A model generated the notes under the pieces. That model was not told the DNA's origin. It worked only from the letters and a program-made list of their open reading frames with translations, and did not search any database. Position numbers and translations under genes: made by a program. Source: Lewinellaceae bacterium SD302 (lineage in GTDB: Bacteria > Bacteroidota > Bacteroidia > Chitinophagales > Saprospiraceae). Taken from it: 64,000 nt of DNA. Location: contig PDLQ01000018.1 in assembly GCA_002591745.1 (NCBI GenBank), forward strand, positions 1 through 64,000, given 5' to 3'. Below are positions 1-64,000 of this stretch, piece after piece (within the stretch, counting starts at the first letter, position 1; each line of letters opens with the position of its first letter).

Positions 1-298
1 GAACAGTAATTCTTCCCAGGACGCACAGTGCTTTACGCCGACCATGTCTTTTTTAGTTTATAAATCTCGATAAAATTAATATATCGAGTTGTCAAGCTAA
101 TACAAACTTAAAAGACGCTTCGCTTTTGGACGTCGCTGCGCGACTTGTGGACTATGGAAGAGCCGAATTCGAAGGATATGGAATGAAAGACCGAAGCTTT
201 TGACTTCGGTTCCCACGTCCCCACAAGATCGCTTCAGCGATCATCCACAGGGGCCTAGCCCATTCACAAGCTAAGCGTCCAAACGGTACGTAGCCTGT
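1..298. repeat. Gene-free stretch with several small hairpins
   Basis: No credible gene is seen here. After an A/T-rich start (to about 110) the sequence holds several small inverted repeats: GTCGC/GCGAC at 132-136 and 140-144, ACCGAAG/CTTCGGT at 190-196 and 204-210, and a perfect 16-bp palindrome GATCGCT-TC-AGCGATC at 227-242. The style (cttcgcttttgga, gtccacaag, cttcagcga) recurs in the gap at 11170-11285. It lies downstream of the minus-strand gene ending at 299, so a role in transcript ending is possible; otherwise it is a degenerate dispersed repeat. Confidence 0.45.
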
Positions 299-2428
299 CT
301 ACTTACTATCGGGATAAGAGATCCGCACGTGGTGAACGCTCTTTAAAATATTTCGGAAAACGGTGCGGCAAACTTCTAATTCCCGAAAAGAAAGCTTGGA
401 TTCCGCTAATTGGCCACCGGTGAGTTTACCCTCGAAAATCTTGTCGATGAAAACGGTCAACTCTTCCTCGGTGGGGCTTTTCAAGCTTTTACAGGCCGCC
501 TCGGTACTGTCGGCCAGCATGAGCAGGGTTTCTTCTTTGCTGATGGGCCGGGGGCCAGGATAGCGGAAAAGCGATTCGTCAACTTCGTTTTCGGGGTGAT
601 TCTTCAGATAATTGCGGTAAAAATATTCGGTGCGGGTGTTGCCGTGATGTGTTCGAATGAACTGGATCAGCAACTGAGGTAAACCGGCGGCCTTAGCCAT
701 CTTGACCCCTTCGGAGACGTGGCCGATGATGATCTTGGCGCTTTCCAGATTATTGAGGTCGTCGTGGGGGTTTTTCCCGCTCTGGTTCTCAATGAAAAAT
801 TCCGGATTGGCCACTTTGCCGATGTCGTGATAAAGGGCTGCGGTCTTCACCAAAAGAGCATCGGCATCGATCCTGCGGGCGGCTTGCTCGGCCATGTTAG
901 CCACGTTGAGCGAGTGCTGTAGGGTACCCGGTGCCTTAAGCGCCAGTTCACGTAATAATGGCCGGTTCATATCACTCAGCTCGACCAGGGTGATGGGGGA
1001 GACTAGTCCAAAAACTCTTTCCAGCAGGGGAATCAGGGGGTAGGCCAATAGCACGAGGAAGACGTCAATGGCCAGCCAGCCTAAAGTGGTGAAGTCAAGA
1101 TCGCTTAGCCTTCCTTCCTTAATCAGTTCCAATCCCAGATACCCCAAGGCATATACCCCGAACAAGTAAATAAGGGATTTGAAATAACGGGACCAATCGC
1201 GCATGTCGATGTCCATGATCACTACAGCGATACCGGCCAGAATAGAGAGGAATGTAAATTCATAACCGAGGTTCGTCAGGAAGCTGCCGATCAGCACCAC
1301 ACAGGTATGTACAAAAAAGGCCAGCCGCTCGGCGAAGAAAATACGGATCACGATCGGGACGATGCAAAAAGGTACCAGGTAGGCGTTGAAATTGGTCTTG
1401 GTTTCGATCGTCTGTACCAATATAGCGTATAGTACCGGCCACATCAGGATGAAGATTAGCTTTTGGGGGCGCTTGTAGATCAGCGGATAAAAATACCGCA
1501 GGTAGAGGAACAGCAGTATGATCACCAGTGAAGTCAACAAGGCATAACCGGCAAAAACCCAGGTGAATGTGCTGCCTACGCCCAGGTCTTCGTTGTACTG
1601 CTCCCGAAAACTCAGCAACTGCTGATAGATTTCGTCGGTAATTACGCTACCGTCGGCAATGATCAGCGAACCTGCTTCCACCAGTCCCGCGTAAGGAGAA
1701 ACCAGGCTCAATGACTGGCTGCGGAGATGCTGGGTAAGGCTGTCACTATAACTCAGGTTAGGCCGCAAACGGTCGTCCAGTAAAGGCAGGATGAAATCCG
1801 GGGCTCCCAGATCACTGTAGGGTAGGCTGTCGGTTAAAAATCGTTGGGCGTCGGCTAGGGTATAGACCGAAGCCCAGGTGGCTTCACGAAATTCATTGCC
1901 ATTAGCGATACTCACTACCTGAGTGGGCGATGTATTGGGCTGGGCATCCAGAATTCCCCGACTGAAAATCTTATCCAGCACGCGTAAACCGTAAAGGCGG
2001 TGGGCTTTCGGGTCGGCCTGAATGCTTGGAAAGGTATTGCGGGCAATGGCCGAATCGACCTTTTCATTGAAATCTTCCAGGAATTCCTGTCGCGCCAAAC
2101 GACCGATCTCCGGGTCGATGCGAAAAACGGGCGTCAATTGCTCCTCTACGGCAGCGAGATCGGCCTCGAGTTGCTCCGGCGATTTGAGTACCGAAAAATC
2201 TTTAGGCGCGTACAAACTTTCGTAGCGCCAGGTTTGCCCCCGTTCAAACTCGTAGGGAAATTTCAGGTTGTTGGGATACAACAGGCTGATGATGACCACG
2301 GCCGCTAGCCCCAAAGACCAGCGCAACAGCTCGGCGGGAGTAATGGAAGTCAAACGGTTTTTGTTACGCAGCAAAGGTTGTTCTTGTGGTCCGTAGATGT
2401 CCGATAAAGGTAAGCACGATTTTAACAC
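299..2428 (-). CDS. PgpH-family 7TM-HD cyclic-di-AMP phosphodiesterase
   Basis: This 709-residue membrane protein has the layout of PgpH: a first membrane segment at about residues 35-51, a long extracytoplasmic domain (about 55-280; 7TMR-HDED type), a block of seven hydrophobic segments (about 285-480) and a cytoplasmic HD domain. The metal site is visible as H in 'TLQHSLNVA' (about 505), the HD pair in 'ALYHDIGKVANP' (about 535), 'RTHHG' and the late D of 'LADSTEA'. The family hydrolyses c-di-AMP to pApA and so tunes turgor and potassium handling; that activity is inferred from the family. The start is a GTG (2428), the first possible start after an in-frame stop; no ATG is available near it. 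No partner gene is adjacent. Confidence 0.92.
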   Translation of the reverse strand: MLKSCLPLSDIYGPQEQPLLRNKNRLTSITPAELLRWSLGLAAVVIISLLYPNNLKFPYEFERGQTWRYESLYAPKDFSVLKSPEQLEADLAAVEEQLTPVFRIDPEIGRLARQEFLEDFNEKVDSAIARNTFPSIQADPKAHRLYGLRVLDKIFSRGILDAQPNTSPTQVVSIANGNEFREATWASVYTLADAQRFLTDSLPYSDLGAPDFILPLLDDRLRPNLSYSDSLTQHLRSQSLSLVSPYAGLVEAGSLIIADGSVITDEIYQQLLSFREQYNEDLGVGSTFTWVFAGYALLTSLVIILLFLYLRYFYPLIYKRPQKLIFILMWPVLYAILVQTIETKTNFNAYLVPFCIVPIVIRIFFAERLAFFVHTCVVLIGSFLTNLGYEFTFLSILAGIAVVIMDIDMRDWSRYFKSLIYLFGVYALGYLGLELIKEGRLSDLDFTTLGWLAIDVFLVLLAYPLIPLLERVFGLVSPITLVELSDMNRPLLRELALKAPGTLQHSLNVANMAEQAARRIDADALLVKTAALYHDIGKVANPEFFIENQSGKNPHDDLNNLESAKIIIGHVSEGVKMAKAAGLPQLLIQFIRTHHGNTRTEYFYRNYLKNHPENEVDESLFRYPGPRPISKEETLLMLADSTEAACKSLKSPTEEELTVFIDKIFEGKLTGGQLAESKLSFRELEVCRTVFRNILKSVHHVRISYPDSK

Positions 2429-2544
2429 TAACCACCAGGCTTTCGTTCATCCGCATATTTTGGTCTGGCGGTCTAAAGGGCGCGGTCCGTCCTAAAGCGC
2501 AGCGGCCTTAAGCCACAGGCACCCTTAAGCTGCAGGCGTCCTAA

Positions 2545-3189
2545 TCACTTCTCCTTGTTTAACAAACTCTTTCGGCCATAAACCGAGCAGATCGGGCAAT
2601 CCTTCATCCGGTGCCCTCGGGCCGGGCAGTATTCGCGGCCGAAGAAGATGATCTGCAAGTGCAGGTCGTTCCACTTTTCTCGCGGAAAGAGTCGTTTGAG
2701 ATCCTTTTCGGTCTTTTCCACGTTCTTCCCCGTCGTCAACCCCCAGCGGTATGCCAGCCGGTGAATGTGGGTGTCTACCGGGAAGGCCGGCACACCGAAA
2801 GCTTGCGACATCACCACGCTGGCCGTTTTATGTCCTACGCCGGGCAAGGCTTCCAGCGCATCCCAGTCCTGGGGGACCACGCCGCCGTGCTCTTCGGTTA
2901 TAATGCGGCTCAACTCCTTGATCGCAGCGCTCTTGCGCGGACTCAGCCCGCAGGGTCGAATGATCTGTCGAATATCCTCCACCGGATGGTGCATCATTTC
3001 CTGGGGCGTGTCGGCCAGCTCCCACAGTGAGGGTGTTACCTGGTTGACCCGCACATCCGTACACTGCGCACTCAGCAGCACGGCCACCAATAAAGTGTAC
3101 GGATCCTTATGATCCAACGGTACGGGAATCTCCGGGTACAGTTCTTCGAGAATGACGGCGATCTCATCCGCCTTCTGTTGCTTGGTCAT
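2545..3189 (-). CDS. nth: Endonuclease III, base-excision repair glycosylase/AP lyase
   Basis: The 214-residue protein matches Nth in length and order. The helix-hairpin-helix 'LPGVGHKTASVV' carries the catalytic lysine (K121) and the catalytic aspartate is D139 in 'FPVDTHIHR'. It removes oxidised pyrimidines and nicks abasic sites. The C-terminal 4Fe-4S loop is not canonical: relative to the C-x6-C-x2-C-x5-C spacing of the E. coli enzyme, C188 and C198 are present, but the second position is M195 and the fourth Y204, with an extra C201. The cluster is therefore probably absent or altered. Its start region carries a degenerate copy of the window's dispersed motif (3209-3224). The gene stands alone, 116 bp upstream of the PgpH gene. 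Confidence 0.95.
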   Translation of the reverse strand: MTKQQKADEIAVILEELYPEIPVPLDHKDPYTLLVAVLLSAQCTDVRVNQVTPSLWELADTPQEMMHHPVEDIRQIIRPCGLSPRKSAAIKELSRIITEEHGGVVPQDWDALEALPGVGHKTASVVMSQAFGVPAFPVDTHIHRLAYRWGLTTGKNVEKTEKDLKRLFPREKWNDLHLQIIFFGREYCPARGHRMKDCPICSVYGRKSLLNKEK

Positions 3190-3208
3190 GTATCTTTACT
3201 TCAAAGTA

Positions 3209-3224
3209 GCAATGTAAGTAATCT
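3209..3224 (-). repeat. Degenerate copy of dispersed TTGCTACTTTG motif
   Basis: On the minus strand this reads CATTGCTACTTTGAAG, matching the first 11 bases of the dispersed repeat and then diverging. It lies 20-35 bp upstream of the nth start codon. Confidence 0.4.
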
Positions 3225-3448
3225 GACCCGAAGCTGAAGTCTACCGGACGAAGCTAAAATCCTCGGTCGAGAATCTCCAGGTTCAAGATACTTGCCAATA
3301 GCCACGTGAACACTTAATAGGTCATAAAATCAAGAATCAACCACCGCTAATCTAAAAGCCCATTAGCCTATGCACGCTCAACTGTCTCAAACTTGATATT
3401 GTCATCCTCTGAGTGTATTGATGATGGCAAATCGCCTATCTTTACCCT
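3225..3448. other. Divergent intergenic region between nth and LuxR-type gene
   Basis: About 260 bp separate the two divergent start codons (3190-3448). Apart from the degenerate motif near nth and a -7-like box just before 3449, nothing gene-like or strongly structured is seen. It presumably carries both promoters. Confidence 0.4.
3436..3443 (+). promoter_or_regulatory. Possible -7 box (TATCTTTA), leaderless arrangement
   Basis: TATCTTTA matches the Bacteroidota -7 consensus TAnnTTTG at 7 of 8 positions... with only the last base differing, and ends 5 nt before the ATG at 3449. The same box-to-ATG distance is seen before accD, the aminotransferase and yigZ, suggesting transcripts that begin at or next to the start codon. 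No well-placed -33 TTTG is evident. Confidence 0.3.
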
Positions 3449-4510
3449 ATGTCCCGCCACTTATTATTGTTAGCCACACTCTGTGGATTTTCTGTTGCCC
3501 TCTCCGCCCAGTACCGTATTTCCGGCCACCTGAATATTGGAGAGGAATGGCAGCCCAAGGTCTATTTGGCTGCTATTGATAAACTTAGCGACTATTATCG
3601 GACCAGTCCTGACATGATCGTCAATACTGCTCAGGTGAACGAAGACGGTACCTTCGTCCTCAGTGGTGGCAACCTGCCCGACGAGCCGCGTTTCTACCGC
3701 CTCTACCTGATGAAGCAGCAGAACACCGATTACGATGCCTGTCTGTACGTCGGTGGAGACGACCACAACTTTGCTCACCTGATCCTGCAAAACAACGATG
3801 AGCTGAGCATCACCACTGACTCAAATACAATTGCGCCCTTCGGTAATTACACGGTTTCTGGTTCGTCGGATAACCAACTGATGCGGGAACTGGCAAGTAT
3901 CGTTTACCCCAGCTTCTACTTCTACCGTATCAAATTTCCGACCGAACTTAAATTCAGCGAAGACCGCCTGCACGCCGACCTGATCCGATTTGCGGATACC
4001 TGCCAAAATCCACTCGTTGCTTTGGCCGCGGTCAACAACACGGACTTCGATGAGTATTTTGATCGCGACCGGGATTTCTACCTCGGTTTCGGTGAACGAC
4101 TGAATCAGGAACTTCCCCATTCTATCTACACCGGCAATTATCGCCTCAAATGCCGCTATTACGCCAATGAGGAAGTGACCGCCGGTTTACCCTGGTGGGC
4201 CGGATTGAGTATGCTGATCCTGGCGCTGCTGGCCGCTTCGGGCTGGTGGCAATTTATCAGACTAAAGGCACTGCAGCAACTACCACCGGCTCATACGCAT
4301 TCGCAGGTAACCAAGGCCGATCCTTTTGCAGAACTTACTCCCAAAGAGAGCGAAATCCTTACCTTGATCGCTGCCGGAAAGTCCAACAAAGAGATTGCCT
4401 CCGAACTTTTCGTGGAGGTCAGTACAGTGAAGACACACATCAATAAGTTGTATGGTAAAATCGGGGTCGGAAATCGTAAGGAAGCCAGGGCGATGGTGGA
4501 GCAAAGTTTA

Positions 4511-4531
<21 letters not shown>
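3449..4531 (+). CDS. Membrane-anchored LuxR-type regulator with extracytoplasmic sensor region
   Basis: The 360-residue protein begins with a signal-peptide-like segment (ending about residue 20 at 'LSAQ'), followed by about 225 extracytoplasmic residues, one membrane helix (about 250-268, 'AGLSMLILALLAASGWW') and a cytoplasmic LuxR/GerE helix-turn-helix at 295-352 ('LTPKESEILTLIAAGKSNKE', 'VSTVKTHINKLYGKIG'). The N-terminal part resembles the DUF4369-like beta domains of Bacteroidota lipoproteins, an uncertain call. The architecture implies one-step signalling: the sensor is outside, the DNA-binding domain stays at the inner membrane, with no phosphorelay. The last codons run into the AGTCAGG repeat block, so the C-terminal 'VRSLES' is probably repeat-derived. 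Ligand and targets are unknown. Confidence 0.85.
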
Positions 4532-4680
<149 letters not shown>

Positions 4681-4786
4681 GTCCTCCCGCTCATTTACAA
4701 CCCCATTTATATTGACCGGCCGGGGAATTGCCGTTAATCTTGTGGCGACAGTCCGAATGACGGTTGGCAACATTGCTTGTAATTCA

Positions 4787-4824
4787 CCTTGCTACTTTGC
4801 TAGCCACCCTGCTACCTTGGGCAA
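4787..4824 (+). repeat. Dispersed motif, one full and one degenerate copy
   Basis: CCTTGCTACTTTGCTAGCC at 4787-4805 is a full copy of the dispersed repeat; ACCCTGCTACCTTGGGCAA at 4806-4824 looks like a second, decayed unit. They lie 24-61 bp upstream of the thioredoxin ATG. Confidence 0.7.
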
Positions 4825-4847
4825 TCATAAATTTATAACCTTTTACC

Positions 4848-5351
4848 ATGCGCAAATCAATTACTATTTCTCTACTTGTTTTGGCCGTGCTTTCCTTTGG
4901 CTTTTTTACCATCAATGCCCAGAGCGCCGAAGCCCCCGCCGCCCCGCAAATCGAGTGGATGACCATCGAAGAAGCTTTGGCGGCCAACGAGGAAACACCT
5001 AAGAAAATGTTCATCGACGTTTATACGGACTGGTGTCACTGGTGCAAAGTAATGGACGACAAAACTTTCTCGGAAGCCGAAGTAATCGACTACCTAAACG
5101 ACAACTTCTACCCGGTTAAATTTAATGCCGAGCAAAAGGAACCGATTACCTTTAAAGGCCAGACCTACGAGTACACTCCGGCCGGTCGGCGTGGTATTCA
5201 TTTGCTCGCTTACGCCCTGCTGAACAAACAAGCCAGCTATCCTTCATTCGTAGTACTGGACGAAGAACTGAACGGGATTACAATTCTGAAAGGCTTCCAG
5301 GATAAGGCTAAGTTTTTGGGAAATCTGAAGCGGGCGACATCTGCGAAATAA
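4848..5351 (+). CDS. Secreted thioredoxin-fold protein with CHWC active site
   Basis: The 167-residue protein has a signal peptide (residues 1-25, ending 'TINAQS') and a single thioredoxin-like domain in which 'FIDVYTDWCHWCKVMD' carries the redox pair C63-H-W-C66. The dipeptide HW between the cysteines and the 'DKTFSEAEVIDYLNDNFYPV' continuation resemble DUF255/thioredoxin_7 proteins and periplasmic disulfide reductases. The cis-proline region is 'ASYPSFVVLD'. It likely reduces or exchanges disulfides of exported proteins; the electron donor and partner are not visible. The gene is monocistronic, convergent with the S41 protease gene. Confidence 0.88.
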   Translation: MRKSITISLLVLAVLSFGFFTINAQSAEAPAAPQIEWMTIEEALAANEETPKKMFIDVYTDWCHWCKVMDDKTFSEAEVIDYLNDNFYPVKFNAEQKEPITFKGQTYEYTPAGRRGIHLLAYALLNKQASYPSFVVLDEELNGITILKGFQDKAKFLGNLKRATSAK

Positions 5352-5358
5352 TTGTTTC

Positions 5359-5452
5359 TGGAAATAGGAGCTAGGACTGCCATTGATCGTTGTGCTCCCC
5401 TGGCTTAGTAGCACCTGGTTTCAAAAGCTCAGCACTCCTATCTCCTATTTCA
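5359..5452. repeat. Inverted-repeat element between convergent genes
   Basis: TGGAAATAGGAGCTAGGA at 5359-5376 is mirrored by the reverse complement of TGAAATAGGAGATAGGAG at about 5434-5451 (two mismatches over 17 bases). The same arm sequence (GGAAATAGGAG.TAGGAG) occurs in the elements at 13234-13434 and 44774-44995. Its position between converging genes would suit a bidirectional terminator. Confidence 0.6.
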
Positions 5453-6863
5453 AGTTACCGAGAACCCGGTCATTCGCTAGTAGCTCGAGCGCGACCTTTA
5501 AAGCATCCTCCTTCACGTCGACGAAAACGTCTGGCTGCACAGGCTTAGCCGTTTCGTCTCCACTCGGCCGCACCAGGTAGCTGTTGGAGATTTGCAGTTG
5601 AGCACCGGCAAGTGGCAGGCTCATGCGTAGGAGCCCGTCGGCGTGGAAGTTGGCGAGATTGCCGCTTTGTCGGCCGACGATGGTACCCATGCCGTAATCT
5701 TTGAACATGGCGGCAAAACAGGTGCCGGCACTAAAGGTATTCTCATCCATCAGCAGTATAACGCGGCCGGTGAGCTGTCGATTATTACCATAGGGCTTAG
5801 TCTCTGGCATGATCACCCGGGCGATTCCGTGGTCCGCAGTGGAATAGATCGCTTTCAAATGAGGATTGATTCCTTTGAGCAATGGTACGGCCCAGTGGAA
5901 CGCTCCTGGGAGATAGGCGTTTTTGAAGGCTTGTTTGAATTGTGGCGTTGCTTTCCACTCCTGGTAGGCGAAGCTGCGGAATGGGGCGTCAGCAAAATAG
6001 CGGGCCAACTCCTCCCCGATGCGGGAGTCTCCGCCACCGTGGCCACGTAGATCAAGAATGAGGTCGTGGGCACCGGCGGCCTTAAAGTCACGGAAAATAC
6101 TTTTAAATTGACGGGCGAAATCCTTGGGCCGGGCTTCAAAATGAGTGATTTTGAGGTAGGCAGTGTTGCCATCCATCATTTCGGTAGTGAAGGTTGCTGG
6201 TTCGCTGTACGCGGGCTGGTTGGTTGCAATTTGATCGTAGGTCAGGCCAGAAATAGTCTGGCTGGTTTGTTGACTGTTTGATGTCAATTCCAGACTAAAT
6301 TGCTGGTTGAAATCTTCGCCGTAGGCCAGCCAGAGGTAACGGGGGAAGTTGCTGCTGAGCAGGACTTGGTCCAGGTCGTAAGTTTCTCGGCTGGCGTGGG
6401 TGACCAACTTTTGCACCAGTTCCTTAGCAGGAATGCCGTTGATGCTGGTGATTTCCGTCCCCGTGAGGTCATTCGGTTGATGGCGATGATCGGCGCTGAC
6501 GAAGAGGCGTTCGTTGCGTACGTTTACCCCCAGCGGGAGGTAAGTTCCACCGTTTTCCCGGTAGAGACTGCTATTCTCGGTGTCCCAAAGGCGGGTGTGG
6601 CCATCGCCGAAAGCGCAGACGAGGCGGTTGGCAGCGCGATAAGCTTGCATTTTAGTCGGTTCTTCCGGCAACTCGGAGACTAATTCTTCGCGCAAGGCGG
6701 CAATCTTGGTGGAATCAGCATAGTGATAAGCATCGGGGTGGTAAATTTCGATGGCACTGATGACCTTTTGTAGTTCGGCGGCTATTTCCGTTTTGGTGGT
6801 CTGTGTTTTTAGGCTAGCAAAGTAGCAAAGTGAAAGGGCTACGAGGAAGAGGAAGCGTTGCAT
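5445..6863 (-). CDS. Secreted S41-family (tail-specific type) serine peptidase
   Basis: The 472-residue protein starts with a signal peptide ('FLFLVALSLCYFASLKTQ') and carries a C-terminal S41 catalytic domain: 'YLKITHFEARP', 'DLILDLRGHGGGDSR', and the nucleophile serine in 'ENTFSAGTCFAAMFKDYG' followed by 'GTIVGRQSGN'. The region 90-250 is the usual N-terminal helical and PDZ-like part of S41 peptidases. It probably degrades peptides or unfolded proteins in the periplasm or outside the cell. Notably the signal-peptide codons for 'LCYFAS' are a copy of the window's dispersed 17-bp repeat (6812-6828). It is monocistronic; its upstream region is a 16-bp tandem array. Confidence 0.88.
   Translation of the reverse strand: MQRFLFLVALSLCYFASLKTQTTKTEIAAELQKVISAIEIYHPDAYHYADSTKIAALREELVSELPEEPTKMQAYRAANRLVCAFGDGHTRLWDTENSSLYRENGGTYLPLGVNVRNERLFVSADHRHQPNDLTGTEITSINGIPAKELVQKLVTHASRETYDLDQVLLSSNFPRYLWLAYGEDFNQQFSLELTSNSQQTSQTISGLTYDQIATNQPAYSEPATFTTEMMDGNTAYLKITHFEARPKDFARQFKSIFRDFKAAGAHDLILDLRGHGGGDSRIGEELARYFADAPFRSFAYQEWKATPQFKQAFKNAYLPGAFHWAVPLLKGINPHLKAIYSTADHGIARVIMPETKPYGNNRQLTGRVILLMDENTFSAGTCFAAMFKDYGMGTIVGRQSGNLANFHADGLLRMSLPLAGAQLQISNSYLVRPSGDETAKPVQPDVFVDVKEDALKVALELLANDRVLGNLK
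6812..6828 (-). repeat. Dispersed motif inside a signal-peptide coding region
   Basis: On the minus strand TTGCTACTTTGCTAGCC, an exact copy of the dispersed repeat, read here as (L)CYFAS in the S41 protease signal peptide. Confidence 0.75.
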
Positions 6864-6874
6864 GGTTGTGAATT

Positions 6875-6985
6875 AATGATCAAGTGAAGCAATGATCAAA
6901 TGAAGCAATGATCGAGTGAAGCAATGATTGAATGATCTAGTGAATCAAGGATCAAATGATCTGATGCAACAATGATCGGCTAGGC
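6875..6985. repeat. 16-bp tandem array (AATGATCAARTGAAGC)
   Basis: Three nearly identical 16-bp units lie at 6875-6890, 6891-6906 and 6907-6922, followed by decayed units to about 6985. Each unit contains the palindromic core TGATCA or a variant. Related AATGAT..AATGA sequence occurs at 32010-32080 and 38445-38575. The array fills much of the space upstream of both the S41 gene and the LytS gene. Confidence 0.7.
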
Positions 6986-7034
6986 TGGATGCCGGAGCAA
7001 AAGTGATTGGTGAAAGGCGGGAAAAAATGGGTGA

Positions 7035-7068
7035 ATACGTAAAAACGTATATATACGTTCTTACGTAT
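7035..7068. promoter_or_regulatory. 34-bp near-perfect palindrome before the LytS/LytTR operon
   Basis: The left half TACGTAAAAACGTATA (7036-7051) and the reverse complement of the right half (7052-7067) differ at one position only, and the flanking A/T pair (7035/7068) also matches. Each half contains two ACGTA-like blocks, so the site offers four spaced ACGT(A/T) cores. It lies 85 bp before the preferred ATG of the kinase and is a good candidate operator or autoregulatory site. Confidence 0.6.
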
Positions 7069-7152
7069 CGCTTGGGCTATTTTACCAAGCCTATCAAGGC
7101 ATTCACCAATTCCGCGGCCCTTTTACGCACCGAACGGTGTACTTTCACGACT

Positions 7153-8175
7153 ATGAAAGCAGCATACGGTACTTTGATCCGCTGGCATCTGGTTTTCTGT
7201 ATCTTCTACTATCAGGTGCAGGAATTATTGGAAGACCGCAGCCTGGAAAGCTTATATCGCCTCCTGGAGCCAAGTAGCTTGCTGCTGACCTTTTTGGGCT
7301 TTGTGATCATGTTTACTTATGCTTTGATCCCTTATCGCGTTTTACTAGCCAAATATGGCAAACCCTGGTACGAACTGGCCCTCTGGCTCTTCGCCGGTTC
7401 TCTGTTCTCGGCCGGATTCCGCTACCTCGTCGAAGAAATGATTGCACCTGAGTTGATTGGCTTTCGCAACTATCCGGCGGGAATCTCTCTGGTCAGCTAT
7501 TATCTCGACAACCTGTACTACCTGGTGCTGCACGGGGCCATCGGGGTAATCGTGTTTTTGCTACAGGTAACCCGCTTTCGGGAGGCCCAGCGGCAGGCAT
7601 TGGCCATTGAAAACCAGCGGACAGAGTTGGCTTTCTTACGCTCACAGATCAATCCGCACTTTCTGTTCAATACGCTGAATAACGTTTATAGCCTGTTTTT
7701 TCAGCAGTCCGACAAAGCCCTGAAGGCCATTGAACGGCTGACGGTCATGCTGCGCTACGGACTGTACGAAAAAGCCGATAAGGTACCGTTGAGCAAGGAG
7801 TTGGAACATTTGCAAAATTTCATCGAGCTGGAGAAATTGCGCTATGACTACGAACCAGTCATTGATTTTACTTTGCCAGATGTCCGGAAACAGGAGGTGC
7901 TGGTGCCACCGCTTTTATTGATCACTTTCGTTGAAAATGCATTTAAGCACGGGGACCTTCGGCAACGGGTGCGGATCAAACTGACGGTGGCAGATCATCA
8001 GCTTTGCTACTTTGTTAGCAACAAAATCAAAAATCAGCAAAAGGATGGGGTAGGGGGGATCGGCCTGGTAAACCTGCGAAAAAGACTAGCACTTCTGTAT
8101 CCGGACGGTCAGTCATTACAGCTGGTAAGAAGAGGCGATGATTTCGAGGCTGAACTTAAAATAAAACTCCAATGA
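7153..8175 (+). CDS. LytS/YehU-type sensor histidine kinase
   Basis: With the start at 7153 the protein has 340 residues: four predicted membrane helices (about 10-145) followed by a His_kinase domain with the phospho-acceptor histidine in 'RSQINPHFLFNTLNNVYS' and a HATPase_c domain ('LLLITFVENAFKHG', 'GGIGLVNLRKRLALLYP'). The reading frame is open back to 7003, but those 50 codons cover the 34-bp palindrome and encode a non-hydrophobic leader, so 7153 is preferred. The stop overlaps the start of the LytTR regulator by 4 bp, a classic translationally coupled pair. The kinase probably autophosphorylates and passes phosphate to that regulator; the signal is unknown, and the short membrane part has no large external sensor. 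Confidence 0.92.
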   Translation: MKAAYGTLIRWHLVFCIFYYQVQELLEDRSLESLYRLLEPSSLLLTFLGFVIMFTYALIPYRVLLAKYGKPWYELALWLFAGSLFSAGFRYLVEEMIAPELIGFRNYPAGISLVSYYLDNLYYLVLHGAIGVIVFLLQVTRFREAQRQALAIENQRTELAFLRSQINPHFLFNTLNNVYSLFFQQSDKALKAIERLTVMLRYGLYEKADKVPLSKELEHLQNFIELEKLRYDYEPVIDFTLPDVRKQEVLVPPLLLITFVENAFKHGDLRQRVRIKLTVADHQLCYFVSNKIKNQQKDGVGGIGLVNLRKRLALLYPDGQSLQLVRRGDDFEAELKIKLQ

Positions 8176-8873
8176 TCAACTGTATCATCATCGACGACGA
8201 GCCGTTGGCCGGTCAGCTTCTGGCCGCCTACGCCGAAAGGAGCGCCGACCTGAATTTGTTGGCCACCTTCACCAATCCGATTGACGCGTTACATTATCTG
8301 GGGGGCAATGAAGTCGATCTGCTCTTCCTGGACATTCAGATGCCTGAGTTGACGGGTATTCAACTCATGAAGATCACCAAGGGTAAATACCAGGTCATCC
8401 TCACCACCGCCTACGAGCAATATGCCCTGGAAAGCTACGACTTCGAGGTGGCCGATTATCTTCTCAAACCCATCAGTCTCGACCGTTTTCTACTGGCCGT
8501 AGAGAAGGTGAAAAAAAGATTGGAGGCAACTCCGGAAGTCATTGCACAAGAACGGGAGAGACCGCCGGATTTTATCTTCGTAAAAAGCGGCCACAAAACC
8601 GTTCGCATCGATTTCTCCGCCATCATCCGCCTGGAAAGCATGAGCAATTACGTGATGATCCATACCCCCGAGGAGAAGATCATGACTCTGGAAAATATGG
8701 GCGAACTGGCGAAGATCTTACCGGCGGACCGTTTCGTACGTATTCACCGCAGCCATTTAATCGCACTCGATAAGATCGATTTCGTAGAACGCAACCGGGT
8801 GGTGATCGGGGAGGAGTATTTACCGATTAGTGAAGGGTATAAAGAGCGTTTCTGGGAATTGGTGAAGCGGTAA
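8172..8873 (+). CDS. LytTR-family response regulator
   Basis: The 233-residue protein has a CheY-like receiver (residues 1-120) with acidic pocket 'IIIDDEP', phosphorylation aspartate in 'LLFLDIQMPE', the T in 'ILTTAYEQYA' and the lysine in 'YLLKPIS', then a LytTR DNA-binding domain (about 135-233; 'FVKSGHKTVRIDF', 'FVRIHRSHLIALDKI', 'LPISEGYKERF'). Phosphorylated LytTR proteins bind paired short sites; the palindrome at 7035-7068 upstream of the operon is an obvious candidate target. Translation is coupled to the kinase by the 4-bp overlap. Confidence 0.95.
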   Translation: MINCIIIDDEPLAGQLLAAYAERSADLNLLATFTNPIDALHYLGGNEVDLLFLDIQMPELTGIQLMKITKGKYQVILTTAYEQYALESYDFEVADYLLKPISLDRFLLAVEKVKKRLEATPEVIAQERERPPDFIFVKSGHKTVRIDFSAIIRLESMSNYVMIHTPEEKIMTLENMGELAKILPADRFVRIHRSHLIALDKIDFVERNRVVIGEEYLPISEGYKERFWELVKR

Positions 8874-8928
8874 AAAATCATGCAGAAGACGCCGAAGAGC
8901 AGAAGTTTCATCTTTATTTCCTTCATAC

Positions 8929-8942
8929 GGGCCGAGGGGCCC
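8929..8942. terminator. Small GC hairpin between convergent genes
   Basis: GGGCC (8929-8933) and GGCCC (8938-8942) form a short hairpin followed by TTTGTG in the plus direction. It lies between the LytTR gene and the convergent leuD gene. The stem is only 5 bp and the T run is poor, so this is a weak call. Confidence 0.25.
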
Positions 8943-9024
8943 TTTGTGTTAAGCACAGCGAAGCCAAAGAGGGGAATCCACGACTAAAACACTATATCCT
9001 TTTGAGCCACACGGTGTCTCAATA

Positions 9025-9618
9025 TTAATGCTCTACCCGGCTCCCTTCAAAAGCAACGATCTTATCCTTTTGACTCAGCAGGAAATCGATATCATCATAG
9101 CCGTTTAGAAGGCAGGTTTTCTTGTACTCGTCGATCTCGAATGAAGTGACCGTTCCACTGCTTTGATTGGTCAGCGTCTGGGCTTCCAGGTCAACGGTGA
9201 ATTTAGCGTTTGCGTCGGCTTCGATGGTTTTAAAGATTTCGTCCAACACCTCTGGCGTCACAATCAGTGGCAGGATGCCGTTGTTCAAGGCGTTGCCACG
9301 GAAAATATCCGCAAAATAGCTGCTGATCACTACCCGGAATCCGTAGTCGTCAATGGCCCAGGCAGCGTGCTCCCGGCTCGATCCACAACCAAAGTTAGCT
9401 CCGGCTACCAGAATATCGCCGCTGTATCTTGGGTTATTCAACACGAAGTCTTCTTTGGGGTGGTTCAGTTTATCGTAGCGCCAGTCACGAAATAAATTCT
9501 CACCGAATCCCTCGCGGGTCGTCGCCTTTAAAAAGCGGGCGGGAATGATCTGGTCGGTATCCACATCCTCAATCGGCAGGGGAACGGCGGTGGAGGTTAG
9601 GGTTTTGAATGGTTTCAC
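9025..9618 (-). CDS. leuD: 3-isopropylmalate dehydratase small subunit
   Basis: This 197-residue protein is the swivel domain of isopropylmalate isomerase: '[20 protein letters not shown]' at the N-terminus and the signature '[16 protein letters not shown]' in the middle. With LeuC it converts 2-isopropylmalate to 3-isopropylmalate in leucine synthesis. It lies 27 bp downstream of leuC on the same strand, so the two subunits are almost certainly co-transcribed. Length is normal for the family. Confidence 0.97.
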
Positions 9619-9645
9619 TTAGAATGAAAATTTAGAATTTAAAAT

Positions 9646-11031
<1,386 letters not shown>

Positions 11032-11285
11032 TGGTTTATTATTGGCACGGCTACTTTGCTAGTCAGAAAGACCGCTTCGCTGATAAAATGCCGTATTCAG
11101 CGTGTTCTATCTGGAAATCTTGCGCCTAGCATCTATATTCTAGCGTCTTTTTCCTGGCAAAGTAGCAAGGTTTTCATTAAATCAAAAGGCCCTAGGCAAA
11201 GCTCCCCAAAAGCGAGGAACGAGCGTCCACAAGACGTACAGCGACATCTACAAGCGAAGCGTCCACAAGGCCAAAGGCCATCCGG
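11032..11285. repeat. leuC-leuA gap with inverted dispersed motifs
   Basis: GGCTACTTTGCTAGTCA on the plus strand (11049-11065) and its partner on the minus strand (11156-11170, CCTTGCTACTTTGCC, lacking the final CTAG) face each other across about 90 bp, recalling the element at 44774-44995. The rest (11180-11285) consists of short phrases such as AAGCGTCCACAAG and CCAAAGGCC that recur in other gaps. No gene is supported. Confidence 0.6.
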
Positions 11286-12428
11286 CTAGCTCATCATCTC
11301 TACCAGGTCCTCGTCCTGCACTTCCTTCTTACCATCGGCAACGTTCAGGAATTCTGCGTATTTCTGGTCCAGTTGTACTTTGGTGAGGTCGTAGCCGAGG
11401 TTTTTAAAACGGTAGGCGAGGGCGGCACGGCCGCTGCGGGCGGTCAGGACGATCTTGGATTCGTCTACGCCGACGTCGGCCGGATCGATGATCTCATAAG
11501 TATCACGACGCTTGATGACCCCATCCTGGTGAATACCACTGCTGTGGGCGAAGGCATTGGCCCCCACGATGGCTTTATTGGCCTGCACGGGCATCCCCAT
11601 GGCCTCGCGGACCATCAGACTGGTCTCGGTCAGGAGCTTGCTGTTGATACGGGTGTCCAGGCCCAGGCTGGGGTGCTGGCGCATGATCATGGCGACCTCT
11701 TCCAGGGCGGTATTGCCGGCTCTTTCTCCTACGCCGTTGATGGTACATTCGATTTGCCGCGCTCCGTTCTGGATACCGGCAATGGAATTAGCCGTGGCGA
11801 GTCCGAGATCATTATGACAATGGGTGCTGAGGATACATTTGTGGATACCGTTCACGTTATCGCGCAGGAAGGCGATCTTGGCACCGTACTCTTCCGGGAG
11901 GCAGTAGCCCGTGGTGTCCGGAATGTTGAGGACGGTAGCACCAGCATCTACCACTGCCTGGATGACCCGGGCGAGAAACTCGTTGTCCGTCCGTCCGGCG
12001 TCTTCGGCGTAGAACTCGACGTCCTCCACGTAGCTCTTGGCGTGTTTGACGGCATCGACGGCGCGGCGAATAACCTCTTCGCGAGTTGTGTTGAATTTAA
12101 ACTTGATGTGGGAATCCGAAGTACCGATACCGGTATGGATACGCGGGCGTTTGGCGTGCTTGAGGGCATCGGCTGCTACGTCAATGTCCTTCATGACTGC
12201 GCGGGTGAGCCCGCAGACGATGGGATCGGTGACAGCTTTAGCAATTTCTTCCACCGAGCGGAAGTCGCCGGGGCTGGAGATGGGGAAACCGGCTTCGATG
12301 ACATCAACACCCAGTTTCTCCAACTGGCGGGCGATGACGATTTTCTGCCGGGTATCGAGCTTGCAACCAGGGACCTGCTCGCCGTCGCGCAGGGTGGTGT
12401 CGAAGATATGTACTTGATTCTGGTCCAT
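11286..12428 (-). CDS. leuA: 2-isopropylmalate synthase, form without regulatory domain
   Basis: The 380-residue protein has the DRE-TIM barrel of the alpha-IPM synthase/homocitrate synthase family: '[17 protein letters not shown]' with metal and catalytic residues, '[15 protein letters not shown]' with the two metal-binding histidines, and '[14 protein letters not shown]'. It condenses acetyl-CoA with 2-oxoisovalerate. Classical LeuA proteins exceed 500 residues because of the C-terminal LeuA dimer domain that senses leucine; that domain is missing, so feedback inhibition is probably absent or works differently. Neighbouring leuC and leuD support the LeuA assignment over citramalate or homocitrate synthase. 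A TATCTTTA box sits at 12482-12489 on the minus strand, 54 bp upstream of the start. Confidence 0.93.
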
Positions 12429-12481
12429 TAAGAGCTTGGTTAGAGCAACAAATTAAGGCTTGTTAAGGCTAAAGCCGACCG

Positions 12482-12489
12482 TAAAGATA
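12482..12489 (-). promoter_or_regulatory. Possible -7 box for the leu genes
   Basis: TATCTTTA on the minus strand fits TAnnTTTG at seven of eight positions and would give a leader of about 48 nt before leuA. No clear -33 TTTG is seen, so the call is tentative. Confidence 0.25.
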
Positions 12490-12589
12490 ACAAGCCCACT
12501 TTGCTTATTTAACGGGCATTAACCTTTTCTTAGGCAATTGTCGGGCCAAATTTTCGCTTTTCTATTACAGACCCCAAAATGAAAGCAAA

Positions 12590-13231
12590 ATGAATAAGCG
12601 AATTTCCCTCCTCTGTACCTTACTTTTCGTAACCGTACTATCTCTTTCCGCCCAGGCTGAGTTCGCGTTTGGCCTAAAAGCCGGACTTACCACAAGTGCA
12701 CTCGAAGGCCATGAGCTCGAACTCAACGGCGGCGGCCTCGACGAGCTGACCGCCAAGCTCACTGAAGCCAACTACGGTTTCCAGGGCGGAATATTCATGC
12801 GGGTACCCGTGGGTGAACGCCTGTTCTTACAACCGGAAGCCACCTTCAACACCAGTACCGCCACCTTTACCTTTCAGAATGACGACCAGGGCATTGACCA
12901 GGTTTTCAAGGAACGCTACAACAACCTCGACGTACCACTGCTGCTCGGTTATGACCTCGGCTTCCTGAAATTCCAGGGTGGACCCGTCGGTCATTTTTTC
13001 TTCAATGAAGGAAAGGACGTCTTCACCTCCGAAGGCTGGTCCAGTGCTGTGGATGAGTTCAACATCGGTTACGCCCTGGGCGGCTCCCTCGATATTGGTA
13101 AACTCACATTTGACGTACGCTACGCCGGTAACTTTAGCAAATTCGGCCAGACCTTTGACATCGCCGGCGAAGAATTTGCCGTGGATCAGGCGGCGAAGCG
13201 CTGGGTGTTTACGGTTGGATATCGGTTGTAG
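12590..13231 (+). CDS. Outer-membrane beta-barrel protein (PorT/OmpW-like)
   Basis: The 213-residue protein has a signal peptide (residues 1-22, ending 'LSAQAE') and alternating amphipathic strands through to a terminal aromatic-rich strand 'KRWVFTVGYRL', typical of eight-stranded barrels of the outer membrane protein beta-barrel family common in Bacteroidota. The pattern 'FGLKAGLTTS', 'GFQGGIFMRVPVGERLFLQP' and 'GYALGGSLDIGKLTFDVRY' is characteristic. Function cannot be assigned more precisely; such proteins are often envelope structural or PorT-like assembly factors. It is monocistronic. Confidence 0.8.
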   Translation: MNKRISLLCTLLFVTVLSLSAQAEFAFGLKAGLTTSALEGHELELNGGGLDELTAKLTEANYGFQGGIFMRVPVGERLFLQPEATFNTSTATFTFQNDDQGIDQVFKERYNNLDVPLLLGYDLGFLKFQGGPVGHFFFNEGKDVFTSEGWSSAVDEFNIGYALGGSLDIGKLTFDVRYAGNFSKFGQTFDIAGEEFAVDQAAKRWVFTVGYRL

Positions 13232-13233
13232 GA

Positions 13234-13434
13234 ATGGAAATAGGAGTTAGGAGCGCTGCGCTTTTGGAAATAGGAGCCCACGTGATAGTCGACCGCTGAG
13301 CGGTCTAGACTTAAGTCAAAACAGATCATAGCGTGCTACATGCTACTTGAACGCATCTTGCTCGGCTCCTATTTCCTAAAGTCGAGGGAGCAAAGCGACC
13401 AAAGGCGATCCTATCTCTTATTTCTGATTTCAAG
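13234..13434. repeat. Nested inverted-repeat element, related to 44774-44995
   Basis: Two left arms (TGGAAATAGGAGTTAGGAGCG at about 13235 begins the first; CTTTTGGAAATAGGAGCC at 13261-13278 the second) are mirrored by right arms at about 13364-13381 and 13408-13430. The right half (13352-13431) aligns without large gaps to 44905-44975: shared blocks include GAACGCAT, GCTCCTAT, TCCTAAAG and CCAAAGGCG. This shows that a mobile or copied element, not a local gene remnant, fills the gap. Unlike the 44.8-kb copy it lacks the terminal TTGCTACTTTGCTAG motifs. Confidence 0.75.
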
Positions 13435-13507
13435 CACAAACCAACCCCTTTCAATAAAATAACCTCTTTATCATCAAACCGCGTAACTTCAGACGTTCTC
13501 ACTCACT

Positions 13508-14050
13508 ATGTCCACTACGACCACCGCAAAAATGACCGAAGCAGAGCTGATTGCCGCCTGTCGCCGACAGGAAAGATTGGCGCAAAAGGAACTGTACGAT
13601 CGTTATTCCCGCGCCATGTACACGGCGGCTTACCGCATCACCGGCAATTTCGAATTGGCCAACGATGCTTTGCAGGAAGGCTTTATGAAAGTCTTTTCCA
13701 AGCTGCATACCTTTCGCGGGGAGAGTCGGATCGGTGCCTGGATAAAAGTCATCGTGGTCCGTACGGCTTTGGCTAAAATCAAGCGGGAACCAACGCTGGA
13801 CCCGTTGCCGCCTAACTTCAACGACCAGCGAATCGACTGGGGCACTCACCGTCTCGACATCGATTACCTGGAAAAAGCGATTCAGCGATTGCCGGAAGGC
13901 TACCGCAGCGTTTTTGTACTCATTGAGGTGGAAGGTTACGGCCACAAGGACGTGGCGGATTTGCTGGGCATCTCCGTCGGAACGAGCAAGAGCCAACTGT
14001 TTTACGCGAAAAAGAAACTACGTGAATATCTAAGTGCTTACGTACAATGA
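13508..14050 (+). CDS. ECF-type RNA polymerase sigma factor
   Basis: The 180-residue protein has sigma region 2 ('ELYDRYSRAMYTAAYRITGN', 'ANDALQEGFMKVFSKL') and region 4 ('LPEGYRSVFVLIEVEGYGHK', 'VADLLGISVGTSKSQLFYAK') and nothing else, as in extracytoplasmic-function sigma factors. It directs polymerase to a small regulon, here probably concerned with the envelope. The stop overlaps the next start by 4 bp, and that next gene encodes a membrane protein with the size and topology of an anti-sigma factor. Confidence 0.95.
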   Translation: MSTTTTAKMTEAELIAACRRQERLAQKELYDRYSRAMYTAAYRITGNFELANDALQEGFMKVFSKLHTFRGESRIGAWIKVIVVRTALAKIKREPTLDPLPPNFNDQRIDWGTHRLDIDYLEKAIQRLPEGYRSVFVLIEVEGYGHKDVADLLGISVGTSKSQLFYAKKKLREYLSAYVQ

Positions 14051-14676
14051 TGAAAGAGGAAAACTACGATAACCTACGTCGCGCCCTGGATCAGTTGCCC
14101 GACTACACACCGCCAAATTTGAGCTGGGACCGGATTGATGACGGTTTGAACGGGGAAGAGGCCAGGACTAACAAACCTGCCCGGCCTGATAGCGAGTCGG
14201 ACGGGGTAGCAAAGAATTTACCGAGCTACAGTCCGCCGTCTACCGTCTGGAACCAATTGAACGGCGAACTGGACCGCCAACGCGCTAAGCGGAATAAACT
14301 AAAACTGGTGTACCGCTGGTCTGCCAGAGCCGCTGCGGCAATTGTGATCTTCGTAGCCGGCTACACCTTCGCGACATTTGATCAGGGGCCTGATGTCACT
14401 TATGCATATAGCGAGGAAGAGCCTTCCGCCACCTTGGTAAATAATGACTGGAACCAGGAAGAAGAGAGTTTTCAGCGCGTTATGGACCAACTCAGCGCCA
14501 TCGATGAACCGGAACTCAACGCCCTGCGGCTGGAACTGGAAGAACTGACCCAGGCAAAGAAAGAGGTGGAAGAAATGCTACGTGCTTACGGTAACGACCG
14601 AAAGGTGATTCACCAGTTGGTGGAGATTGAAAATGAGCGGAGTAGGGTTTATCGGCGGGCGATTGCGGTGATTTAG
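14047..14676 (+). CDS. Probable anti-sigma factor, single-pass membrane protein
   Basis: The 209-residue protein has a cytoplasmic N-terminal half, one membrane helix (about 93-111, 'RAAAAIVIFVAGYTFAT') and an external helical region (about 140-205). No known anti-sigma domain is recognised; the assignment rests on topology and on the 4-bp overlap with the ECF sigma gene. The cytoplasmic part contains a duplicated motif, 'LPDYTPPNLSWDRIDDGL' (17-34) and 'LPSYSPPSTVWNQLNGEL' (58-75), which may be two sigma-contact segments. Between them lies residues 43-56, encoded by a 39-nt sequence (14172-14210) that also occurs inside ribD and the M50-TPR gene, so the linker appears to be an inserted repeat. 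Confidence 0.78.
   Translation: MMKEENYDNLRRALDQLPDYTPPNLSWDRIDDGLNGEEARTNKPARPDSESDGVAKNLPSYSPPSTVWNQLNGELDRQRAKRNKLKLVYRWSARAAAAIVIFVAGYTFATFDQGPDVTYAYSEEEPSATLVNNDWNQEEESFQRVMDQLSAIDEPELNALRLELEELTQAKKEVEEMLRAYGNDRKVIHQLVEIENERSRVYRRAIAVI
14172..14210 (+). repeat. 39-nt ORF-embedded repeat, copy 1
   Basis: CAAACCTGCCCGGC at the left and TCGGACGGGGTAGC at the right match the copies in ribD (22482-22520) and the M50-TPR gene (62649-62687) at 13/14 and 14/14 bases; the 11-base centre has diverged but its length is conserved. It is read as KPAR....SDGVAK in the anti-sigma factor. Confidence 0.75.
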
Positions 14677-15265
14677 CACTGCGCTTGCATGCGCGCCTCC
14701 AACGGCTTTGTTTTTGTAGCAATAGCTGCCTACTGCGCTGCGCCGACTTGCGCCTGTGGCGGCTTCATTTTCATCTGATTTTCTTATTTAAACATGCCGC
14801 TCTTACCCTACTTTTTTCCATTGATGAAAAAAGCAGCAAAAAAAATCTAGTCTTGAATAACTCCGAGGACCGTAGGGACGATCACCGAAGGTAAACTCGC
14901 TTCGCTCAAACAGTATTCAAGACGACTGCTCTGAACTAAATTTTTCAGAGAACGTGAGAATTCCGCAAAGCGACGTGGACTACCACTTAGGCATGTCGCT
15001 TTGAGCAACAAACACGCTTGATAAGCACATCGAACCGGAGAAGAGATCGAACTCAGTATTGTTTAGCTGCGCTGATCGTCCTTCGTCAACTCAGAATTGA
15101 GCACAGCGAGTTTATTGAGTTCCAGACTTTTTTGCATCTTTTTTTGGCAATGCAAAAAAGAAGTCGCCGAAGGCATGCAAGACGGCACGTTTAAAATGGC
15201 ATGTAAAAACAGCACGTTAAAGCAGTAAGTCGCTTCAAGTAATGTTAATGCTAAGAACTAAAAAA
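14677..15265. repeat. 589-bp gene-free region packed with inverted and direct repeats
   Basis: No credible coding region is seen. It contains: GTCTTGAATA/TATTCAAGAC (14850-14859, 14914-14923); a block at 14859-14895 that recurs at 47945-47979; AAAGCGAC/GTCGCTTT (14967-14974, 14995-15002); GATCGTCCTTCGTC at 15073-15086, an inverted echo of that recurring block; a perfect 11-bp inverted repeat CTTTTTTGCAT/ATGCAAAAAAG (15128-15138, 15151-15161); and four direct iterations of a GGCAYGTNNAAA-like unit (15173-15232) just before the DUF4097 gene. It could hold a structured RNA, a stack of decayed elements, or both. Confidence 0.55.
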
Positions 15266-16186
15266 ATGATCAACAGAATACTCCTCTTTTCCCTCTTCAC
15301 TGCTCACCTTGCTACCTTGCTAGCCCAAACCCCTCCCCGCCAGGTAGTGACCAAGACCATTGAGGATACTTACGCTTACAGTATGGGTAACGAGGTAGCC
15401 GTAGAAGGAGAAAAGGCTGAAATTTTCGTGGAAACCTGGGCCAAGCAGACCATCAGTATCCGCCTGGAGATGACGGCCAAGCACGAAAACATAGAAACCG
15501 CCCAGCGCGAATTAGAGAACCTGGAATTCGTCACTGAGGTAGCCGGCCAGAAGATTTTTTTGAAGAATACCCGTAAAGACAAAAACGTACGACCGGAAAG
15601 TGAGTTGATCGTAAATTACTACATCACGCTACCGGAAGAATGTCCGGTTTACCTCAAGAGCCATTTTGGGGGAGCGACGATCAGTAACCTCAAAAACCGC
15701 CTACGCATCAATGGGGAATATAGCCAGATCAACATTGATAATGTGCAGGGACTACTGGATATCCGGACTCGTTTTGGCGATATAGTGGGCGAAAAAATTG
15801 ATGGAAACGTGGTGATCAATTCCCGCCGATCCGACATTGAATTGTTCGACGTGGGCGGTTCATTTACGATCAATGCCCAGTACGGAGAGTTGCGCCTGAG
15901 CCCTAACCGGATGCTGACCGACCTACAGGTAAACGCTGATAAATCGGACGTTTACCTCTTCGATCCCAGTGGATCACCCATGCAGTATACCCTGACGGCC
16001 ACCCACGCAGAACTGAACCTGCCTAATGAGATTCCCCTCACCGAACTGGAAAATAACAGCGACTTACGCAGCGTGAGAATCGGTTCCGGGCGGGAACTGG
16101 CCGGTCGGGTAATGGTGAGTGTCTCCTTTGGGAAGCTGTACCTGGAAAAAGAAAAGGCAAAGCGGGTAAGACAGAATGGTTTCTAG
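15266..16186 (+). CDS. Secreted DUF4097-type beta-helix (putative adhesin-like) protein
   Basis: From the ATG at 15266 the protein has 306 residues; an earlier in-frame ATG at 15242 would only add eight polar residues before the signal peptide. The signal peptide ends 'HLATLLAQ', codons that are a copy of the dispersed repeat. The mature part shows the repetitive short-strand pattern of DUF4097 ('LKSHFGGATISNLKNRLRIN', 'LLDIRTRFGDIVGEKIDGNV', 'FDVGGSFTINAQYGELRLSP'), a right-handed parallel beta fold. Such genes often follow ECF sigma/anti-sigma pairs in Bacteroidota; here 590 bp of repeats intervene. Function is not known. Confidence 0.78.
   Translation: MINRILLFSLFTAHLATLLAQTPPRQVVTKTIEDTYAYSMGNEVAVEGEKAEIFVETWAKQTISIRLEMTAKHENIETAQRELENLEFVTEVAGQKIFLKNTRKDKNVRPESELIVNYYITLPEECPVYLKSHFGGATISNLKNRLRINGEYSQINIDNVQGLLDIRTRFGDIVGEKIDGNVVINSRRSDIELFDVGGSFTINAQYGELRLSPNRMLTDLQVNADKSDVYLFDPSGSPMQYTLTATHAELNLPNEIPLTELENNSDLRSVRIGSGRELAGRVMVSVSFGKLYLEKEKAKRVRQNGF
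15307..15329 (+). repeat. Dispersed motif inside a signal-peptide coding region
   Basis: CCTTGCTACCTTGCTAGCCC at 15307-15326 (one mismatch to the consensus core) followed by AAA. It is read as LATLLAQ, forming the end of the signal peptide of the DUF4097 protein. Confidence 0.7.
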
Positions 16187-16230
16187 AACCAAAGTATCAC
16201 ATATGCAGACTTCATGATCCTTTAATTTTT

Positions 16231-17286
16231 CTACTTAGCGATTCGCTGAATAAAGTAGCCAATTCCACCCAGGATCAACATGCCGACACCAACGAAGAAA
16301 AGCACGAATGGACTTTCCGGGTTAAAGCTGCTGACGACCGACGGCGAGAGGAAAAGTATCTCCCGGTTTAGTGCAGCCATGGCTCCGCCCCGGCTGGCGT
16401 TGTAGAAGGTCAGGATCAAACCTAAATAAATAGCCAGGGTGCCCAGCGGCATGGCGTAACCGGTGATCCGGCTTGTCAAATCCAGTTCGGCGTTACGGAG
16501 GGTTTTGTCCAGGATAGACCAGTGGAAGAAAAGCGTGAGCAGTACGACCAGCGTTAGTCCGAGGCGGTACAGTTGGCTGGTCCAAAAGAGGTAGTCGATC
16601 CACTCCGGGCCACGCCAACTCATCATTGCCAGCAAGAAAAAGACGAGGGTCAGGAATGGGCGAAGTGACTTGGACCACTCATAGTTATAGATCGGCAGCA
16701 TCAGCCGCAGGGCCACTGCGTAGATCAGGAAACTGACCACTACAATTATCAACCAGAGCGGGGCGGCAAAGCAGGTATACAGCCCGGCGGTTAGTCCTAC
16801 GCCCAGTGCATAGATCAGTGGCGTCCACCAGTGCTGCTCCTTTAATAAATTACCACGCAGTAGCAGAGCCAGCACAATCAGTAATAACAGGCTACCATAT
16901 TTACATAGGGCGGTACGGTCCACCATCGTCAGAAAGTTGCTGCGCCAGGTATTGGCTTCCTGACTTCCTGACTGCCCGACGATCTCCCCGTAATGCGCAT
17001 CGTAAGCAGCACGCCAGGCCAACCAGTTTTCTCCCCCTCCCTCGGCCAGGTAGCCGTAGTATGGAATGATAACCTTCGTTAGGGGAGAGGCGTTGGTTTC
17101 CGTGGCCGGAAGTTCTCCGTCCAATAACTTTTGGTAAGCCAGGCTACTACTCAAACTGCTTCCGTCCAGGCTGGCCTCGGGGGGCAGCCAGCCGGGGATG
17201 CGGCTGTCCAGCCACTCGCCCACGGCGTAGTTGACCACATTGGCGAGCACCAAACAGAGTAATATGCCGATCAGCCTACTTGGCAT
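16231..17286 (-). CDS. Multi-pass membrane protein of unknown function
   Basis: The 351-residue protein has a first hydrophobic helix (about 5-20), a soluble stretch of about 100 residues, and then about seven membrane helices (from about 133 to 345). No family is recognised. Its start overlaps the end of accD by 11 bp on the same strand, which implies co-transcription and translational coupling with the carboxyltransferase gene, but nothing in the sequence shows a link to fatty-acid synthesis. The soluble part ('SPLTKVIIPYYGYLAEGG', 'WLAWRAAYDAHYGEIVGQSG') probably faces the periplasm. Confidence 0.75.
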   Translation of the reverse strand: MPSRLIGILLCLVLANVVNYAVGEWLDSRIPGWLPPEASLDGSSLSSSLAYQKLLDGELPATETNASPLTKVIIPYYGYLAEGGGENWLAWRAAYDAHYGEIVGQSGSQEANTWRSNFLTMVDRTALCKYGSLLLLIVLALLLRGNLLKEQHWWTPLIYALGVGLTAGLYTCFAAPLWLIIVVVSFLIYAVALRLMLPIYNYEWSKSLRPFLTLVFFLLAMMSWRGPEWIDYLFWTSQLYRLGLTLVVLLTLFFHWSILDKTLRNAELDLTSRITGYAMPLGTLAIYLGLILTFYNASRGGAMAALNREILFLSPSVVSSFNPESPFVLFFVGVGMLILGGIGYFIQRIAK

Positions 17287-18136
17287 CCTTGACGGCTGGT
17301 TCGAAGATGGCCAGCATATCGGCTAAACGTTCTTTCAGAGCCGCACGATCTACGATGAAATCCAGGAATCCGGCATCCAGAAGGAATTCGGAAGTCTGGA
17401 AACCTTCGGGCAGTTCCCTCTTGATGGTTTCCTTGATCACCCGTGGGCCGGCGAAACCAATCAGGGCTTCGGGTTCGGCGAAGTTGATGTCGCCCAGCAT
17501 CGCGTAACTGGCCGTAACGCCTCCGGTAGTCGGGTCGGTCATCAGGCTGAAGTAGGGTACACCGGCTTTGGCAAGCCGCGAAAGCTGTACACTGGTTTTG
17601 GCCATCTGCATCAGGCTGAAGGCAGCCTCCATCATGCGGGCACCACCGGTCTTGCTGATGATCAGAATCGGGGTACGACTGTTCCTGGCTTCGTCGATGG
17701 CCCGGGCGATCTTTTCACCCACCACGACGCCCATTGAGCCGCCAATGAAGCTGAAGTCCATACAGGCCACGATGAGGTTGCGGCGGTTAACTTTACCCCG
17801 GGCAACGCGAATGGCATCGGCCAGCCCGGTTTTCTTCCGTGCTACGTCCAGTCGTGATTTGTATTCCTTGAGGTCCGTCCATTCCAATACGTCCACGGCC
17901 TTCATTTCGGGGTAGAATTCCTCGTAGTTCCCGTCGAACAGGATTTCGAAATACTGCTCCGATCCAATGCGGTCGTGGTAATTGCAATTGGGGCACTTGT
18001 AATAATTTTCCCGCAGGTCCTTCCGGGTCACCGTCTCGTTACAGCGCTTGCACTGGTACCAGAGGCCCTCGGGGGTGTCCTTCTTGTTGCGGGTGGCGGT
18101 CTGAATACCGTCCTTGAGTCTTTTAAACCATCCCAT
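17276..18136 (-). CDS. accD: Acetyl-CoA carboxylase carboxyltransferase beta subunit
   Basis: The 286-residue protein has the N-terminal zinc ribbon (C29-x2-C32 and C48-x2-C51) and the carboxyltransferase fold with 'FIGGSMGVVVGEKIARAIDE', 'LIIISKTGGARMMEAAFSLM'-type segments and 'DPTTGGVTASYAMLGD'. With AccA it transfers the carboxyl group from biotin to acetyl-CoA to make malonyl-CoA. accA is not in the window, which is usual. A TACCTTTA box ends 4 nt before the ATG, suggesting a leaderless or near-leaderless transcript. The downstream membrane protein gene overlaps by 11 bp. Confidence 0.97.
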   Translation of the reverse strand: MGWFKRLKDGIQTATRNKKDTPEGLWYQCKRCNETVTRKDLRENYYKCPNCNYHDRIGSEQYFEILFDGNYEEFYPEMKAVDVLEWTDLKEYKSRLDVARKKTGLADAIRVARGKVNRRNLIVACMDFSFIGGSMGVVVGEKIARAIDEARNSRTPILIISKTGGARMMEAAFSLMQMAKTSVQLSRLAKAGVPYFSLMTDPTTGGVTASYAMLGDINFAEPEALIGFAGPRVIKETIKRELPEGFQTSEFLLDAGFLDFIVDRAALKERLADMLAIFEPAVKDAK

Positions 18137-18140
18137 GGGG

Positions 18141-18148
18141 TAAAGGTA
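18141..18148 (-). promoter_or_regulatory. Possible -7 box for accD, leaderless arrangement
   Basis: TACCTTTA on the minus strand (seven of eight matches to TAnnTTTG) lies 4 nt before the accD ATG at 18136. No clear -33 element is visible. Confidence 0.3.
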
Positions 18149-18358
18149 AACAATCGCTGATGTTTTCCTATTTCCAGTCCCCGACTCGGTCGGGAAGGGC
18201 AGATCATCAGCGAGATAGTGTTATTAAATGACCGAAAGCTATTTGCTTCGGCTTATAGTATGCACTGCTACTTTGAAGTCACGATAGTTGGTCAAGGTAG
18301 TGGTTATAACGATTTTCTAAGCCGCTAAACACTACTATTCAACTATCCTGATTACAAA

Positions 18359-18934
18359 TCAGTACCATTTTGCCGCATACTTTCCGTCACTGTTTTCCAT
18401 TTTGGCTAACAAAGTAGCAGGGTCTTCGGCAACGAGGAGACTGTCCAGATGCTCGCGTTTGAGCAACTTTACGTTCACGGCGTGTTTCAGGAATTCAAAG
18501 AGTTTGTCGTAGTAGCCATTGACGTTCAGAAAAGCGCAGGGTTTGGCGTGGATGCCAAGCTGATTCCAGGTGAAGACCTCAATGATCTCCTCCAGAGTAC
18601 CGATGCCGCCGGGCATGGCGATGAAGCCGTCGCTAAGATCGGCCATCATCATTTTGCGTTCGTGCATGTCTTTGACCACGCGCAGATCCGTAATACCGGT
18701 GTGGCCCACTTCCAGATCCATCAGGTGCTGGGGGATGACGCCAGTGACTTTACGACCGTTCTCCAGCATCCGGTCAGCGATAATACCCATCAGGCCTACG
18801 CTGCCGGCTCCGTAGACCAGGTCGATCTCTTTTTCCGTCATCCGGTCAGCCAGAGCGATGGCTTGCTCGGCGAAAGCAGGATCGGTACCGGGGTTGGAAC
18901 CGCAGAAGATGGCCAGGGAATTAAAATTCAACAT
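18359..18934 (-). CDS. LOG-family (cytokinin riboside monophosphate) phosphoribohydrolase
   Basis: The protein (191 residues from the ATG at 18934; seven more from 18955) shows the LOG/TIGR00730 signatures: 'LAIFCGSNPGTDP', 'DLVYGAGSVGLMG', 'MHERKMMMADLSDGFIAMPG' and the catalytic 'PGGIGTLEEIIEVFTW'. The family cleaves N6-modified AMP to the free base and ribose 5-phosphate; in bacteria the real substrates are often unclear. The C-terminal 'DPATLLAKM' is encoded by a copy of the dispersed repeat (18403-18423). The upstream region repeats the phrase TTGAATGTTGAAT, also seen at 19095-19110. Confidence 0.92.
   Translation of the reverse strand: MLNFNSLAIFCGSNPGTDPAFAEQAIALADRMTEKEIDLVYGAGSVGLMGIIADRMLENGRKVTGVIPQHLMDLEVGHTGITDLRVVKDMHERKMMMADLSDGFIAMPGGIGTLEEIIEVFTWNQLGIHAKPCAFLNVNGYYDKLFEFLKHAVNVKLLKREHLDSLLVAEDPATLLAKMENSDGKYAAKWY
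18403..18423 (-). repeat. Dispersed motif in the 3' part of the LOG gene
   Basis: On the minus strand ACCCTGCTACTTTGTTAGCCA, read as DPATLLAK. It lies in a coding region that is not a signal peptide, close to the variable C-terminus of the family. Confidence 0.6.
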
Positions 18935-19132
18935 ATTCGATTCAACATTCAACATTTTTGCTGCTCTTGTAGTCGCTCTTACGGATAAAAATCAAAAGCC
19001 TTTTATCTAACTCACTAGCATTCATAAAGTCATTGAGTTCTAGCTCACGTCTAAGCATAGGTTAACGCTGCTGCTCGAACGGCAATATGTCAAATATTGA
19101 ATGTTGAATCAAGATTGTTAAACGAGTTCCGA

Positions 19133-20116
19133 TTACTTCACGTAAGCTACCTCCTTCACCGCCTTGACGATCTTGGCGGCATTCGGCATGTACTCCTCCA
19201 CCAGGGTAGGGGCGTAGCCGAGGTTGGTGTCGGCAGCGTTGACGCGGGTGACCGGGGCATCCAGGTAGTCAAAGGCGTACTTCTGTACTTCGTAAGCAAC
19301 TTCTGCGCTGACGCCGGCGAAGGGCCAGCTTTCGTCGATGACCACGAGGCGGTTGGTCTTCTTGACGGACTTGACGATGGTGGCGTGGTCCAGCGGACGG
19401 ATGGTACGCAGGTCGATCACTTCAGCGCTGATGCCTTCCTTGGCGAGCTCTTCGGCGGCCTCCATTGTCGGAAGCATCATCTTGTTGTAGGAAACTAAGG
19501 TGACATCGGTGCCTTCGCGGCGGACGGCAGCTACACCGATGGGAACGAGGTATTCACCTTCGGGAACTTCACCTTCGTAACCGTAGAGGAGTTCAGACTC
19601 CATGAAGCAGACGGGGTCGCTATCGCGGATGGCGCTTTTCAGGAGACCTTTGGCATCGGCCGGGTCGGTACAGGAGATCACTTTGAGGCCGGGGACGTTG
19701 GCCATCCAGCTTTCAAAGGTCTGGCTGTGTTGTTGGGCCAACTGACCGGCCGCACCTGAGGGACCACGGAAAACGATGGGGCAGCTATACTGACCGGCAC
19801 TTTGGCTAAGGGTCTTAGCGGCGTTGTTCACGATCTGATCAAAAGCCAGTACGGCGAAGTTCCAGGTCATGAATTCTACAATGGGGCGCAGACCGTTCAT
19901 GGCTGCACCTACACCGATACCGGCGAAACCGAGTTCTGCGATGGGGGTATCGATCACGCGTTTGGCACCGAACTCATCCAACATGCCTTTAGAGACTTTG
20001 TAGGCACCATTGTACTGGGCGACTTCTTCCCCTAGCAGGAAAACGGATTCATCGCGGCGCATTTCTTCGGTCATCGCTTCGCGGAGGGCGTCACGGAGGG
20101 CAATTTTTCTGGACAT
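19133..20116 (-). CDS. pdhB: Pyruvate dehydrogenase E1 component, beta subunit
   Basis: From 'MSRKIALRDALREAMTEEMR' (20116) the protein has 327 residues and matches E1 beta of 2-oxoacid dehydrogenases: 'FLLGEEVAQYNGAYKVSKGM', the thiamin-binding glutamate region 'DTPIAELGFAGIGVGAAMNG', 'QHSQTFESWMANVPGLKVI' and the C-terminal 'VVIDESWPFAGVSAEVAYEV'. With E1 alpha it decarboxylates pyruvate on thiamin diphosphate. pdhA and the E2 and E3 genes are not adjacent, so the complex is encoded at separate loci. An upstream in-frame ATG (20140) would overlap the space needed by the TACTTTTG box at 20138-20145, so 20116 is preferred. Confidence 0.95.
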   Translation of the reverse strand: MSRKIALRDALREAMTEEMRRDESVFLLGEEVAQYNGAYKVSKGMLDEFGAKRVIDTPIAELGFAGIGVGAAMNGLRPIVEFMTWNFAVLAFDQIVNNAAKTLSQSAGQYSCPIVFRGPSGAAGQLAQQHSQTFESWMANVPGLKVISCTDPADAKGLLKSAIRDSDPVCFMESELLYGYEGEVPEGEYLVPIGVAAVRREGTDVTLVSYNKMMLPTMEAAEELAKEGISAEVIDLRTIRPLDHATIVKSVKKTNRLVVIDESWPFAGVSAEVAYEVQKYAFDYLDAPVTRVNAADTNLGYAPTLVEEYMPNAAKIVKAVKEVAYVK

Positions 20117-20137
20117 AAGCTGGTTGTATTTAAAGCG

Positions 20138-20145
20138 CAAAAGTA
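20138..20145 (-). promoter_or_regulatory. -7 box for pdhB (TACTTTTG)
   Basis: TACTTTTG on the minus strand is a full match to TAnnTTTG and lies 21 nt before the preferred pdhB ATG at 20116. A -33 TTTG at the expected distance is not evident. Confidence 0.4.
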
Positions 20146-20185
20146 ATACGAAGACGTTTCATTACCTAACGTGGTAACCATTGGC

Positions 20186-20217
20186 TTGCCTCGTGGTTGA
20201 AATAAACCTTACTTTTG
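20186..20217 (+). promoter_or_regulatory. Promoter of the lipoprotein-bacilliredoxin genes
   Basis: TTG at 20186-20188 and TACTTTTG at 20210-20217 are centred about 26 bp apart, as expected for the Bacteroidota -33/-7 promoter (TTTG and TAnnTTTG). Transcription would start near 20223, leaving a leader of about 37 nt before the ATG at 20260. This is the best-formed promoter seen in the window. Confidence 0.5.
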
Positions 20218-20259
20218 TGTCCGCTAACCAGCGCTAATAATCCTTTTACAACTCCAGTG

Positions 20260-20424
20260 ATGAACAAAAAGAATTTCAAATCCCGCCTTTCCATTGCTCT
20301 GCCCGCCCTTTGTGCTCTGGCCTTGTCCAGCTGTAACCGGGGTGTCGGTTGTCCGACTAACTTCAGCTTAGAAGAGAACTTACTGCTGGATTTGGTAGTT
20401 AGTGCCGTAAAATTCCTTTTCTAG
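20260..20424 (+). CDS. Small lipoprotein (54 residues)
   Basis: From the ATG at 20260 the 54-residue product has a basic start, a hydrophobic stretch and a lipobox 'LALSSC' with the lipidated cysteine at about residue 25, leaving a mature tail of about 30 residues with a second cysteine ('GVGCPTNFSLEENLLLDLVV'). One base separates its stop from the bacilliredoxin gene's ATG, so the two are co-transcribed. The alternative upstream GTG (20215) lies in the promoter and is rejected. No function is known; a link to thiol redox chemistry is inferred only from the neighbour. Confidence 0.75.
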   Translation: MNKKNFKSRLSIALPALCALALSSCNRGVGCPTNFSLEENLLLDLVVSAVKFLF

Positions 20425-20425
20425 G

Positions 20426-20770
20426 ATGAACTGGCAGCCTATTAACACCCCACATGACGTATATGCTATTGAAGATCGCAGCCGGGTAGTCCCCTGCCTG
20501 ATCTTTAAGCACAGTACCAGCTGCCCGATCTCCGGATTGGCCAAGATGCGCCTCGAAGGCGACTGGGACTTTAGCGAAGAAAAACTCGAAGTTTATTTTC
20601 TCGACCTTTTGCGTCACCGGGATGTAAGTAACCTCATTGCCGAGCACTTTTCCGTCCATCATCAGTCGCCCCAGGTACTGTTGATCCGTGACGGCCTTTG
20701 TACTTACGATAATTCTCACCTCGATATCAACGTAGCTGAGATCCATGAGTGTTATGATGCCGTAGATTAG
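20426..20770 (+). CDS. ytxJ: Monothiol bacilliredoxin, YtxJ family
   Basis: The 114-residue thioredoxin-fold protein carries the family's single-cysteine motif in 'CLIFKHSTSCPISGLAKMRL', followed by 'YFLDLLRHRDVSNLIAEHF' and the 'SPQVLLIRDG' cis-proline strand. YtxJ (DUF2847) proteins are linked to bacillithiol: they remove bacillithiol from mixed disulfides on proteins. Its presence suggests that this organism uses bacillithiol, though the synthesis genes are not in the window. It follows the small lipoprotein gene with a one-base gap. Confidence 0.9.
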   Translation: MNWQPINTPHDVYAIEDRSRVVPCLIFKHSTSCPISGLAKMRLEGDWDFSEEKLEVYFLDLLRHRDVSNLIAEHFSVHHQSPQVLLIRDGLCTYDNSHLDINVAEIHECYDAVD

Positions 20771-20884
20771 CACGGTATACATAAGACCTTTTTTATATGA
20801 AAAAAAGTATGCTGCCGGGAACAATCTATATTTTTCACCGTTACATACTTCCTAACTAAGAACGCTCTGAGTTCCAGTCGGATG

Positions 20885-20901
20885 GGGTCTTTTACGGACC
20901 C
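20885..20901 (+). terminator. Possible terminator after ytxJ
   Basis: GGGTC (20885-20889) and GACCC (20897-20901) form a 5-bp hairpin, followed by CAAGCCTTTTG. The stem is short and the T run small. The sequence just before it, CCAGTCGGATGGGGT, also resembles the right half of the 39-nt ORF-embedded repeat. Confidence 0.25.
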
Positions 20902-20976
20902 AAGCCTTTTGTTTACATGCCGACGTTAACACGACTGGTTTTCCCCTCTTAACACACTCTATACCCTAAAATTGGC

Positions 20977-21657
20977 ATGCAGTTTACCCATCCAGATATT
21001 GTGGTTACCAAAGATGGTAGCCATACACTCGTAAATACGGACAATCAACAACTCTACCACAGCCACGGTGGGGCCATTCAGGAAAGCAAACACGTTTTCA
21101 TCAAACACAATTTGCAGAACTGGCTGGACAATCCTCCCGAGGGCTCCATTAATGTGCTGGAACTCGGGTTCGGTAGCGGGCTGAATGCCTACCTGACCCG
21201 CCTGGAAGCGGAAAAGCATAATGTCGACGTCAATTATCATTCGGTAGAACTTTATCCTGTTCATCCCGATGTGGCGGCCCGGCTCAACTACCCGGTCGAA
21301 CTGAATGATTCCGATACCAACCGCTTTCTCGAGATTCACACTTGCAAATGGAATTGCCAAGAGAGACTATCCGACAATTTCAGCATTAACAAAGTCTACG
21401 GCGATTTCCTCGAACAGGATTTTCCGACTGATCATTATCATTCCTTCTATTACCACGCTTTTGCCGTCAAAGCACAGCCCGAATTGTGGAGTAATCAGGT
21501 GATCGACCGGATGTACCACGCCCTCAGGCCCGGTGGTATTCTGACTACCTTCAGCGCCACCGGCCAACTGGGGCGTTCACTGAGAGCCAGGGGCTACCGC
21601 CATGAAAAGCCAAGCGGTGTGGGCGGTAAACGAGAGATCACGCGCGCGATCAAATAG
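20977..21657 (+). CDS. mnmD: tRNA wobble-uridine methyltransferase MnmD-like
   Basis: The 226-residue protein matches the methyltransferase-only MnmD family: the SAM loop 'NVLELGFGSGLNAYLTRLEA' (59-78), 'YHSVELYPV' (88-95) and the C-terminal 'LRPGGILTTFSATGQLGRSL' and 'GVGGKREITRA'. The family completes mnm5(s2)U34 by methylating nm5(s2)U in tRNA. In the motif usually written as aspartate-[AG]-F-A-P-x-x-x-P-[ED]-[LM]-W, this protein reads 'YYHAFAVKAQPELW', so the conserved aspartate is H160 and the proline is V. Either the protein tolerates this or it has lost or changed activity. Monocistronic or co-transcribed with ribD 24 bp downstream. Confidence 0.87.
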   Translation: MQFTHPDIVVTKDGSHTLVNTDNQQLYHSHGGAIQESKHVFIKHNLQNWLDNPPEGSINVLELGFGSGLNAYLTRLEAEKHNVDVNYHSVELYPVHPDVAARLNYPVELNDSDTNRFLEIHTCKWNCQERLSDNFSINKVYGDFLEQDFPTDHYHSFYYHAFAVKAQPELWSNQVIDRMYHALRPGGILTTFSATGQLGRSLRARGYRHEKPSGVGGKREITRAIK

Positions 21658-21680
21658 TCGCTTTATGCGTTATTCAGGCT

Positions 21681-22784
21681 ATGCATGAGCATTTTTTACA
21701 ACGCTGCTGCGATCTGGCGCTGCTGCCGAGCGCCGCCGTGAGCCCGAATCCCCGTGTCGGGGCCGTACTGGTTCACCGGGGCCGGATCATTGGTGAAGGT
21801 TACCACAAAAAACATGGCTCCGCCCACGCGGAAGTGAACTGCCTGGCTTCGGTTCGCCCTGAAGACCGCCACCTGATCACTGACTCCACTATTTACGTGA
21901 GTCTGGAGCCCTGCTGCATCTTTGGTCGTACACCGCCCTGCACCAATCTGATCATCGAGCATAAAATTCCTCGGGTAGTCGTGGGCCAGCGTGATCGCAC
22001 GGCCGAAGTCAGTGGGCGTGGCATCCAGTTGCTTCTGGAAGCGGGAGTTGAGGTGAAGGAATTTCCTGACTTTAAGCCCGCTGCTACCATTGCCCAGCCA
22101 CGACAACTATTCGCTGCGAAACAACGGCCCTTTGTCCTGCTTAAATATGCCAGGTCTGCGGATGGGTTTCTGGCCCCCGCAGATCAAAAATCGTACTGGA
22201 TAACGGGGCTAGTCAGCCGTCGGCTCGTTCATTTTTGGCGTGCGCGTACCAAGGCGATTTTGATCGGTGCGGGCACACTGTTAGCCGATGACCCAAGATT
22301 AAATCTGCGCTATTACCCCGGCGAAGATCCATTGGCGGTCATCGTTGACCCGAAAGGTAAAGTAAAGGGCAAGAATTTTCGACTCCTGGAGCGGAGGGGC
22401 GATCTTAAGCCGATTTTGATACAGCCTTTGGGAGCTGGAGAGAACTTAGCCTTCGAGCAGCATTTCGTGAATTTTGGCTATCAAACCCGCCCGGCTAGAC
22501 GCCAGGTCGGACGGGGTAGCAGTGTTGGTAACGAGTACGATCCGCAATTCATCAATGATATTCTGGCCATACTTCACGCTAAAAATTTTAATCACATCAC
22601 CGTTGAAGGGGGTGGGTGGTTATTGAAAAAGTTCTTCGCTTCACAACAATGGGACGAAGCAAGGGTTTTTACCCAATCTGGCCTGGTTTACGGTGCCGGA
22701 GTTCGGGCTCCTTTGCCATTAGGTCGCCTGGCTGATCAAGAAAAGATTCAGAACGATCTGCTACAACGATTTTATCCCGACTAG
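21681..22784 (+). CDS. ribD: Bifunctional riboflavin deaminase/reductase
   Basis: The 367-residue protein has the zinc deaminase domain (residues 1-145: H49-A-E51, 'EPCCIFGRTPPC' with the two zinc cysteines) and the reductase domain (about 150-367: 'PFVLLKYARSADGF', 'ILIGAGTLLADDPRLNLR', 'ITVEGGGWLLKKFF'). It converts the GTP cyclohydrolase II product to 5-amino-6-ribitylaminouracil 5-phosphate in two steps. The usual histidine of PCxHxG is replaced (PCCIFG). Residues 268-280, just before the last conserved block, are encoded by a 39-nt repeat (22482-22520) shared with two unrelated genes, so this loop is an insertion. Gene start follows mnmD by 23 bp. Confidence 0.93.
   Translation: MHEHFLQRCCDLALLPSAAVSPNPRVGAVLVHRGRIIGEGYHKKHGSAHAEVNCLASVRPEDRHLITDSTIYVSLEPCCIFGRTPPCTNLIIEHKIPRVVVGQRDRTAEVSGRGIQLLLEAGVEVKEFPDFKPAATIAQPRQLFAAKQRPFVLLKYARSADGFLAPADQKSYWITGLVSRRLVHFWRARTKAILIGAGTLLADDPRLNLRYYPGEDPLAVIVDPKGKVKGKNFRLLERRGDLKPILIQPLGAGENLAFEQHFVNFGYQTRPARRQVGRGSSVGNEYDPQFINDILAILHAKNFNHITVEGGGWLLKKFFASQQWDEARVFTQSGLVYGAGVRAPLPLGRLADQEKIQNDLLQRFYPD
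22482..22520 (+). repeat. 39-nt ORF-embedded repeat, copy 2 (shifted frame)
   Basis: CAAACCCGCCCGGCTAGACG continues to GGTCGGACGGGGTAGC; 37 of 39 bases agree with the copy at 62649-62687. It is read as (Q)TRPARRQVGRGS, one frame away from the other two copies. The two ends are imperfectly complementary (ACCCG.CCGG with CGG.CGGGGT), so the transcript can form a hairpin with a loop of about 10 nt. Confidence 0.85.
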
Positions 22785-22809
22785 TTTATTCTATAGCGCA
22801 TTAACCTAC

Positions 22810-25098
22810 ATGAGCATTACTACAACTACAAATCCCACTTACCAAGACATTACCGCTCAGCAAGAGCAACAACCCTTTGGTAATTTCGGAGACATCTCCG
22901 TTTGGCCGGGTGAACCCTACCCACTGGGAGCTACCCTGAAACCCGAAGGTGTAAACTTTGCACTCTTCAGTGAAGAAGCCGAGCGGGTAGACCTCTCCCT
23001 GTTTCATTGCAATGACCCGGATACGGAAGCCTTCCGTATCCGGCTGGTCGAGCAAACTGACCACGTTTGGCACTGTTTCATTCCTGACCTTGGTCCGGGA
23101 TGGCGCTATGGCTATCGGGTACACGGTCCCTGGGCACCGAAGGAAGGGAAGAAATTCAACCCGAATAAGCTGCTGATCGATCCGAACTGCTATGCCATCG
23201 ATGGACCCATTGAATGGGAAGATGCCATGTTCGCTTATCCGCTCAACGATCCGGATGAAGATCGCTATCTCAAGTTCGACCCCACTGACAGCGCACCGTT
23301 TAGTAGCAAATCGGTCATTATTGACCCCAGTTACGACTGGGAAGGTGACTCCCAGCTTAAGATCCCCATGCACCGTACGGTGATCTACGAATGTCATGTA
23401 AAGGGGCTCACTATGCTCCATCCTGAGGTGCCGAAGTCCCTCCGTGGCACCTACGCCGGACTGGCCCATCCGGCTACCATCAATTATCTGCGCGATCTGG
23501 GAGTGACGGCCGTAGAGCTGATGCCGGTTCACCACTTCGCCCAAGATAGCCACCTGAAAGATAAAGGACTGAGGAACTACTGGGGTTACAATACCCTGGC
23601 TTTTCTGGCTCCCCACGTGGACTACGCCGCTAATAACCGGGCGGGTGATCAGGTGCGGGAGTTTAAAGACATGGTCAAGACCCTCCACCAAGCCGGAATT
23701 GAAGTTATTCTGGACGTCGTCTATAACCACACCGCTGAGGGTAACCACTATGGCCCTACGCTATCCATGCGTGGTATTGATAACCAGAGCTACTACCGTT
23801 TGGTGGAAAGCGAGCCGGAGTTTTATATGGATTACACCGGTACTGGCAATACCCTGAATATGTTGCACCCACGTAGCTTGCAACTAGTGATGGATAGCCT
23901 GCGCTATTGGGTCACCGAAATGCACGTAGATGGTTTTCGATTCGATCTGGCCAGCGCCCTGGCCCGCGGACTCTATGAGGTAGGGAAACTCAGCACATTC
24001 CTCGATACGATCCATCAGGATCCGGTGATCAGTCAGGTAAAGTTGATTGCCGAACCCTGGGATGTCGGCCCCGGTGGTTATCAGGTTGGTAATTTCCCGG
24101 TGCTTTGGTCGGAGTGGAACGGTAAGTACCGCGATAACATCCGCTCTTACTGGCGGGGCGATAAAGTTGGGGTGGGGGACCTGGCTTATCGCCTGAGCGG
24201 TTCCAGTGACCTTTACGAGTATAGCGGCCGTAAGCCTAGTGCCAGTATTAATTTCGTAACCGCCCACGATGGCTTCACCTTACGTGATCTCGTGAGTTAC
24301 AACGAAAAGCACAATACGGCTAACGGAGAAAACAACCAGGACGGCGACGATCATAACCTCAGTTGGAACTGTGGGGTAGAAGGCCCAACGGACGATCCGG
24401 AGATCAACGCCCTGCGTGGCCGGATGCAGCGTAACTTCCTTACAACGCTATTCCTGAGCCAGGGCGTACCGATGCTCACGATGGGCGACGAGTACGGCCG
24501 CACCCAAAACGGTAATAACAACGCCTATTGCCAAGACAACGAACTGAGCTGGTTTAGCTGGGATTGGGACGAGGAGCAGACTAAATTGCACGCCTTCACC
24601 CGTGACCTGATCAAACTACGGCTGGAAAACCCGATCTTTCACCGAAGACGCTTTTTTACCGGAGAGTCGATTCGAGGCGAAGAAGTCAGCGATATCCTCT
24701 GGCTGAATGCCGATGGAGAAGAAGTGACTCAAGAGCAGTGGGAGGACCCTAATATGCACGCCCTGGGGATGTTGCTCAATGGTGAGGCCATGGAAGAATA
24801 CGATGAGTACGGCAGCCGGATCGACGCCCGCAACTTCCTGATCCTGTTAAACAGTTATTGGGAACCGGTGGATTTCGTGCTGCCAGGACTGGAGGAAATG
24901 ACCCGTTGGGAGATCATTGCTAATACCGTTAGCCCTGAGCGTTGCGATTCTGCTTTCTATAACGGACACGAAAAATTTACTCTTTATTCCCGTAGCCTGG
25001 CTGTATTCCGTATGGAAGACCGGGAAGGTAATCTCAATACTGCCGAGCATCCCCGGGTTAGCCTGCTGGATCAGATGCGTAAACTGTGGAAGGGCTAG
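22810..25098 (+). CDS. glgX: Glycogen debranching enzyme, GlgX/isoamylase type
   Basis: The 762-residue protein has an N-terminal CBM48 (about 25-125, 'PYPLGATLKPEGVNFALFSE') and a GH13 barrel with the family's conserved blocks: 'DVVYNHTAEG', 'DGFRFDLASAL' with the nucleophile aspartate, 'LIAEPWDVGPGGYQVGNFP' with the acid/base glutamate and 'FVTAHDGFTLRDLVSYNEKH' with the third carboxylate. 'GEEVSDILWLNADGEEVT' near the C-terminus is typical of GlgX. It cleaves alpha-1,6 branches of glycogen. No other glycogen gene is adjacent; the phosphohexomutase at 39.3 kb could feed the same pathway. Confidence 0.95.
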   Translation: MSITTTTNPTYQDITAQQEQQPFGNFGDISVWPGEPYPLGATLKPEGVNFALFSEEAERVDLSLFHCNDPDTEAFRIRLVEQTDHVWHCFIPDLGPGWRYGYRVHGPWAPKEGKKFNPNKLLIDPNCYAIDGPIEWEDAMFAYPLNDPDEDRYLKFDPTDSAPFSSKSVIIDPSYDWEGDSQLKIPMHRTVIYECHVKGLTMLHPEVPKSLRGTYAGLAHPATINYLRDLGVTAVELMPVHHFAQDSHLKDKGLRNYWGYNTLAFLAPHVDYAANNRAGDQVREFKDMVKTLHQAGIEVILDVVYNHTAEGNHYGPTLSMRGIDNQSYYRLVESEPEFYMDYTGTGNTLNMLHPRSLQLVMDSLRYWVTEMHVDGFRFDLASALARGLYEVGKLSTFLDTIHQDPVISQVKLIAEPWDVGPGGYQVGNFPVLWSEWNGKYRDNIRSYWRGDKVGVGDLAYRLSGSSDLYEYSGRKPSASINFVTAHDGFTLRDLVSYNEKHNTANGENNQDGDDHNLSWNCGVEGPTDDPEINALRGRMQRNFLTTLFLSQGVPMLTMGDEYGRTQNGNNNAYCQDNELSWFSWDWDEEQTKLHAFTRDLIKLRLENPIFHRRRFFTGESIRGEEVSDILWLNADGEEVTQEQWEDPNMHALGMLLNGEAMEEYDEYGSRIDARNFLILLNSYWEPVDFVLPGLEEMTRWEIIANTVSPERCDSAFYNGHEKFTLYSRSLAVFRMEDREGNLNTAEHPRVSLLDQMRKLWKG

Positions 25099-25132
25099 TG
25101 AACAATTGACTAGTTTTCAGGATTGCACAGAT

Positions 25133-25219
25133 AGTCCCTGGTGAAAGATCTCCGGTCCGACCATGTCGCCTTGGCTGCTTTTACGAGCACGTCGGACCGG
25201 AGCTTCTTGGCAAGGGACT
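25133..25219. repeat. Large imperfect hairpin between glgX and lon
   Basis: Two 29-nt arms (25133-25161 and 25191-25219) are inverted: the outer 7 bases AGTCCCT/AGGGACT and the inner 12 bases CTCCGGTCCGAC/GTCGGACCGGAG are perfect, separated by a 10-nt unpaired bulge, with a 29-nt loop. The right arm is followed by TTTTC. It may end glgX transcription or be a small mobile or structured element; the dispersed motif follows 10 bp later. Confidence 0.65.
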
Positions 25220-25228
25220 TTTCATTAG

Positions 25229-25250
25229 CCTTGCTACTTTGTTAGCCAAA
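25229..25250 (+). repeat. Dispersed motif upstream of lon
   Basis: CCTTGCTACTTTGTTAGCC plus AAA, one mismatch to consensus, intergenic, 116 bp before the lon ATG. Confidence 0.7.
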
Positions 25251-25365
25251 ATAATTGAAATGTGAACTGTATTTTCTTTTGCCGTGCTTAATCGCTCGTC
25301 TGGTGCACACGAATGAATGGGAAACATTTCACAACTGACATTTTACATCTGACATCCCCATCAAA

Positions 25366-27768
25366 ATGACTGACCAGGAAATATTTGAAGATCACGCCGG
25401 TGACCCGAACGGGGCCCTGCAAAGTATCGACCCTAATCTGCCGCCGACCCTGACAATTATGCCCGTCGCCCAACGCCCGGCCTTTCCCGGCATGGTACTA
25501 CCGATGGTGTTTTCGGGAGCAGACCGCATGGCTGCGATTGAATTCAGCGTGGAAGAAGAGGAGGGCTGGGTAGGCATCATCCTGGCCAAGGAAGTCAATA
25601 AGGACGATTATCTGAAAAGCGAGTTGTACGAATACGGTACGGCTTTCAAGATCATGAAAGTGATCCGCGATGAGAAAGATAATGTGCAATTGTTTGGCCG
25701 GGCCGTCCGTCGTTTCAAGCGGCAGGCGATCATCAGCGATGACCCGGTACTGCGCTATAAGATCACCTACGAGCAAGACCACAAGAAAAAGGTCGGTAAC
25801 GAACTGAAGGCATATATGCTGGCCATCAGTAATGATGTACGCGAACTGCTGCAGATCAATCAACTGTTCCAGGAGCAAGTGAATATGGTGATCAATCAGC
25901 TGAATTCCGATCAACCAGCGCAGACAATGGATGTGATCAGTAACCTCATCGGGTCGGATAAAGAGCAATTGCAGGAATTACTCGAAACATACGACCTGAA
26001 AAAACGGGCGGCCCTGCTACTGGGAATGCTAAAGAACGAACTGGAGGTGGCGCGAATCCAGGCCAGGATCAATAAAAAGATCGAGGAAGACGTCACTGAC
26101 CAACAAAAGGAATTTTTCCTGCGGCAGCAATTACAAGCCATCAAAAAGGAACTGGGCGAAGAAGTCGAAGAAGGCGAGAGCGTTGCCCAAAAAATTCGTG
26201 AGCAGATTGCAGAGAAAGATGTTCCCGAAGAGGCTCAAAAGGTCATCAGCAAGGAGTTGCGCAAACTGGAAAGCCTGAATACTCAATCGCCAGAGTTCAA
26301 CATCACCCGCACTTACCTGGAAACCCTAACCGATTTGCCCTGGGGCATTTATTCCGCGGATAGCAACGATGTCCCCGAAGCCCGCAGCGTATTGAACGAG
26401 GACCACTACGGCCTGGACGACGTAAAAGACAACATCCTGGAGTTCCTGGCCACCATTCTCAAGCGGGGCAGCGTGGCGGGCAGCATCATTTGCCTGGTTG
26501 GCCCCCCTGGAGTAGGGAAAACCAGTATCGGGAAAAGTATTGCCCGGGCGCTGGGACGGGAATTCTACCGCTTTAGCGTGGGCGGTATGCGCGACGAGGC
26601 CGAGATCAAGGGGCACCGCCGTACCTACATCGGAGCCATGCCCGGTAAGATCATTCAGGCCTTGCAACGAGCCGGTACTAGCAACCCGGTGATTATGCTG
26701 GACGAGATCGACAAGATCGGTACCAGCCAGCGTGGTGACCCGGCCAGTGCCCTGCTGGAAGTATTGGACCCGGAGCAAAACGCCACCTTCCTGGATCATT
26801 ATCTCGACGTCAATTATGACCTCAGCAAAGTCCTCTTCGTAGCCACGGCCAACCAACTAGATAGCATTCCGGGACCTCTGCTGGACCGGATGGAGATCAT
26901 CCGCCTCAGCGGTTATGTACAGGCCGAAAAGATCGAGATTGCCAAGCAGTATTTGATCCCCAAACAACTCAAAGAACACGGTTTTGCTTCCGATGAAGTT
27001 GAATTCGAAGAAGATGCCATCGCTTTCCTTATCGACCGCTATGCACGGGAGGCCGGGGTAAGAACACTGGAGAAACAGCTGCGTAAGATCATTAGAAAAC
27101 TGGTCCTTCAACAAGCGGAAAGCAATGAGGTTAGTTTCAACGTTGACCGGGAAACCGTAGAGGATATGCTGGGCAAACCCCGGTTCATTCCCGAGAAGCT
27201 CTACGAAAAACCCATTCCCGGTGTCGTGCTCGGCTTGGCCTATACCAGCCTCGGAGGTGCCACGCTTTACATTGAAGCCCAGGGTATTCCCAGTAGCAGC
27301 GGTAGCCTTAAGCTCACCGGCCAGCTCGGTGACGTAATGAAAGAAAGTGCTCAAATTGCCTACAGCTACGTCAAATCTCTGCTCAGCAAAGAAGGGGCCG
27401 ACTATTTTGATAAGCACCAGATCCACCTCCACGTACCGGCCGGTGCTACGCCGAAAGACGGACCCAGTGCCGGAATAACCATGGCCTTGGCGCTCTATAG
27501 TCTGGCCGTAGACAAACCCGTACGTGACAAGCTGGCGATGACCGGAGAGCTCACCCTTACGGGACGCGTTCTGCCGATTGGAGGCGTGAAGGAAAAGACC
27601 ATTGGAGCCCGTCGGGTCGACGTGGATACACTGATCTTTCCCGCCCAGAACCGTCGGGACTTCGAAGAGCTACCGGAGTACATAACGGAAGGCATCACGG
27701 CTAATTTTGCGGATAATTTCCAGGATGTACTGGCAGTGGCTTTTCCGGATTTGATCCCCGAAGCTTAG
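25366..27768 (+). CDS. lon: ATP-dependent protease Lon
   Basis: The 800-residue protein has all LonA parts: N-terminal substrate-binding domain (about 30-235), coiled region, AAA+ module with Walker A 'GPPGVGKTSIGKSIA' and Walker B 'VIMLDEIDK', and the serine-lysine protease domain with the nucleophile in 'PKDGPSAGITMALALYS' and the lysine in 'GGVKEKTIGARRVDVD'. It degrades misfolded and regulatory proteins in the cytoplasm. Length is normal. The gene is monocistronic and convergent with the next minus-strand gene. Confidence 0.98.
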   Translation: MTDQEIFEDHAGDPNGALQSIDPNLPPTLTIMPVAQRPAFPGMVLPMVFSGADRMAAIEFSVEEEEGWVGIILAKEVNKDDYLKSELYEYGTAFKIMKVIRDEKDNVQLFGRAVRRFKRQAIISDDPVLRYKITYEQDHKKKVGNELKAYMLAISNDVRELLQINQLFQEQVNMVINQLNSDQPAQTMDVISNLIGSDKEQLQELLETYDLKKRAALLLGMLKNELEVARIQARINKKIEEDVTDQQKEFFLRQQLQAIKKELGEEVEEGESVAQKIREQIAEKDVPEEAQKVISKELRKLESLNTQSPEFNITRTYLETLTDLPWGIYSADSNDVPEARSVLNEDHYGLDDVKDNILEFLATILKRGSVAGSIICLVGPPGVGKTSIGKSIARALGREFYRFSVGGMRDEAEIKGHRRTYIGAMPGKIIQALQRAGTSNPVIMLDEIDKIGTSQRGDPASALLEVLDPEQNATFLDHYLDVNYDLSKVLFVATANQLDSIPGPLLDRMEIIRLSGYVQAEKIEIAKQYLIPKQLKEHGFASDEVEFEEDAIAFLIDRYAREAGVRTLEKQLRKIIRKLVLQQAESNEVSFNVDRETVEDMLGKPRFIPEKLYEKPIPGVVLGLAYTSLGGATLYIEAQGIPSSSGSLKLTGQLGDVMKESAQIAYSYVKSLLSKEGADYFDKHQIHLHVPAGATPKDGPSAGITMALALYSLAVDKPVRDKLAMTGELTLTGRVLPIGGVKEKTIGARRVDVDTLIFPAQNRRDFEELPEYITEGITANFADNFQDVLAVAFPDLIPEA

Positions 27769-27827
27769 GAAACGCAAGGGCACTAAGGAGCACAGATCTG
27801 CACAAGAAGGCAATTAAGATTGGCCAT

Positions 27828-28223
27828 TTACTTGATACTCAATTTTCGAAACACTGTGGTCGGTGAGCTTGTATTCAACAGGTTTATGATTGAATCTTTA
27901 ATTTCTGGCCCCGCAAGATTTGGGTCGTAGATCAGCGTATCTACCCCGGGCTGCAGGAGCCAGGGAATGCGTTGCAGTACGCTTTCGGGAGAATCATCTG
28001 CATAACCGCTGACGGCAATTTTAGTGTCCTCTCTGCCTCGGAGATTGATCAGCCAATCGGCATCTGAGGCATTGGTCAATACAAGTGTATAAGTTTGCTT
28101 TTTTTCAGGTGCTACCGCCTGACTATCACTTTTTCTTAAAATTATCGGGGCTAGCAAAGTAGCAAGGCCAACGAGTAGCAAGATGGTCCCCGCTACCGTA
28201 GAAGATCGGTTGGAGGCGGCCAC
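27828..28223 (-). CDS. Small membrane-anchored protein of unknown function
   Basis: The 131-residue protein has one N-terminal membrane helix (about 10-28, 'VAGTILLLVGLATLLAPIIL') and an external domain of about 95 residues with no recognised family. The middle of the helix, 'GLATLLAP', is encoded by an exact copy of the dispersed repeat. Its start codon overlaps the stop of the FkbM methyltransferase gene by one base, so the two are translationally coupled; the function may concern the same glycan or lipid, but this is only context. Confidence 0.68.
   Translation of the reverse strand: MAASNRSSTVAGTILLLVGLATLLAPIILRKSDSQAVAPEKKQTYTLVLTNASDADWLINLRGREDTKIAVSGYADDSPESVLQRIPWLLQPGVDTLIYDPNLAGPEIKDSIINLLNTSSPTTVFRKLSIK
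28147..28169 (-). repeat. Dispersed motif inside a membrane-helix coding region
   Basis: On the minus strand GGCCTTGCTACTTTGCTAGC continues CCC; read as GLATLLAP in the preceding feature's transmembrane helix. Confidence 0.7.
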
Positions 28224-29008
28224 TATTTCAGGTGCGCTTGTATCCTTTCCGCGTTTTCCGGATGGGCGAAAACGATGTCCATCTTTTCACCTGCATTGGT
28301 GAGGACGAGGCGATTATCTTCATCCAGTACGTAAGCCAGGTATCCGAGACCGGAGAAGAAGTCAATCAATTCCCCCCGCTGACCAGTATTGGATTCTACG
28401 AGTAGTAATGGCTTGAACCGGGAGAGGATATCTTTCATTTCCGGCAGCACCACGATCTCAAAACCTTCGATGTCACACTTAATGAAGTCGATACGATTGA
28501 GGCTTCCGAAGAGCTCACTGCCTCTTTTCATTTCGGCTTCGAACATCTGGTCGGCTTCGGTGGCGTCGGTCAGTTTTTTGTCCAGAACAAAGTGCGAGCC
28601 GGAGCCGACGTAGCCCTGTTTCAAACGTGTATTGTTGCCCAACAGAATGGTTTTTTCTTCCGTTCCCAGCGCGTAGGGGTAGATAGTGACGTTCTTGAGT
28701 CCTCCAGTGTTTCGCCGCAGTACTTTTAATACCGGAGCAACCGGCTCCACGGAATGTACTTTGCCGGAATCTCCGACCAGTTTCGAGTATAGTACGGACA
28801 TATACCCAAGATTGGCCCCGATATCGATCACTGTGTCCCCCTTATAAATCAGGTTCTTCAAAAAGTAGGGGTAAGCGTATGCCCGATTGTTTTTTAGCAA
28901 GCCCAGGTTGAAACTGGTAAAGTACAACTGGCTCAGCACGTAGAGGTACTGCTCGAAAGACAGGAAGCGGTAGAGGATTTTTCTGATCATCGGCGCGAAG
29001 GTAAGCAT
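28223..29008 (-). CDS. FkbM-family methyltransferase
   Basis: The protein (261 residues from the ATG at 29008; other in-frame starts at 29050 and 28990) has the SAM loop 'GDTVIDIGANLGYMSVLYSK', 'VHSVEPVAPVLKVLRRN' and the FkbM signature 'IDFIKCDIEGFEIVVLPEM', with a C-terminal strand region. FkbM enzymes O-methylate sugars or other small hydroxylated compounds. Substrate cannot be told; no glycosyltransferases are adjacent. The following gene overlaps by one base. Confidence 0.88.
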   Translation of the reverse strand: MLTFAPMIRKILYRFLSFEQYLYVLSQLYFTSFNLGLLKNNRAYAYPYFLKNLIYKGDTVIDIGANLGYMSVLYSKLVGDSGKVHSVEPVAPVLKVLRRNTGGLKNVTIYPYALGTEEKTILLGNNTRLKQGYVGSGSHFVLDKKLTDATEADQMFEAEMKRGSELFGSLNRIDFIKCDIEGFEIVVLPEMKDILSRFKPLLLVESNTGQRGELIDFFSGLGYLAYVLDEDNRLVLTNAGEKMDIVFAHPENAERIQAHLK

Positions 29009-29071
29009 GATTAGATGTTTGGCTGCAAGGATGGCTGGATAATGATCCATTCATCCTCAAATCCATTGATC

Positions 29072-29557
29072 TTATACACCCTTTTTCTTCCGAACCACCA
29101 GGGCCATGATCGCCGCCGTTACCGTTCCCATGACCAACGAACCAATAGTGGCTTGCATCATGTAACTCCTTAGGTTAAAAAATTCTTCGGCCTCTTCCCG
29201 GGTAGAATTACCACTCTCTACGGCGTACTCAATAGAGTTGGGGAAATACTCGGGGGAGATCACTTCGGAAGTGAGGTACTGCAAGAGTGGACTGAGGATC
29301 ATCACCACCACCGCGATGATCACACCGCTGATGAATCCTTCTTTCCAGCTGATGTAGCCACCGAGTTGGGCACGTTTGTCCTTCAGCGCGAGATAATAAA
29401 TGATGAAAGCAGGAATGGCGATAAAGTTGGTGATGATCATATGTTGATCGATCTTGTCACCGTGGTAACCCAGCACTTTTTCTCCGACCATCCAAAGTAG
29501 CATCATGCCGGAGAAGATGAGCCCCCATTTTATTTCAAGGCGATGTTTGGCTAGCAT
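29072..29557 (-). CDS. DUF4199-type membrane protein
   Basis: From the ATG at 29557 the 161-residue protein has four membrane helices (about 10-27, 38-55, 70-95 and 130-152) and the arrangement of DUF4199 proteins of Bacteroidota ('KHRLEIKWGLIFSGMMLLWM', 'GYISWKEGFISGVIIAVVVM'). Function is unknown. The open frame upstream (to 29650) encodes a hydrophilic stretch without a plausible start context and is left out. Confidence 0.8.
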   Translation of the reverse strand: MLAKHRLEIKWGLIFSGMMLLWMVGEKVLGYHGDKIDQHMIITNFIAIPAFIIYYLALKDKRAQLGGYISWKEGFISGVIIAVVVMILSPLLQYLTSEVISPEYFPNSIEYAVESGNSTREEAEEFFNLRSYMMQATIGSLVMGTVTAAIMALVVRKKKGV

Positions 29558-29659
29558 ATTTGTGTGTTTGCATAAACAATAAGAACTAAAGACAGACGGG
29601 TTGAAGTCAAAGGGAAAAGCATTCGATAAAGAATGCAAGCTTCCATCCATCCTTACCTT

Positions 29660-31975
29660 CTAAAGTACCTGTAATTTAGCAAATCTCAACATGATGCGTT
29701 TCTGAGGCTGTGAAAGCTCCTTGAAATGAATGGTTGCGATACGGTTATCTGCTCCTCCATCGAGGGCCAGGACTTTGCCTTCCCCGAATTTGAGGTGAAG
29801 TACCGTTGCCCCTGGTTGAACGTCCTCGATAGGACTGGGACTGAAGGTGGAGGGATCTACGCGCGTAGGCATGTCTCGGGCACTGCGATTACGCTGGCGA
29901 GGCGCAATACCGCTTACCCGACTGCGCTGGGCAGCTACGGGGTCAAACTCGTGGCGGGCACTGCGGCTGGTCATGTTGGCACCGGTGTTTTCCACGGCGT
30001 CGCCGGGTACCTCAGCCAGGAAGCGACTGGGGTCATTGCTCGTCACTTTTCCGAAGCGATAGCGGCTGTTGGCATAAGTCAGGGTCAGGAATTCCTCAGC
30101 GCGGGTAATGGCCACGTAGAAAAGGCGGCGTTCTTCGTCCAGCCCGTCCATTGTATCCATACTCATGAAACTGGGAAAGAGCTTTTCTTCGAGTCCCACG
30201 ACGAAAACTGAGCGGAACTCCAACCCTTTAGCCGCGTGGACCGACATCAGTGTAACCGCTTCGGCCGGCTTGTCCTCGTCCTTGGTGTCGGCGTCGGTTA
30301 GCAGGGCGATGTTCTGGAGGTAGGTAGCCAGGCTCTTGTCCGGGAGAGTCTCGGTGTCGATTACTGTATCTTCTTCCACGAAGGAAGAAATGCCGTCCAA
30401 TAGAGCATTGAGGTTTTCCAATTTAGCGGCCCCTTCCATGGAGTTGTCGTTACGCAGGGTATCCAGCAAAGTGGATTTCTTGGCGATGTAATCGGCCAGT
30501 TCGTAGGCGTTGGCTGATTCCATCCGCTTACGGGAAGTTTCGATCAATTCGATGAAGCCGTCTGCGGAGTTTCTGGTCCGTTTGGGTAAGGCAACGTGTT
30601 TCAACGCCTCCATTGCCGTGATGTCCTGCTGGCGGGCCAGGGAAATTACTTTATTGTAACTGGTATTACCGATGCCGCGTTTCGGGTAGTTGATCACCCG
30701 TTTTAAAGCTTCTTCGTCGGCGGGGTTGACGACCAGCCGTAGGTAGGCGATCAGGTCCTTTACCTCCTTACGCTGGTAAAAACTCTGGCCACCAAAGATG
30801 CGGTAAGCAATGTTGAAGCGCCGCAGGTACTCCTCAAAAATTCGGCTCTGTGAGTTGGTACGGTAAAGGATGGCAAACTCATTGTTAGCCAAATGGTAGC
30901 GGTTCTTCTGTTCCAGAATAGTATCTGCTACCCGGCGACCTTCTTCATTGTCATCTGAAGCGCGAATGATCTGAATTTTCTGGCCGTCACCCTTGTCACT
31001 CCATATTTTCTTTTGGATTTGCCGCCGGTTGTGACCGATCACGGCATTGGCTGCCTCCACGATATTGCTGGTACTGCGGTAGTTCTGCTCCAGCTTGAAG
31101 GTCTGAATATTGAATTTCTTGAAATCCTGTTCAAAATCCAGAATGTTTTGGATGGTGGCGCCCCGGAATGCGTAGATCGACTGGGCATCATCCCCCACCA
31201 CGCAAATGTTACGCGGGCTGTCGGGGTACTGCACCAGTTTTTTGATAATGGCGTACTGAAGGGTATTGGTATCCTGAAACTCATCGACCAGCACGTACTT
31301 GAATTTATTACGGTACTTTTCCACTACCGCAGGATGGTTCTGGAAGAGTTCGAAGAGTCGAAAGAGTAAGTCATCAAAATCCATCGCCCCCGCCTTTTTG
31401 CTGCGGGCTACGTAAGCGCTGTAAATTTTGTGCATCATCGGCATCCGCGCCATACGATCCTGAGACATCAGTTCCTCGTTCTTCTCGTAGAGCTTGGGGG
31501 TAACCAGGTTGCTTTTAGCCGAAGAGATTCGACTGCGGATGCTGTTGGTATTATAGACCTGTTTATCCAGGTTCAGTTCCCGAATAATACTGTTGATCAG
31601 ACTTTTACTGTCGTCGGTATCGTAAATGGTAAAGTTGCTTGGGTAGCCGATGTGGTTGGCCTCCACCCGCAAAATTCTGGCAAAAAGACTGTGAAAGGTG
31701 CCCGCCCAGATCCGCGAAGCTCTTTGCCCAACCACGTTTTCAATCCGCTCCTTCATCTCCCGGGCGGCCTTGTTGGTAAAAGTCAGCGATAGAATTTCCC
31801 AGGGAGCCGTTCCTTGTTCGATCAGGTAGGCAATGCGAAAGGTCAGCACCCGTGTCTTACCCGAACCGGGCCCGGCAACTACCAAGACCGGCCCGTCCGT
31901 AGTTGTTACGGCCTGACGTTGTACGTCGTTGAGCTGGTCGAGGTAAGAACCGGGGGTAGGGGCATTGGCGTGCAT
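29660..31975 (-). CDS. PcrA/UvrD-type superfamily 1 DNA helicase
   Basis: From 'MHANAPTPGSYLDQLNDVQR' (31975) the protein has 771 residues. SF1A motifs appear in order: Q motif 'LNDVQRQAV', Walker A 'AGPGSGKTRVLTFR', motif Ia 'LTFTNKAAREMKER', motif II 'VDEFQDTN', motif III 'VVGDDAQSIYAFRGA', motif IV 'LEQNYRS', motif V 'MSVHAAKGLEFRSVFVVG' and motif VI 'RLFYVAITRAEE'. It unwinds DNA with 3'-5' polarity in repair and replication-fork processing. The C-terminus has the Tudor-like 'VLHLKFGEGKVLALDGGADN' seen in PcrA, which contacts RNA polymerase. A longer frame to 32032 adds a hydrophobic run and is unlikely. Confidence 0.95.
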   Translation of the reverse strand: MHANAPTPGSYLDQLNDVQRQAVTTTDGPVLVVAGPGSGKTRVLTFRIAYLIEQGTAPWEILSLTFTNKAAREMKERIENVVGQRASRIWAGTFHSLFARILRVEANHIGYPSNFTIYDTDDSKSLINSIIRELNLDKQVYNTNSIRSRISSAKSNLVTPKLYEKNEELMSQDRMARMPMMHKIYSAYVARSKKAGAMDFDDLLFRLFELFQNHPAVVEKYRNKFKYVLVDEFQDTNTLQYAIIKKLVQYPDSPRNICVVGDDAQSIYAFRGATIQNILDFEQDFKKFNIQTFKLEQNYRSTSNIVEAANAVIGHNRRQIQKKIWSDKGDGQKIQIIRASDDNEEGRRVADTILEQKNRYHLANNEFAILYRTNSQSRIFEEYLRRFNIAYRIFGGQSFYQRKEVKDLIAYLRLVVNPADEEALKRVINYPKRGIGNTSYNKVISLARQQDITAMEALKHVALPKRTRNSADGFIELIETSRKRMESANAYELADYIAKKSTLLDTLRNDNSMEGAAKLENLNALLDGISSFVEEDTVIDTETLPDKSLATYLQNIALLTDADTKDEDKPAEAVTLMSVHAAKGLEFRSVFVVGLEEKLFPSFMSMDTMDGLDEERRLFYVAITRAEEFLTLTYANSRYRFGKVTSNDPSRFLAEVPGDAVENTGANMTSRSARHEFDPVAAQRSRVSGIAPRQRNRSARDMPTRVDPSTFSPSPIEDVQPGATVLHLKFGEGKVLALDGGADNRIATIHFKELSQPQKRIMLRFAKLQVL

Positions 31976-31997
31976 ATAAATTGTTTTATAAAGAGGC

Positions 31998-32081
31998 AAC
32001 AAAGTTATGATGATAATGATAAAATGAGGCAATGAATCAATGATTTAATCAGAGCGGCATTCGATCATTTTATCATTGACG
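31998..32081. repeat. AATGAT-type repeat with inverted half
   Basis: Iterations of AATGAT/AATGA run from about 32010 to 32050 (ATGATAAAATGAGGCAATGA) and are followed by ATCATTTTATCATTGACGC at 32063-32081, an inverted copy. The same vocabulary occurs at 6875-6985 and 38445-38575. Confidence 0.55.
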
Positions 32082-33755
32082 CTAATGCCGCCCGATCCGA
32101 AAGCCAAACCTGATTCCCAGGACTCCCCGAAATTTCACCGTGTCGTACTGCTGCGACCACAGTTTCCAGCCCGAAACGAAGAGCCCGTCCAGTTCCCGTT
32201 CACTCAGCTGGGTAAAGTGTAAATTCAGTACGGGGCCGAAAAAATAATGATTCACCTTGCCTCCCCGAATATCGAAAGTGTAGCGAATACTACCCACCAG
32301 GTTGAGGCGGTCTATCCAGTTGGCGCCCCGGTTGAGGTGAGCAACCACAAATTCCGTATTAGTCCGCCAGCCGGTAGAGTTGCCCAGCCGGTTCGTCCAG
32401 CCGAAGCCGTAGCCAAAACTCCAGGTGAGGGTTTTACGGGGGTCTTCGTTTTCCGGCTCATCAGCGATCAGTAGGTCACGGCGGCCCCAGCCCAATTCGA
32501 ATACGTTGTAAAGCCGGTGACTGCCCAACTTCAGGGTGCTGGCGTAAGGGGTAACGCTGCTCCGGGCCGTTTCCAGGTTGTTATAACCTTTGCGAACGAA
32601 ATTGACCAGACCAAAAGATCGTCCGGCTACGGTGTCCGCTACATTGACCAGTCCAATCTGCCCTTTTCTGACATCCACCGCCCGGTTGACCAATCCGATC
32701 TGTCGGTTCACGGTACCCTGCACGATGTTGAGTCCCGCCGAAATCTGGCTATTTACTCCGTTCAGCCCAACGTTGAGCAAGGAACTGATCTGGGTGCCTT
32801 CCAGCGTACGGTGGCAGTAATTGAAGATGCCTCCTACCTGAATACCGGTGCCGATTCCCGCTCCGTTGCCAAACAACCCTACCTGAACACCGGTCATCTG
32901 ACCGTTGACTACGTTTAAACCCCCACTGATCTGGGCCCCCTCCATATCACCCGTAATGCCGTTAAACAAGATACCTAATTCAGCGCCCACCAAGCCTCCA
33001 CTGAGGCCCGCCGGCAGGTTGAAACTGATGGAGTGTACCGTATTACTGGATTTGCCGGAGCTACTGCTCAAACCGGGCAAAATACTCACCCTGGCCAGGC
33101 GGCGGGTTTTGGCTTTTACGGTCGATACCTGCTTTTCGCCGGCACCTACCGGGCTGGATTGCCAGGGGATTTCCCCTGCTTCCTCCCGTGGAATTTCCGG
33201 AGCGGCAGGTACTACTGTGCGTACAGGTTTTACCAACTGCGTATCCACGACCACGGTGGCAATTTCTTCGGGTTCGTCTCTTTTTCTTCCGAAGATAGTG
33301 TTCACCTTGCGCGACGGTCGCCTGGCTTTTTCCGGCTCTGGCTCTTTTTCCGGCACTGCTTCTATGCTAGTCAAAAGTATCTCCTCGGCCAACCGGCTGC
33401 TATAACGCATCGCAATTCTGCCATTGATCACACGGTACTCAATGGGGGTGCCGGCGAAGAGAATATCCAGTGCTTCGCTAATCACCACCAGACCGCTCCG
33501 GGCCGTTATGAGTTGCTCCATCAGCTTTTTGGTCGGGCTGTAACTGAACGCAAGGTCGTAGCGGTTTTGTAAGTCGTCAATTACCTCGGCCAGTAACTCT
33601 TGCTCGTAACTGAAGCTGATGTAGGCTTCGTCTTTAGGCGTGTTTTTGGCTAGCGAAGTAGCTATGTTGGTAAAAAGCAACAGCCATACGGCCAGCGCCC
33701 GAACGGAAGACATCGCTGCGTATTTTAAGCATGTTTTCGAGACAGATGTCTTCAT
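32082..33755 (-). CDS. STN-domain outer-membrane protein with Gly/Asn surface repeats
   Basis: The 557-residue protein has a signal peptide (about 1-37), an STN domain (about 45-118, 'YISFSYEQELLAEVIDDLQN', 'AFSYSPTKKLMEQL'), a Pro/Glu-rich linker (about 130-225), a stretch of about 150 residues of short repeats of the form GLxNxxxGxxxGxQxGLxN ('GGLNVVNGQMTGVQVGLFGN', 'QISAGLNIVQGTVNRQIGLV'), and a C-terminal barrel-like segment ending 'LGIRFGFRIGRH'. STN domains normally sit at the front of TonB receptors or secretins and talk to FecR; here no TonB plug or receptor is attached. It starts 18 bp downstream of the FecR gene. The signal-peptide codons for 'IATSLAKN' are a decayed copy of the dispersed motif. 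Confidence 0.78.
   Translation of the reverse strand: MKTSVSKTCLKYAAMSSVRALAVWLLLFTNIATSLAKNTPKDEAYISFSYEQELLAEVIDDLQNRYDLAFSYSPTKKLMEQLITARSGLVVISEALDILFAGTPIEYRVINGRIAMRYSSRLAEEILLTSIEAVPEKEPEPEKARRPSRKVNTIFGRKRDEPEEIATVVVDTQLVKPVRTVVPAAPEIPREEAGEIPWQSSPVGAGEKQVSTVKAKTRRLARVSILPGLSSSSGKSSNTVHSISFNLPAGLSGGLVGAELGILFNGITGDMEGAQISGGLNVVNGQMTGVQVGLFGNGAGIGTGIQVGGIFNYCHRTLEGTQISSLLNVGLNGVNSQISAGLNIVQGTVNRQIGLVNRAVDVRKGQIGLVNVADTVAGRSFGLVNFVRKGYNNLETARSSVTPYASTLKLGSHRLYNVFELGWGRRDLLIADEPENEDPRKTLTWSFGYGFGWTNRLGNSTGWRTNTEFVVAHLNRGANWIDRLNLVGSIRYTFDIRGGKVNHYFFGPVLNLHFTQLSERELDGLFVSGWKLWSQQYDTVKFRGVLGIRFGFRIGRH
33645..33666 (-). repeat. Degenerate dispersed motif in a signal-peptide coding region
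   Basis: On the minus strand CATAGCTACTTCGCTAGCC plus AAA; three mismatches to the consensus. Read as IATSLAK at the signal-peptide end of the STN protein. Confidence 0.5.
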
Positions 33756-33773
33756 TGACCAATGAGTGAAACG

Positions 33774-34718
33774 CTATTCGCAGTCGCCGCCGTTGATAGA
33801 TACGGTACCACCATCTTCAATAATCTCAGCTCCCAATACAAAACTGATGTCAGCTAAGATATCGGAGAGTTCGGCGTCTTTAAAGCTGCTGTTGAACGGG
33901 CAGTTTGTTAGGGCAGGATTTCGGAGGTCAATCTCCCGGCCGTATACATTTTCCAGGATTGTGATCACTTCGCCCAGCGGCGCGCTTTTGAAATTCAGGG
34001 CTCTGGTTCGCCACGCTTCGGCATCGACCAGTGCTTCTTTTTTCTGACTCAGTTTTCGGGCTTGCGGTTCGTAGGTCACTTTTTCGTCGGGAGTGAGTAT
34101 CACTTCCTGATCGGCTAAGGCCACGGCTACCTTACCGGTCTTTACGACTACCTCACCGGGCTCATTGGCGTAAGCCCTGATGTTGAAGGAGGTGCCCAGT
34201 ACGGTGGTCACCAGCTCTCCGGTAGTGATGCTGAAAGGTTGATCTTCGTTGCGAGCTACGTCGAAAAAAGCCTCACCTTCCAGCTTGACCATTCGGGTAT
34301 TATCATCCTGGTTGTAAGTGAGTTGTGAATTTTTATTCAAGTAAATCCGTGTGCCGTCGGGCAGGCTGAACTCACTGGCTTCGGCATTTGTGGCGAACTG
34401 GAGAGATCCAGTGTCTTCGGCCAGATAGCCGCGTACTAGGAAGGCTGCCACTACCAGTACGATCAGGGTGGCTGCAATGCTTAGCCAGGAAGTGCGCCCC
34501 CGATTGATGCTAACGACCTTTTCGTCGCCAAACAGTCGGTCGTCCACCTTTGCCCAGGCGGCGTCGGTGTCCACCGTCAGATCATTGGCGGCCGGGGCGG
34601 CAGCTTCCCAGAGGCGGTCGAAACGGGCCAGTTCGGCCTTTTCTTCCGCGGAAAGTTTAGTCGGGGAACTATCGCCCGATTTACGTTTTAGCCAGTCTTG
34701 TAAGGCTTTGTCACTCAT
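33774..34718 (-). CDS. FecR-family transmembrane anti-sigma/sigma regulator
   Basis: The 314-residue protein has a cytoplasmic part (about 1-75), one membrane helix (about 78-96, 'WLSIAATLIVLVVAAFLV'), a periplasmic FecR domain ('EFSLPDGTRIYLNKNSQLTY', 'EGEAFFDVARNEDQPFSITT', 'VLGTSFNIRAY') and a C-terminal DUF4974/STN-like domain. FecR proteins hold or activate an ECF sigma factor in response to an outer-membrane STN protein, which is the next gene. No ECF sigma gene lies upstream: the neighbour is a nitrilase-type gene 170 bp away on the same strand. The partner sigma must be elsewhere (the one at 13.5 kb has its own anti-sigma). Confidence 0.9.
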   Translation of the reverse strand: MSDKALQDWLKRKSGDSSPTKLSAEEKAELARFDRLWEAAAPAANDLTVDTDAAWAKVDDRLFGDEKVVSINRGRTSWLSIAATLIVLVVAAFLVRGYLAEDTGSLQFATNAEASEFSLPDGTRIYLNKNSQLTYNQDDNTRMVKLEGEAFFDVARNEDQPFSITTGELVTTVLGTSFNIRAYANEPGEVVVKTGKVAVALADQEVILTPDEKVTYEPQARKLSQKKEALVDAEAWRTRALNFKSAPLGEVITILENVYGREIDLRNPALTNCPFNSSFKDAELSDILADISFVLGAEIIEDGGTVSINGGDCE

Positions 34719-34887
34719 TTAGATACAGTATTCCAAGACGAAGATGCGGGTTTTTGGGTGGACCCCCTACGTGGATTTAAAGTTTTTTTATAATGTCGAT
34801 AAGCAGGGCCCTTCGGCCCGGCCTGATGGAGATTAATTATCCTTCTGCCCTTCTGCGTTCCTTAGCATGAACCCCTACCAAACTTGA
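34719..34887. other. Gap upstream of fecR with small GC hairpin
   Basis: No sigma factor or other gene fits here. GGGCC/GGCCC at about 34807-34820 makes a short hairpin (CAGGGCCCTTCGGCCCGG) downstream of the amidase gene. The A/T-rich stretch TTAAAGTTTTTTTATAATG (34776-34794) may contain the fecR promoter. Confidence 0.3.
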
Positions 34888-35664
34888 TTATACCAAAGAA
34901 AACCCGTCCCTATCCGCCAGAAACGGCAGTTTCGTCCGCAAAGCCAATAAATCTGGTTTGCTGATGGACAGGGTAGGAGTAGCCTCCACACCCGCTACCC
35001 GGCAGATCACCCTCCTTGGTCCGGGATCGATCAGACTACTGTCTCCCCGGTACCTGAAACCGTTGCCGTCTTCCCCGATCCTGTTAACGGCCGCCACATA
35101 ACATTGGTTCTCGATGGCCCGCGCCGTGGTAAGCGTACACCAGTCATTGGCCCTGGATTCCGGCCAGTTGGCAACGTAGATAATCAGGTCGATCTCCTCG
35201 GTGTTGCGCGACCAGACCGGAAAGCGGAGGTCGTAGCAAATCAGTGGGCAGATGCGCCAGTCCTGGTAGTCGACCACCAGTCGTTCCTCACCGGCCGCAT
35301 AATGGTCGTCCTCACCCGCCATACCGAAGAGGTGACGCTTGTCGTAGTACAATACCCGGCCGTTCGGTTCTACCCAGTAAAGACGGTTATAATATTGCTC
35401 AGCTTCCTCCGCAATGATGCTACCGGTTACGACGGCATCTAATTGACGGGCCATTGTTTTCATCCACTTCAGGCTTGGGCCTTCGGTAGTCTCCGCCAGA
35501 GGTTCGGGCTGCATGGCAAATCCCGTCGTGAACATTTCTGGCAGAATGATGAGGTCGGTTTTTCCCGCTAGTGGTTCCATCAGTTGTGTAAAACGATCGA
35601 GGTTGGCGTAAGAATCCTGCCAATCCAGATAGCTTTGCAGTAGGGTAATGCGTAGGTTGTCCAT
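34888..35664 (-). CDS. Omega-amidase (YafV/NIT2-type nitrilase superfamily)
   Basis: The 258-residue protein shows the Glu-Lys-Cys triad of the carbon-nitrogen hydrolase family: E in 'LIILPEMFTTGF', K in 'YYDKRHLFGMAGEDDHY' and C in 'CPLICYDLRFPVW'. The GMAGEDDHY segment is typical of the YafV/omega-amidase branch, which hydrolyses alpha-ketoglutaramate or ketosuccinamate. The aminotransferase gene 88 bp upstream on the same strand makes the substrate if it uses glutamine as donor, so the two form a transaminase/omega-amidase pair. Confidence 0.9.
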   Translation of the reverse strand: MDNLRITLLQSYLDWQDSYANLDRFTQLMEPLAGKTDLIILPEMFTTGFAMQPEPLAETTEGPSLKWMKTMARQLDAVVTGSIIAEEAEQYYNRLYWVEPNGRVLYYDKRHLFGMAGEDDHYAAGEERLVVDYQDWRICPLICYDLRFPVWSRNTEEIDLIIYVANWPESRANDWCTLTTARAIENQCYVAAVNRIGEDGNGFRYRGDSSLIDPGPRRVICRVAGVEATPTLSISKPDLLALRTKLPFLADRDGFSLV

Positions 35665-35752
35665 ATTGATTGAGCGAAGGTTGGTGAAACTAAAATAGTG
35701 AGGTTGATAATTGCTAACTTACGTGAACAGGGTGGCGGGTGAGGTACTTAAC

Positions 35753-36904
35753 TCACCTGATTACGATCTTCGTCAAGATTTCTGCTGCCTCATCCAAAGT
35801 TTTCTCGTCTTTAGCGAAGCAGAAGCGTAACAGTCCGGTCTTTCGCTTGTCTTCGTAGAATTCTCCCATCGGGATGGCGGCGATACCGTGTTCTGTGATC
35901 AGCCGTTCGGCCAGTTCCAGGTCAGAACCGGACCACTGATCGGAAAAGTCGGCGCAAACAAAATAAGTGCCTGCACTGGGTAACAGCTGGAAAGATGCTT
36001 TGCTGAGTCCCGCTAAGAAACGATCGCGCCGGGCTTGGAACTGTTCTGGTAATTGTAAATAATGCTCTGGTTCTGCCAGGTAATCGGCCAGGGCGTACTG
36101 TACCGGCGTATAGGCACTGAAGGTGTTAAATTGGTGAATACGCCTCAACTCAGCACTGATCTCCGGAGGGGCAATGGCGTAACCCACCCGCCAGCCAGTA
36201 GCGTGAAAGGTCTTGCCGAAGGACATGGTGACAACCGCCCGACGGTAAAGTTTCGGGTACCGCAAGACACTGTGGTGAATCTGACCGTCGTAGACCAGAT
36301 GCTGGTAAACCTCGTCGCTCAGCAACAGAATATTCGTCCCTTCCAGTAGTTGCTGTAGTTCATGCATATCCGCCTCGCTCCAGATCGTCCCGGAAGGATT
36401 ATGGGGGTTGTTGATGATGATTAACCGCGTTCGTTCGTTGATCTTCTGGCGTACTTCATCCCAATTCACTTCAAAATCCGGGGCATTAAGGGATAGAGCT
36501 ATTGGTTGACCACCCGCCAGACGGATGGCCGGAACGTAGCTGTCGTAGGCGGGCTCAAAATAGATAACTTCATCGCCGGGATGCACCAGGGCCTGAATAC
36601 TGCTGAAAATGGCCTCGGTGGCGCCGATGGTTACGGTAATCTCCGTATCGGGATTCGGAGCGTAGCCGTAGAGAAGTTCCTTTTTACGGCTGATTGCCCG
36701 GCGCAATTCCGTTACCCCAGTGGCCGGGGCGTACTGGTTTTTACCGGCTTTCGTATGCTGATCGATCAATTCCGGCAGCCGGGGATCTACGCCAAAATTG
36801 GGGAATCCCTGGGCCAGATTTAAGCATTGGTACTTTGAAGCCATCATCCCGATTCTGGTGAAAATGGAGGTGCCGACGTCGGGTAGTTTGGAGGTGATCT
36901 GCAT
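35753..36904 (-). CDS. PLP-dependent aminotransferase, methionine/glutamine type
   Basis: The 383-residue class I aminotransferase resembles E. coli YbdL (methionine aminotransferase) and kynurenine aminotransferases: 'KYQCLNLAQGFPNFGVDPRL', 'INNPHNPSGTIW' with the PLP-ring residues, 'LLSDEVYQHLVYDG', the PLP lysine in 'MSFGKTFHATGWRVGYAIAP' and 'LLRFCFAKDEKTLDEAAE'. It probably transaminates 2-oxo-4-methylthiobutanoate to methionine with glutamine. The partner omega-amidase follows. A TACCTTTA box ends 5 nt before the ATG, so the transcript may be leaderless. Confidence 0.9.
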   Translation of the reverse strand: MQITSKLPDVGTSIFTRIGMMASKYQCLNLAQGFPNFGVDPRLPELIDQHTKAGKNQYAPATGVTELRRAISRKKELLYGYAPNPDTEITVTIGATEAIFSSIQALVHPGDEVIYFEPAYDSYVPAIRLAGGQPIALSLNAPDFEVNWDEVRQKINERTRLIIINNPHNPSGTIWSEADMHELQQLLEGTNILLLSDEVYQHLVYDGQIHHSVLRYPKLYRRAVVTMSFGKTFHATGWRVGYAIAPPEISAELRRIHQFNTFSAYTPVQYALADYLAEPEHYLQLPEQFQARRDRFLAGLSKASFQLLPSAGTYFVCADFSDQWSGSDLELAERLITEHGIAAIPMGEFYEDKRKTGLLRFCFAKDEKTLDEAAEILTKIVIR

Positions 36905-36909
36905 GGAAG

Positions 36910-36917
36910 TAAAGGTA
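36910..36917 (-). promoter_or_regulatory. Possible -7 box, leaderless arrangement
   Basis: TACCTTTA on the minus strand ends 5 nt before the aminotransferase ATG at 36904, the same geometry as at 3436, 18141 and 59578. Confidence 0.3.
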
Positions 36918-37047
36918 TGAACATCAGCTAAATGCTAGGTTCGTTTTTAACGATTGGCGAGGTATTGTTATGACTTGCGCAACTCAATTTGATCACCAAC
37001 TACAGGGAGCCTTAGAGGGGCCTGAATAATGCTAGTGGGTTTTTATC

Positions 37048-37073
37048 TTTTGGCTAGCAAAGTAGCAAGGTGG
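37048..37073 (-). repeat. Dispersed motif, intergenic
   Basis: On the minus strand CACCTTGCTACTTTGCTAGC continues CAAA: a full consensus copy. It faces away from the plus-strand copy at 37230. Confidence 0.75.
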
Positions 37074-37167
37074 GTAAAAGGCAGGTTGGATGATCATACT
37101 TGGGTGAACATGCACTTTTGGTGATACTAATTTACATCCCCGTTACCAGCTCATAACCCTGGCTTTT

Positions 37168-37175
37168 TACCTTTG
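37168..37175 (+). promoter_or_regulatory. -7 box for the M28 peptidase gene
   Basis: TACCTTTG is a full match to TAnnTTTG and ends 23 nt before the GTG start at 37199. A -33 element at the right distance is not obvious. Confidence 0.4.
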
Positions 37176-37198
37176 TCGCTTACCAATACCGTATTTAC

Positions 37199-38440
37199 GT
37201 GCGTTACCAGCTTTACTTCCTAGTTTTACTTGGCTACTTTGCTAGTCCGAACACGAACGCCGCCCAGTATTTTACTCCGCCGGACACCCAGCAAGTGATG
37301 ATTGACGTCACTTTCCTGTCCGCTGACTTACTGGAGGGCCGCCTGACCGCCACTCCCGGAGAAGCCCTGGCCGCCGACTATATCAGTGCAAGGATGCAGC
37401 AACTGAACCTGGAACCTCAGCCTAACCACGGGACATTTGTCCAGACCTTCGAATTTGATTATAAAGACAATCCCCATGCCGCCGAGACCCGCAAATTGGT
37501 GGGTAAAAACGTAGCCGGTTTCCTGGACAATGGAGCTAAGCAAACCGTAGTCATCGGGGCCCACTACGATCACCTGGGCTACGGCGGGATCGGTAGTTTG
37601 CACGCCGGGGAACCGGCCATCCATAACGGCGCTGACGATAATGCCAGTGGCATCGCCGCAATGCTTTATTTGGCGGATAAACTGCAAATGAAGGGAGCGC
37701 CCAAAAAGCGAAACTATCTGTTCATCGCTTTTTCCGGGGAAGAACTCGGGCTCGTCGGCTCCAAGCGCTGGGTTGCCGCTGATCGGGAAGGACTGGAGAT
37801 TGCCGCCATGCTTAACATGGACATGGTAGGCCGCTTGCGAAACAAAGACAACGTGTTGGCCATCTACGGTTTCGGAACCAGCGCGGCCTGGGCTGCTGCC
37901 TTGGATGCTTCTGAGAAAATGAGTGATATTACCAGCGTGCGTGATAGCTCCGGCGTTGGACCTTCCGATCATACTTCGTTTTACCTGGACGAAATTCCCG
38001 TCCTCGCCGCCTTTACCGGTCAGCACGGTGAGTACCACAAACCGGGTGACGACGCTCATCTGGTAGACTTTACGGGTATCATTAAAGTAGCTGATTACCT
38101 CTACGGCGTCCTGGAATCCATCAACGGTGAAAAGGAGCTGGTCTTTTTAAAGACCCGTCAGCGAGAGCAACGACAGGCTGCGGCTTTCAAAGTGAGTCTG
38201 GGCGTTATGCCGGATTACGTTTATGCCGGTGAAGGGATGAAGGTCGATGGTGTCACCGAAGGACGCCCGGGCTTCAAAGCCGGCATGCAGGCCGGTGATG
38301 TGATCGTAAAAATGGGAGATCTGGAGGTAAAAGACATTTACGATTACATGGAAGGCCTGAGTAAGAACAAGGCGGGAGACACGACGACGGTAGTGGTTGA
38401 TCGCAAAGGAGAATTGATCGAACTGGAAGTCACCTTCTAG
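37199..38440 (+). CDS. Secreted M28 zinc peptidase with C-terminal PDZ domain
   Basis: The 413-residue protein begins (GTG start) with a signal peptide 'YFLVLLGYFASPNTNAAQ'. The M28 zinc aminopeptidase domain shows the five metal ligands: H in 'VIGAHYDHLG', D in 'NGADDNASG', EE in 'AFSGEELGLVGS', D in 'MLNMDMVGRL' and H in 'HGEYHKPGDD'. Residues about 325-413 form a PDZ domain ('LGVMPDYVYAGEGMKVDGVT', 'PGFKAGMQAGDVIVKMGDLE'). It probably trims peptides outside the inner membrane. Codons for 'GYFASP' in the signal peptide are a copy of the dispersed motif. Confidence 0.92.
   Translation: MRYQLYFLVLLGYFASPNTNAAQYFTPPDTQQVMIDVTFLSADLLEGRLTATPGEALAADYISARMQQLNLEPQPNHGTFVQTFEFDYKDNPHAAETRKLVGKNVAGFLDNGAKQTVVIGAHYDHLGYGGIGSLHAGEPAIHNGADDNASGIAAMLYLADKLQMKGAPKKRNYLFIAFSGEELGLVGSKRWVAADREGLEIAAMLNMDMVGRLRNKDNVLAIYGFGTSAAWAAALDASEKMSDITSVRDSSGVGPSDHTSFYLDEIPVLAAFTGQHGEYHKPGDDAHLVDFTGIIKVADYLYGVLESINGEKELVFLKTRQREQRQAAAFKVSLGVMPDYVYAGEGMKVDGVTEGRPGFKAGMQAGDVIVKMGDLEVKDIYDYMEGLSKNKAGDTTTVVVDRKGELIELEVTF
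37230..37251 (+). repeat. Dispersed motif inside a signal-peptide coding region
   Basis: TTGGCTACTTTGCTAGTCC plus GAA, read as (L)GYFASPN. Same frame as in the S41 protease and as the abandoned frame before yigZ. Confidence 0.75.
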
Positions 38441-38444
38441 GAAT

Positions 38445-38575
38445 GAGTTGATGAAACAATGATTGAATGAGAGAATGATTTAATGAAACAATGATTTAAT
38501 GATAGAATGAGAGAATGATCTAATGACGCAATGCCCCAATTAGATCATTGCTTCATTTTATCATTAAATCATATT
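38445..38575. repeat. AATGA-type tandem/inverted repeat between convergent genes
   Basis: Iterations such as AATGATTTAATGAAACAATG fill 38445-38535; the right end (ATCATTGCTTCATTTTATCA, 38543-38562) is the inverted form. The array lies between two converging genes and can form a long A/T-rich stem. It shares its vocabulary with 6875-6985 and 31998-32081. Confidence 0.65.
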
Positions 38576-39191
38576 ACCCAAGCATAAAGTAGCCCTGCAA
38601 GCTTGCTAAAAAGATGAAGAAGCCTCCAATTACGTAATTCATGTTGCGGGTAAACCAGTCGGCGTTTTGGGATATCCATCCAGCAGTATTGATGTAGATC
38701 CAAAAGACTAAAAACGCTCCGATACCGGCTCCGAGGCTAAAAAACAGGACACTGAAAATTCCCGTTTGGATGACGTCACGGCTGGTCAACACCGTGCCGA
38801 TTGCGAAGAAGTAGAGAATGGATAAGGCATTGAGAAAACCCATTCCCATCCCTCCCCCGAATAATTTTCTGCGACTGATCGCCTTGGTTTTGATCGTTTG
38901 GGTCGATTTTCCTTTGCTGATGAAGATGAGGGCTAACAACAAGAAAAGGAAGAAGGCGAAAGAATGAATCTTTTCCAGCACATCGGCGTGGCGGCGCAGA
39001 TAATCAGCTGAACCAAATGCGATGAACGCCTGTACCGAGGTAGTGAAAGCCATGCCGGCGGCGAAGAGCATACCGGCGCGTTTCCCGTTCTTTACACTTA
39101 CGCTTACCGCGGTCATGTTCAGCATCCCGGGGAGAAGGATGCCAACGAAGGCTACGAGAGTTCCGATCAATAGTGCTAACGGGTAATCCAC
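38574..39191 (-). CDS. LysE-family exporter
   Basis: The 205-residue protein has six hydrophobic helices and the LysE/RhtB start 'LALLIGTLVAFVGILLPGML' followed by a small basic loop. The family exports amino acids such as lysine or homoserine; the substrate cannot be told. The region 'LFGGGMGMGFLNALSILYFF' matches the middle conserved block. It starts 18 bp into the divergent frame of the next gene's upstream region; the two genes are divergent. Confidence 0.82.
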   Translation of the reverse strand: MDYPLALLIGTLVAFVGILLPGMLNMTAVSVSVKNGKRAGMLFAAGMAFTTSVQAFIAFGSADYLRRHADVLEKIHSFAFFLFLLLALIFISKGKSTQTIKTKAISRRKLFGGGMGMGFLNALSILYFFAIGTVLTSRDVIQTGIFSVLFFSLGAGIGAFLVFWIYINTAGWISQNADWFTRNMNYVIGGFFIFLASLQGYFMLG

Positions 39192-39349
39192 GCAACGAAG
39201 GTAGCACTCATCGCCAATTAGCGGAACTTCACCGGCCGGAAGTAGCGATATTTTCTACCAACGTCACTCCTTTACGGGCAGGTAAAGCGAACATCCGTTT
39301 AGATTACGAGTATTTACCTCGTACATTAGCAGCAACTCAAATACTCAGC

Positions 39350-40759
39350 ATGACTCCCGTTAAGATCAAATTTGGTACCGATGGCTGGCGCGCCATTATT
39401 GCGCAAGAATATACCGTAGACAACGTAAAACGCGTGGCCGAAGGCACCGCCCTCTGGCTAAAGAAAAACGGAGGTAAGCAGGTCGTGATCGGCTACGACT
39501 GCCGTTTCGCCGGTGAACTATTTTGCGAAACAACGACCCGGGTACTGGGTAAACACGGCATCAAGTGCTTGCTGGCTCCGAACTATATCTCCACGCCTAT
39601 GGTCAGTCTCGGGGTAGTGAAAACGAATTCCGATCTGGGCGTAGTCATCACTGCCAGTCACAATCCACCCAGCTACAATGGCTATAAACTGAAATCCAAA
39701 CTGGGTGGGCCATCCGTTCCCGCTGACGTAACGGCCGTGGAAAACCTGATTCCGGATGCAGTTCCCCAGGATTTACCGACGCTTGAAGAGCTGACCGAAA
39801 AAGGACTGGTGGAAACTCACGATTTTGAGCAAATCTACCTGGAACACGTCAATAAAAACTTCGATATGGAGCTGATCCGCAACAGCGGGATCGGCATCGC
39901 CTACGACGCCATGTACGGTGCCGGCCAGAGTGCCATGCGTAAATTGCTGCCCGACGCCACTCACCTGCACAGCGAATATAACCCGAGTTTTCTGGGCCAG
40001 GCTCCGGAGCCAATTGGTCGTAACCTAGGTGAATTAGCCGAACTCATCAAGAACGATGATCATATTCAATTGGGTATTGCCAATGATGGTGATGCCGACC
40101 GCATCGGACTATTCAACGAGCGTGGTGAGTTCGTAGATTCTCACCACATTCTCCTGCTGCTGCTCATGTACCAGTACGAGTACAAGGACATCAAGAGTGG
40201 TAAGGTCGTGTTGACTTTCAGTGTAACCGATAAACTTAAAAAGCTGGCCGATCAATACGGCCTTCCATATGAGGTCACCAAGATCGGTTTCAAGTACATT
40301 GCCGAGATCATGGCGGAAGAAGACGTTATTGTCGGTGGTGAAGAGAGCGGAGGACTGGCCGTAAAGGGACACATCCCCGAACGTGACGGTATCTGGATCG
40401 GCATCATGATCGCCGAATACATGGCAAAAACCGGCAAAAGCCTCAGTGAACTGGTGGCCGATCTCTACGAAAAAGTAGGCAGCTTCGACTGTAACCGCGA
40501 CGACGTGCACGTAGACAACGACCGTAAATGGGCTATCGTCAAAGAAGCCAAAGAGTCTCCTTACCAGCGCTTCGGTGAATTTGAGGTCAGTGAAGTAGAG
40601 CACGTCGACGGTTCCAAATTCTACCTGGGTAGCCAGGACAGAATGGTTATGATCCGGCCCAGTGGAACCGAACCGGTCTTGCGCGTTTACGCCCAGGGCA
40701 AGGATGCGGAAGAAACCCGGGCGATCCTGGATGCCGCGAGAGGTGAGCTAGGAATATAG
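39350..40759 (+). CDS. Phosphoglucomutase/phosphomannomutase-family enzyme
   Basis: From the ATG at 39350 the protein has 469 residues (the frame is open further upstream but the family motif 'IKFGTDGWRAII' starts at once here). Key parts are the phosphoserine in 'GVVITASHNPPSYNGYKLKS', the magnesium loop 'DGDADRIGLF', the sugar-binding loop 'GGEESGGLAVKGHIPERDG' and the phosphate-binding 'MIRPSGTEPVLRVYAQG'. It interconverts hexose 1- and 6-phosphates, probably glucose; the exact sugar is not certain. It supplies precursors for glycogen and envelope sugars. Confidence 0.93.
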   Translation: MTPVKIKFGTDGWRAIIAQEYTVDNVKRVAEGTALWLKKNGGKQVVIGYDCRFAGELFCETTTRVLGKHGIKCLLAPNYISTPMVSLGVVKTNSDLGVVITASHNPPSYNGYKLKSKLGGPSVPADVTAVENLIPDAVPQDLPTLEELTEKGLVETHDFEQIYLEHVNKNFDMELIRNSGIGIAYDAMYGAGQSAMRKLLPDATHLHSEYNPSFLGQAPEPIGRNLGELAELIKNDDHIQLGIANDGDADRIGLFNERGEFVDSHHILLLLLMYQYEYKDIKSGKVVLTFSVTDKLKKLADQYGLPYEVTKIGFKYIAEIMAEEDVIVGGEESGGLAVKGHIPERDGIWIGIMIAEYMAKTGKSLSELVADLYEKVGSFDCNRDDVHVDNDRKWAIVKEAKESPYQRFGEFEVSEVEHVDGSKFYLGSQDRMVMIRPSGTEPVLRVYAQGKDAEETRAILDAARGELGI

Positions 40760-40767
40760 GCTGGCGG

Positions 40768-40808
40768 TCTGGTGGTCTGGTATGGATGAATCCTATGAGA
40801 CCACCGGA
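40768..40808. terminator. Inverted repeat between convergent genes
   Basis: TCTGGTGGTCT (40768-40778) pairs with AGACCACCGGA (40798-40808) over 11 positions with one G-U/mismatch; loop 19 nt. It fills the gap between two convergent genes and could act in both directions, although T runs are lacking. Confidence 0.4.
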
Positions 40809-41909
40809 CTATTCGAACAAGTCCTTATCAAGCCCCTTTACCACCCGCAGGGCATTCTTGTAGTATAATTTTTCCAGAATCGGCTTAGGCAGATCGAGAC
40901 CGTACATGCGCCAGAAAGCATGGTAGCGTTTGTAGTAAGGGAAGTATTCATCGGCCGTTTCCAGCACCCGGAAATAGGTGGCGTATTCCTCAGGGCGATA
41001 AGAGTCTTTGCCAAATAAAACGCGGTCCTGGTACTTTTCAAAAAAGCGATTGGCGGCTCTTGGCTGACGACCTAGTTCCGCGATTACGGCGCCGATCTCT
41101 ACGTTGACGTTGGGATTGTCATCCAGAAACTCTCCCAATTTCACCAGGTCATTAGCGTACCAGCCCATGTGGGCAGCAATGAAGGTGGTGTTCGGGTGGC
41201 TCTTGAATAAGTCGTGAGCTTCTCCGGCGATGGTTTCCCAACTCGCGTATTCATTTTCCCGCTTGCGGTTAGGCCGAAGTTTCAGTTCGAGCCAGCGCTC
41301 GTTATTTTCATCGTGTGGCTCCCAGAATTGCTTGGGATCGGCGTAATGAATCAGGACGGGCCAATCGAATTCTCCGGCCAAATCAAAGATGGGGCTCAGG
41401 CGCGGATCGTTGATCTTGATACGATTGCCGGCTTTGTCGGTATTGGTCATGCCCTGCGACTTGTAAATCTTCAGTCCCCGTGCACCAATACGCTTATCGA
41501 AGCGTAGTTGATCCAAGGTGGCTTCCAGGTAGTCGGGATCATCAATACTACGGATGTTGATGTTGGTGAAACACACAATTCTATCCTGGTACCCCGATTC
41601 ATTGATGTTGTCCATCATTTCCTTCAGGGCCTGGCCACCGCGCCCGCTCAGATTCACCACCACCTTCATATTAAGGCTGTCCATCTCACGGATAAGTTTG
41701 TCCAGATCCTGGGTGCCCATCCGCCAGTGATGGCTGTGTACATCCACAAAGGGGATGCTGGCAGCGGTCAGATGGTTTTCGGGAACCACCAGGCTGCTCT
41801 GTGGGTCATACTCCTCGAAACTCACCGTTAGGGTAGAGTCCACTTCCTTGCGCTGGGCAGTGAGTTGGAGCAGTAAAAATGCAAACACAAGCAGAAAGTA
41901 AAAACGCAT
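40809..41909 (-). CDS. Secreted amidohydrolase (Amidohydro_2 family)
   Basis: The 366-residue protein has a signal peptide (1-18, 'FLLVFAFLLLQLTAQ') and a TIM-barrel amidohydrolase domain: 'FVDVHSHHWRMG' with the first metal histidines, 'WPVLIHYADPKQFW', 'TTFIAAHMGWYANDLVKLGE' with a metal histidine and 'VLFGKDSYRPEEYATYFRVL' with the catalytic aspartate. It belongs to the ACMSD-like group of metal-dependent hydrolases/decarboxylases. The substrate is unknown; export to the periplasm is unusual for the group but common in Bacteroidota. Confidence 0.85.
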   Translation of the reverse strand: MRFYFLLVFAFLLLQLTAQRKEVDSTLTVSFEEYDPQSSLVVPENHLTAASIPFVDVHSHHWRMGTQDLDKLIREMDSLNMKVVVNLSGRGGQALKEMMDNINESGYQDRIVCFTNINIRSIDDPDYLEATLDQLRFDKRIGARGLKIYKSQGMTNTDKAGNRIKINDPRLSPIFDLAGEFDWPVLIHYADPKQFWEPHDENNERWLELKLRPNRKRENEYASWETIAGEAHDLFKSHPNTTFIAAHMGWYANDLVKLGEFLDDNPNVNVEIGAVIAELGRQPRAANRFFEKYQDRVLFGKDSYRPEEYATYFRVLETADEYFPYYKRYHAFWRMYGLDLPKPILEKLYYKNALRVVKGLDKDLFE

Positions 41910-41989
41910 ATAAGTTAATTTACTAGAATTCTATTCAGTGGGCCGGCAATATTGAAATATTGCATCACCATTCTTACTAAAACCAGTGT

Positions 41990-42751
41990 CTATTTTACGA
42001 AAACGTAGTCGAGATCACTGGAAAGAGAGGCTTCAAACTGGTAACCATGTACGTCCAGTTCTTTTAGTTCTTCTACGTTATTCAGTCGATTCTTAACGAT
42101 CAGTCGAGCCATGCCGCCGCGAGCTTTTTTAGCATTGAAAGTGATGATCTTCAACTTCCCGCCCCGGTCTTCCTTGAAATAGATATTGACCACGGGAACG
42201 CCAAGCTCTTCGGGCTGGATAGACTTAAAATACTCGACGCTGGCTAAATTAACCAAGTGCTGAGAGCGAGTACTTTTTATGTCTGCCCGTAGCAGGTCGG
42301 TGATGTCGCTACCCCAGAATTCGTAAAGGTTCTTTTTGCGTTGGATACCCAACTTGGTGCCCATTTCCAGTCGGTAGGCCTGCATGAGGTCGCGCGGGCG
42401 CAGTAAACCGTATAAACCGCTGAGGATGCGCAACCGGTCTTGGGCAAAGTCGATATCCGCTTCACTGAAGTCTTCGGCCGCCAGTCCCTGGTAAACGTCC
42501 CCTTTAAAGGCGTGAATGGAGGGTTTGGCGTTTTCCGGAGTAAAGGGCGTTTCAAAAGCCCGGAAACGATCGCGGTTCAACACGGCCAGTTTTTCACTGA
42601 CGTGCATCAACTCCTGAATATTCGCTGCGCTCTGCTTGCTGAGCTTATTAATTAATACTTCGCTTTTATCCAGTAAACGAGGCTGAGTTGACGGACTTTC
42701 GGTGGGGGAAAAGTCCAGTGTCTTGGCGGGGGAGAGTACAGCTATCATCAA
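41990..42751 (-). CDS. yaaA: Peroxide stress protein YaaA (UPF0246)
   Basis: The 253-residue protein matches the YaaA/DUF328 family from the first residues ('MIAVLSPAKTLDF') through 'AFKGDVYQGLAAEDFSEADI', 'ILSGLYGLLRPRDLMQAYRL' and 'IITFNAKKARGGMARLIVKN'. In E. coli it lowers free intracellular iron during hydrogen peroxide stress. Length is normal. It precedes hscB by 56 bp in the opposite direction of reading order on the same strand (hscB is upstream), so it may share a transcript with rseP-hscB. Confidence 0.95.
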   Translation of the reverse strand: MMIAVLSPAKTLDFSPTESPSTQPRLLDKSEVLINKLSKQSAANIQELMHVSEKLAVLNRDRFRAFETPFTPENAKPSIHAFKGDVYQGLAAEDFSEADIDFAQDRLRILSGLYGLLRPRDLMQAYRLEMGTKLGIQRKKNLYEFWGSDITDLLRADIKSTRSQHLVNLASVEYFKSIQPEELGVPVVNIYFKEDRGGKLKIITFNAKKARGGMARLIVKNRLNNVEELKELDVHGYQFEASLSSDLDYVFVK

Positions 42752-42807
42752 TCAAAATTTAATTCACGGGTAAGCGTATTGCACCCAGGAGAGTTATCAG
42801 CTTAGGG

Positions 42808-43305
42808 TTATATTTTCTGCTTGATTCGCAGCAAATAGCGGTGTTTGAGATAATAATCTTTCAAACCAGCCAGGCTGCTTTCGTCCTGTTCCGCTCGTTC
42901 CAGCAGCGGCCTGGCCTGGTCGTTGAGTTGTTGCTCTAGCGCCTGCGCCAAATCTGAAGCTTCTTTGCGCAGGGCCGGATCATCGTCAAATTCCAGCTCC
43001 ATGAGCTTTTCGTTGATGTCCATGATCTCCAGGAGAAAATCCTGGGGAACCTGATTCTGGCCCTCCTCACCCAATACGCCCTTTAAATCCAGGAAGTATT
43101 TCAGGCGCTGGTCATCATTATTGAGCGTTTTATAGGCCAGGTTGTTAAGGCTGCTGAGTTCAAGTACCTCCGCCTGCTTATCAGCATCGGCCAGGGTGTA
43201 GAAGTCGGGATGGTATTCCTTGCTTTTCTGGTAGAATCGCTTTTTCAGCAAAGCTTTGTCCACCGTAGGCGCAACGGGTAAGTCGAAAAATTCGTAGTAA
43301 TTCAT
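42808..43305 (-). CDS. hscB: Fe-S cluster co-chaperone HscB (J-domain)
   Basis: The 165-residue protein has an N-terminal J-domain (1-75) with the HPD motif in 'SKEYHPDFYTL' and a C-terminal three-helix bundle (about 90-165), the layout of HscB. It delivers IscU-type scaffolds to HscA for Fe-S cluster transfer. No isc genes are adjacent. It starts 6 bp after the rseP stop on the same strand, so it is co-transcribed with rseP. Confidence 0.9.
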   Translation of the reverse strand: MNYYEFFDLPVAPTVDKALLKKRFYQKSKEYHPDFYTLADADKQAEVLELSSLNNLAYKTLNNDDQRLKYFLDLKGVLGEEGQNQVPQDFLLEIMDINEKLMELEFDDDPALRKEASDLAQALEQQLNDQARPLLERAEQDESSLAGLKDYYLKHRYLLRIKQKI

Positions 43306-43311
43306 AAGTTC

Positions 43312-44655
43312 TTACTTGAAGAAACTGCGCCAGATGTCCAGTCCGTTGGCGTACACCAAGAGCGCCAGCACCAGGATGAATCCGACCATAGTCGCCTTTT
43401 CCAGGAACTTGTCGCTGGGCTTACGGCCGGTCACCACTTCGTAAAGCAGGAACATTACGTGGCCGCCATCCAGTGCCGGAATGGGTAAAAGGTTCATGAA
43501 AGCCAGGATCAGCGACAGTACAGCCGTCATGGTCCAGAAACGCTCCCAGTCCCAGGTGGTACCGAACATACCGGCAATACTGGCAAAACCACCCAGGCTC
43601 TCGCTGGCCTTGATCTTGCCTCGGAACATTTGACCGAACGATTTGACCTGGTCGCCCAGGAAGTTAACGCCCCGGGTTACACCGGCCGGAATCGCTTCGC
43701 CCAGGGTGTAATCGGCCCGTTCAGTAGCGAAGAAATCGGTCGGCGGTGCGATGCCGATTCCCAGCTTGGCGTCGTCGTTAAGCGTGGCTACGAGTTCAAT
43801 GGTATCCTGTTGCTCGTTTCGTAGAATGGTAAAGGTCAGGGTTTCATTGGCCCGGTCTTTTACCGCTTCGGTAAATTGATCATAAAAGGGCGTCGATTCT
43901 CCTTCCACGGCAACCAGACGATCCAGAGGCAACATGCCCGCCTTCTGGGCCGGGGAGCCGTCGGAGACCACCGTAACCATGGTTGGTTGGCGTACGGTAA
44001 AGAGACGTTCGTTCTTGTTTTCGTAACGGGTAAGTAGGTCGGACCATTTCGGGTCGATGGTCACCACCTGTTCCCGGCCACCACGATCTACGGTTACGGA
44101 GTTGACGTTGTCGATCGCAATGGCTTTCAGCAGCGTACGATCGCTAAAGCGTTCGAAATCCGCTTCGCCGATCTTCAGAATTTTATCACCCGTTGCCAGT
44201 CCGATCTCCATACCCAGTGAATCGGCGTGGATGCCGTATTCGGCACTCTTGGCGGGCAGGTATTCCTCGCCGTAGTACCAGAAAATCATCCCGAAAATGA
44301 AAAAGCCGAGAATGAAGTTGACCGTTACTCCACCCAGCATGATGATCAGCCGTTGCCAAGCCGGCTTGCTGCGAAATTCCCAGGGTTGAGGTTCGCTTTC
44401 CATCTGCTCGGTATCGAAGCTTTCGTCGATCATCCCGCTGATCTTTACGTAGCCACCCAGTGGTAGCCAACCGATTCCCCATTCGGTCTCACCGATCTTC
44501 TTTTTAAAGAGGCTAAAGCCGGCGTCAAAGAAAAGATAGAACTTTTCAACCCTGGTCTTGAAAGCGCGGGCCGGGAGAAAATGGCCGAATTCGTGTAAAA
44601 CGATCAAAAGGGAAAGGCTCAACAGTAGCTGGCCGATCTTAATCAGTATATCCAT
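43312..44655 (-). CDS. rseP: Site-2 intramembrane zinc protease RseP
   Basis: The 447-residue protein has the S2P layout: zinc motif 'LHEFGHFLPAR' in the first helix (about 20-28), the 'WLPLGGYVKISGMIDES' region, membrane helix at about 105-125, PDZ domains (about 205-285, 'VSDGSPAQKAGMLPLDRLVA') and the C-terminal 'FMNLLPIPALDGGHVMFLLY' with the third zinc ligand. It cleaves anti-sigma factors within the membrane after a first cut, so it may act on the single-pass anti-sigma and FecR proteins in this window. A perfect TACCTTTG box lies at 44702-44709 upstream. Confidence 0.96.
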   Translation of the reverse strand: MDILIKIGQLLLSLSLLIVLHEFGHFLPARAFKTRVEKFYLFFDAGFSLFKKKIGETEWGIGWLPLGGYVKISGMIDESFDTEQMESEPQPWEFRSKPAWQRLIIMLGGVTVNFILGFFIFGMIFWYYGEEYLPAKSAEYGIHADSLGMEIGLATGDKILKIGEADFERFSDRTLLKAIAIDNVNSVTVDRGGREQVVTIDPKWSDLLTRYENKNERLFTVRQPTMVTVVSDGSPAQKAGMLPLDRLVAVEGESTPFYDQFTEAVKDRANETLTFTILRNEQQDTIELVATLNDDAKLGIGIAPPTDFFATERADYTLGEAIPAGVTRGVNFLGDQVKSFGQMFRGKIKASESLGGFASIAGMFGTTWDWERFWTMTAVLSLILAFMNLLPIPALDGGHVMFLLYEVVTGRKPSDKFLEKATMVGFILVLALLVYANGLDIWRSFFK

Positions 44656-44701
44656 AGTCGAAGTAACAGTAGGGAGATTTGGATTGTTGTTTGCGAACGC
44701 G

Positions 44702-44709
44702 CAAAGGTA
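44702..44709 (-). promoter_or_regulatory. -7 box for the rseP operon
   Basis: TACCTTTG on the minus strand, full match to TAnnTTTG, 46 nt before the rseP ATG at 44655. Confidence 0.35.
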
Positions 44710-44773
44710 AAAAACAAAGGGACGAACGGATTAACGCTCGCCCCTTTGGCTGAATTTCTTGACTTTTCACGCA

Positions 44774-44995
44774 CATTGCTACTTTGCTAGTCACAAAAGG
44801 AATTAGGAGATAGGAACGCTAATGACAAATGATAACGGAAGAGTAAAATCTAAACAAGCTCTAAAACTGTGATTTTATACAACATGCAGCTGTTCATTGA
44901 ACGCATTACGTAAAGCTCCTATCTCCTAAAGCCAAGAAAGCGTAGTGGCCAAAGGCGGTCCTGTTTCCTATTTTTGACTAGCAAAGTAGCAATGC
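44774..44995. repeat. MITE-like 222-bp element with 19-bp terminal inverted repeats
   Basis: ATTGCTACTTTGCTAGTCA (44775-44793) at the left end is exactly mirrored at the right (44975-44993). Both ends continue into related sub-terminal sequence (AAAGGAATTAGGAGATAGGA inside the left; TTTCCTATTTTT inside the right). The interior right half aligns with 13352-13431. No ORF of useful length lies inside. It fills most of the rseP to metalloprotease gap (44656-45000), for which no gene is seen. It looks like a non-autonomous transposable element; target-site duplication is not obvious. Confidence 0.7.
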
Positions 44996-45000
44996 TTGCA

Positions 45001-47889
45001 TTAATCCACGATCACCTTTTTAACCCGCCGATCCTCTCCGGTACTAACCACCAGGTAATAAATGCCGGTACTTAGTTGGCTCGTATTCAATTTGATGCGT
45101 TGCCCACCGGCCGGGAAGTCACCACTGGCGATTTGCAACCCACTGACGTGAACCAGTTCGTAGCTTCCGGAAAGGGGAGCGAACAATTCAACGTTCAATT
45201 GCTCACGTACGGGGTTAGGGTAGATGCGTAAGCTCAGCGTCTCGCTTTCGATTTTTGCATTAACCAATGGAGAAAGGCTGGTTGAACCATCGAAATCGAT
45301 CTGGCGAATTTGATAGTAATAAGTGATGCCAGCCAATGCACGGTTATCGACGAAACTGTAATCCTGACGATTAGTACTGCTGCCGGCTCCGGCTACGAAG
45401 CCAAGGCTGCTAAAGCCTTTTGATGCGTCTTCGCTGCGCAATACTTCAAAACCACGGTTGCCACTCTCGGTCGCTGTACTCCAATTTACATCTATGGCTT
45501 TTTGACCAGCTTTGGCATTCACCGCCAGCCATTCAACCGGCAGTACGGGAGCCGCACCACCCAGTGCGAAGCCGGAAAAGCCACTGCTGTACTGGGCACT
45601 ATAGACCCAATCGCTGCCAAAGGAAAAGGTACTGACGGGAGCGGTTTCCAGGCTGGTGGCCGAACTTACGCTGCCGGCTGCTTTGACCATTTGTAAATTA
45701 CCAACCGGTTCTCCACTGGTTTGTGACCAGCCGATGATTTCTTCCTGAGTGTAATAGAGTGAGATGGTGAAACTGCCGTTCGGGTTGTTGTTCTCCGGCT
45801 CTACCCGGAAGGTTTTTTCGGTGATCCAGTCAGATTCCGGGGCGTTGCTTTGGAACGCGCCGGGTAAGATACTGCTGCCGGTTTCTACGTAGACGCTGGT
45901 ACAGCCGTAGTTGAATCCACTGGTGTTGATGAGGCTAAGCATTACGTCGCCGCTATTCTCATCGTAGAAATACAGTGTGCTGTTGGGGCCGAAGTCGCGT
46001 TCGGAGAAACCACTGCCACCGTTGGCATCGGTTTGAACCCCCACGTTTTGCAAGCCACTTACCTGTACGTTGTCGATGGCCCACCAATAGTCCCATTCAG
46101 CGATGTAAGTGAAGCGTAACTGGTTATTCGGTGCGGCGTAAGCACTCAGGTTGATGGTCTGATGATTAGGATTGCCCCAGTCGCCAATACTCCCCTGAGC
46201 TTCGGTGCGCAGGTAAACGGTCTGCCAGCTGTTACCATCGTAGATTTCAGTCCGGAAAGTTTCGTTGAAATCACCGTTGCCACTGTAGACCCGGGCGTAC
46301 TGGTCGAACTCAAGGGTGAGGTTTGTCACGCTGCTGCCATTGAAAACCGGGGTTGTGAGTACCTCGTTGGAGCTACTGCCGTTACCCGCCGCGTCACTGT
46401 TGGCGATGGCTTGAGGAGTGCCATTTAGCGTACTACCTACACCGTCCTGGTACCAGGTATTACCGGGATCGCCGCCGTCGGTGGCGACAAAGGGGGCGAT
46501 ACCATCATCAAAATTCTGGTCGATCAGGAAGACATTCTGAGAACCGGCACTGGGGGCTTGGTCGTCGTTAAGGATTGCTATTTCGTGTGATTGGTTCTCC
46601 GTACCGGGGGCAGCATCGCCTCCATTGGCATTTACCAAGAAACTGAAGCTGATGCTTTCATCGTTTTCAACCTGGCCGTCCTCGAAGATGGTGACGGTAA
46701 TGGTCTGGTTACTAGTCTGCCCGGCCGGGAAGGTGAGGGTAGCGGGGCTGTAAGTATAATCTACGCCATTCGTGGCCGTACCATTTGCCAGGAGGGTGAC
46801 GAAGGCCGTCGAACTGGGAGAAGCCGAAATACCTACTTCGATAGTGACTTGCTGTTCTCCATCGGTGGCGCAGCTGCTGGTGCCCTCTGAAACGGTCGTT
46901 TGGGTCTGTACAAAAGCAACCGTTGGAGTGGGGGGGACGCATACGGCCGAATTACTCGTTACGTTCTGCAAATTAGCCGCCAGGTAGTTTTCCATTACGG
47001 CTTGCTGGCCGGCGCTGAACATGTACATACAGGCGTCATTGGTGTAATCCATGTAGTTCATGTGGAGGTCCAAAGAGCCGCAGCTGATAGCATTATTGCC
47101 GGGGCAGCCCCCGTTGGAGGTTTGCTGGTCGGGGGTGTCGGCAATTCCGTCGTCATTTCCACAGCCACCACCCCAGATATGGGCTAAGTTAAGGTAGTGA
47201 CCCAGTTCGTGGGTCAGCGTGCGGCCCAAGTTGTAGGGGGCTCCCGGAACGAAACCCGTACAACCGGCTCCGGCTCCGAAGGCACTGTTGTCGCAAGTAA
47301 CTCCATCACCGTTACCATTCCCACCCAGCGGGGAAAAGCCGAGGGCACCGATATTGCGTACGAAGACGTTCAGGTAACCACTCCAGGCCGGGGCAGAACT
47401 ACTACCGTATACGTTCACCGTCACGGCGTGATCCCCTTCAGCGATGCCGGAACCGGCCGGGTGGTTCATGGTGGCCAGGCAGAATTCGATGCAGCTTTCT
47501 GCGTTTTCTACACCTGGATAATTGGAAGAGGTGCCATTGGTCCAGTTTACGATATCGGCGTTCAAGCCTTGGTAATCGTCATTCAGGATTTGAATTTGGT
47601 CCAGCGCCAGGTCCGTCAGGCACTGAAGGTCAAAGTTATTGGGCGCATCGGCGTAGTGAACGGCCATGGGTACGAGTACGGGATCGGGACAGAGTTCTGC
47701 CCGGCTCACCCCAACGCGCTCTTTGGTCAGTTTCCGGAATTTTTCCTGTCGATCCAGGTAGTTTTTTTGGTAGACGGGATCGTTTTCCATCCTTTGCTCG
47801 TGCAGTTCGGTAGTACTACAACTGCGCTCCTGGGCGGTTAGGCCGGTGGTAAAAACAAGGGCAATTATTAGAAGTAGTTGTCGTGTCAT
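45001..47889 (-). CDS. Secreted M43-family metalloprotease with Calx-beta and T9SS sorting domain
   Basis: From the ATG at 47889 the protein has 962 residues: signal peptide ('LLLIIALVFTTGLTAQ'), pappalysin-like M43 catalytic domain with 'THELGHYLNLAHIWGG' (extended zinc motif HExxHxxGxxH) and the Met-turn region 'DLHMNYMDYTNDACMYMFSA', a Calx-beta domain ('VSEGTSSC', 'NGVDYTYSPATLTFPAGQTS'), a jelly-roll-like segment, an Fn3-like module ('LPVEWLAVNAKAGQKAIDVN') and a type A Por secretion C-terminal domain ('LRIYPNPVREQLNVELFAPL', 'GIYYLVVSTGEDRRVKKVIV'). It is exported by the type IX system. The frame is open to 48099 but residues upstream of the signal peptide are repeat-like and are excluded. 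Confidence 0.93.
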   Translation of the reverse strand: MTRQLLLIIALVFTTGLTAQERSCSTTELHEQRMENDPVYQKNYLDRQEKFRKLTKERVGVSRAELCPDPVLVPMAVHYADAPNNFDLQCLTDLALDQIQILNDDYQGLNADIVNWTNGTSSNYPGVENAESCIEFCLATMNHPAGSGIAEGDHAVTVNVYGSSSAPAWSGYLNVFVRNIGALGFSPLGGNGNGDGVTCDNSAFGAGAGCTGFVPGAPYNLGRTLTHELGHYLNLAHIWGGGCGNDDGIADTPDQQTSNGGCPGNNAISCGSLDLHMNYMDYTNDACMYMFSAGQQAVMENYLAANLQNVTSNSAVCVPPTPTVAFVQTQTTVSEGTSSCATDGEQQVTIEVGISASPSSTAFVTLLANGTATNGVDYTYSPATLTFPAGQTSNQTITVTIFEDGQVENDESISFSFLVNANGGDAAPGTENQSHEIAILNDDQAPSAGSQNVFLIDQNFDDGIAPFVATDGGDPGNTWYQDGVGSTLNGTPQAIANSDAAGNGSSSNEVLTTPVFNGSSVTNLTLEFDQYARVYSGNGDFNETFRTEIYDGNSWQTVYLRTEAQGSIGDWGNPNHQTINLSAYAAPNNQLRFTYIAEWDYWWAIDNVQVSGLQNVGVQTDANGGSGFSERDFGPNSTLYFYDENSGDVMLSLINTSGFNYGCTSVYVETGSSILPGAFQSNAPESDWITEKTFRVEPENNNPNGSFTISLYYTQEEIIGWSQTSGEPVGNLQMVKAAGSVSSATSLETAPVSTFSFGSDWVYSAQYSSGFSGFALGGAAPVLPVEWLAVNAKAGQKAIDVNWSTATESGNRGFEVLRSEDASKGFSSLGFVAGAGSSTNRQDYSFVDNRALAGITYYYQIRQIDFDGSTSLSPLVNAKIESETLSLRIYPNPVREQLNVELFAPLSGSYELVHVSGLQIASGDFPAGGQRIKLNTSQLSTGIYYLVVSTGEDRRVKKVIVD

Positions 47890-47944
47890 ATTCAATCCTA
47901 AATTTGTGTGTATTCGTTTGTTTGGTTTGCATTTTTTGGGCTTC

Positions 47945-47979
47945 AACTCCGAGGACGAAGGACGATCACCGAAGGTAAA
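47945..47979 (+). repeat. 35-bp repeat shared with 14859-14895
   Basis: AACTCCGAGGAC then GGACGATCACCGAAGGTAAA match the stretch at 14859-14895 except for two extra bases and two substitutions in the middle. It lies in the 232-bp gap between the two metalloprotease genes, which holds nothing else recognisable. Confidence 0.7.
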
Positions 47980-48121
47980 GTAGCAGGGTTTACGGGGAAA
48001 CGTTCCATTTAACTTACCAGGGAAAAGCCTCTGCAAATTGAGAAGAAGGCTGGGTGGCTTCGTGACGAAACTATCAAGTCTCGGAAATATCCAACCCAAG
48101 GCATCGCTGAGAGAAATACAG

Positions 48122-50968
48122 TTAGTAAACCACCACCTTCACCAGTTCTTCCCCTGCTCGAACGAAGTAAATCCCCTGCTGGCCCGGCAACTGAATCTGA
48201 CTTCCGGAGGCGAGATTTCTCCAGGCGCTTATCTGTGTTCCGTGCGTAGTGTATACATAAACTGTTCTGTTTCCTCCATTGGACCAACTGATTTGAAAAT
48301 TTCCATCACCCGTTGGATTTGGAAATGCACTCAATCCTGCGGCATTAGTGGATTTAATTTTCGCACTCACGATAGCAGACCGATTGAGCTGGCCGTCAAC
48401 ATCCTGCTGGCCAAGCTGATAGAAATATGTCTGGCCGGCAACTACCTTATTATCTACGTAACGGTAGCTACTACCGGTTGAACCAGCAGCAGCAATAAAG
48501 TCGATCGACCGAAAAGCCGCTTCATTTTCCGCCCGTCGCATGATCTCAAAACCGATGTTTTCCACCTCTCTGGCGGTAGCCCAGTTAAGTATGATCGTTT
48601 TGCCGTCGGCCCGGGCATCGAAGCTCAGGTAGTCCACGGGAAGAGCGACGGGCGAGCAATAACCGACCTCAACTTCATCCAGATACCAGCCAAGCCAGCC
48701 ATTACAGCCATCGTAAGACATGCGCCAGATCAGTTCAATGACATCACCGGCAAGTACGCCGGCCGCAGCCAGGTCAACCTGAGTTTGCCCCCAACTGCCG
48801 GAGGTGCTGCCTTCGTTTGCTCCACTGAAGGTGCCTTCTCCGGCCATGGGGTTGTCATTACCATTGGCATTTAGCGTACGGTTATAGGCATTAAAGATGA
48901 AGTCTCCTGCTTCGATTATTTCTGGGGCACCGCCATTACGAACCAATAGGAGATGACCACCGTCCCAGCCGTCTTCGGTGCTGAACCAGTGTTCGAAACT
49001 AAGTATCGGTTCATCAGCTCCGGCCGGAATAGTTACTTGGGGGCTGCGCAGATCGACAAAGCCGTTTTCCAGGTCATCGGAGCAATTGCCGATCACCGCA
49101 TTGGCGATGAATAGCCCTTGTCCGCTACGTTGGTCGGGTAAGTTGCTGTCAACAGACCAGTTTCTGATGGTCCAGTCATCGGGATTGGAAGGAAAGTTTG
49201 TACTGGTGAAATTGCCCATGCCCGTTTCCCAATCCTGGCTGAGCAGGCTGATGAACTCCGTGGATACATCCGGACATAAAACCGGGGCGTTTGTGGCCAG
49301 GGCTGGGGTGAAGTTGCAACTATTGGGCTGTAACATGGCCGTAGCCGTAACGGCGTTCGTGACTTCCTGGGCGTCAGCAGCTGTAAAAATTTCACCGGAA
49401 GGTCCGGCCGGACTATCAGCGAGGGTAAGCGCGGTAAGGTTTTGGCCAATCAGGTCATTGGCGGCGGATTCAAGCCCAATACCCATGGCGTCGTAGTCAG
49501 TAACCCGATTGGTATAGAATGTCGAGGCCTGGTGGAAAACGTGGGTGGCTTTGGTCAGTCCGATAGCGTTTACGGTAATGCCATTTAATGTGCCGCCATC
49601 GGCAAGCAGGGAGAAACAGCGATTCAGGACGCCAGAGTTACTGTGTACCCCACCGCTGTCTCCACTCGAACAGGTATAGGCACTTGCGGTACGGGCGGAA
49701 GGATCACCCTTACATTCCGGACTCCACATGTCGCGAATGTGGCCACCAAAAGCAGTGGCGTCCTCACCTACTTTCCAGCGTTCGTTATTGTTTTCGTTAC
49801 AGGCATTACGTAGCTGGTCGTCATTGGTGTCATCACCGGAAGTATTCAACAAGTCGACGACTTCCCCGAAGATATCGGAGAAGCCTTCGTTGATGGCTCC
49901 GGACTCCCAGGCGTAGATCAGTCCGTTGATCTCGCCGGTATAGGAATGGGCCCACTCGTGGCCAATGACGTCGTCGGCGGCAGTTCCATTGCAATAAAGG
50001 GTGGTGCTGCCGGTGGAGCGGGCATTGGGGCAACCGATGTTTTGTGCGTCTTCCACGATATTCATGGTACCGCCCTGGCCATCGTAACTGTCGCGGCCAA
50101 AGGTGTAGCGGAATAGGTTGTAGGTTTCTTCGGTTACTTCCAGTAAATACTCCTGAACATTAGTCAATGAGCCGGGCAGGGGGTCGCCTTCTTCCCACAG
50201 CAGGTTGCCAGCGTTGGTATTGTTTTCGTATAGTTTGCGGTCCAGGGCATCACAATGAGCCTGAAGCTCCAGGTGGGTAGTTGCGGTCTCCAGGTCAATG
50301 AAAAGTTCGTATTTCCGGAAACTGATGGGGTCACTCAAAATCAAATGACGGCACCAGGCAAGCTCATCGCTGCCATTATTCAGCAGGGCGGTGGCCAGTA
50401 ATACATTTTCAGCATCAACGACCTCCCAGTCAGCAGCCAAGTGGTTTTTAGTCAGGTAGGTTTGGGCAGCCTGAATATAATGTGCCTCAGGTCGTACTTC
50501 TGGGAAAGCTGTGAGAGGGTAGACCTGGCCCGGATGATCGACAGCCCATTGCTCGGGAGATAATAGGTGAAAACCTTCGGCGGCGTAGAGTGCACCATCA
50601 GGATTGAAATGGAGGTTAATTTCGCCTCCAAAGACCGGGACTTCCCGTTTTTGCTGGAAGGTGAAGTGGAGGTTGCCAGAATTGTCCTGACCGCTACGTA
50701 GAAAAATGGGTAGCTCTGCACCTTGGTAGAATACGTTGCCATAGGTTTGCCAAAATGTATTGGCTTTGGCAATAAAGTCATTACCTGAGAGGACAAGCGG
50801 TGCATCCAGTCTGAAAGCCGTGAAGCCAGCCGCTTCCTGACCGGGATAGCTGTAGAATTGTGCACCGTGGTTACGTTCCAGTTGAATTTTGGCGTTGGGC
50901 TGGGAGAACAGCAAGGTCGTAACACATAATGTGAGTAATACCAATACAGATCTTAAATGCTTCCACAT
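48122..50968 (-). CDS. Secreted M4 (thermolysin-type) metalloprotease with T9SS sorting domain
   Basis: The 948-residue preproprotein has a signal peptide ('LVLLTLCVTTLLFSQ'), an FTP/PepSY pro-region (about 40-230), the M4 catalytic domain with 'DVIGHEWAHSYTGEINGLIY' (HExxH), the third ligand in 'GAINEGFSDIFGEVVDLL' and 'SGVLNRCFSLLADGG', a beta-sandwich (about 560-800), the same Fn3-like module as its neighbour ('LPVDYLSFDARADGKTIILN') and a sorting domain ('FPNPTGDGNFQISWSN', 'GIYFVRAGEELVKVVVY'). It is probably self-activated outside the cell and attached or released by T9SS. The usual HEWGH/HEFTH variation is seen (HEWAH). Confidence 0.94.
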   Translation of the reverse strand: MWKHLRSVLVLLTLCVTTLLFSQPNAKIQLERNHGAQFYSYPGQEAAGFTAFRLDAPLVLSGNDFIAKANTFWQTYGNVFYQGAELPIFLRSGQDNSGNLHFTFQQKREVPVFGGEINLHFNPDGALYAAEGFHLLSPEQWAVDHPGQVYPLTAFPEVRPEAHYIQAAQTYLTKNHLAADWEVVDAENVLLATALLNNGSDELAWCRHLILSDPISFRKYELFIDLETATTHLELQAHCDALDRKLYENNTNAGNLLWEEGDPLPGSLTNVQEYLLEVTEETYNLFRYTFGRDSYDGQGGTMNIVEDAQNIGCPNARSTGSTTLYCNGTAADDVIGHEWAHSYTGEINGLIYAWESGAINEGFSDIFGEVVDLLNTSGDDTNDDQLRNACNENNNERWKVGEDATAFGGHIRDMWSPECKGDPSARTASAYTCSSGDSGGVHSNSGVLNRCFSLLADGGTLNGITVNAIGLTKATHVFHQASTFYTNRVTDYDAMGIGLESAANDLIGQNLTALTLADSPAGPSGEIFTAADAQEVTNAVTATAMLQPNSCNFTPALATNAPVLCPDVSTEFISLLSQDWETGMGNFTSTNFPSNPDDWTIRNWSVDSNLPDQRSGQGLFIANAVIGNCSDDLENGFVDLRSPQVTIPAGADEPILSFEHWFSTEDGWDGGHLLLVRNGGAPEIIEAGDFIFNAYNRTLNANGNDNPMAGEGTFSGANEGSTSGSWGQTQVDLAAAGVLAGDVIELIWRMSYDGCNGWLGWYLDEVEVGYCSPVALPVDYLSFDARADGKTIILNWATAREVENIGFEIMRRAENEAAFRSIDFIAAAGSTGSSYRYVDNKVVAGQTYFYQLGQQDVDGQLNRSAIVSAKIKSTNAAGLSAFPNPTGDGNFQISWSNGGNRTVYVYTTHGTQISAWRNLASGSQIQLPGQQGIYFVRAGEELVKVVVY

Positions 50969-51276
50969 AAAGCAGGTAGTTTATAACGGACTTATTGTTG
51001 TTTTAGTGGGGGGAAACTAAACGTAGCGGGATAACTGACTAAATGAAAAGGAGTAATTTAAGTATCTGGTATACGGGCTTTAAACTCTAAGAGATTCCAA
51101 AAGTAACAGTTTCTTAACAAGAAAATTAGTAGGCAACTGTATACTTTGGTCGCTTTTACCGTCGTATTACAAGCAAAAGGCCTGGAAGTTCCTTATCTTG
51201 CAGCGGCAACTATTACACTTATCATCATTTCCGCTGCTGTAGGTTTTTCATTCCGCCACACCTCACTTATCAGCAT
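50969..51276. other. Divergent promoter region between two T9SS cargo genes
   Basis: This 308-bp A/T-rich gap separates the M4 protease and the SprB-repeat protein. On the minus strand TACGTTTA (51018-51025) fits the -7 consensus at seven of eight positions, 50 nt before the protease start. No repeats or RNA genes are recognised. Confidence 0.35.
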
Positions 51277-54200
51277 ATGCAGCGATTTTTACTCCTGGTT
51301 ACCATACTGTTTTTAACCGGCACTGCTACTTTGTTAGCCCAAATCCGTCTGTCAGTAAGAGTAGATAGCGCCATCGTTACTACGGCTTGCGACGATCTCT
51401 TCAGCGATCCAGATCCTACTTATCAAGTCAGCGTAAACGGCAATCCGGCGATCACTTATGATTTCGGTGCAAACCCCTGCTTCCTGACCGCACCCAATGA
51501 GAATTACGATACGTTGGTGAACGGTGCCTGTAATCTGCCCGCTACGCTGGAGGTTTGTTTCAGCATTTTCGATAATGACGGCGACCTGATACCTTGTTTC
51601 GTGCTTCCGGAATGTTTTGAACAGGAATGTGTGACCGTGTCAATTCCAGTTGCCGGTACGGAAAGCCAGGAGAACATCAGTATCCAGGGGTCCAGTGATG
51701 GGGAGTTGTACTTCTCGGTGATCACCGAAGAAGATACCGACGACTTCAATTATATCTGCGGAGCCGTTGATTTCGGTGCGTTGGATTACGGCGCTACCCT
51801 GGGTGATGGTACGGCCGGACTTTACGACAATACTTGTGCTGATAACCTCAATGAGATCGATCCGGATCAGATTGGAATCGCTTTTGACAATGACCACGGC
51901 GTCTGGTTTACTTACACTACCGGCGATGACGTGGCTGGCTTGCAGTACGTACGACTTTTTTCAGACCCCGAAGGAACTGGCGACCCGATCGACCTGGAGG
52001 TGATGGTCTTTTCCGCCGATTCTTGTGACGGTGAACTGAGCCGTTTTCCACTCTACCGTCGCCAGAGTAATGGCGATGATACCCGCATTGAACTATACTG
52101 TCCCGAACCCAACACCACTTACTATATCCTGGTAGATGGTAAAGGAGCTACCGATGATACCCAACAGGGCGTTTTCAGCATCCAGATTGAAGATGCCGGC
52201 CTGCCCGAAGCCGGAGACCTGCGTTGTGATGCCACCGAACTGGGCGTCGTACCCGAAGGAGGCAGTATTAATCTGCCCGAGCCCCACAGTAATTTTTGCT
52301 CCGGCTTTTCGGATGACCCGCCCGTGTTGCCGGCTTTCATTTCCCGAAATTCGGTTTGGGTGCAGTTCATTGCCCCGTCTTCGGGACACGTCGAGATTGC
52401 CGGTACCAGTGAAGATCCCTTAGGCATCGACCTGGAGCTGGCACTGTACCAGAGTACTAACGATGCGTGTGATGGCAACTTCCAGCACCTCTTCAGCCAA
52501 CAAGACCTGAGTACCTACGATAATGTTTTTGAAATGACCTGTCTGGACCCCGGTCGCCCGTACTGGGTACTGATTGACGGGAGTGCGTTCAGTGGGCTGG
52601 GATATTTCGATATTACGGTTACCGATCTGGGGGATATCCGGCCCGTCGGTATGCGCTTTGATACCGTTTGTGCGGGTGAAAGTCTGGAAGTCATTCCCGG
52701 AGTCTTTTACGACGCATCGGGAACCTACATGGATACGGTAAAGATCGGCAGTACCAACTGTGATAGTATTATCGTCACCGAATTACTCGTTCTCGATCCG
52801 GTGGTGCTCGATCTGGAGCAGATTCGCCCCGCTATCGGCCCCGCGGGTACGGACGGAGAAGGCACGGCCAGCGCCAGTGGCGGCTTCGGTGACCTGACAA
52901 TCACCTGGTGTGATGGAACGACCGGTCCTACCAACAACAACCTCGTTGCCGGAACTGTATGCTGCGTAACCGTAGTGGATGAGAAAGGCTGTATGGCCGA
53001 TAGCTGCTTTACCGTTGATTTCGTGGACCCGCTGATGGAGAGTTTCACCACTGCTGCCGTGCTGTGTAACGGGGAGGCGAACGGAAGCTTTACCTTCACC
53101 GTAACCGGAGGGCGGCCCGATTTTGAATATTCCTACATTGGAATCACCGACCCAACCATTGCCGGTAGCGGCACGTCCGCTATGGCCGGCGTGCCGATTA
53201 CGATCGACCAGTTACCGGCTGGTCAGTACCAGGTTGTGTACCAAAGCCAGTTCCAGAGTATTACCTTTACGGTAGAGATTACGGAGCCAGATTTACTGAC
53301 CATCGCAATCGATGAGGTAACTCCCATCAGTTGTTTTCAGGCCTGCGACGGAAACGTGACCGTAACGACTTCCGGAGGAACGGGAATGTTGACGGTAGAC
53401 GTTAGTTCACCCGCTGATTTCGGTTGCCCAGGTACCTATACGTTTACGGTTACCGACGAAAACAACTGTATGGCTACGGTCAGTCAGGAATTGATCGAGC
53501 CGGAGGAATTCATTGCCGAAGTTGCCACCTTCAACGATGTCAACTGTTTCGATGGTTCGGATGGTGCGATCACGGTTACAACCAACGGTAACCCAAGCCT
53601 TTACCAGTGGAGTAATGGCGGCAGTACTGCTACCATCACTGACCTTTCTCCCGGACTTTATACGCTCACGGTCACCAACGATGATGGTTGCCAGGATGTG
53701 ATTAGCCAGACGATCAGCCAGCCGGCCAGTCCGCTGGGGGGCTCCATTGACCAAATTGAATTTATTACCTGCTTCGATTCCCAGGATGGTGCTTTGCAAG
53801 CCAGGGCAACGGGCGGAACGGGTGTGATCACCTTTCAGTGGTCCAACGGGCAAACCTCCCCGATCATTGACGATCTGGGGCCTGGCTTCTATTCGGTGAC
53901 CCTTACGGACGGCCTGGGCTGTGAGTTTGTGGTGCCGTTTAGCCTCGACGCTCCCCAGCCTCTGGAAGCAAGTTCTGTAGGTTATGCTCTACGCTGCCCC
54001 GATCCGATAGATGCCGGTTTCGTGAGCATACCCACCGTGAACGGGGGAGAAGGGCCATACCTTTATTCCCTGGACGGTGAGTTCTTTGGAATGGACACCG
54101 TGTTCACCGGGCTGGAGGCCGGACGTTACGATGTAGTCGTGCAGGATGCCCTGGGCTGCGAGATCGTGCTGCCCACCGACGTTACTCCCGCCCCCATTCT

Positions 54201-54726
54201 CGTAGCTGACCTGGGGCAAGATCAACAGATCCTTCTCGGGGATTCCTTGTCACTGAACTTAATTGCTAACAGCGACGATTTGCTGTACAATTGGTCGGTA
54301 GACCCTGCTTTCCAGGGAAGTCGCTTATTCGTACGCCCCCAGGATAATCTTACGGTTTTCGTTTCCGTGCTGGACACCGTGACGGATTGTACGGCCAGTG
54401 CAGAACTGCGTATCCTGGTCGATCGACAGCCCAGAATCTACGTGCCTACGGCATTCTCTCCCAATGGAGACGGGGTGAACGATTTCTTTTTTCCATTCGG
54501 TGGCACGGACGTTGTAGCCATCGCCGACTTCCGCATCTTCGGCCGTTACGGCAACCTGGTCTTTGAGCGAAGCGCCAGTTTTGAACCCAACGATCCGAAT
54601 AATGGCTGGGACGGGATGGTCAATGAAAAGCCCGCTTCTATGGGCGTCTACGTCTACTCGGCCAGCGTCACTTTCTTTGACGGGCGAACGGAGATCGTAA
54701 AGGGGGAGATCAACGTGATCAGGTAG
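51277..54726 (+). CDS. SprB-repeat adhesin-like protein with gliding-motility C-terminal domain
   Basis: The 1149-residue protein has a signal peptide ending 'TGTATLLAQ', two related beta-sandwich regions with conserved cysteines (about 150-300, 310-460; 'GVWFTYTTGDD', 'SVWVQFIAPSSGHVEIAGTS'), then at least five SprB-type repeats of about 75 residues ('CFQACDGNVTVTTSGGTGML', 'CFDGSDGAITVTTNGNPSLY', 'CFDSQDGALQARATGGTGVI') and a CHU_C/type B sorting domain ('IYVPTAFSPNGDGVNDFFFP', 'VFERSASFEPNDPNNGWDGM', 'GVYVYSASVTFFDGRTEIVK'). It is exported and displayed by T9SS; SprB-like proteins act in adhesion and gliding. The signal-peptide end is encoded by a dispersed-motif copy. Confidence 0.93.
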   Translation: MQRFLLLVTILFLTGTATLLAQIRLSVRVDSAIVTTACDDLFSDPDPTYQVSVNGNPAITYDFGANPCFLTAPNENYDTLVNGACNLPATLEVCFSIFDNDGDLIPCFVLPECFEQECVTVSIPVAGTESQENISIQGSSDGELYFSVITEEDTDDFNYICGAVDFGALDYGATLGDGTAGLYDNTCADNLNEIDPDQIGIAFDNDHGVWFTYTTGDDVAGLQYVRLFSDPEGTGDPIDLEVMVFSADSCDGELSRFPLYRRQSNGDDTRIELYCPEPNTTYYILVDGKGATDDTQQGVFSIQIEDAGLPEAGDLRCDATELGVVPEGGSINLPEPHSNFCSGFSDDPPVLPAFISRNSVWVQFIAPSSGHVEIAGTSEDPLGIDLELALYQSTNDACDGNFQHLFSQQDLSTYDNVFEMTCLDPGRPYWVLIDGSAFSGLGYFDITVTDLGDIRPVGMRFDTVCAGESLEVIPGVFYDASGTYMDTVKIGSTNCDSIIVTELLVLDPVVLDLEQIRPAIGPAGTDGEGTASASGGFGDLTITWCDGTTGPTNNNLVAGTVCCVTVVDEKGCMADSCFTVDFVDPLMESFTTAAVLCNGEANGSFTFTVTGGRPDFEYSYIGITDPTIAGSGTSAMAGVPITIDQLPAGQYQVVYQSQFQSITFTVEITEPDLLTIAIDEVTPISCFQACDGNVTVTTSGGTGMLTVDVSSPADFGCPGTYTFTVTDENNCMATVSQELIEPEEFIAEVATFNDVNCFDGSDGAITVTTNGNPSLYQWSNGGSTATITDLSPGLYTLTVTNDDGCQDVISQTISQPASPLGGSIDQIEFITCFDSQDGALQARATGGTGVITFQWSNGQTSPIIDDLGPGFYSVTLTDGLGCEFVVPFSLDAPQPLEASSVGYALRCPDPIDAGFVSIPTVNGGEGPYLYSLDGEFFGMDTVFTGLEAGRYDVVVQDALGCEIVLPTDVTPAPILVADLGQDQQILLGDSLSLNLIANSDDLLYNWSVDPAFQGSRLFVRPQDNLTVFVSVLDTVTDCTASAELRILVDRQPRIYVPTAFSPNGDGVNDFFFPFGGTDVVAIADFRIFGRYGNLVFERSASFEPNDPNNGWDGMVNEKPASMGVYVYSASVTFFDGRTEIVKGEINVIR
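51321..51344 (+). repeat. Dispersed motif inside a signal-peptide coding region
   Basis: CACTGCTACTTTGTTAGCCC plus AAAT; read as TATLLAQI at the signal-peptide cleavage region of the SprB-repeat protein. Confidence 0.7.
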
Positions 54727-54910
54727 TAGTACAAAAGTCCCTGATGAGTACAAGCTTACACGAGGGTAGGCTAAATAAGCTCGTGTAAGTTCTTAGCTCC
54801 TGTGCATTTGTGCATACAATTTGATCTTCGTCGATTTTCTAAAGCTATTCGTCGAAGAAGCGCTACCAAAACCAATAAAATGTATTGTTAAAGCTTATTT
54901 TAGCAATATT

Positions 54911-55120
54911 ATGAAAAAATCGCCTCTGGTAATATTGGCCATTCTCAGTATCTGCTGTCTCAGTTTCAGTAGCTATCTCTACCTGGAGATCCGGGAGGAT
55001 AGTCCTGAAAAGAATTTGCTGGAACAACGCGTGTTAACTGAAGGGAACCTTCCCCAAGCTGGTGCCACCTTGGTGATCGGAAAAGCCATCGGTGCTCTAC
55101 AGCGGCTGTTGATGAAATAA
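54911..55120 (+). CDS. Small single-pass membrane protein (69 residues)
   Basis: From the ATG at 54911 the product has 69 residues: a basic start, one membrane helix or signal anchor (about 6-26, 'LVILAILSICCLSFSSYLYL') and a hydrophilic tail. The cysteine pair in the helix is not a clear lipobox. No family is recognised. It lies 23 bp upstream of the MBL-fold gene and is probably co-transcribed with it. An upstream extension to 54821 is less likely. Confidence 0.5.
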   Translation: MKKSPLVILAILSICCLSFSSYLYLEIREDSPEKNLLEQRVLTEGNLPQAGATLVIGKAIGALQRLLMK

Positions 55121-55143
55121 ACTGATCTGATTACCTTGGTGGT

Positions 55144-56028
55144 ATGATTCATACCATCGACCTTAATTTTCTCCACGCCGGCGAAGCCATCGCCGCTTAC
55201 GTTGTTCCCACTGATAATGGTGCCGTTTTAATTGAATGTGGTCCCCATTCGACTCTGCCGGCTTTATTGGCCGGATTAGAGCGTCTCGGATTACGCCCGG
55301 AGGATATTCATACACTTCTGCTTACCCATATCCATTTCGACCACGCCGGTGCCGCCTGGTGGTTTGCCGCAAAGGGAACCAACGTCTATGTACACCCCAG
55401 AGGGTACAAGCACCTACTGGCCCCCGAACGGCTCTATGAATCTGCCCGCATGATTTACCAGGATAAAATGGATGAACTATGGGGGCGAATGGAACCGATT
55501 GCTGAAGAGAAACTCTTTTCCGTGGATGACGGAGCAGTAGTAGAGGCGGATGGATTGACATTCCGTGCTTTGCACAGTCCGGGCCACGCGGTTCATCACA
55601 TCAGCTGGCAGTTGGGTGAGGATCTTTTCACCGGAGATGTGGGCGGAGTTAAGATCAGTGACGGGCCGGTCGTTCCACCTTGTCCGCCTCCGGATATCAA
55701 CGTGGAAGATTGGGTGGCTAGCATAGAAGCAATGCTGAAGGTGAACGCCAGGCGCTGGTACCTGACACATTACGGACCCATTGATAACGTAACTGAACAC
55801 GCCGGCTATCTTCTACAAAGACTGGAGGAGTACAAGAATTGGATGGAACCTCATTTTAGAAACGGAGAAAGCGCGGAGACGATCACGCCCAAATTCGTCG
55901 CTTACGTAGAAGAAGACTTTCGCAGCGAAGGACTTTCAGAAGAAACGATCAGTTCATACCGAGCAGCCAATCCCCCCTGGATGAGCGTAATGGGGCTGCT
56001 CCGATACTGGAAGAAGCAACTTCAATAA
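55144..56028 (+). CDS. Metallo-beta-lactamase-fold hydrolase
   Basis: The 294-residue protein has the MBL zinc motif 'LLTHIHFDHAGAAWWFA' (HxHxDH), the later ligands H in 'FRALHSPGHAVHHISW', D in 'DLFTGDVGGVKI' and H in 'WYLTHYGPIDN', plus a C-terminal helical part of about 70 residues. This form is close to glyoxalase II-like hydrolases; the substrate is not known. No signal peptide, so it is cytoplasmic. It is the second gene after the small membrane protein. Confidence 0.9.
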   Translation: MIHTIDLNFLHAGEAIAAYVVPTDNGAVLIECGPHSTLPALLAGLERLGLRPEDIHTLLLTHIHFDHAGAAWWFAAKGTNVYVHPRGYKHLLAPERLYESARMIYQDKMDELWGRMEPIAEEKLFSVDDGAVVEADGLTFRALHSPGHAVHHISWQLGEDLFTGDVGGVKISDGPVVPPCPPPDINVEDWVASIEAMLKVNARRWYLTHYGPIDNVTEHAGYLLQRLEEYKNWMEPHFRNGESAETITPKFVAYVEEDFRSEGLSEETISSYRAANPPWMSVMGLLRYWKKQLQ

Positions 56029-56131
56029 ATTTGATTTTGGCTTTCGAACATATTTGAAGAAGAGCAGGTACTATCAATGAAGGCGAAACAAAATACTCGC
56101 CCGCTAATTGATAACCAACAACTCAATAGAT

Positions 56132-56596
56132 ATGAGAACCCGTTTTTTAACCCTCGCAATGATTTGCTCATTGGGACTTTTTACTTACTCTTGTGCCGAA
56201 GGCTCACAGGCCGACCAGGATATGGATAAGGTTGAACAAGAAGTATCAGAAGGTATGCAAGACCTGGGTGCTGAGATTCGTGAGGAAAGCAATGAATTCG
56301 CCGCAGAATTCAAAGAAGCCCGCATGAACATCGACAAGCGCATGGAAGAACTCGAGCGCGATATGGAAGGTGCTTCTGCCGACGCTCGCGAAGAGATGCA
56401 GGAAGAGTACAACGAACTGAAAGCCTGGGGCAACGACATTGACGACCGGATGGACCGAGTTGGCAATGATATGGAAGCTGGCTGGAAAGATTTCAAAGGC
56501 GACGTTAGCCGTGGCTGGAAGGATTTTAGCCGCGATAGCCGCAAAACGCTCAACGATATCGAACGTTACTTCGACCCCGAAGGTGATTTGGACTAA
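56132..56596 (+). CDS. Helical lipoprotein rich in charged residues
   Basis: From the ATG at 56132 the 154-residue protein has a lipobox ('LGLFTYSCAEGS', lipidated C at about residue 21) and a mature part that is almost wholly amphipathic helix with heptad-like charge patterns ('QDLGAEIREESNEFAAEFKE', 'MEELERDMEGASADAREEMQ') and a repeated 'AGWKDFKGDVSRGWKDFSRD' segment. No family is recognised; it resembles envelope stress lipoproteins in style only. It is followed by a clear rho-independent terminator (56647-56680). Confidence 0.75.
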   Translation: MRTRFLTLAMICSLGLFTYSCAEGSQADQDMDKVEQEVSEGMQDLGAEIREESNEFAAEFKEARMNIDKRMEELERDMEGASADAREEMQEEYNELKAWGNDIDDRMDRVGNDMEAGWKDFKGDVSRGWKDFSRDSRKTLNDIERYFDPEGDLD

Positions 56597-56646
56597 TTTA
56601 GCCAAATACCCAGCTGCCTAGCCCGCAGCAGATACAACACATACCA

Positions 56647-56680
56647 TCGGCGGGTGCTTTAATGGCATCCGCCGATTTTT
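56647..56680 (+). terminator. Rho-independent terminator after the helical lipoprotein
   Basis: TCGGCGGGTGC (56647-56657) and GCATCCGCCGA (56665-56675) form an 11-bp stem with one G-U-type pair and a 7-nt loop, followed directly by TTTTT ATTTT. The best terminator in the window. Confidence 0.8.
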
Positions 56681-56720
56681 ATTTTGCACTATACCTGCAC
56701 AAAAACTAAATATCAATATC

Positions 56721-56930
56721 ATGATTCGTACCGGAAGCAAAGTTAGCTGGAAATGGGGTAATGGTACCGCCGAAGGCAAAGTGAAAGAAACCTTTTCCGA
56801 AGAAGTTACTCGTACGATTAAGGGTAATGAGGTCACCCGAAAGGGAGAATCCGGCAACAAGGCCCTGCTCATTGAACAGGAAGATGGCGACAGCGTCCTT
56901 AAACTGGAAAGTGAGGTAAGCAAAGCTTAG
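56721..56930 (+). CDS. DUF2945 (Tudor-like) small protein
   Basis: The 69-residue protein matches the DUF2945/HVA1 Tudor-like family throughout: 'GSKVSWKWGNGTAEGKVKET', 'RTIKGNEVTRKGESGNKALL' and 'QEDGDSVLKLESEVSKA'. The family is widespread, cytoplasmic and of unknown function; the basic SH3/Tudor-like fold suggests nucleic acid or protein binding. It is a stand-alone gene between two envelope-protein genes. Confidence 0.85.
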   Translation: MIRTGSKVSWKWGNGTAEGKVKETFSEEVTRTIKGNEVTRKGESGNKALLIEQEDGDSVLKLESEVSKA

Positions 56931-57006
56931 CCAAACCCAGTATTCCTCATAACCACCGTCTTTTTCTGAAACTGATTTACTCTTAACATTAACCAACACC
57001 ACGATT

Positions 57007-57723
57007 ATGTACAATTTCAAATATTTATTTACCTGCCTTTTATTAATTGCCATCACAACTTTAAGTGCTCAATCCAGATCACGCGTCCAGGCAACCATGA
57101 CCGAATATGATAACCAAACCATGGCCAGTCAGGAAATAACCATCAATGCTTCCCAGGATGAAGTGGAGGAAAGTTGGGATGACTTTTGGTCGGATCGCTA
57201 CGACGTGGATGTAGATAAGGCAGATAAGAACCGTAACAGCATTACTTATAAATCTGAAGCAGCCGAAGTAAGTGCACTCTCCAACAAAACGATGGACATT
57301 TACAGCAAATTAACCAAGCTCGGAGATAACCGTACCGGCGTTAGCCTGGCACTCAGTTTCGGCTACGACCTGGTAGCTACCGCAGAAAAGTACCCCGACG
57401 AGTACCAACGCGCCAGCACCGTGCTCGATGATTTCCAGACGTATTTTTACAAGCGTCACTACGACGAAAAGATCGAAGAACTAAGGGATCAACTGAACGA
57501 CGTCCGCGACGATCGGGAAGATGCGGCCGATGACCAGTCAAAGGCTTCCAAGAAGATCCGTAAATACCAGGATAAGATCAAAAAACTGGAAGAAAAGATC
57601 GCGGATGCCCGCGAAGAGATCGGCGAAGAGTCCATCACCGAAGAAGAAAAAATGATGCGGGTGAAGGAGTTGGAAGAAAAAATGAGGATGCTCGAACGTG
57701 AGCGCCGTGCTTACGTTAACTGA
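57007..57723 (+). CDS. Secreted coiled-coil protein of unknown function
   Basis: The 238-residue protein has a signal peptide (1-22, 'LLLIAITTLSAQS'), a globular part (about 25-150) and a long charged coiled coil (about 152-236, 'KIEELRDQLNDVRDDREDAA', 'KIKKLEEKIADAREEIGEES'). No family is recognised. It lies 28 bp upstream of the AI-2E exporter gene, so they are probably co-transcribed. Confidence 0.75.
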   Translation: MYNFKYLFTCLLLIAITTLSAQSRSRVQATMTEYDNQTMASQEITINASQDEVEESWDDFWSDRYDVDVDKADKNRNSITYKSEAAEVSALSNKTMDIYSKLTKLGDNRTGVSLALSFGYDLVATAEKYPDEYQRASTVLDDFQTYFYKRHYDEKIEELRDQLNDVRDDREDAADDQSKASKKIRKYQDKIKKLEEKIADAREEIGEESITEEEKMMRVKELEEKMRMLERERRAYVN

Positions 57724-57751
57724 TCATCCTGCATAAAAGTCAACCCCTGAT

Positions 57752-58951
57752 TTGAATCGACCACTCGCATACCTGAGCTTTCAAAAGATCGCGCATTTTT
57801 TGATCGCCATGCTTATCCTTACCTACTTCATCATAGTGGGTAAGGATATTTTAGTTCCGATCGTGTTTGGTCTGCTGTTCTCGTTCATGCTCACACCGGT
57901 GTATGATTTATTTTGTCATTACATCAAAAGCAGAATGCTGTCTTCGTTTTTGACAGTGTTTACTGCTTTTATCCCTCTGGCGCTGTTGTTCTTCTTTTTT
58001 GGTATTCAACTCAGTAAAGTGATCGCTGAATTTCCCGATATCATCCGGGGATTGGAAGAGGGGGTGAACGAACTCTCGGGCTACTTTGCCGATGCCTTCA
58101 ATATGCGGAGGAGAGAAACGGATCAGTACTTGACCGAGGGCATACAGGAACTGACCGACCGACCCTTCGAGATCATTGGTACCAGCCTCGCTACTTCGTC
58201 CTCGGTCTTGATCAACGTGGCCATGACCACGATCTATGCCTTTCTTTTTCTGTTGTATCGAAAGCCCTTCAAAATGTTGCTGCTCCAGCAGTTTACCAAC
58301 GATGTGCGTTCGGACGGGCGACAAATGCTAAACGAGATTCAGGAGGTCGCCAAGAAATACTTTACCGGCGTAATCACCGTAATGTTGATTCTGGGTACCC
58401 TGAACAGTATCGGCTTATACTTCATCGGCATTGACTTCCCGATACTCTGGGGCTTCCTGGCCGCTATCTTGGCCATCATCCCGTACATCGGTACTTTTTT
58501 GGGTGGACTATTACCTTTCCTGTATTCATTTGCTTCCGGGGACGGTTACTGGCAACCGTTGGCCATCATTGCTATGTACGGCCTCGTGCAAACCCTGGAA
58601 GGGAATTTAATCACGCCCAAAGTGGTTGGTAAAAGTGTGAATATCAACCCACTAGCGGCCATTATCGCCCTGTTTGTTGGCGAAGCGATCTGGGGGCTGG
58701 CGGGAATGATCGTGGCCCTGCCGCTGCTCGCCGTAGCCAGAATCGTATTGGACCATATTCCAAACTGGCAGCCAATCGCCCTGGCGCTCAGTGACGACTT
58801 CTACGAGAAAGCCGGCATGTATAGAACCCACTTTAACGAAGACCGTTTCCGTCTTATCAACATCTTCACCAAGCAACAAAAGCCTATTACCAGGGAGCAG
58901 CTGAAAGATCGACCGGAAACAGATAAAGAAATAGCTTCGGAGAATAACTAA
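57752..58951 (+). CDS. AI-2E/PerM-family membrane transporter
   Basis: The 399-residue protein starts with TTG and has the eight-helix layout of the AI-2E transporter family: 'FLIAMLILTYFIIVGKDILV', 'LLFSFMLTPVYDLF', a large loop with 'ELSGYFADAFNMRRRE', and the conserved 'YIGTFLGGLLPFLYSF' and 'YGLVQTLEGNLITPKVVGKS' blocks. Members export small molecules or ions (TqsA exports autoinducer-2; others act in pH and salt stress). Substrate unknown. The gene converges with the next, with only 4 bp between the stops. The TTG start is fixed by position after the upstream stop. Confidence 0.88.
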   Translation: MNRPLAYLSFQKIAHFLIAMLILTYFIIVGKDILVPIVFGLLFSFMLTPVYDLFCHYIKSRMLSSFLTVFTAFIPLALLFFFFGIQLSKVIAEFPDIIRGLEEGVNELSGYFADAFNMRRRETDQYLTEGIQELTDRPFEIIGTSLATSSSVLINVAMTTIYAFLFLLYRKPFKMLLLQQFTNDVRSDGRQMLNEIQEVAKKYFTGVITVMLILGTLNSIGLYFIGIDFPILWGFLAAILAIIPYIGTFLGGLLPFLYSFASGDGYWQPLAIIAMYGLVQTLEGNLITPKVVGKSVNINPLAAIIALFVGEAIWGLAGMIVALPLLAVARIVLDHIPNWQPIALALSDDFYEKAGMYRTHFNEDRFRLINIFTKQQKPITREQLKDRPETDKEIASENN

Positions 58952-58955
58952 GAAA

Positions 58956-59471
58956 CTATCTGTTCTTACAACTCTCATCTCGGTTAAACATGATCGGTAG
59001 ATTGTACCGGACCCTGACTACTTTGCCCGCCTGCGTTCCGGGGACCCAAGGCCCCTTCTCATCACGCATCAGCCGCACCAGCCGTAAGGCCTCCTGCCCG
59101 GCACCCTTTATATGAGGCAGATCACGGGCCAGTTCAATTTCCCTTACCTCACCGGTTTTCTCGATGGTGAAAGAGACTACTGCCATTTCACGCGTACGCA
59201 TATTTTCCGGTAAGGTGACATTATCACAATTAAGCTGTTCGTAAATGAAAGTTATTAATGCCTCTTTACTACATTCCTGGGGTTGGGCTGCGCAAGTAGC
59301 AGTGTCGTAGGGGAACCGGGGCATGACTTCCGTGATCCCCCACATATCCGGAGTTACCGACATTTCGGATGGAACCGGAGGCGGCGGCGGCGGTTCAACG
59401 GTTGATTGAGCCTTACAGGAAAGCAGACAGGAAAAGAGTAAGCCGATGAATACTGGAAAGCTGTTGCTCAT
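58956..59471 (-). CDS. Lipoprotein with TonB C-terminal-like domain
   Basis: The 171-residue protein has a lipobox ('LLFSCLLSCKAQS'), a proline-rich linker ('EPPPPPPVPSE') and a domain like the TonB C-terminus ('EMAVVSFTIEKTGEVREIEL', 'LVRLMRDEKGPWVPGTQAGK', 'VRVRYNLPIMF'). Such stand-alone TonB-C proteins are common in Bacteroidota and may substitute for or compete with TonB at receptors. Two extra cysteines (in 'TATCAAQPQECSKE') are unusual and may form a disulfide. Function unknown. Confidence 0.82.
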   Translation of the reverse strand: MSNSFPVFIGLLFSCLLSCKAQSTVEPPPPPPVPSEMSVTPDMWGITEVMPRFPYDTATCAAQPQECSKEALITFIYEQLNCDNVTLPENMRTREMAVVSFTIEKTGEVREIELARDLPHIKGAGQEALRLVRLMRDEKGPWVPGTQAGKVVRVRYNLPIMFNRDESCKNR

Positions 59472-59551
59472 GGAAGGTCTTTTAAACCAGATGCGACAGC
59501 CGGAAATAATGGTGGATGCAGCACTGCTGCCTGGAGTCAGCTTGCAATAGA

Positions 59552-59575
59552 CTTTGCTACTTTGCTAGTCCAAAT
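59552..59575 (+). repeat. Dispersed motif just upstream of yigZ
   Basis: CTTTGCTACTTTGCTAGTCC plus AAAT. In the frame of the following gene it would read LCYFASPN, identical to the peptide in the S41 and M28 signal peptides, but the gene's own start is downstream at 59591. Confidence 0.75.
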
Positions 59576-59577
59576 AC

Positions 59578-59585
59578 TACCTTCG
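59578..59585 (+). promoter_or_regulatory. Possible -7 box for yigZ, leaderless arrangement
   Basis: TACCTTCG fits TAnnTTTG at seven of eight positions and ends 5 nt before the ATG at 59591. Confidence 0.3.
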
Positions 59586-59590
59586 CGCTC

Positions 59591-60247
59591 ATGGATACCC
59601 CTTCCGAAGACAAATACCGCATTATTACTGCCCCAGGTACCGGAGAGTTCAAGGACCGCAGTAGTAAATTCATCGGTTTCGCCCATCCGGCACGCACGGA
59701 AGCGGAGGCGTTAAACTGGGTAGAGCATTACCAAAAACTGCACCACAAGGCCCGCCATTGGTGCTATGCTTACCGGCTGGGCAACGATGGTAACCGCTTC
59801 CGGGCCAACGACGACGGGGAACCCAGTGGAACGGGCGGCAAACCCATTCTGGGGCAGATCGATAAACTGGGTGTAAGTGATACCGTGGTGGTGGTAGTGC
59901 GTTATTACGGAGGAGTGAAACTGGGCACCTCCGGACTGATCAACGCCTACCGGGAAGGAGCGGTGCTGGCCCTGGCCGATGCCACGGTGGGCGAACGTTA
60001 CCTCACTCACCGACTGGTGGTCAATTTTGGCTACGAACTGATGGGCAAAGTAATGTCGGCCCTCAGCAGCCTGGAACTGGAAATGGCCGAGAACGATTTC
60101 GGTGCTACGCCCAGCCTGATAATTGAAGTGCCCCGCTCGGAAGCATTGGCTACCCGCCGTCGGCTGTTGGCCGCCATTGGTGAGGTCTACCTGGAAGAGG
60201 TGGATGAGGAATTTGCGGTGGAGGGGTTGGATATTGTGATTGGGTGA
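59591..60247 (+). CDS. yigZ: YigZ/IMPACT-family protein
   Basis: From the ATG at 59591 the 218-residue protein matches YigZ: N-terminal IMPACT domain ('KDRSSKFIGFAHPARTEAEA', 'ARHWCYAYRLGNDG', 'FRANDDGEPSGTGGKPILGQ', 'VVVVVRYYGGVKLGTSGLIN') and a C-terminal DUF1949 ferredoxin-like domain. The family has an RNase/tRNA-protection or translation-linked role that is still unsettled. An upstream frame to 59516 would add a signal-peptide-like leader encoded by the dispersed motif; as YigZ is cytoplasmic this extension is rejected. Confidence 0.93.
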   Translation: MDTPSEDKYRIITAPGTGEFKDRSSKFIGFAHPARTEAEALNWVEHYQKLHHKARHWCYAYRLGNDGNRFRANDDGEPSGTGGKPILGQIDKLGVSDTVVVVVRYYGGVKLGTSGLINAYREGAVLALADATVGERYLTHRLVVNFGYELMGKVMSALSSLELEMAENDFGATPSLIIEVPRSEALATRRRLLAAIGEVYLEEVDEEFAVEGLDIVIG

Positions 60248-60261
60248 GTATCCAATAATGC

Positions 60262-60717
60262 CTACACCATCTTCCTCATCACAATCATATTCCCCAGATG
60301 CATCCCTTCGTGGACGTTGTTGAAACTCAGGGCCTGGCCAATGTTGAGCAATTTGGTGCCGTAGCTGGTTTCGTACTCCCGGAAATTACTGAAGTCGAGG
60401 CTGCGCAGGTCATTTTCAAATTCGTCTACGGTACTTTCCAGGCGGCTTTTGATGTAGGTCCACTCCGCTCCCGAGGCTGCTGCGGTGGGGCGACTGCCCT
60501 TGCGGTATCTTTCGATGAAATCGGCTGGTAAAGGGATTGGCTGGTTGCCCAGGCCATAACAGAGAAGCTGCTGAGTAGCGATGACGTGGCCCACATTCCA
60601 GAGCAAATTGTTATTCATCTCCGCAGGGATAAGATTGAGCTGTTCGAGGGTAAGCGAGTCACAAAGTCGGAGCATGTTACGGCGGGTCTGACGTAGCACT
60701 TGTAATGGGAATGACAT
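60262..60717 (-). CDS. DinB-family metal-binding protein
   Basis: From the ATG at 60717 the 151-residue protein has the four-helix DinB/YfiT-like fold with the metal histidines in 'LLWNVGHVIATQQLL' and 'NNVHEGMHLGNMIVMR'. DinB-like proteins often act as thiol S-transferases (bacillithiol in bacillithiol users). That would fit the YtxJ gene at 20.4 kb, but substrate and activity are unknown. The longer frame to 60759 is possible but lacks support. Confidence 0.82.
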   Translation of the reverse strand: MSFPLQVLRQTRRNMLRLCDSLTLEQLNLIPAEMNNNLLWNVGHVIATQQLLCYGLGNQPIPLPADFIERYRKGSRPTAAASGAEWTYIKSRLESTVDEFENDLRSLDFSNFREYETSYGTKLLNIGQALSFNNVHEGMHLGNMIVMRKMV

Positions 60718-60873
60718 ATTAGGGAGTATTTGCGGCCAAAATACTCTTTTAGTCCGCAACTAAACCACCCCCGTCGATTGTTGATATATATGCCACGGAA
60801 ATTGCCGGATTTATTTCGTAATTTACGCTAGTGATGATTTATCTATTTACCGATTTGCAAATTTTATCCGCTT

Positions 60874-61740
60874 ATGCGCCAGCTTAAGATTAACAACAAG
60901 ATTACCTCCAGAGAGAGTATTGCGCTGGATAAATACCTAACGGACATCAACAAGATCGGACTGCTTACACCCGAGGAAGAAGCTGATCTGGCCGCCCGCA
61001 TCCGGGAGGGGGATCAGGCTGCTTTGGATAAATTGACCAAGTCTAACCTCCGCTTCGTAGTTTCAGTAGCCAAACAATACCAGAATCAGGGATTGAGCTT
61101 GAGCGACCTGATCAACGAAGGTAACCTGGGACTGATGAAGGCCGCCAAACGTTTTGACGAGACCCGGGGATTCAAGTTCATTTCCTACGCCGTCTGGTGG
61201 ATACGCCAGAGCATCATGCAGGCTATCGTGGAATACTCCCGGCTCGTGCGGATGCCCAACAACAAAGCCGCCGGCTACAGCAAAGTAAGTCAGGCGATCA
61301 TGTCATTCGTGCAACAACACGAACGGGAGCCGGAACTGGAAGAACTGGCCGATTTCATGGAGGTTTCCCTCCGCGACGTAGAACACGCCATGCGTGGCCG
61401 CCAACGTCATTTAAGCTTCGATGCCCCGGTAGCCGGCGACGACAGCGATATGACCATGCTGGATCTGATGAGCACCGACGGCAAAACCCCGGACACCAAA
61501 CTGATGGGGGAGAGCCTGAAAAAAGAAGTACAGTCCAACCTGAATCTGCTGGCTCCCCGCGAGCGGCAGGTACTGGCCTGCTACTTTGGCCTCGACGGAG
61601 AAAGCCAGCTTAACCTGGAAGAGATCGGCGAGCGTTTCGACCTGACCCGCGAACGGGTAAGGCAGATTAAAGAGCGGGCAATCCGTCGTTTGCGCCGCAG
61701 CCGCAGCAAAAATTCTCTGAAAAGTTACCTCGGCGGGTAA
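60874..61740 (+). CDS. rpoD: Primary RNA polymerase sigma factor (short RpoD/SigA type)
   Basis: The 288-residue protein has sigma regions 1.2 ('DKYLTDINKIGLLTPEEEAD'), 2 ('NLRFVVSVAKQYQNQGLSLS', 'GFKFISYAVWWIRQSIMQAI'), 3 and 4 ('LAPRERQVLACYFGLDGESQ', 'LTRERVRQIKERAIRRLR') but no region 1.1. This short form is the housekeeping sigma of Bacteroidota, which recognises TTTG-N-TAnnTTTG promoters. It is followed closely by a membrane-protein gene (55 bp). Confidence 0.97.
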   Translation: MRQLKINNKITSRESIALDKYLTDINKIGLLTPEEEADLAARIREGDQAALDKLTKSNLRFVVSVAKQYQNQGLSLSDLINEGNLGLMKAAKRFDETRGFKFISYAVWWIRQSIMQAIVEYSRLVRMPNNKAAGYSKVSQAIMSFVQQHEREPELEELADFMEVSLRDVEHAMRGRQRHLSFDAPVAGDDSDMTMLDLMSTDGKTPDTKLMGESLKKEVQSNLNLLAPRERQVLACYFGLDGESQLNLEEIGERFDLTRERVRQIKERAIRRLRRSRSKNSLKSYLGG

Positions 61741-61794
61741 TTAACAAGTTTGATAATTCTACCTTCGGCAGAATTAACAAATAGTGATTCGTAC

Positions 61795-62472
61795 ATGCCA
61801 ATACTAGCGATACTAACCCTACTCGTCGTCATCGGGATTCTATTGATGATTCAGCTCTACGCCAAGAACCGGATGCCCGGCAAGAAAAAACAGGCGCAGG
61901 AGGTAACCGCTTTACGTGAGGATATGAGTGGTTGGGTAACTACCCTGGTACCGCTGGACAAGGAAGAACTCGATCTGTTCAGCCTCAGTCAGGACAAGCA
62001 GGTGGTACAAACCGGTATGGCGGGGGTGAAGGCCAAGGGCGTTTTTACAACTATTTTTCAGGAACCGGTGGTCGCTTACAGCTATAAGCGCTACCTGGGC
62101 GAAAAAGTCAATGAATTACTACTGGCTAAAACCGCCGAGCACGAATATATCTACTGGACCCGCAATGGAGAATCTACCCTCAGCATCGATGGCCAGGAGG
62201 TAGGAAAGATAAGTGCCGATCGTATTCTGTACGGTGCGAAGTCCGGTAAGGAGATTGCCAGGATCAAGAGCCAGCCACAAGATAATTTTCTGCCCGTAAG
62301 TGTAGGGAATCGCGACGTGGGCTCCCTTAATACCCAGCTTCCAAGTAAGGAAGACGCGCTTTCGCAGCGGGCTTTTGAATTCATCCCCGGCGACCTGAGC
62401 CAGCAGGAGGAACAACTTTTTCTGGCCCTGGTGACCCGGGAACTGGTGAAACAGGGCTTGCCGAATAAGTAG
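61795..62472 (+). CDS. Membrane-anchored protein of unknown function
   Basis: From the ATG at 61795 the 225-residue protein has one N-terminal membrane helix (about 3-21, 'ILAILTLLVVIGILLMIQLY'), a basic stop-transfer segment and a cytoplasmic-looking domain with regular beta strands. No family is recognised. Three bases separate it from the M50-TPR gene, so these two form an operon and probably a complex or pathway together. Confidence 0.72.
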   Translation: MPILAILTLLVVIGILLMIQLYAKNRMPGKKKQAQEVTALREDMSGWVTTLVPLDKEELDLFSLSQDKQVVQTGMAGVKAKGVFTTIFQEPVVAYSYKRYLGEKVNELLLAKTAEHEYIYWTRNGESTLSIDGQEVGKISADRILYGAKSGKEIARIKSQPQDNFLPVSVGNRDVGSLNTQLPSKEDALSQRAFEFIPGDLSQQEEQLFLALVTRELVKQGLPNK

Positions 62473-62475
62473 CAG

Positions 62476-63687
62476 ATGGAAATTCTCTACGGCGTCCTGA
62501 TCGTTTTTGCCTGGTTCGGCATTTTTCTGGTGATGCGGTTACTAACTACATTTCTACACGAAATGGGGCATGCTCTACCCGTACTGGCCTTTTCCGATAA
62601 ACCGGTAGAGGTATTTATTGGGAGTTACGGGGAACGTGAGGGTGGCTTCAAACCCGCCCGGCTAGGCGCCAGATCGGACGGGGTAGCTACCTTTGGCAGG
62701 TTGACCTTATTCTTCAACACCAAGTTGCTGAGTTGGCAAGCCGGAATGTGCCGTTTCGAGTCCCTGGGACTCAGCCGCCGGCAAATGGCCATAATCCTTT
62801 TTGGGGGTCCCGTAGCCAGTGTTTTGGTAGCGGGGATCGGCTTCTGGGCGATCGTAAATTTCAGGTTCGGAGATGTCTTCTTCGTGATCGTGTCAGCATT
62901 TTTGCTCTCGTCACTTTGGGATCTTTTTATCAACCTGTTGCCGGCTTCTTTCGGTAATAACCGGATGCACGGCGTTGGTAACCTGCAAACCGACGGAGAA
63001 CAATTGCTTGCTCTCTGGCGCGAGGGTCGCCGCCCCGCCGTTTACCACGAACTAAAGACGGCCCTGGAAAATAAAGACTACGGGGTGGTAACCGAACGGG
63101 TGGAAGCAGACGTAGCCGCCCGACGACTGGATCCTTCCGTTATTCCGCTGGCGATAGCCGCTTACGAAGCCAGGAGTGAGTACGGGGGTGCGCTTTCGAT
63201 TTATGAATACCTGCACAAGCAGCAACCACTGCGGCCGGTAGATTACTTCGCATTGGGTGAACTCTACCAGAAACTCAACAACTACCAGGAGGCGATCAAC
63301 TGCTACGGCGAATACCTCCACGAATTTTATTCGGACGCTAGGGCCCTGCACGCAAGAGGTTGGTGTTACCAGCAGTTGACGGAGCACGGCGCAGCCATCC
63401 AGGAGATCACCACCGCTTTACGTTACAACGATCAATTTGCCGCCGCCTGGCGCGACCGGGCCTACAGTCTGCTGCGCCTCAACCAATTTGAAGACGCAAT
63501 TTCTGATCTCAACGTATCCCGCCAGCTCGAACCGGAGCATCCCCGGCAATATCTCTACGATTCGCTGTACCTGGAAGCGACCGGCAAATACGCCGAGGCC
63601 TATTCAGCCTTATTAAAAGCCAAAGAGTTGGGGGACGAGTTTCACGGGATCGAGTTCCGGTTAAGTGAATTGGAACGGAGATTTTAA
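62476..63687 (+). CDS. M50-like membrane metallopeptidase fused to TPR repeats
   Basis: The 403-residue protein has an N-terminal membrane half with zinc motif 'TTFLHEMGHALPVLAFS' (HExxH at about 28-32), helices at about 5-25, 108-130 and 133-155, and a late 'NLQTDGEQLLALWREGR' where M50 enzymes carry the third metal ligand (an aspartate). Residues about 175-400 are TPR-like helical pairs ('YFALGELYQKLNNYQEAINC', 'AAWRDRAYSLLRLNQFEDAI'). It is therefore a probable intramembrane or membrane-bound protease with a protein-docking tail. The loop at residues 59-71 is encoded by copy 3 of the 39-nt repeat. It is co-transcribed with the preceding membrane protein. Confidence 0.82.
   Translation: MEILYGVLIVFAWFGIFLVMRLLTTFLHEMGHALPVLAFSDKPVEVFIGSYGEREGGFKPARLGARSDGVATFGRLTLFFNTKLLSWQAGMCRFESLGLSRRQMAIILFGGPVASVLVAGIGFWAIVNFRFGDVFFVIVSAFLLSSLWDLFINLLPASFGNNRMHGVGNLQTDGEQLLALWREGRRPAVYHELKTALENKDYGVVTERVEADVAARRLDPSVIPLAIAAYEARSEYGGALSIYEYLHKQQPLRPVDYFALGELYQKLNNYQEAINCYGEYLHEFYSDARALHARGWCYQQLTEHGAAIQEITTALRYNDQFAAAWRDRAYSLLRLNQFEDAISDLNVSRQLEPEHPRQYLYDSLYLEATGKYAEAYSALLKAKELGDEFHGIEFRLSELERRF
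62649..62687 (+). repeat. 39-nt ORF-embedded repeat, copy 3
   Basis: CAAACCCGCCCGGCTAGGCG continues to GATCGGACGGGGTAGC. It agrees with the ribD copy at 37 of 39 positions and is read as KPARLGARSDGVA, in the frame used by the anti-sigma copy and not that of ribD. Confidence 0.85.
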
Positions 63688-63753
63688 TAAACCACAAGAT
63701 CACAAGGGAAACCAGAAAGTACAAGGATAACTCCGGCTTGCGGTTCCCTTTTG

Positions 63754-63775
63754 CATTGCTACTTTGTTAGTCATG
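63754..63775 (+). repeat. Dispersed motif abutting a start codon
   Basis: CATTGCTACTTTGTTAGTC is followed directly by the ATG of the sulfatase gene. It therefore occupies the place where the promoter and leader would be. Confidence 0.7.
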
Positions 63776-64000
63776 AAATTCTATCCAGTCTGTCTGCTTT
63801 TACTGTTGTTTGCCTGCCAAAACGAAAGGCAGTTAACTAAAGAAGATCCTGTCTTACCCAATATCGTCTGGATCGTAGCCGAAGACCTCAGTCCCATAAT
63901 TCCTTCTTTCGGAGATTCCACGGCCGAAACCCCGAATCTGGACCGTCTGGCAGCCCGGGGAATCCGTTTTCCCAATACATTTTCAGTCTCCGGGGTCTGT
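63773..64000 (+). CDS. Lipoprotein sulfatase, 5' part only (cut by window end)
   Basis: The 76 codons up to the window end encode a lipobox ('LLLLLFACQNE', lipidated C at residue 15), then a sulfatase N-terminus: 'PNIVWIVAEDLSP' with the metal-binding aspartate region, 'TPNLDRLAARGIRFPNTF' and the start of the active-site signature 'SVSGVC'. The last codon is the cysteine expected to become formylglycine. The gene continues beyond the window. The product would be an exported, lipid-anchored sulfatase acting on sulfated glycans or similar esters. Confidence 0.9.
   Translation, partial: MKFYPVCLLLLLFACQNERQLTKEDPVLPNIVWIVAEDLSPIIPSFGDSTAETPNLDRLAARGIRFPNTFSVSGVC

Follow-up and report, generated by a model that had tools for sequence, protein, structure and literature searches.

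A dispersed motif with strand-wise spacing and genus-wide dialects as a candidate DNA uptake signal in Neolewinella

According to a 2025 paper (PMC12616744), the Neisseriaceae and Pasteurellaceae are the only two families known to tell their own DNA apart when binding it, by means of a short enriched motif. One account puts the share of uptake sequence copies in open reading frames at 65 percent for H. influenzae and 35 percent for N. gonorrhoeae (PMC1939737). It also reports that copies are evenly spaced, favour neither orientation and arose gradually through point mutations, with about 10 percent forming inverted repeats. Placement within genes is described elsewhere as uneven (PMC2346458). 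For the neisserial sequences, spacing is reported to match conversion-fragment length, inverted pairs to act as terminators, and density to be about one per 1.15 kb; many recent copies are argued to come by recombination, not stepwise mutation (PMC2397512). Eight DUS dialects are reported in the Neisseriaceae (PMC3630211). Among Bacteroidota, natural competence has been reported for Riemerella. Our search of open-licence PMC papers found no transformation paper on Neolewinella and, in titles and the starts of abstracts, no uptake sequence from Bacteroidota or from Lewinella, Neolewinella or Saprospiraceae.

The locus considered here spans positions 44774-44995 of the window, by which we mean the whole 64-kb stretch of DNA analysed. 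Its neighbours are an M50 site-2 protease gene (43312-44655) on one side and an M43 peptidase gene (45001-48099) on the other, both on the minus strand. The latter, assigned by Pfam, has a secretion-system C-terminal sorting domain. A preliminary description had read the locus as a MITE-like element, from a multi-copy family, without coding capacity and bounded by a 19-bp perfect terminal inverted repeat. The repeat is real and, at its longest, measures 20 bp; the arm, CATTGCTACTTTGCTAGTCA, occupies 44774-44793 and 44975-44994. Coding capacity is indeed absent, the longest stop-free run in the 222 bp being 27 codons. Folded as single-stranded DNA, the 222 nt reach -44.3 kcal/mol (z -8.3 versus shuffles), and a long hairpin is predicted. 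An Rfam scan of the 64-kb window, at gathering thresholds, matched nothing. The related copy claimed at 13.2 kb is also there: GAACGCAT, GCTCCTAT, TCCTAAAG and CCAAAGGCG occur at 44899, 44915, 44924 and 44949 and again at 13349, 13365, 13374 and 13399. Similarly, the arm GGAAATAGGAG recurs at positions 5360, 13236 and 13266, with its reverse complement at 13366. With up to three mismatches allowed, the window holds 25 occurrences of the 14-bp arm core where 3.5 are expected, and none of 100 shuffles reached 25. For GAAATAGGAG, with up to one mismatch, there are 12 occurrences (3.9 expected; one of 100 shuffles reached 12).

The element is two things: a copy of a palindromic repeat family, which we call family A, between two copies of a dispersed motif, which we call motif B. 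The left motif B copy is the arm at 44774-44793 (plus strand, position weight matrix score 36.1). The right copy, at 44975-44994 (minus strand, score 39.9), is inverted and sits just 3' of the M43 peptidase gene stop. Between them, at 44799-44973, is a diverged family A copy (nhmmer, 3.2e-43, with a model partly seeded by this same copy). Neolewinella aurantiaca lacks both the M43 peptidase gene and the element; the 168-bp spacer there, with flanks not aligned to the base, contains no motif B. The 13-kb locus of that species has no match to the family A model. Note that the M43 gene sits between M4 and M50 peptidase genes, and has no counterpart in the syntenic Neolewinella aurantiaca locus (L211).

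Family A repeats are about 190 bp long. The other full copy in the window, at 13235-13432, has ends without motif B according to nhmmer and the motif scan. Folded as RNA, the stretch 13234-13434 reaches -79.5 kcal/mol (z -6.7). A short derivative, with arms only, lies at 5360-5452 and gives weak nhmmer matches to the family. Used as a query, 13235-13432 produced 31 matches in its own genome, some copies giving two; at E <= 0.001, the 20 congeners gave no match. A looser search, with three mismatches to a 15-mer from the arm, matched 221 times, and the reversed control 206 times; this was uninformative at that looseness and better matches alone were used. No target-site duplications were apparent by eye in 17 family A copies. 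As for an autonomous partner, the sole gene seen between A-type arms, where one arm pair brackets C1:109607-109915, encodes a PF05635 four-helix-bundle protein, not a transposase. Family A may be a non-coding relative of PF05635-carrying elements. There are seven PF05635 genes in this genome (L337-L343, at C61:24145, C1:109607, C74:5217, C60:182254, C82:142511, C57:76474 and C73:20573). Four of the six others (L337 and L339-L341) have inverted arms made of differing, other short repeats. By eye, a stretch resembling TTTTAAACGTTTATATTCGA...CGTTTAAAAACG lies upstream of each of L339-L342. Separately, the 15-mer TTCTATTTCCTGAAA has at least 14 exact occurrences over many contigs of the genome, and is possibly yet another dispersed repeat.

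How often are the two sequences adjacent? We surveyed the edges of 26 family A copies, some of them truncated, inspecting 120 bp on each side; one copy that appeared on both strands was counted once. Motif B was found at both ends of three copies, at one end of two and at neither end of 21. Hence, motif B is not the terminus of family A. The non-coding palindromic family that the preliminary description proposed does exist; the proposed terminus does not belong to it. Further copies with the motif at both ends were also found, at L002 and L004, and there the motif is imperfect. In these two, as at 44774, all motifs B face inwards. By eye, the pair flanking L004 has different spacer forms (see below), so is not one duplicated repeat. 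Another inward-facing motif B pair, at 11047-11169, with starts 103 bp apart (detected by weight matrix), has an interior with no match to the family A model. Inward motifs B occupy 8 of at most 52 family A edges, where intergenic positions taken at random would give about 1.6 percent per edge. At some ten times that rate, the association is probably not due to chance. We ascribe it, provisionally, to a shared preference for intergenic space, with the A-rich ends of family A supplying part of the 3' flank of motif B. The reported element thus consists of a hairpin repeat next to two representatives of a far more numerous class, and is not evidence for a MITE origin of the motif.

Motif B is a separate dispersed sequence, of about 20 letters, with the form GCTACTTTG(NY or A)AGYC plus flanks. 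In a 1.264-Mb sample, GCTACTTTG occurs 373 times and the reversed word 19 times. The 373 comprise 223 with the form GCTACTTTG-N-Y-AG, 102 with the form GCTACTTTG-A-AG and 48 with neither. In both spacer forms, a C is conserved four bases upstream, the AG is followed by YC and the 3' flank is A-rich. Weight matrices for the two forms, trained on the same 1.264-Mb sequence that they were then used to scan, gave 391 matches and 2 in the reversed control. This is about one per 3.2 kb, and extrapolates to roughly 1,700 copies genome-wide. The matches divide into 199 on the plus strand and 192 on the minus strand. A stricter 15-mer, TTGCTACTTTGCTAG, was found 954 times in the whole genome with up to two mismatches, and its reversed pattern 31 times. 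Uptake sequences are marked by a single short asymmetric word that is in strong excess across the genome, as seen here, and by its occurrence in both orientations, inside and between genes.

In the window, weight matrix matches fall in all of these settings. Intergenic copies are at 4788-4807 (plus), 25230-25249 (plus), 37050-37069 (minus) and 28147-28166 (minus, called intergenic), with copies of the AAG spacer form at 3194-3213 (minus) and 18264-18283 (plus); another, at 63755-63774 (plus), abuts an ATG by eye. Six copies supply N-terminal codons. These are at 6810-6829 (minus) in an S41 peptidase gene, where the codons look signal-peptide-like by eye, 15308-15327 (plus) in CDS 15242-16186, 33646-33665 (minus) in CDS 32082-33755, 37230-37249 (plus) in CDS 37199-38440, 51322-51341 (plus) in CDS 51277-54726 and 59553-59572 (plus) in CDS 59516-60247. 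Other in-gene copies are at 8003-8022 (plus) in CDS 7003-8175 and 18402-18421 (minus) in CDS 18359-18955, with a weak match (score 18.2) at 33355-33374 (plus) in CDS 32082-33755. Antisense copies are at 36826-36845 (plus, AAG spacer form) in CDS 35753-36904 and, weakly (score 17.7), at 55714-55733 (minus) in CDS 55144-56028.

Across the sample, 191 of the 391 copies are in called genes, 199 are intergenic and one is unclassified. Note that gene positions are from our own open reading frame caller, not curated annotation. The first 120 nt of genes hold 35 of the 191 in-gene copies, over the share expected from length (9 percent of coding length), and the last 120 nt hold 11, under the length-expected share. 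By eye, several in-gene motifs of the window read as signal peptides. The motif is read in several frames, and on both strands, giving ATL, FKV, NKV, QSS and CYF. In RecQ (C1:5930-8116) the motif replaces codons of relatives, and alignment is gapless in 13 of 13. Hence, the motif at this position arose by substitution. Beyond RecQ, we kept ortholog pairs with E <= 1e-25, 45 percent identity and six aligned codons each side. This left nine pairs from eight genes, two gapless and seven gapped, in poorly conserved stretches. In MiaA, which has matches in 19 of 20 congeners, the motif immediately follows the P-loop as judged by eye.

Could motif B be a site for chromosome organisation, defence-self discrimination or regulation, bound by a nucleoid protein or acting as terminator or promoter, and kept by selection at each place? 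Such a role would fit the density of the motif, which is 0.8-1.6 per kb between genes versus 0.17 per kb of coding sequence, and some short inverted motif pairs can form hairpins. Against this must be set the near half of all copies that are inside called genes. Furthermore, orientation with respect to genes is not fixed. In co-directional intergenic stretches, 58 motifs (29+29) are sense and 56 (21+35) antisense relative to the flanking genes, so motif B has no promoter polarity and promoter or terminator roles are poorly matched. A structural binding site would also not be expected to produce the strand-wise repulsion described below. On balance, we think a role of this kind unlikely. We also considered whether TACTTTG, within the motif, signifies a Bacteroidota promoter. 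The Bacteroidota promoter element is TAnnTTTG; the spacing in motif B is one base short of this, there is no polarity to genes, and the idea was rejected. As a separate observation, motif pairs at C126 90775, C60 252908 and L186 (G019) flank or form GC-rich hairpins that look terminator-like by eye.

The spacing of motif B is regular if each strand is considered separately. The 379 gaps between same-strand copies have a mean of 6.4 kb and a coefficient of variation of 0.50, where random scatter would give about 1. With strands merged, the value is 0.83. With all pairs sorted into 1-kb bins, the three shortest bins hold 4, 12 and 20 same-strand pairs and each later one, as far as 20 kb, holds 47-70. 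For opposite strands, the shortest bin holds 91 pairs and those beyond it 46-68 each. We compared these counts with 2,000 shuffles in which strand labels were permuted over unchanged motif positions. Same-strand pairs closer than 1 kb, of which there are 4, numbered 47.6 +/- 5.0 in shuffles (lowest 29). For separations of 1-3 kb the 32 observed compare with 64.7 +/- 5.6 (lowest 42). Conversely, the 91 opposite-strand pairs below 1 kb exceed the 47.4 of shuffles (highest 66). The per-strand gap variation and the pair correlation thus describe non-random, even spacing, another property of uptake sequences. The same is apparent in five congeners, pooled to give 130 motif matches: at 0-3 kb there are 16 same-strand and 51 opposite-strand pairs, and at 3-10 kb there are 83 and 80. 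A rare exception to same-strand exclusion is found at C137 79833-79950 (L146), where a short apparent tandem duplication has two same-strand motifs B.

A recombination signal such as Chi could give the same strand-wise repulsion. In this case a helicase-nuclease would read motif B on one strand, stop degrading and start RecA-dependent repair; selection for repair would keep one site per strand every few kb. Since strand-specific action predicts strand-specific regular spacing, as observed, a Chi-like role is a strong rival, and the copy number of motif B is of the Chi order. Other properties fit poorly. Known Chi sites measure 5-8 bp, whereas in motif B at least a dozen positions are under strong constraint, with flanks in addition. 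The orientation of Chi in E. coli follows replication; motif B orientation has no tie to GC skew (r = 0.05 over 63 bins). Finally, the spelling of the motif varies between congeners, which would be unexpected if it were read by a conserved housekeeping enzyme. Taken together, we regard a Chi-like function as improbable.

The variation in spelling is best seen across the genus. From sequence comparisons, we take the genome studied to be a Neolewinella; the nearest named match to its M50 protease is from Neolewinella aurantiaca (68 percent, in a comparison that may leave out records of the genome itself). The spelling of the genome studied, TTGCTACTTTGCTAG with up to two mismatches, occurs 1-10 times in each of 20 congeners, never above the reversed control, and 0-35 times in each of 79 other genomes from the same order. 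Counting k-mers in congeners identified related words: TTGCACCTGCGGCCGCGCCC in G002 and G005, GCACCCGCGACCGCGCC in G019, CGGCACCTGCGTCCGCGCC in G015 and TTTTACCTGCGCTCCGCCGCC in G001. We removed the last base of TTGCACCTGCGGCCGCGCCC, to give TTGCACCTGCGGCCGCGCC, and searched with up to three mismatches. There are 63-1,639 copies in 19 of the 20 congeners and 6 in the twentieth (G001), with 4-24 for the reversed control in each of the 20. The same search finds 8 copies in the genome studied and 0-13 in each of the 79 genomes from other genera. Also in line with the genus assignment, the 13-kb locus of Neolewinella aurantiaca contains three exact GCACCTGCG words, followed by the rest of the dialect. 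Like uptake sequences, motif B therefore has dialects among related species. When G002 and G005, or G015 and G019, are pooled, a TGCTC/TGCTT-like box appears about 16 bp upstream of the motif; none was seen in G001 or the genome studied. In a RecQ tree that covers 14 members of the genus and a single distant outgroup, the genome studied is the first of the 14 to branch. This would fit its divergent spelling, with a long-branch effect as an alternative. De novo k-mer counts, in 80 kb from each of five other genera, detected no comparable word, in samples small enough for a rarer motif to escape. Moderately enriched words were noted in other genera (L199-L206), namely ATCCGTGTTCCC in G037, and CGCATGGCCAGCAG and ACCAACCGTCGG in G042. 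Tandem arrays, with units of about 93 bp and about 62 bp, dominate the k-mer counts at L152 (G001, 3799-5520) and L167 (G015, 250-600).

The congeners also bear on a REP-like origin of motif B, in which a RAYT (Y1) transposase would have spread it. Y1_Tnp is present in 20 of 21 genomes of the genus, and the one such gene in the genome studied has two motif B copies within about 310 bp downstream. With a motif every 3 kb or so, such proximity is unremarkable. The exception, G018, lacks a Y1_Tnp match, at 95 percent completeness, and yet has 1,059 copies of the dialect motif. Furthermore, REPs are hairpin-forming and extragenic, whereas motif B shows no palindrome by eye and has half its copies in genes. 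We do not favour this explanation, and consider it very unlikely. As for solo motifs being relics of a 222-bp mobile unit with motif B termini, the three family A copies with inward motifs at both ends, and the excess of such motifs at family A edges, are outweighed by the in-gene copies, the RecQ replacement without insertion, the family A copies lacking the motif, the mixed spacer forms at L004 and congeners that carry B-like words and no family A match at E <= 0.001, so that we reject this part of the preliminary description, largely refuted by RecQ and the bare family A copies, as scarcely credible.

Our preferred explanation is that motif B is a DNA uptake signal of naturally transformable Neolewinella, which we believe is probably correct. 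Its basis is the abundance of the motif, its presence on both strands and in genes, its origin by substitution in RecQ, its dialects within one genus and its regular strand-wise spacing. Because abundance, in-gene presence, inverted pairs, even spacing and dialects have been reported for uptake sequences, we judge this role the most likely. A surface receptor would prefer DNA with the cell's own version of the motif. In Neisseria, the cognate DUS receptor is a ComP-like minor pilin. The preferred DNA would be imported and then recombined. Motif-bearing alleles would be imported more often, and copies would accumulate, by molecular drive, where protein coding tolerates them. If import were directional, with each orientation serving DNA on one side, strand-wise spacing would follow, with about one motif per 6 kb per strand and depletion below 3 kb. 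One ComEC-family competence protein (PF03772) was found in the genome; this proves little, since ComEC-family proteins are in 10 of 14 control genomes. Counting against uptake are the strand-wise repulsion, which a Chi-like signal could also give, a motif density below that of Neisseria DUS and the case made for Neisseria that many recent copies came by recombination (PMC2397512).

A broader proposal, to which we give an even chance, is that Neolewinella has independently evolved a genomic uptake-signal system, which would be the third known and the first beyond the Proteobacteria. This would have a bipartite variable-spacer word, genus-wide dialects and one motif array per strand, in whose exclusion distance of about 3 kb the length of imported DNA and the direction of import are recorded. 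If a motif with dialects behaves like known uptake sequences in the genomes of a Bacteroidota genus, this would suggest that such systems arise repeatedly. The natural set of dialects would allow the receptor to be found by co-variation. The strand-wise spacing would open a long-standing question, whether uptake sequences spread through selfish drive or for a selected function, to tests on genome sequences.

How do the two sequences compare with known systems? Family A resembles MITEs in being small, multi-copy, palindromic and non-coding. It differs in having no apparent target-site duplication (by eye), no transposase seen with the same ends and a terminus that is not motif B. The likeness to PF05635 23S_rRNA_IVP elements is that one of the seven PF05635 genes sits between A-type arms. 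Motif B, like Chi, is asymmetric, with hundreds to thousands of copies, and strand-wise action would fit its spacing; unlike Chi, it is longer, changes spelling between congeners and shows no replication polarity. We do not file motif B under the DUS or USS families, since these are defined by preferential uptake and motif B is a candidate uptake signal. With the USS of Pasteurellaceae it shares a conserved core, weaker flanking preferences, even spacing and many copies inside genes. The cores are unrelated, and the AT-rich regions of USS are downstream whereas the secondary box of G002 and G005, and of G015 and G019, is upstream. Compared with the DUS of Neisseriaceae, motif B is unrelated and longer, has a variable spacer of 1-2 nt, a lower density and a Bacteroidota host; its regular spacing was established per strand. 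With DUS it shares a copy number of about a thousand or higher, placement both inside genes and between them, dialects among relatives and inverted pairs.
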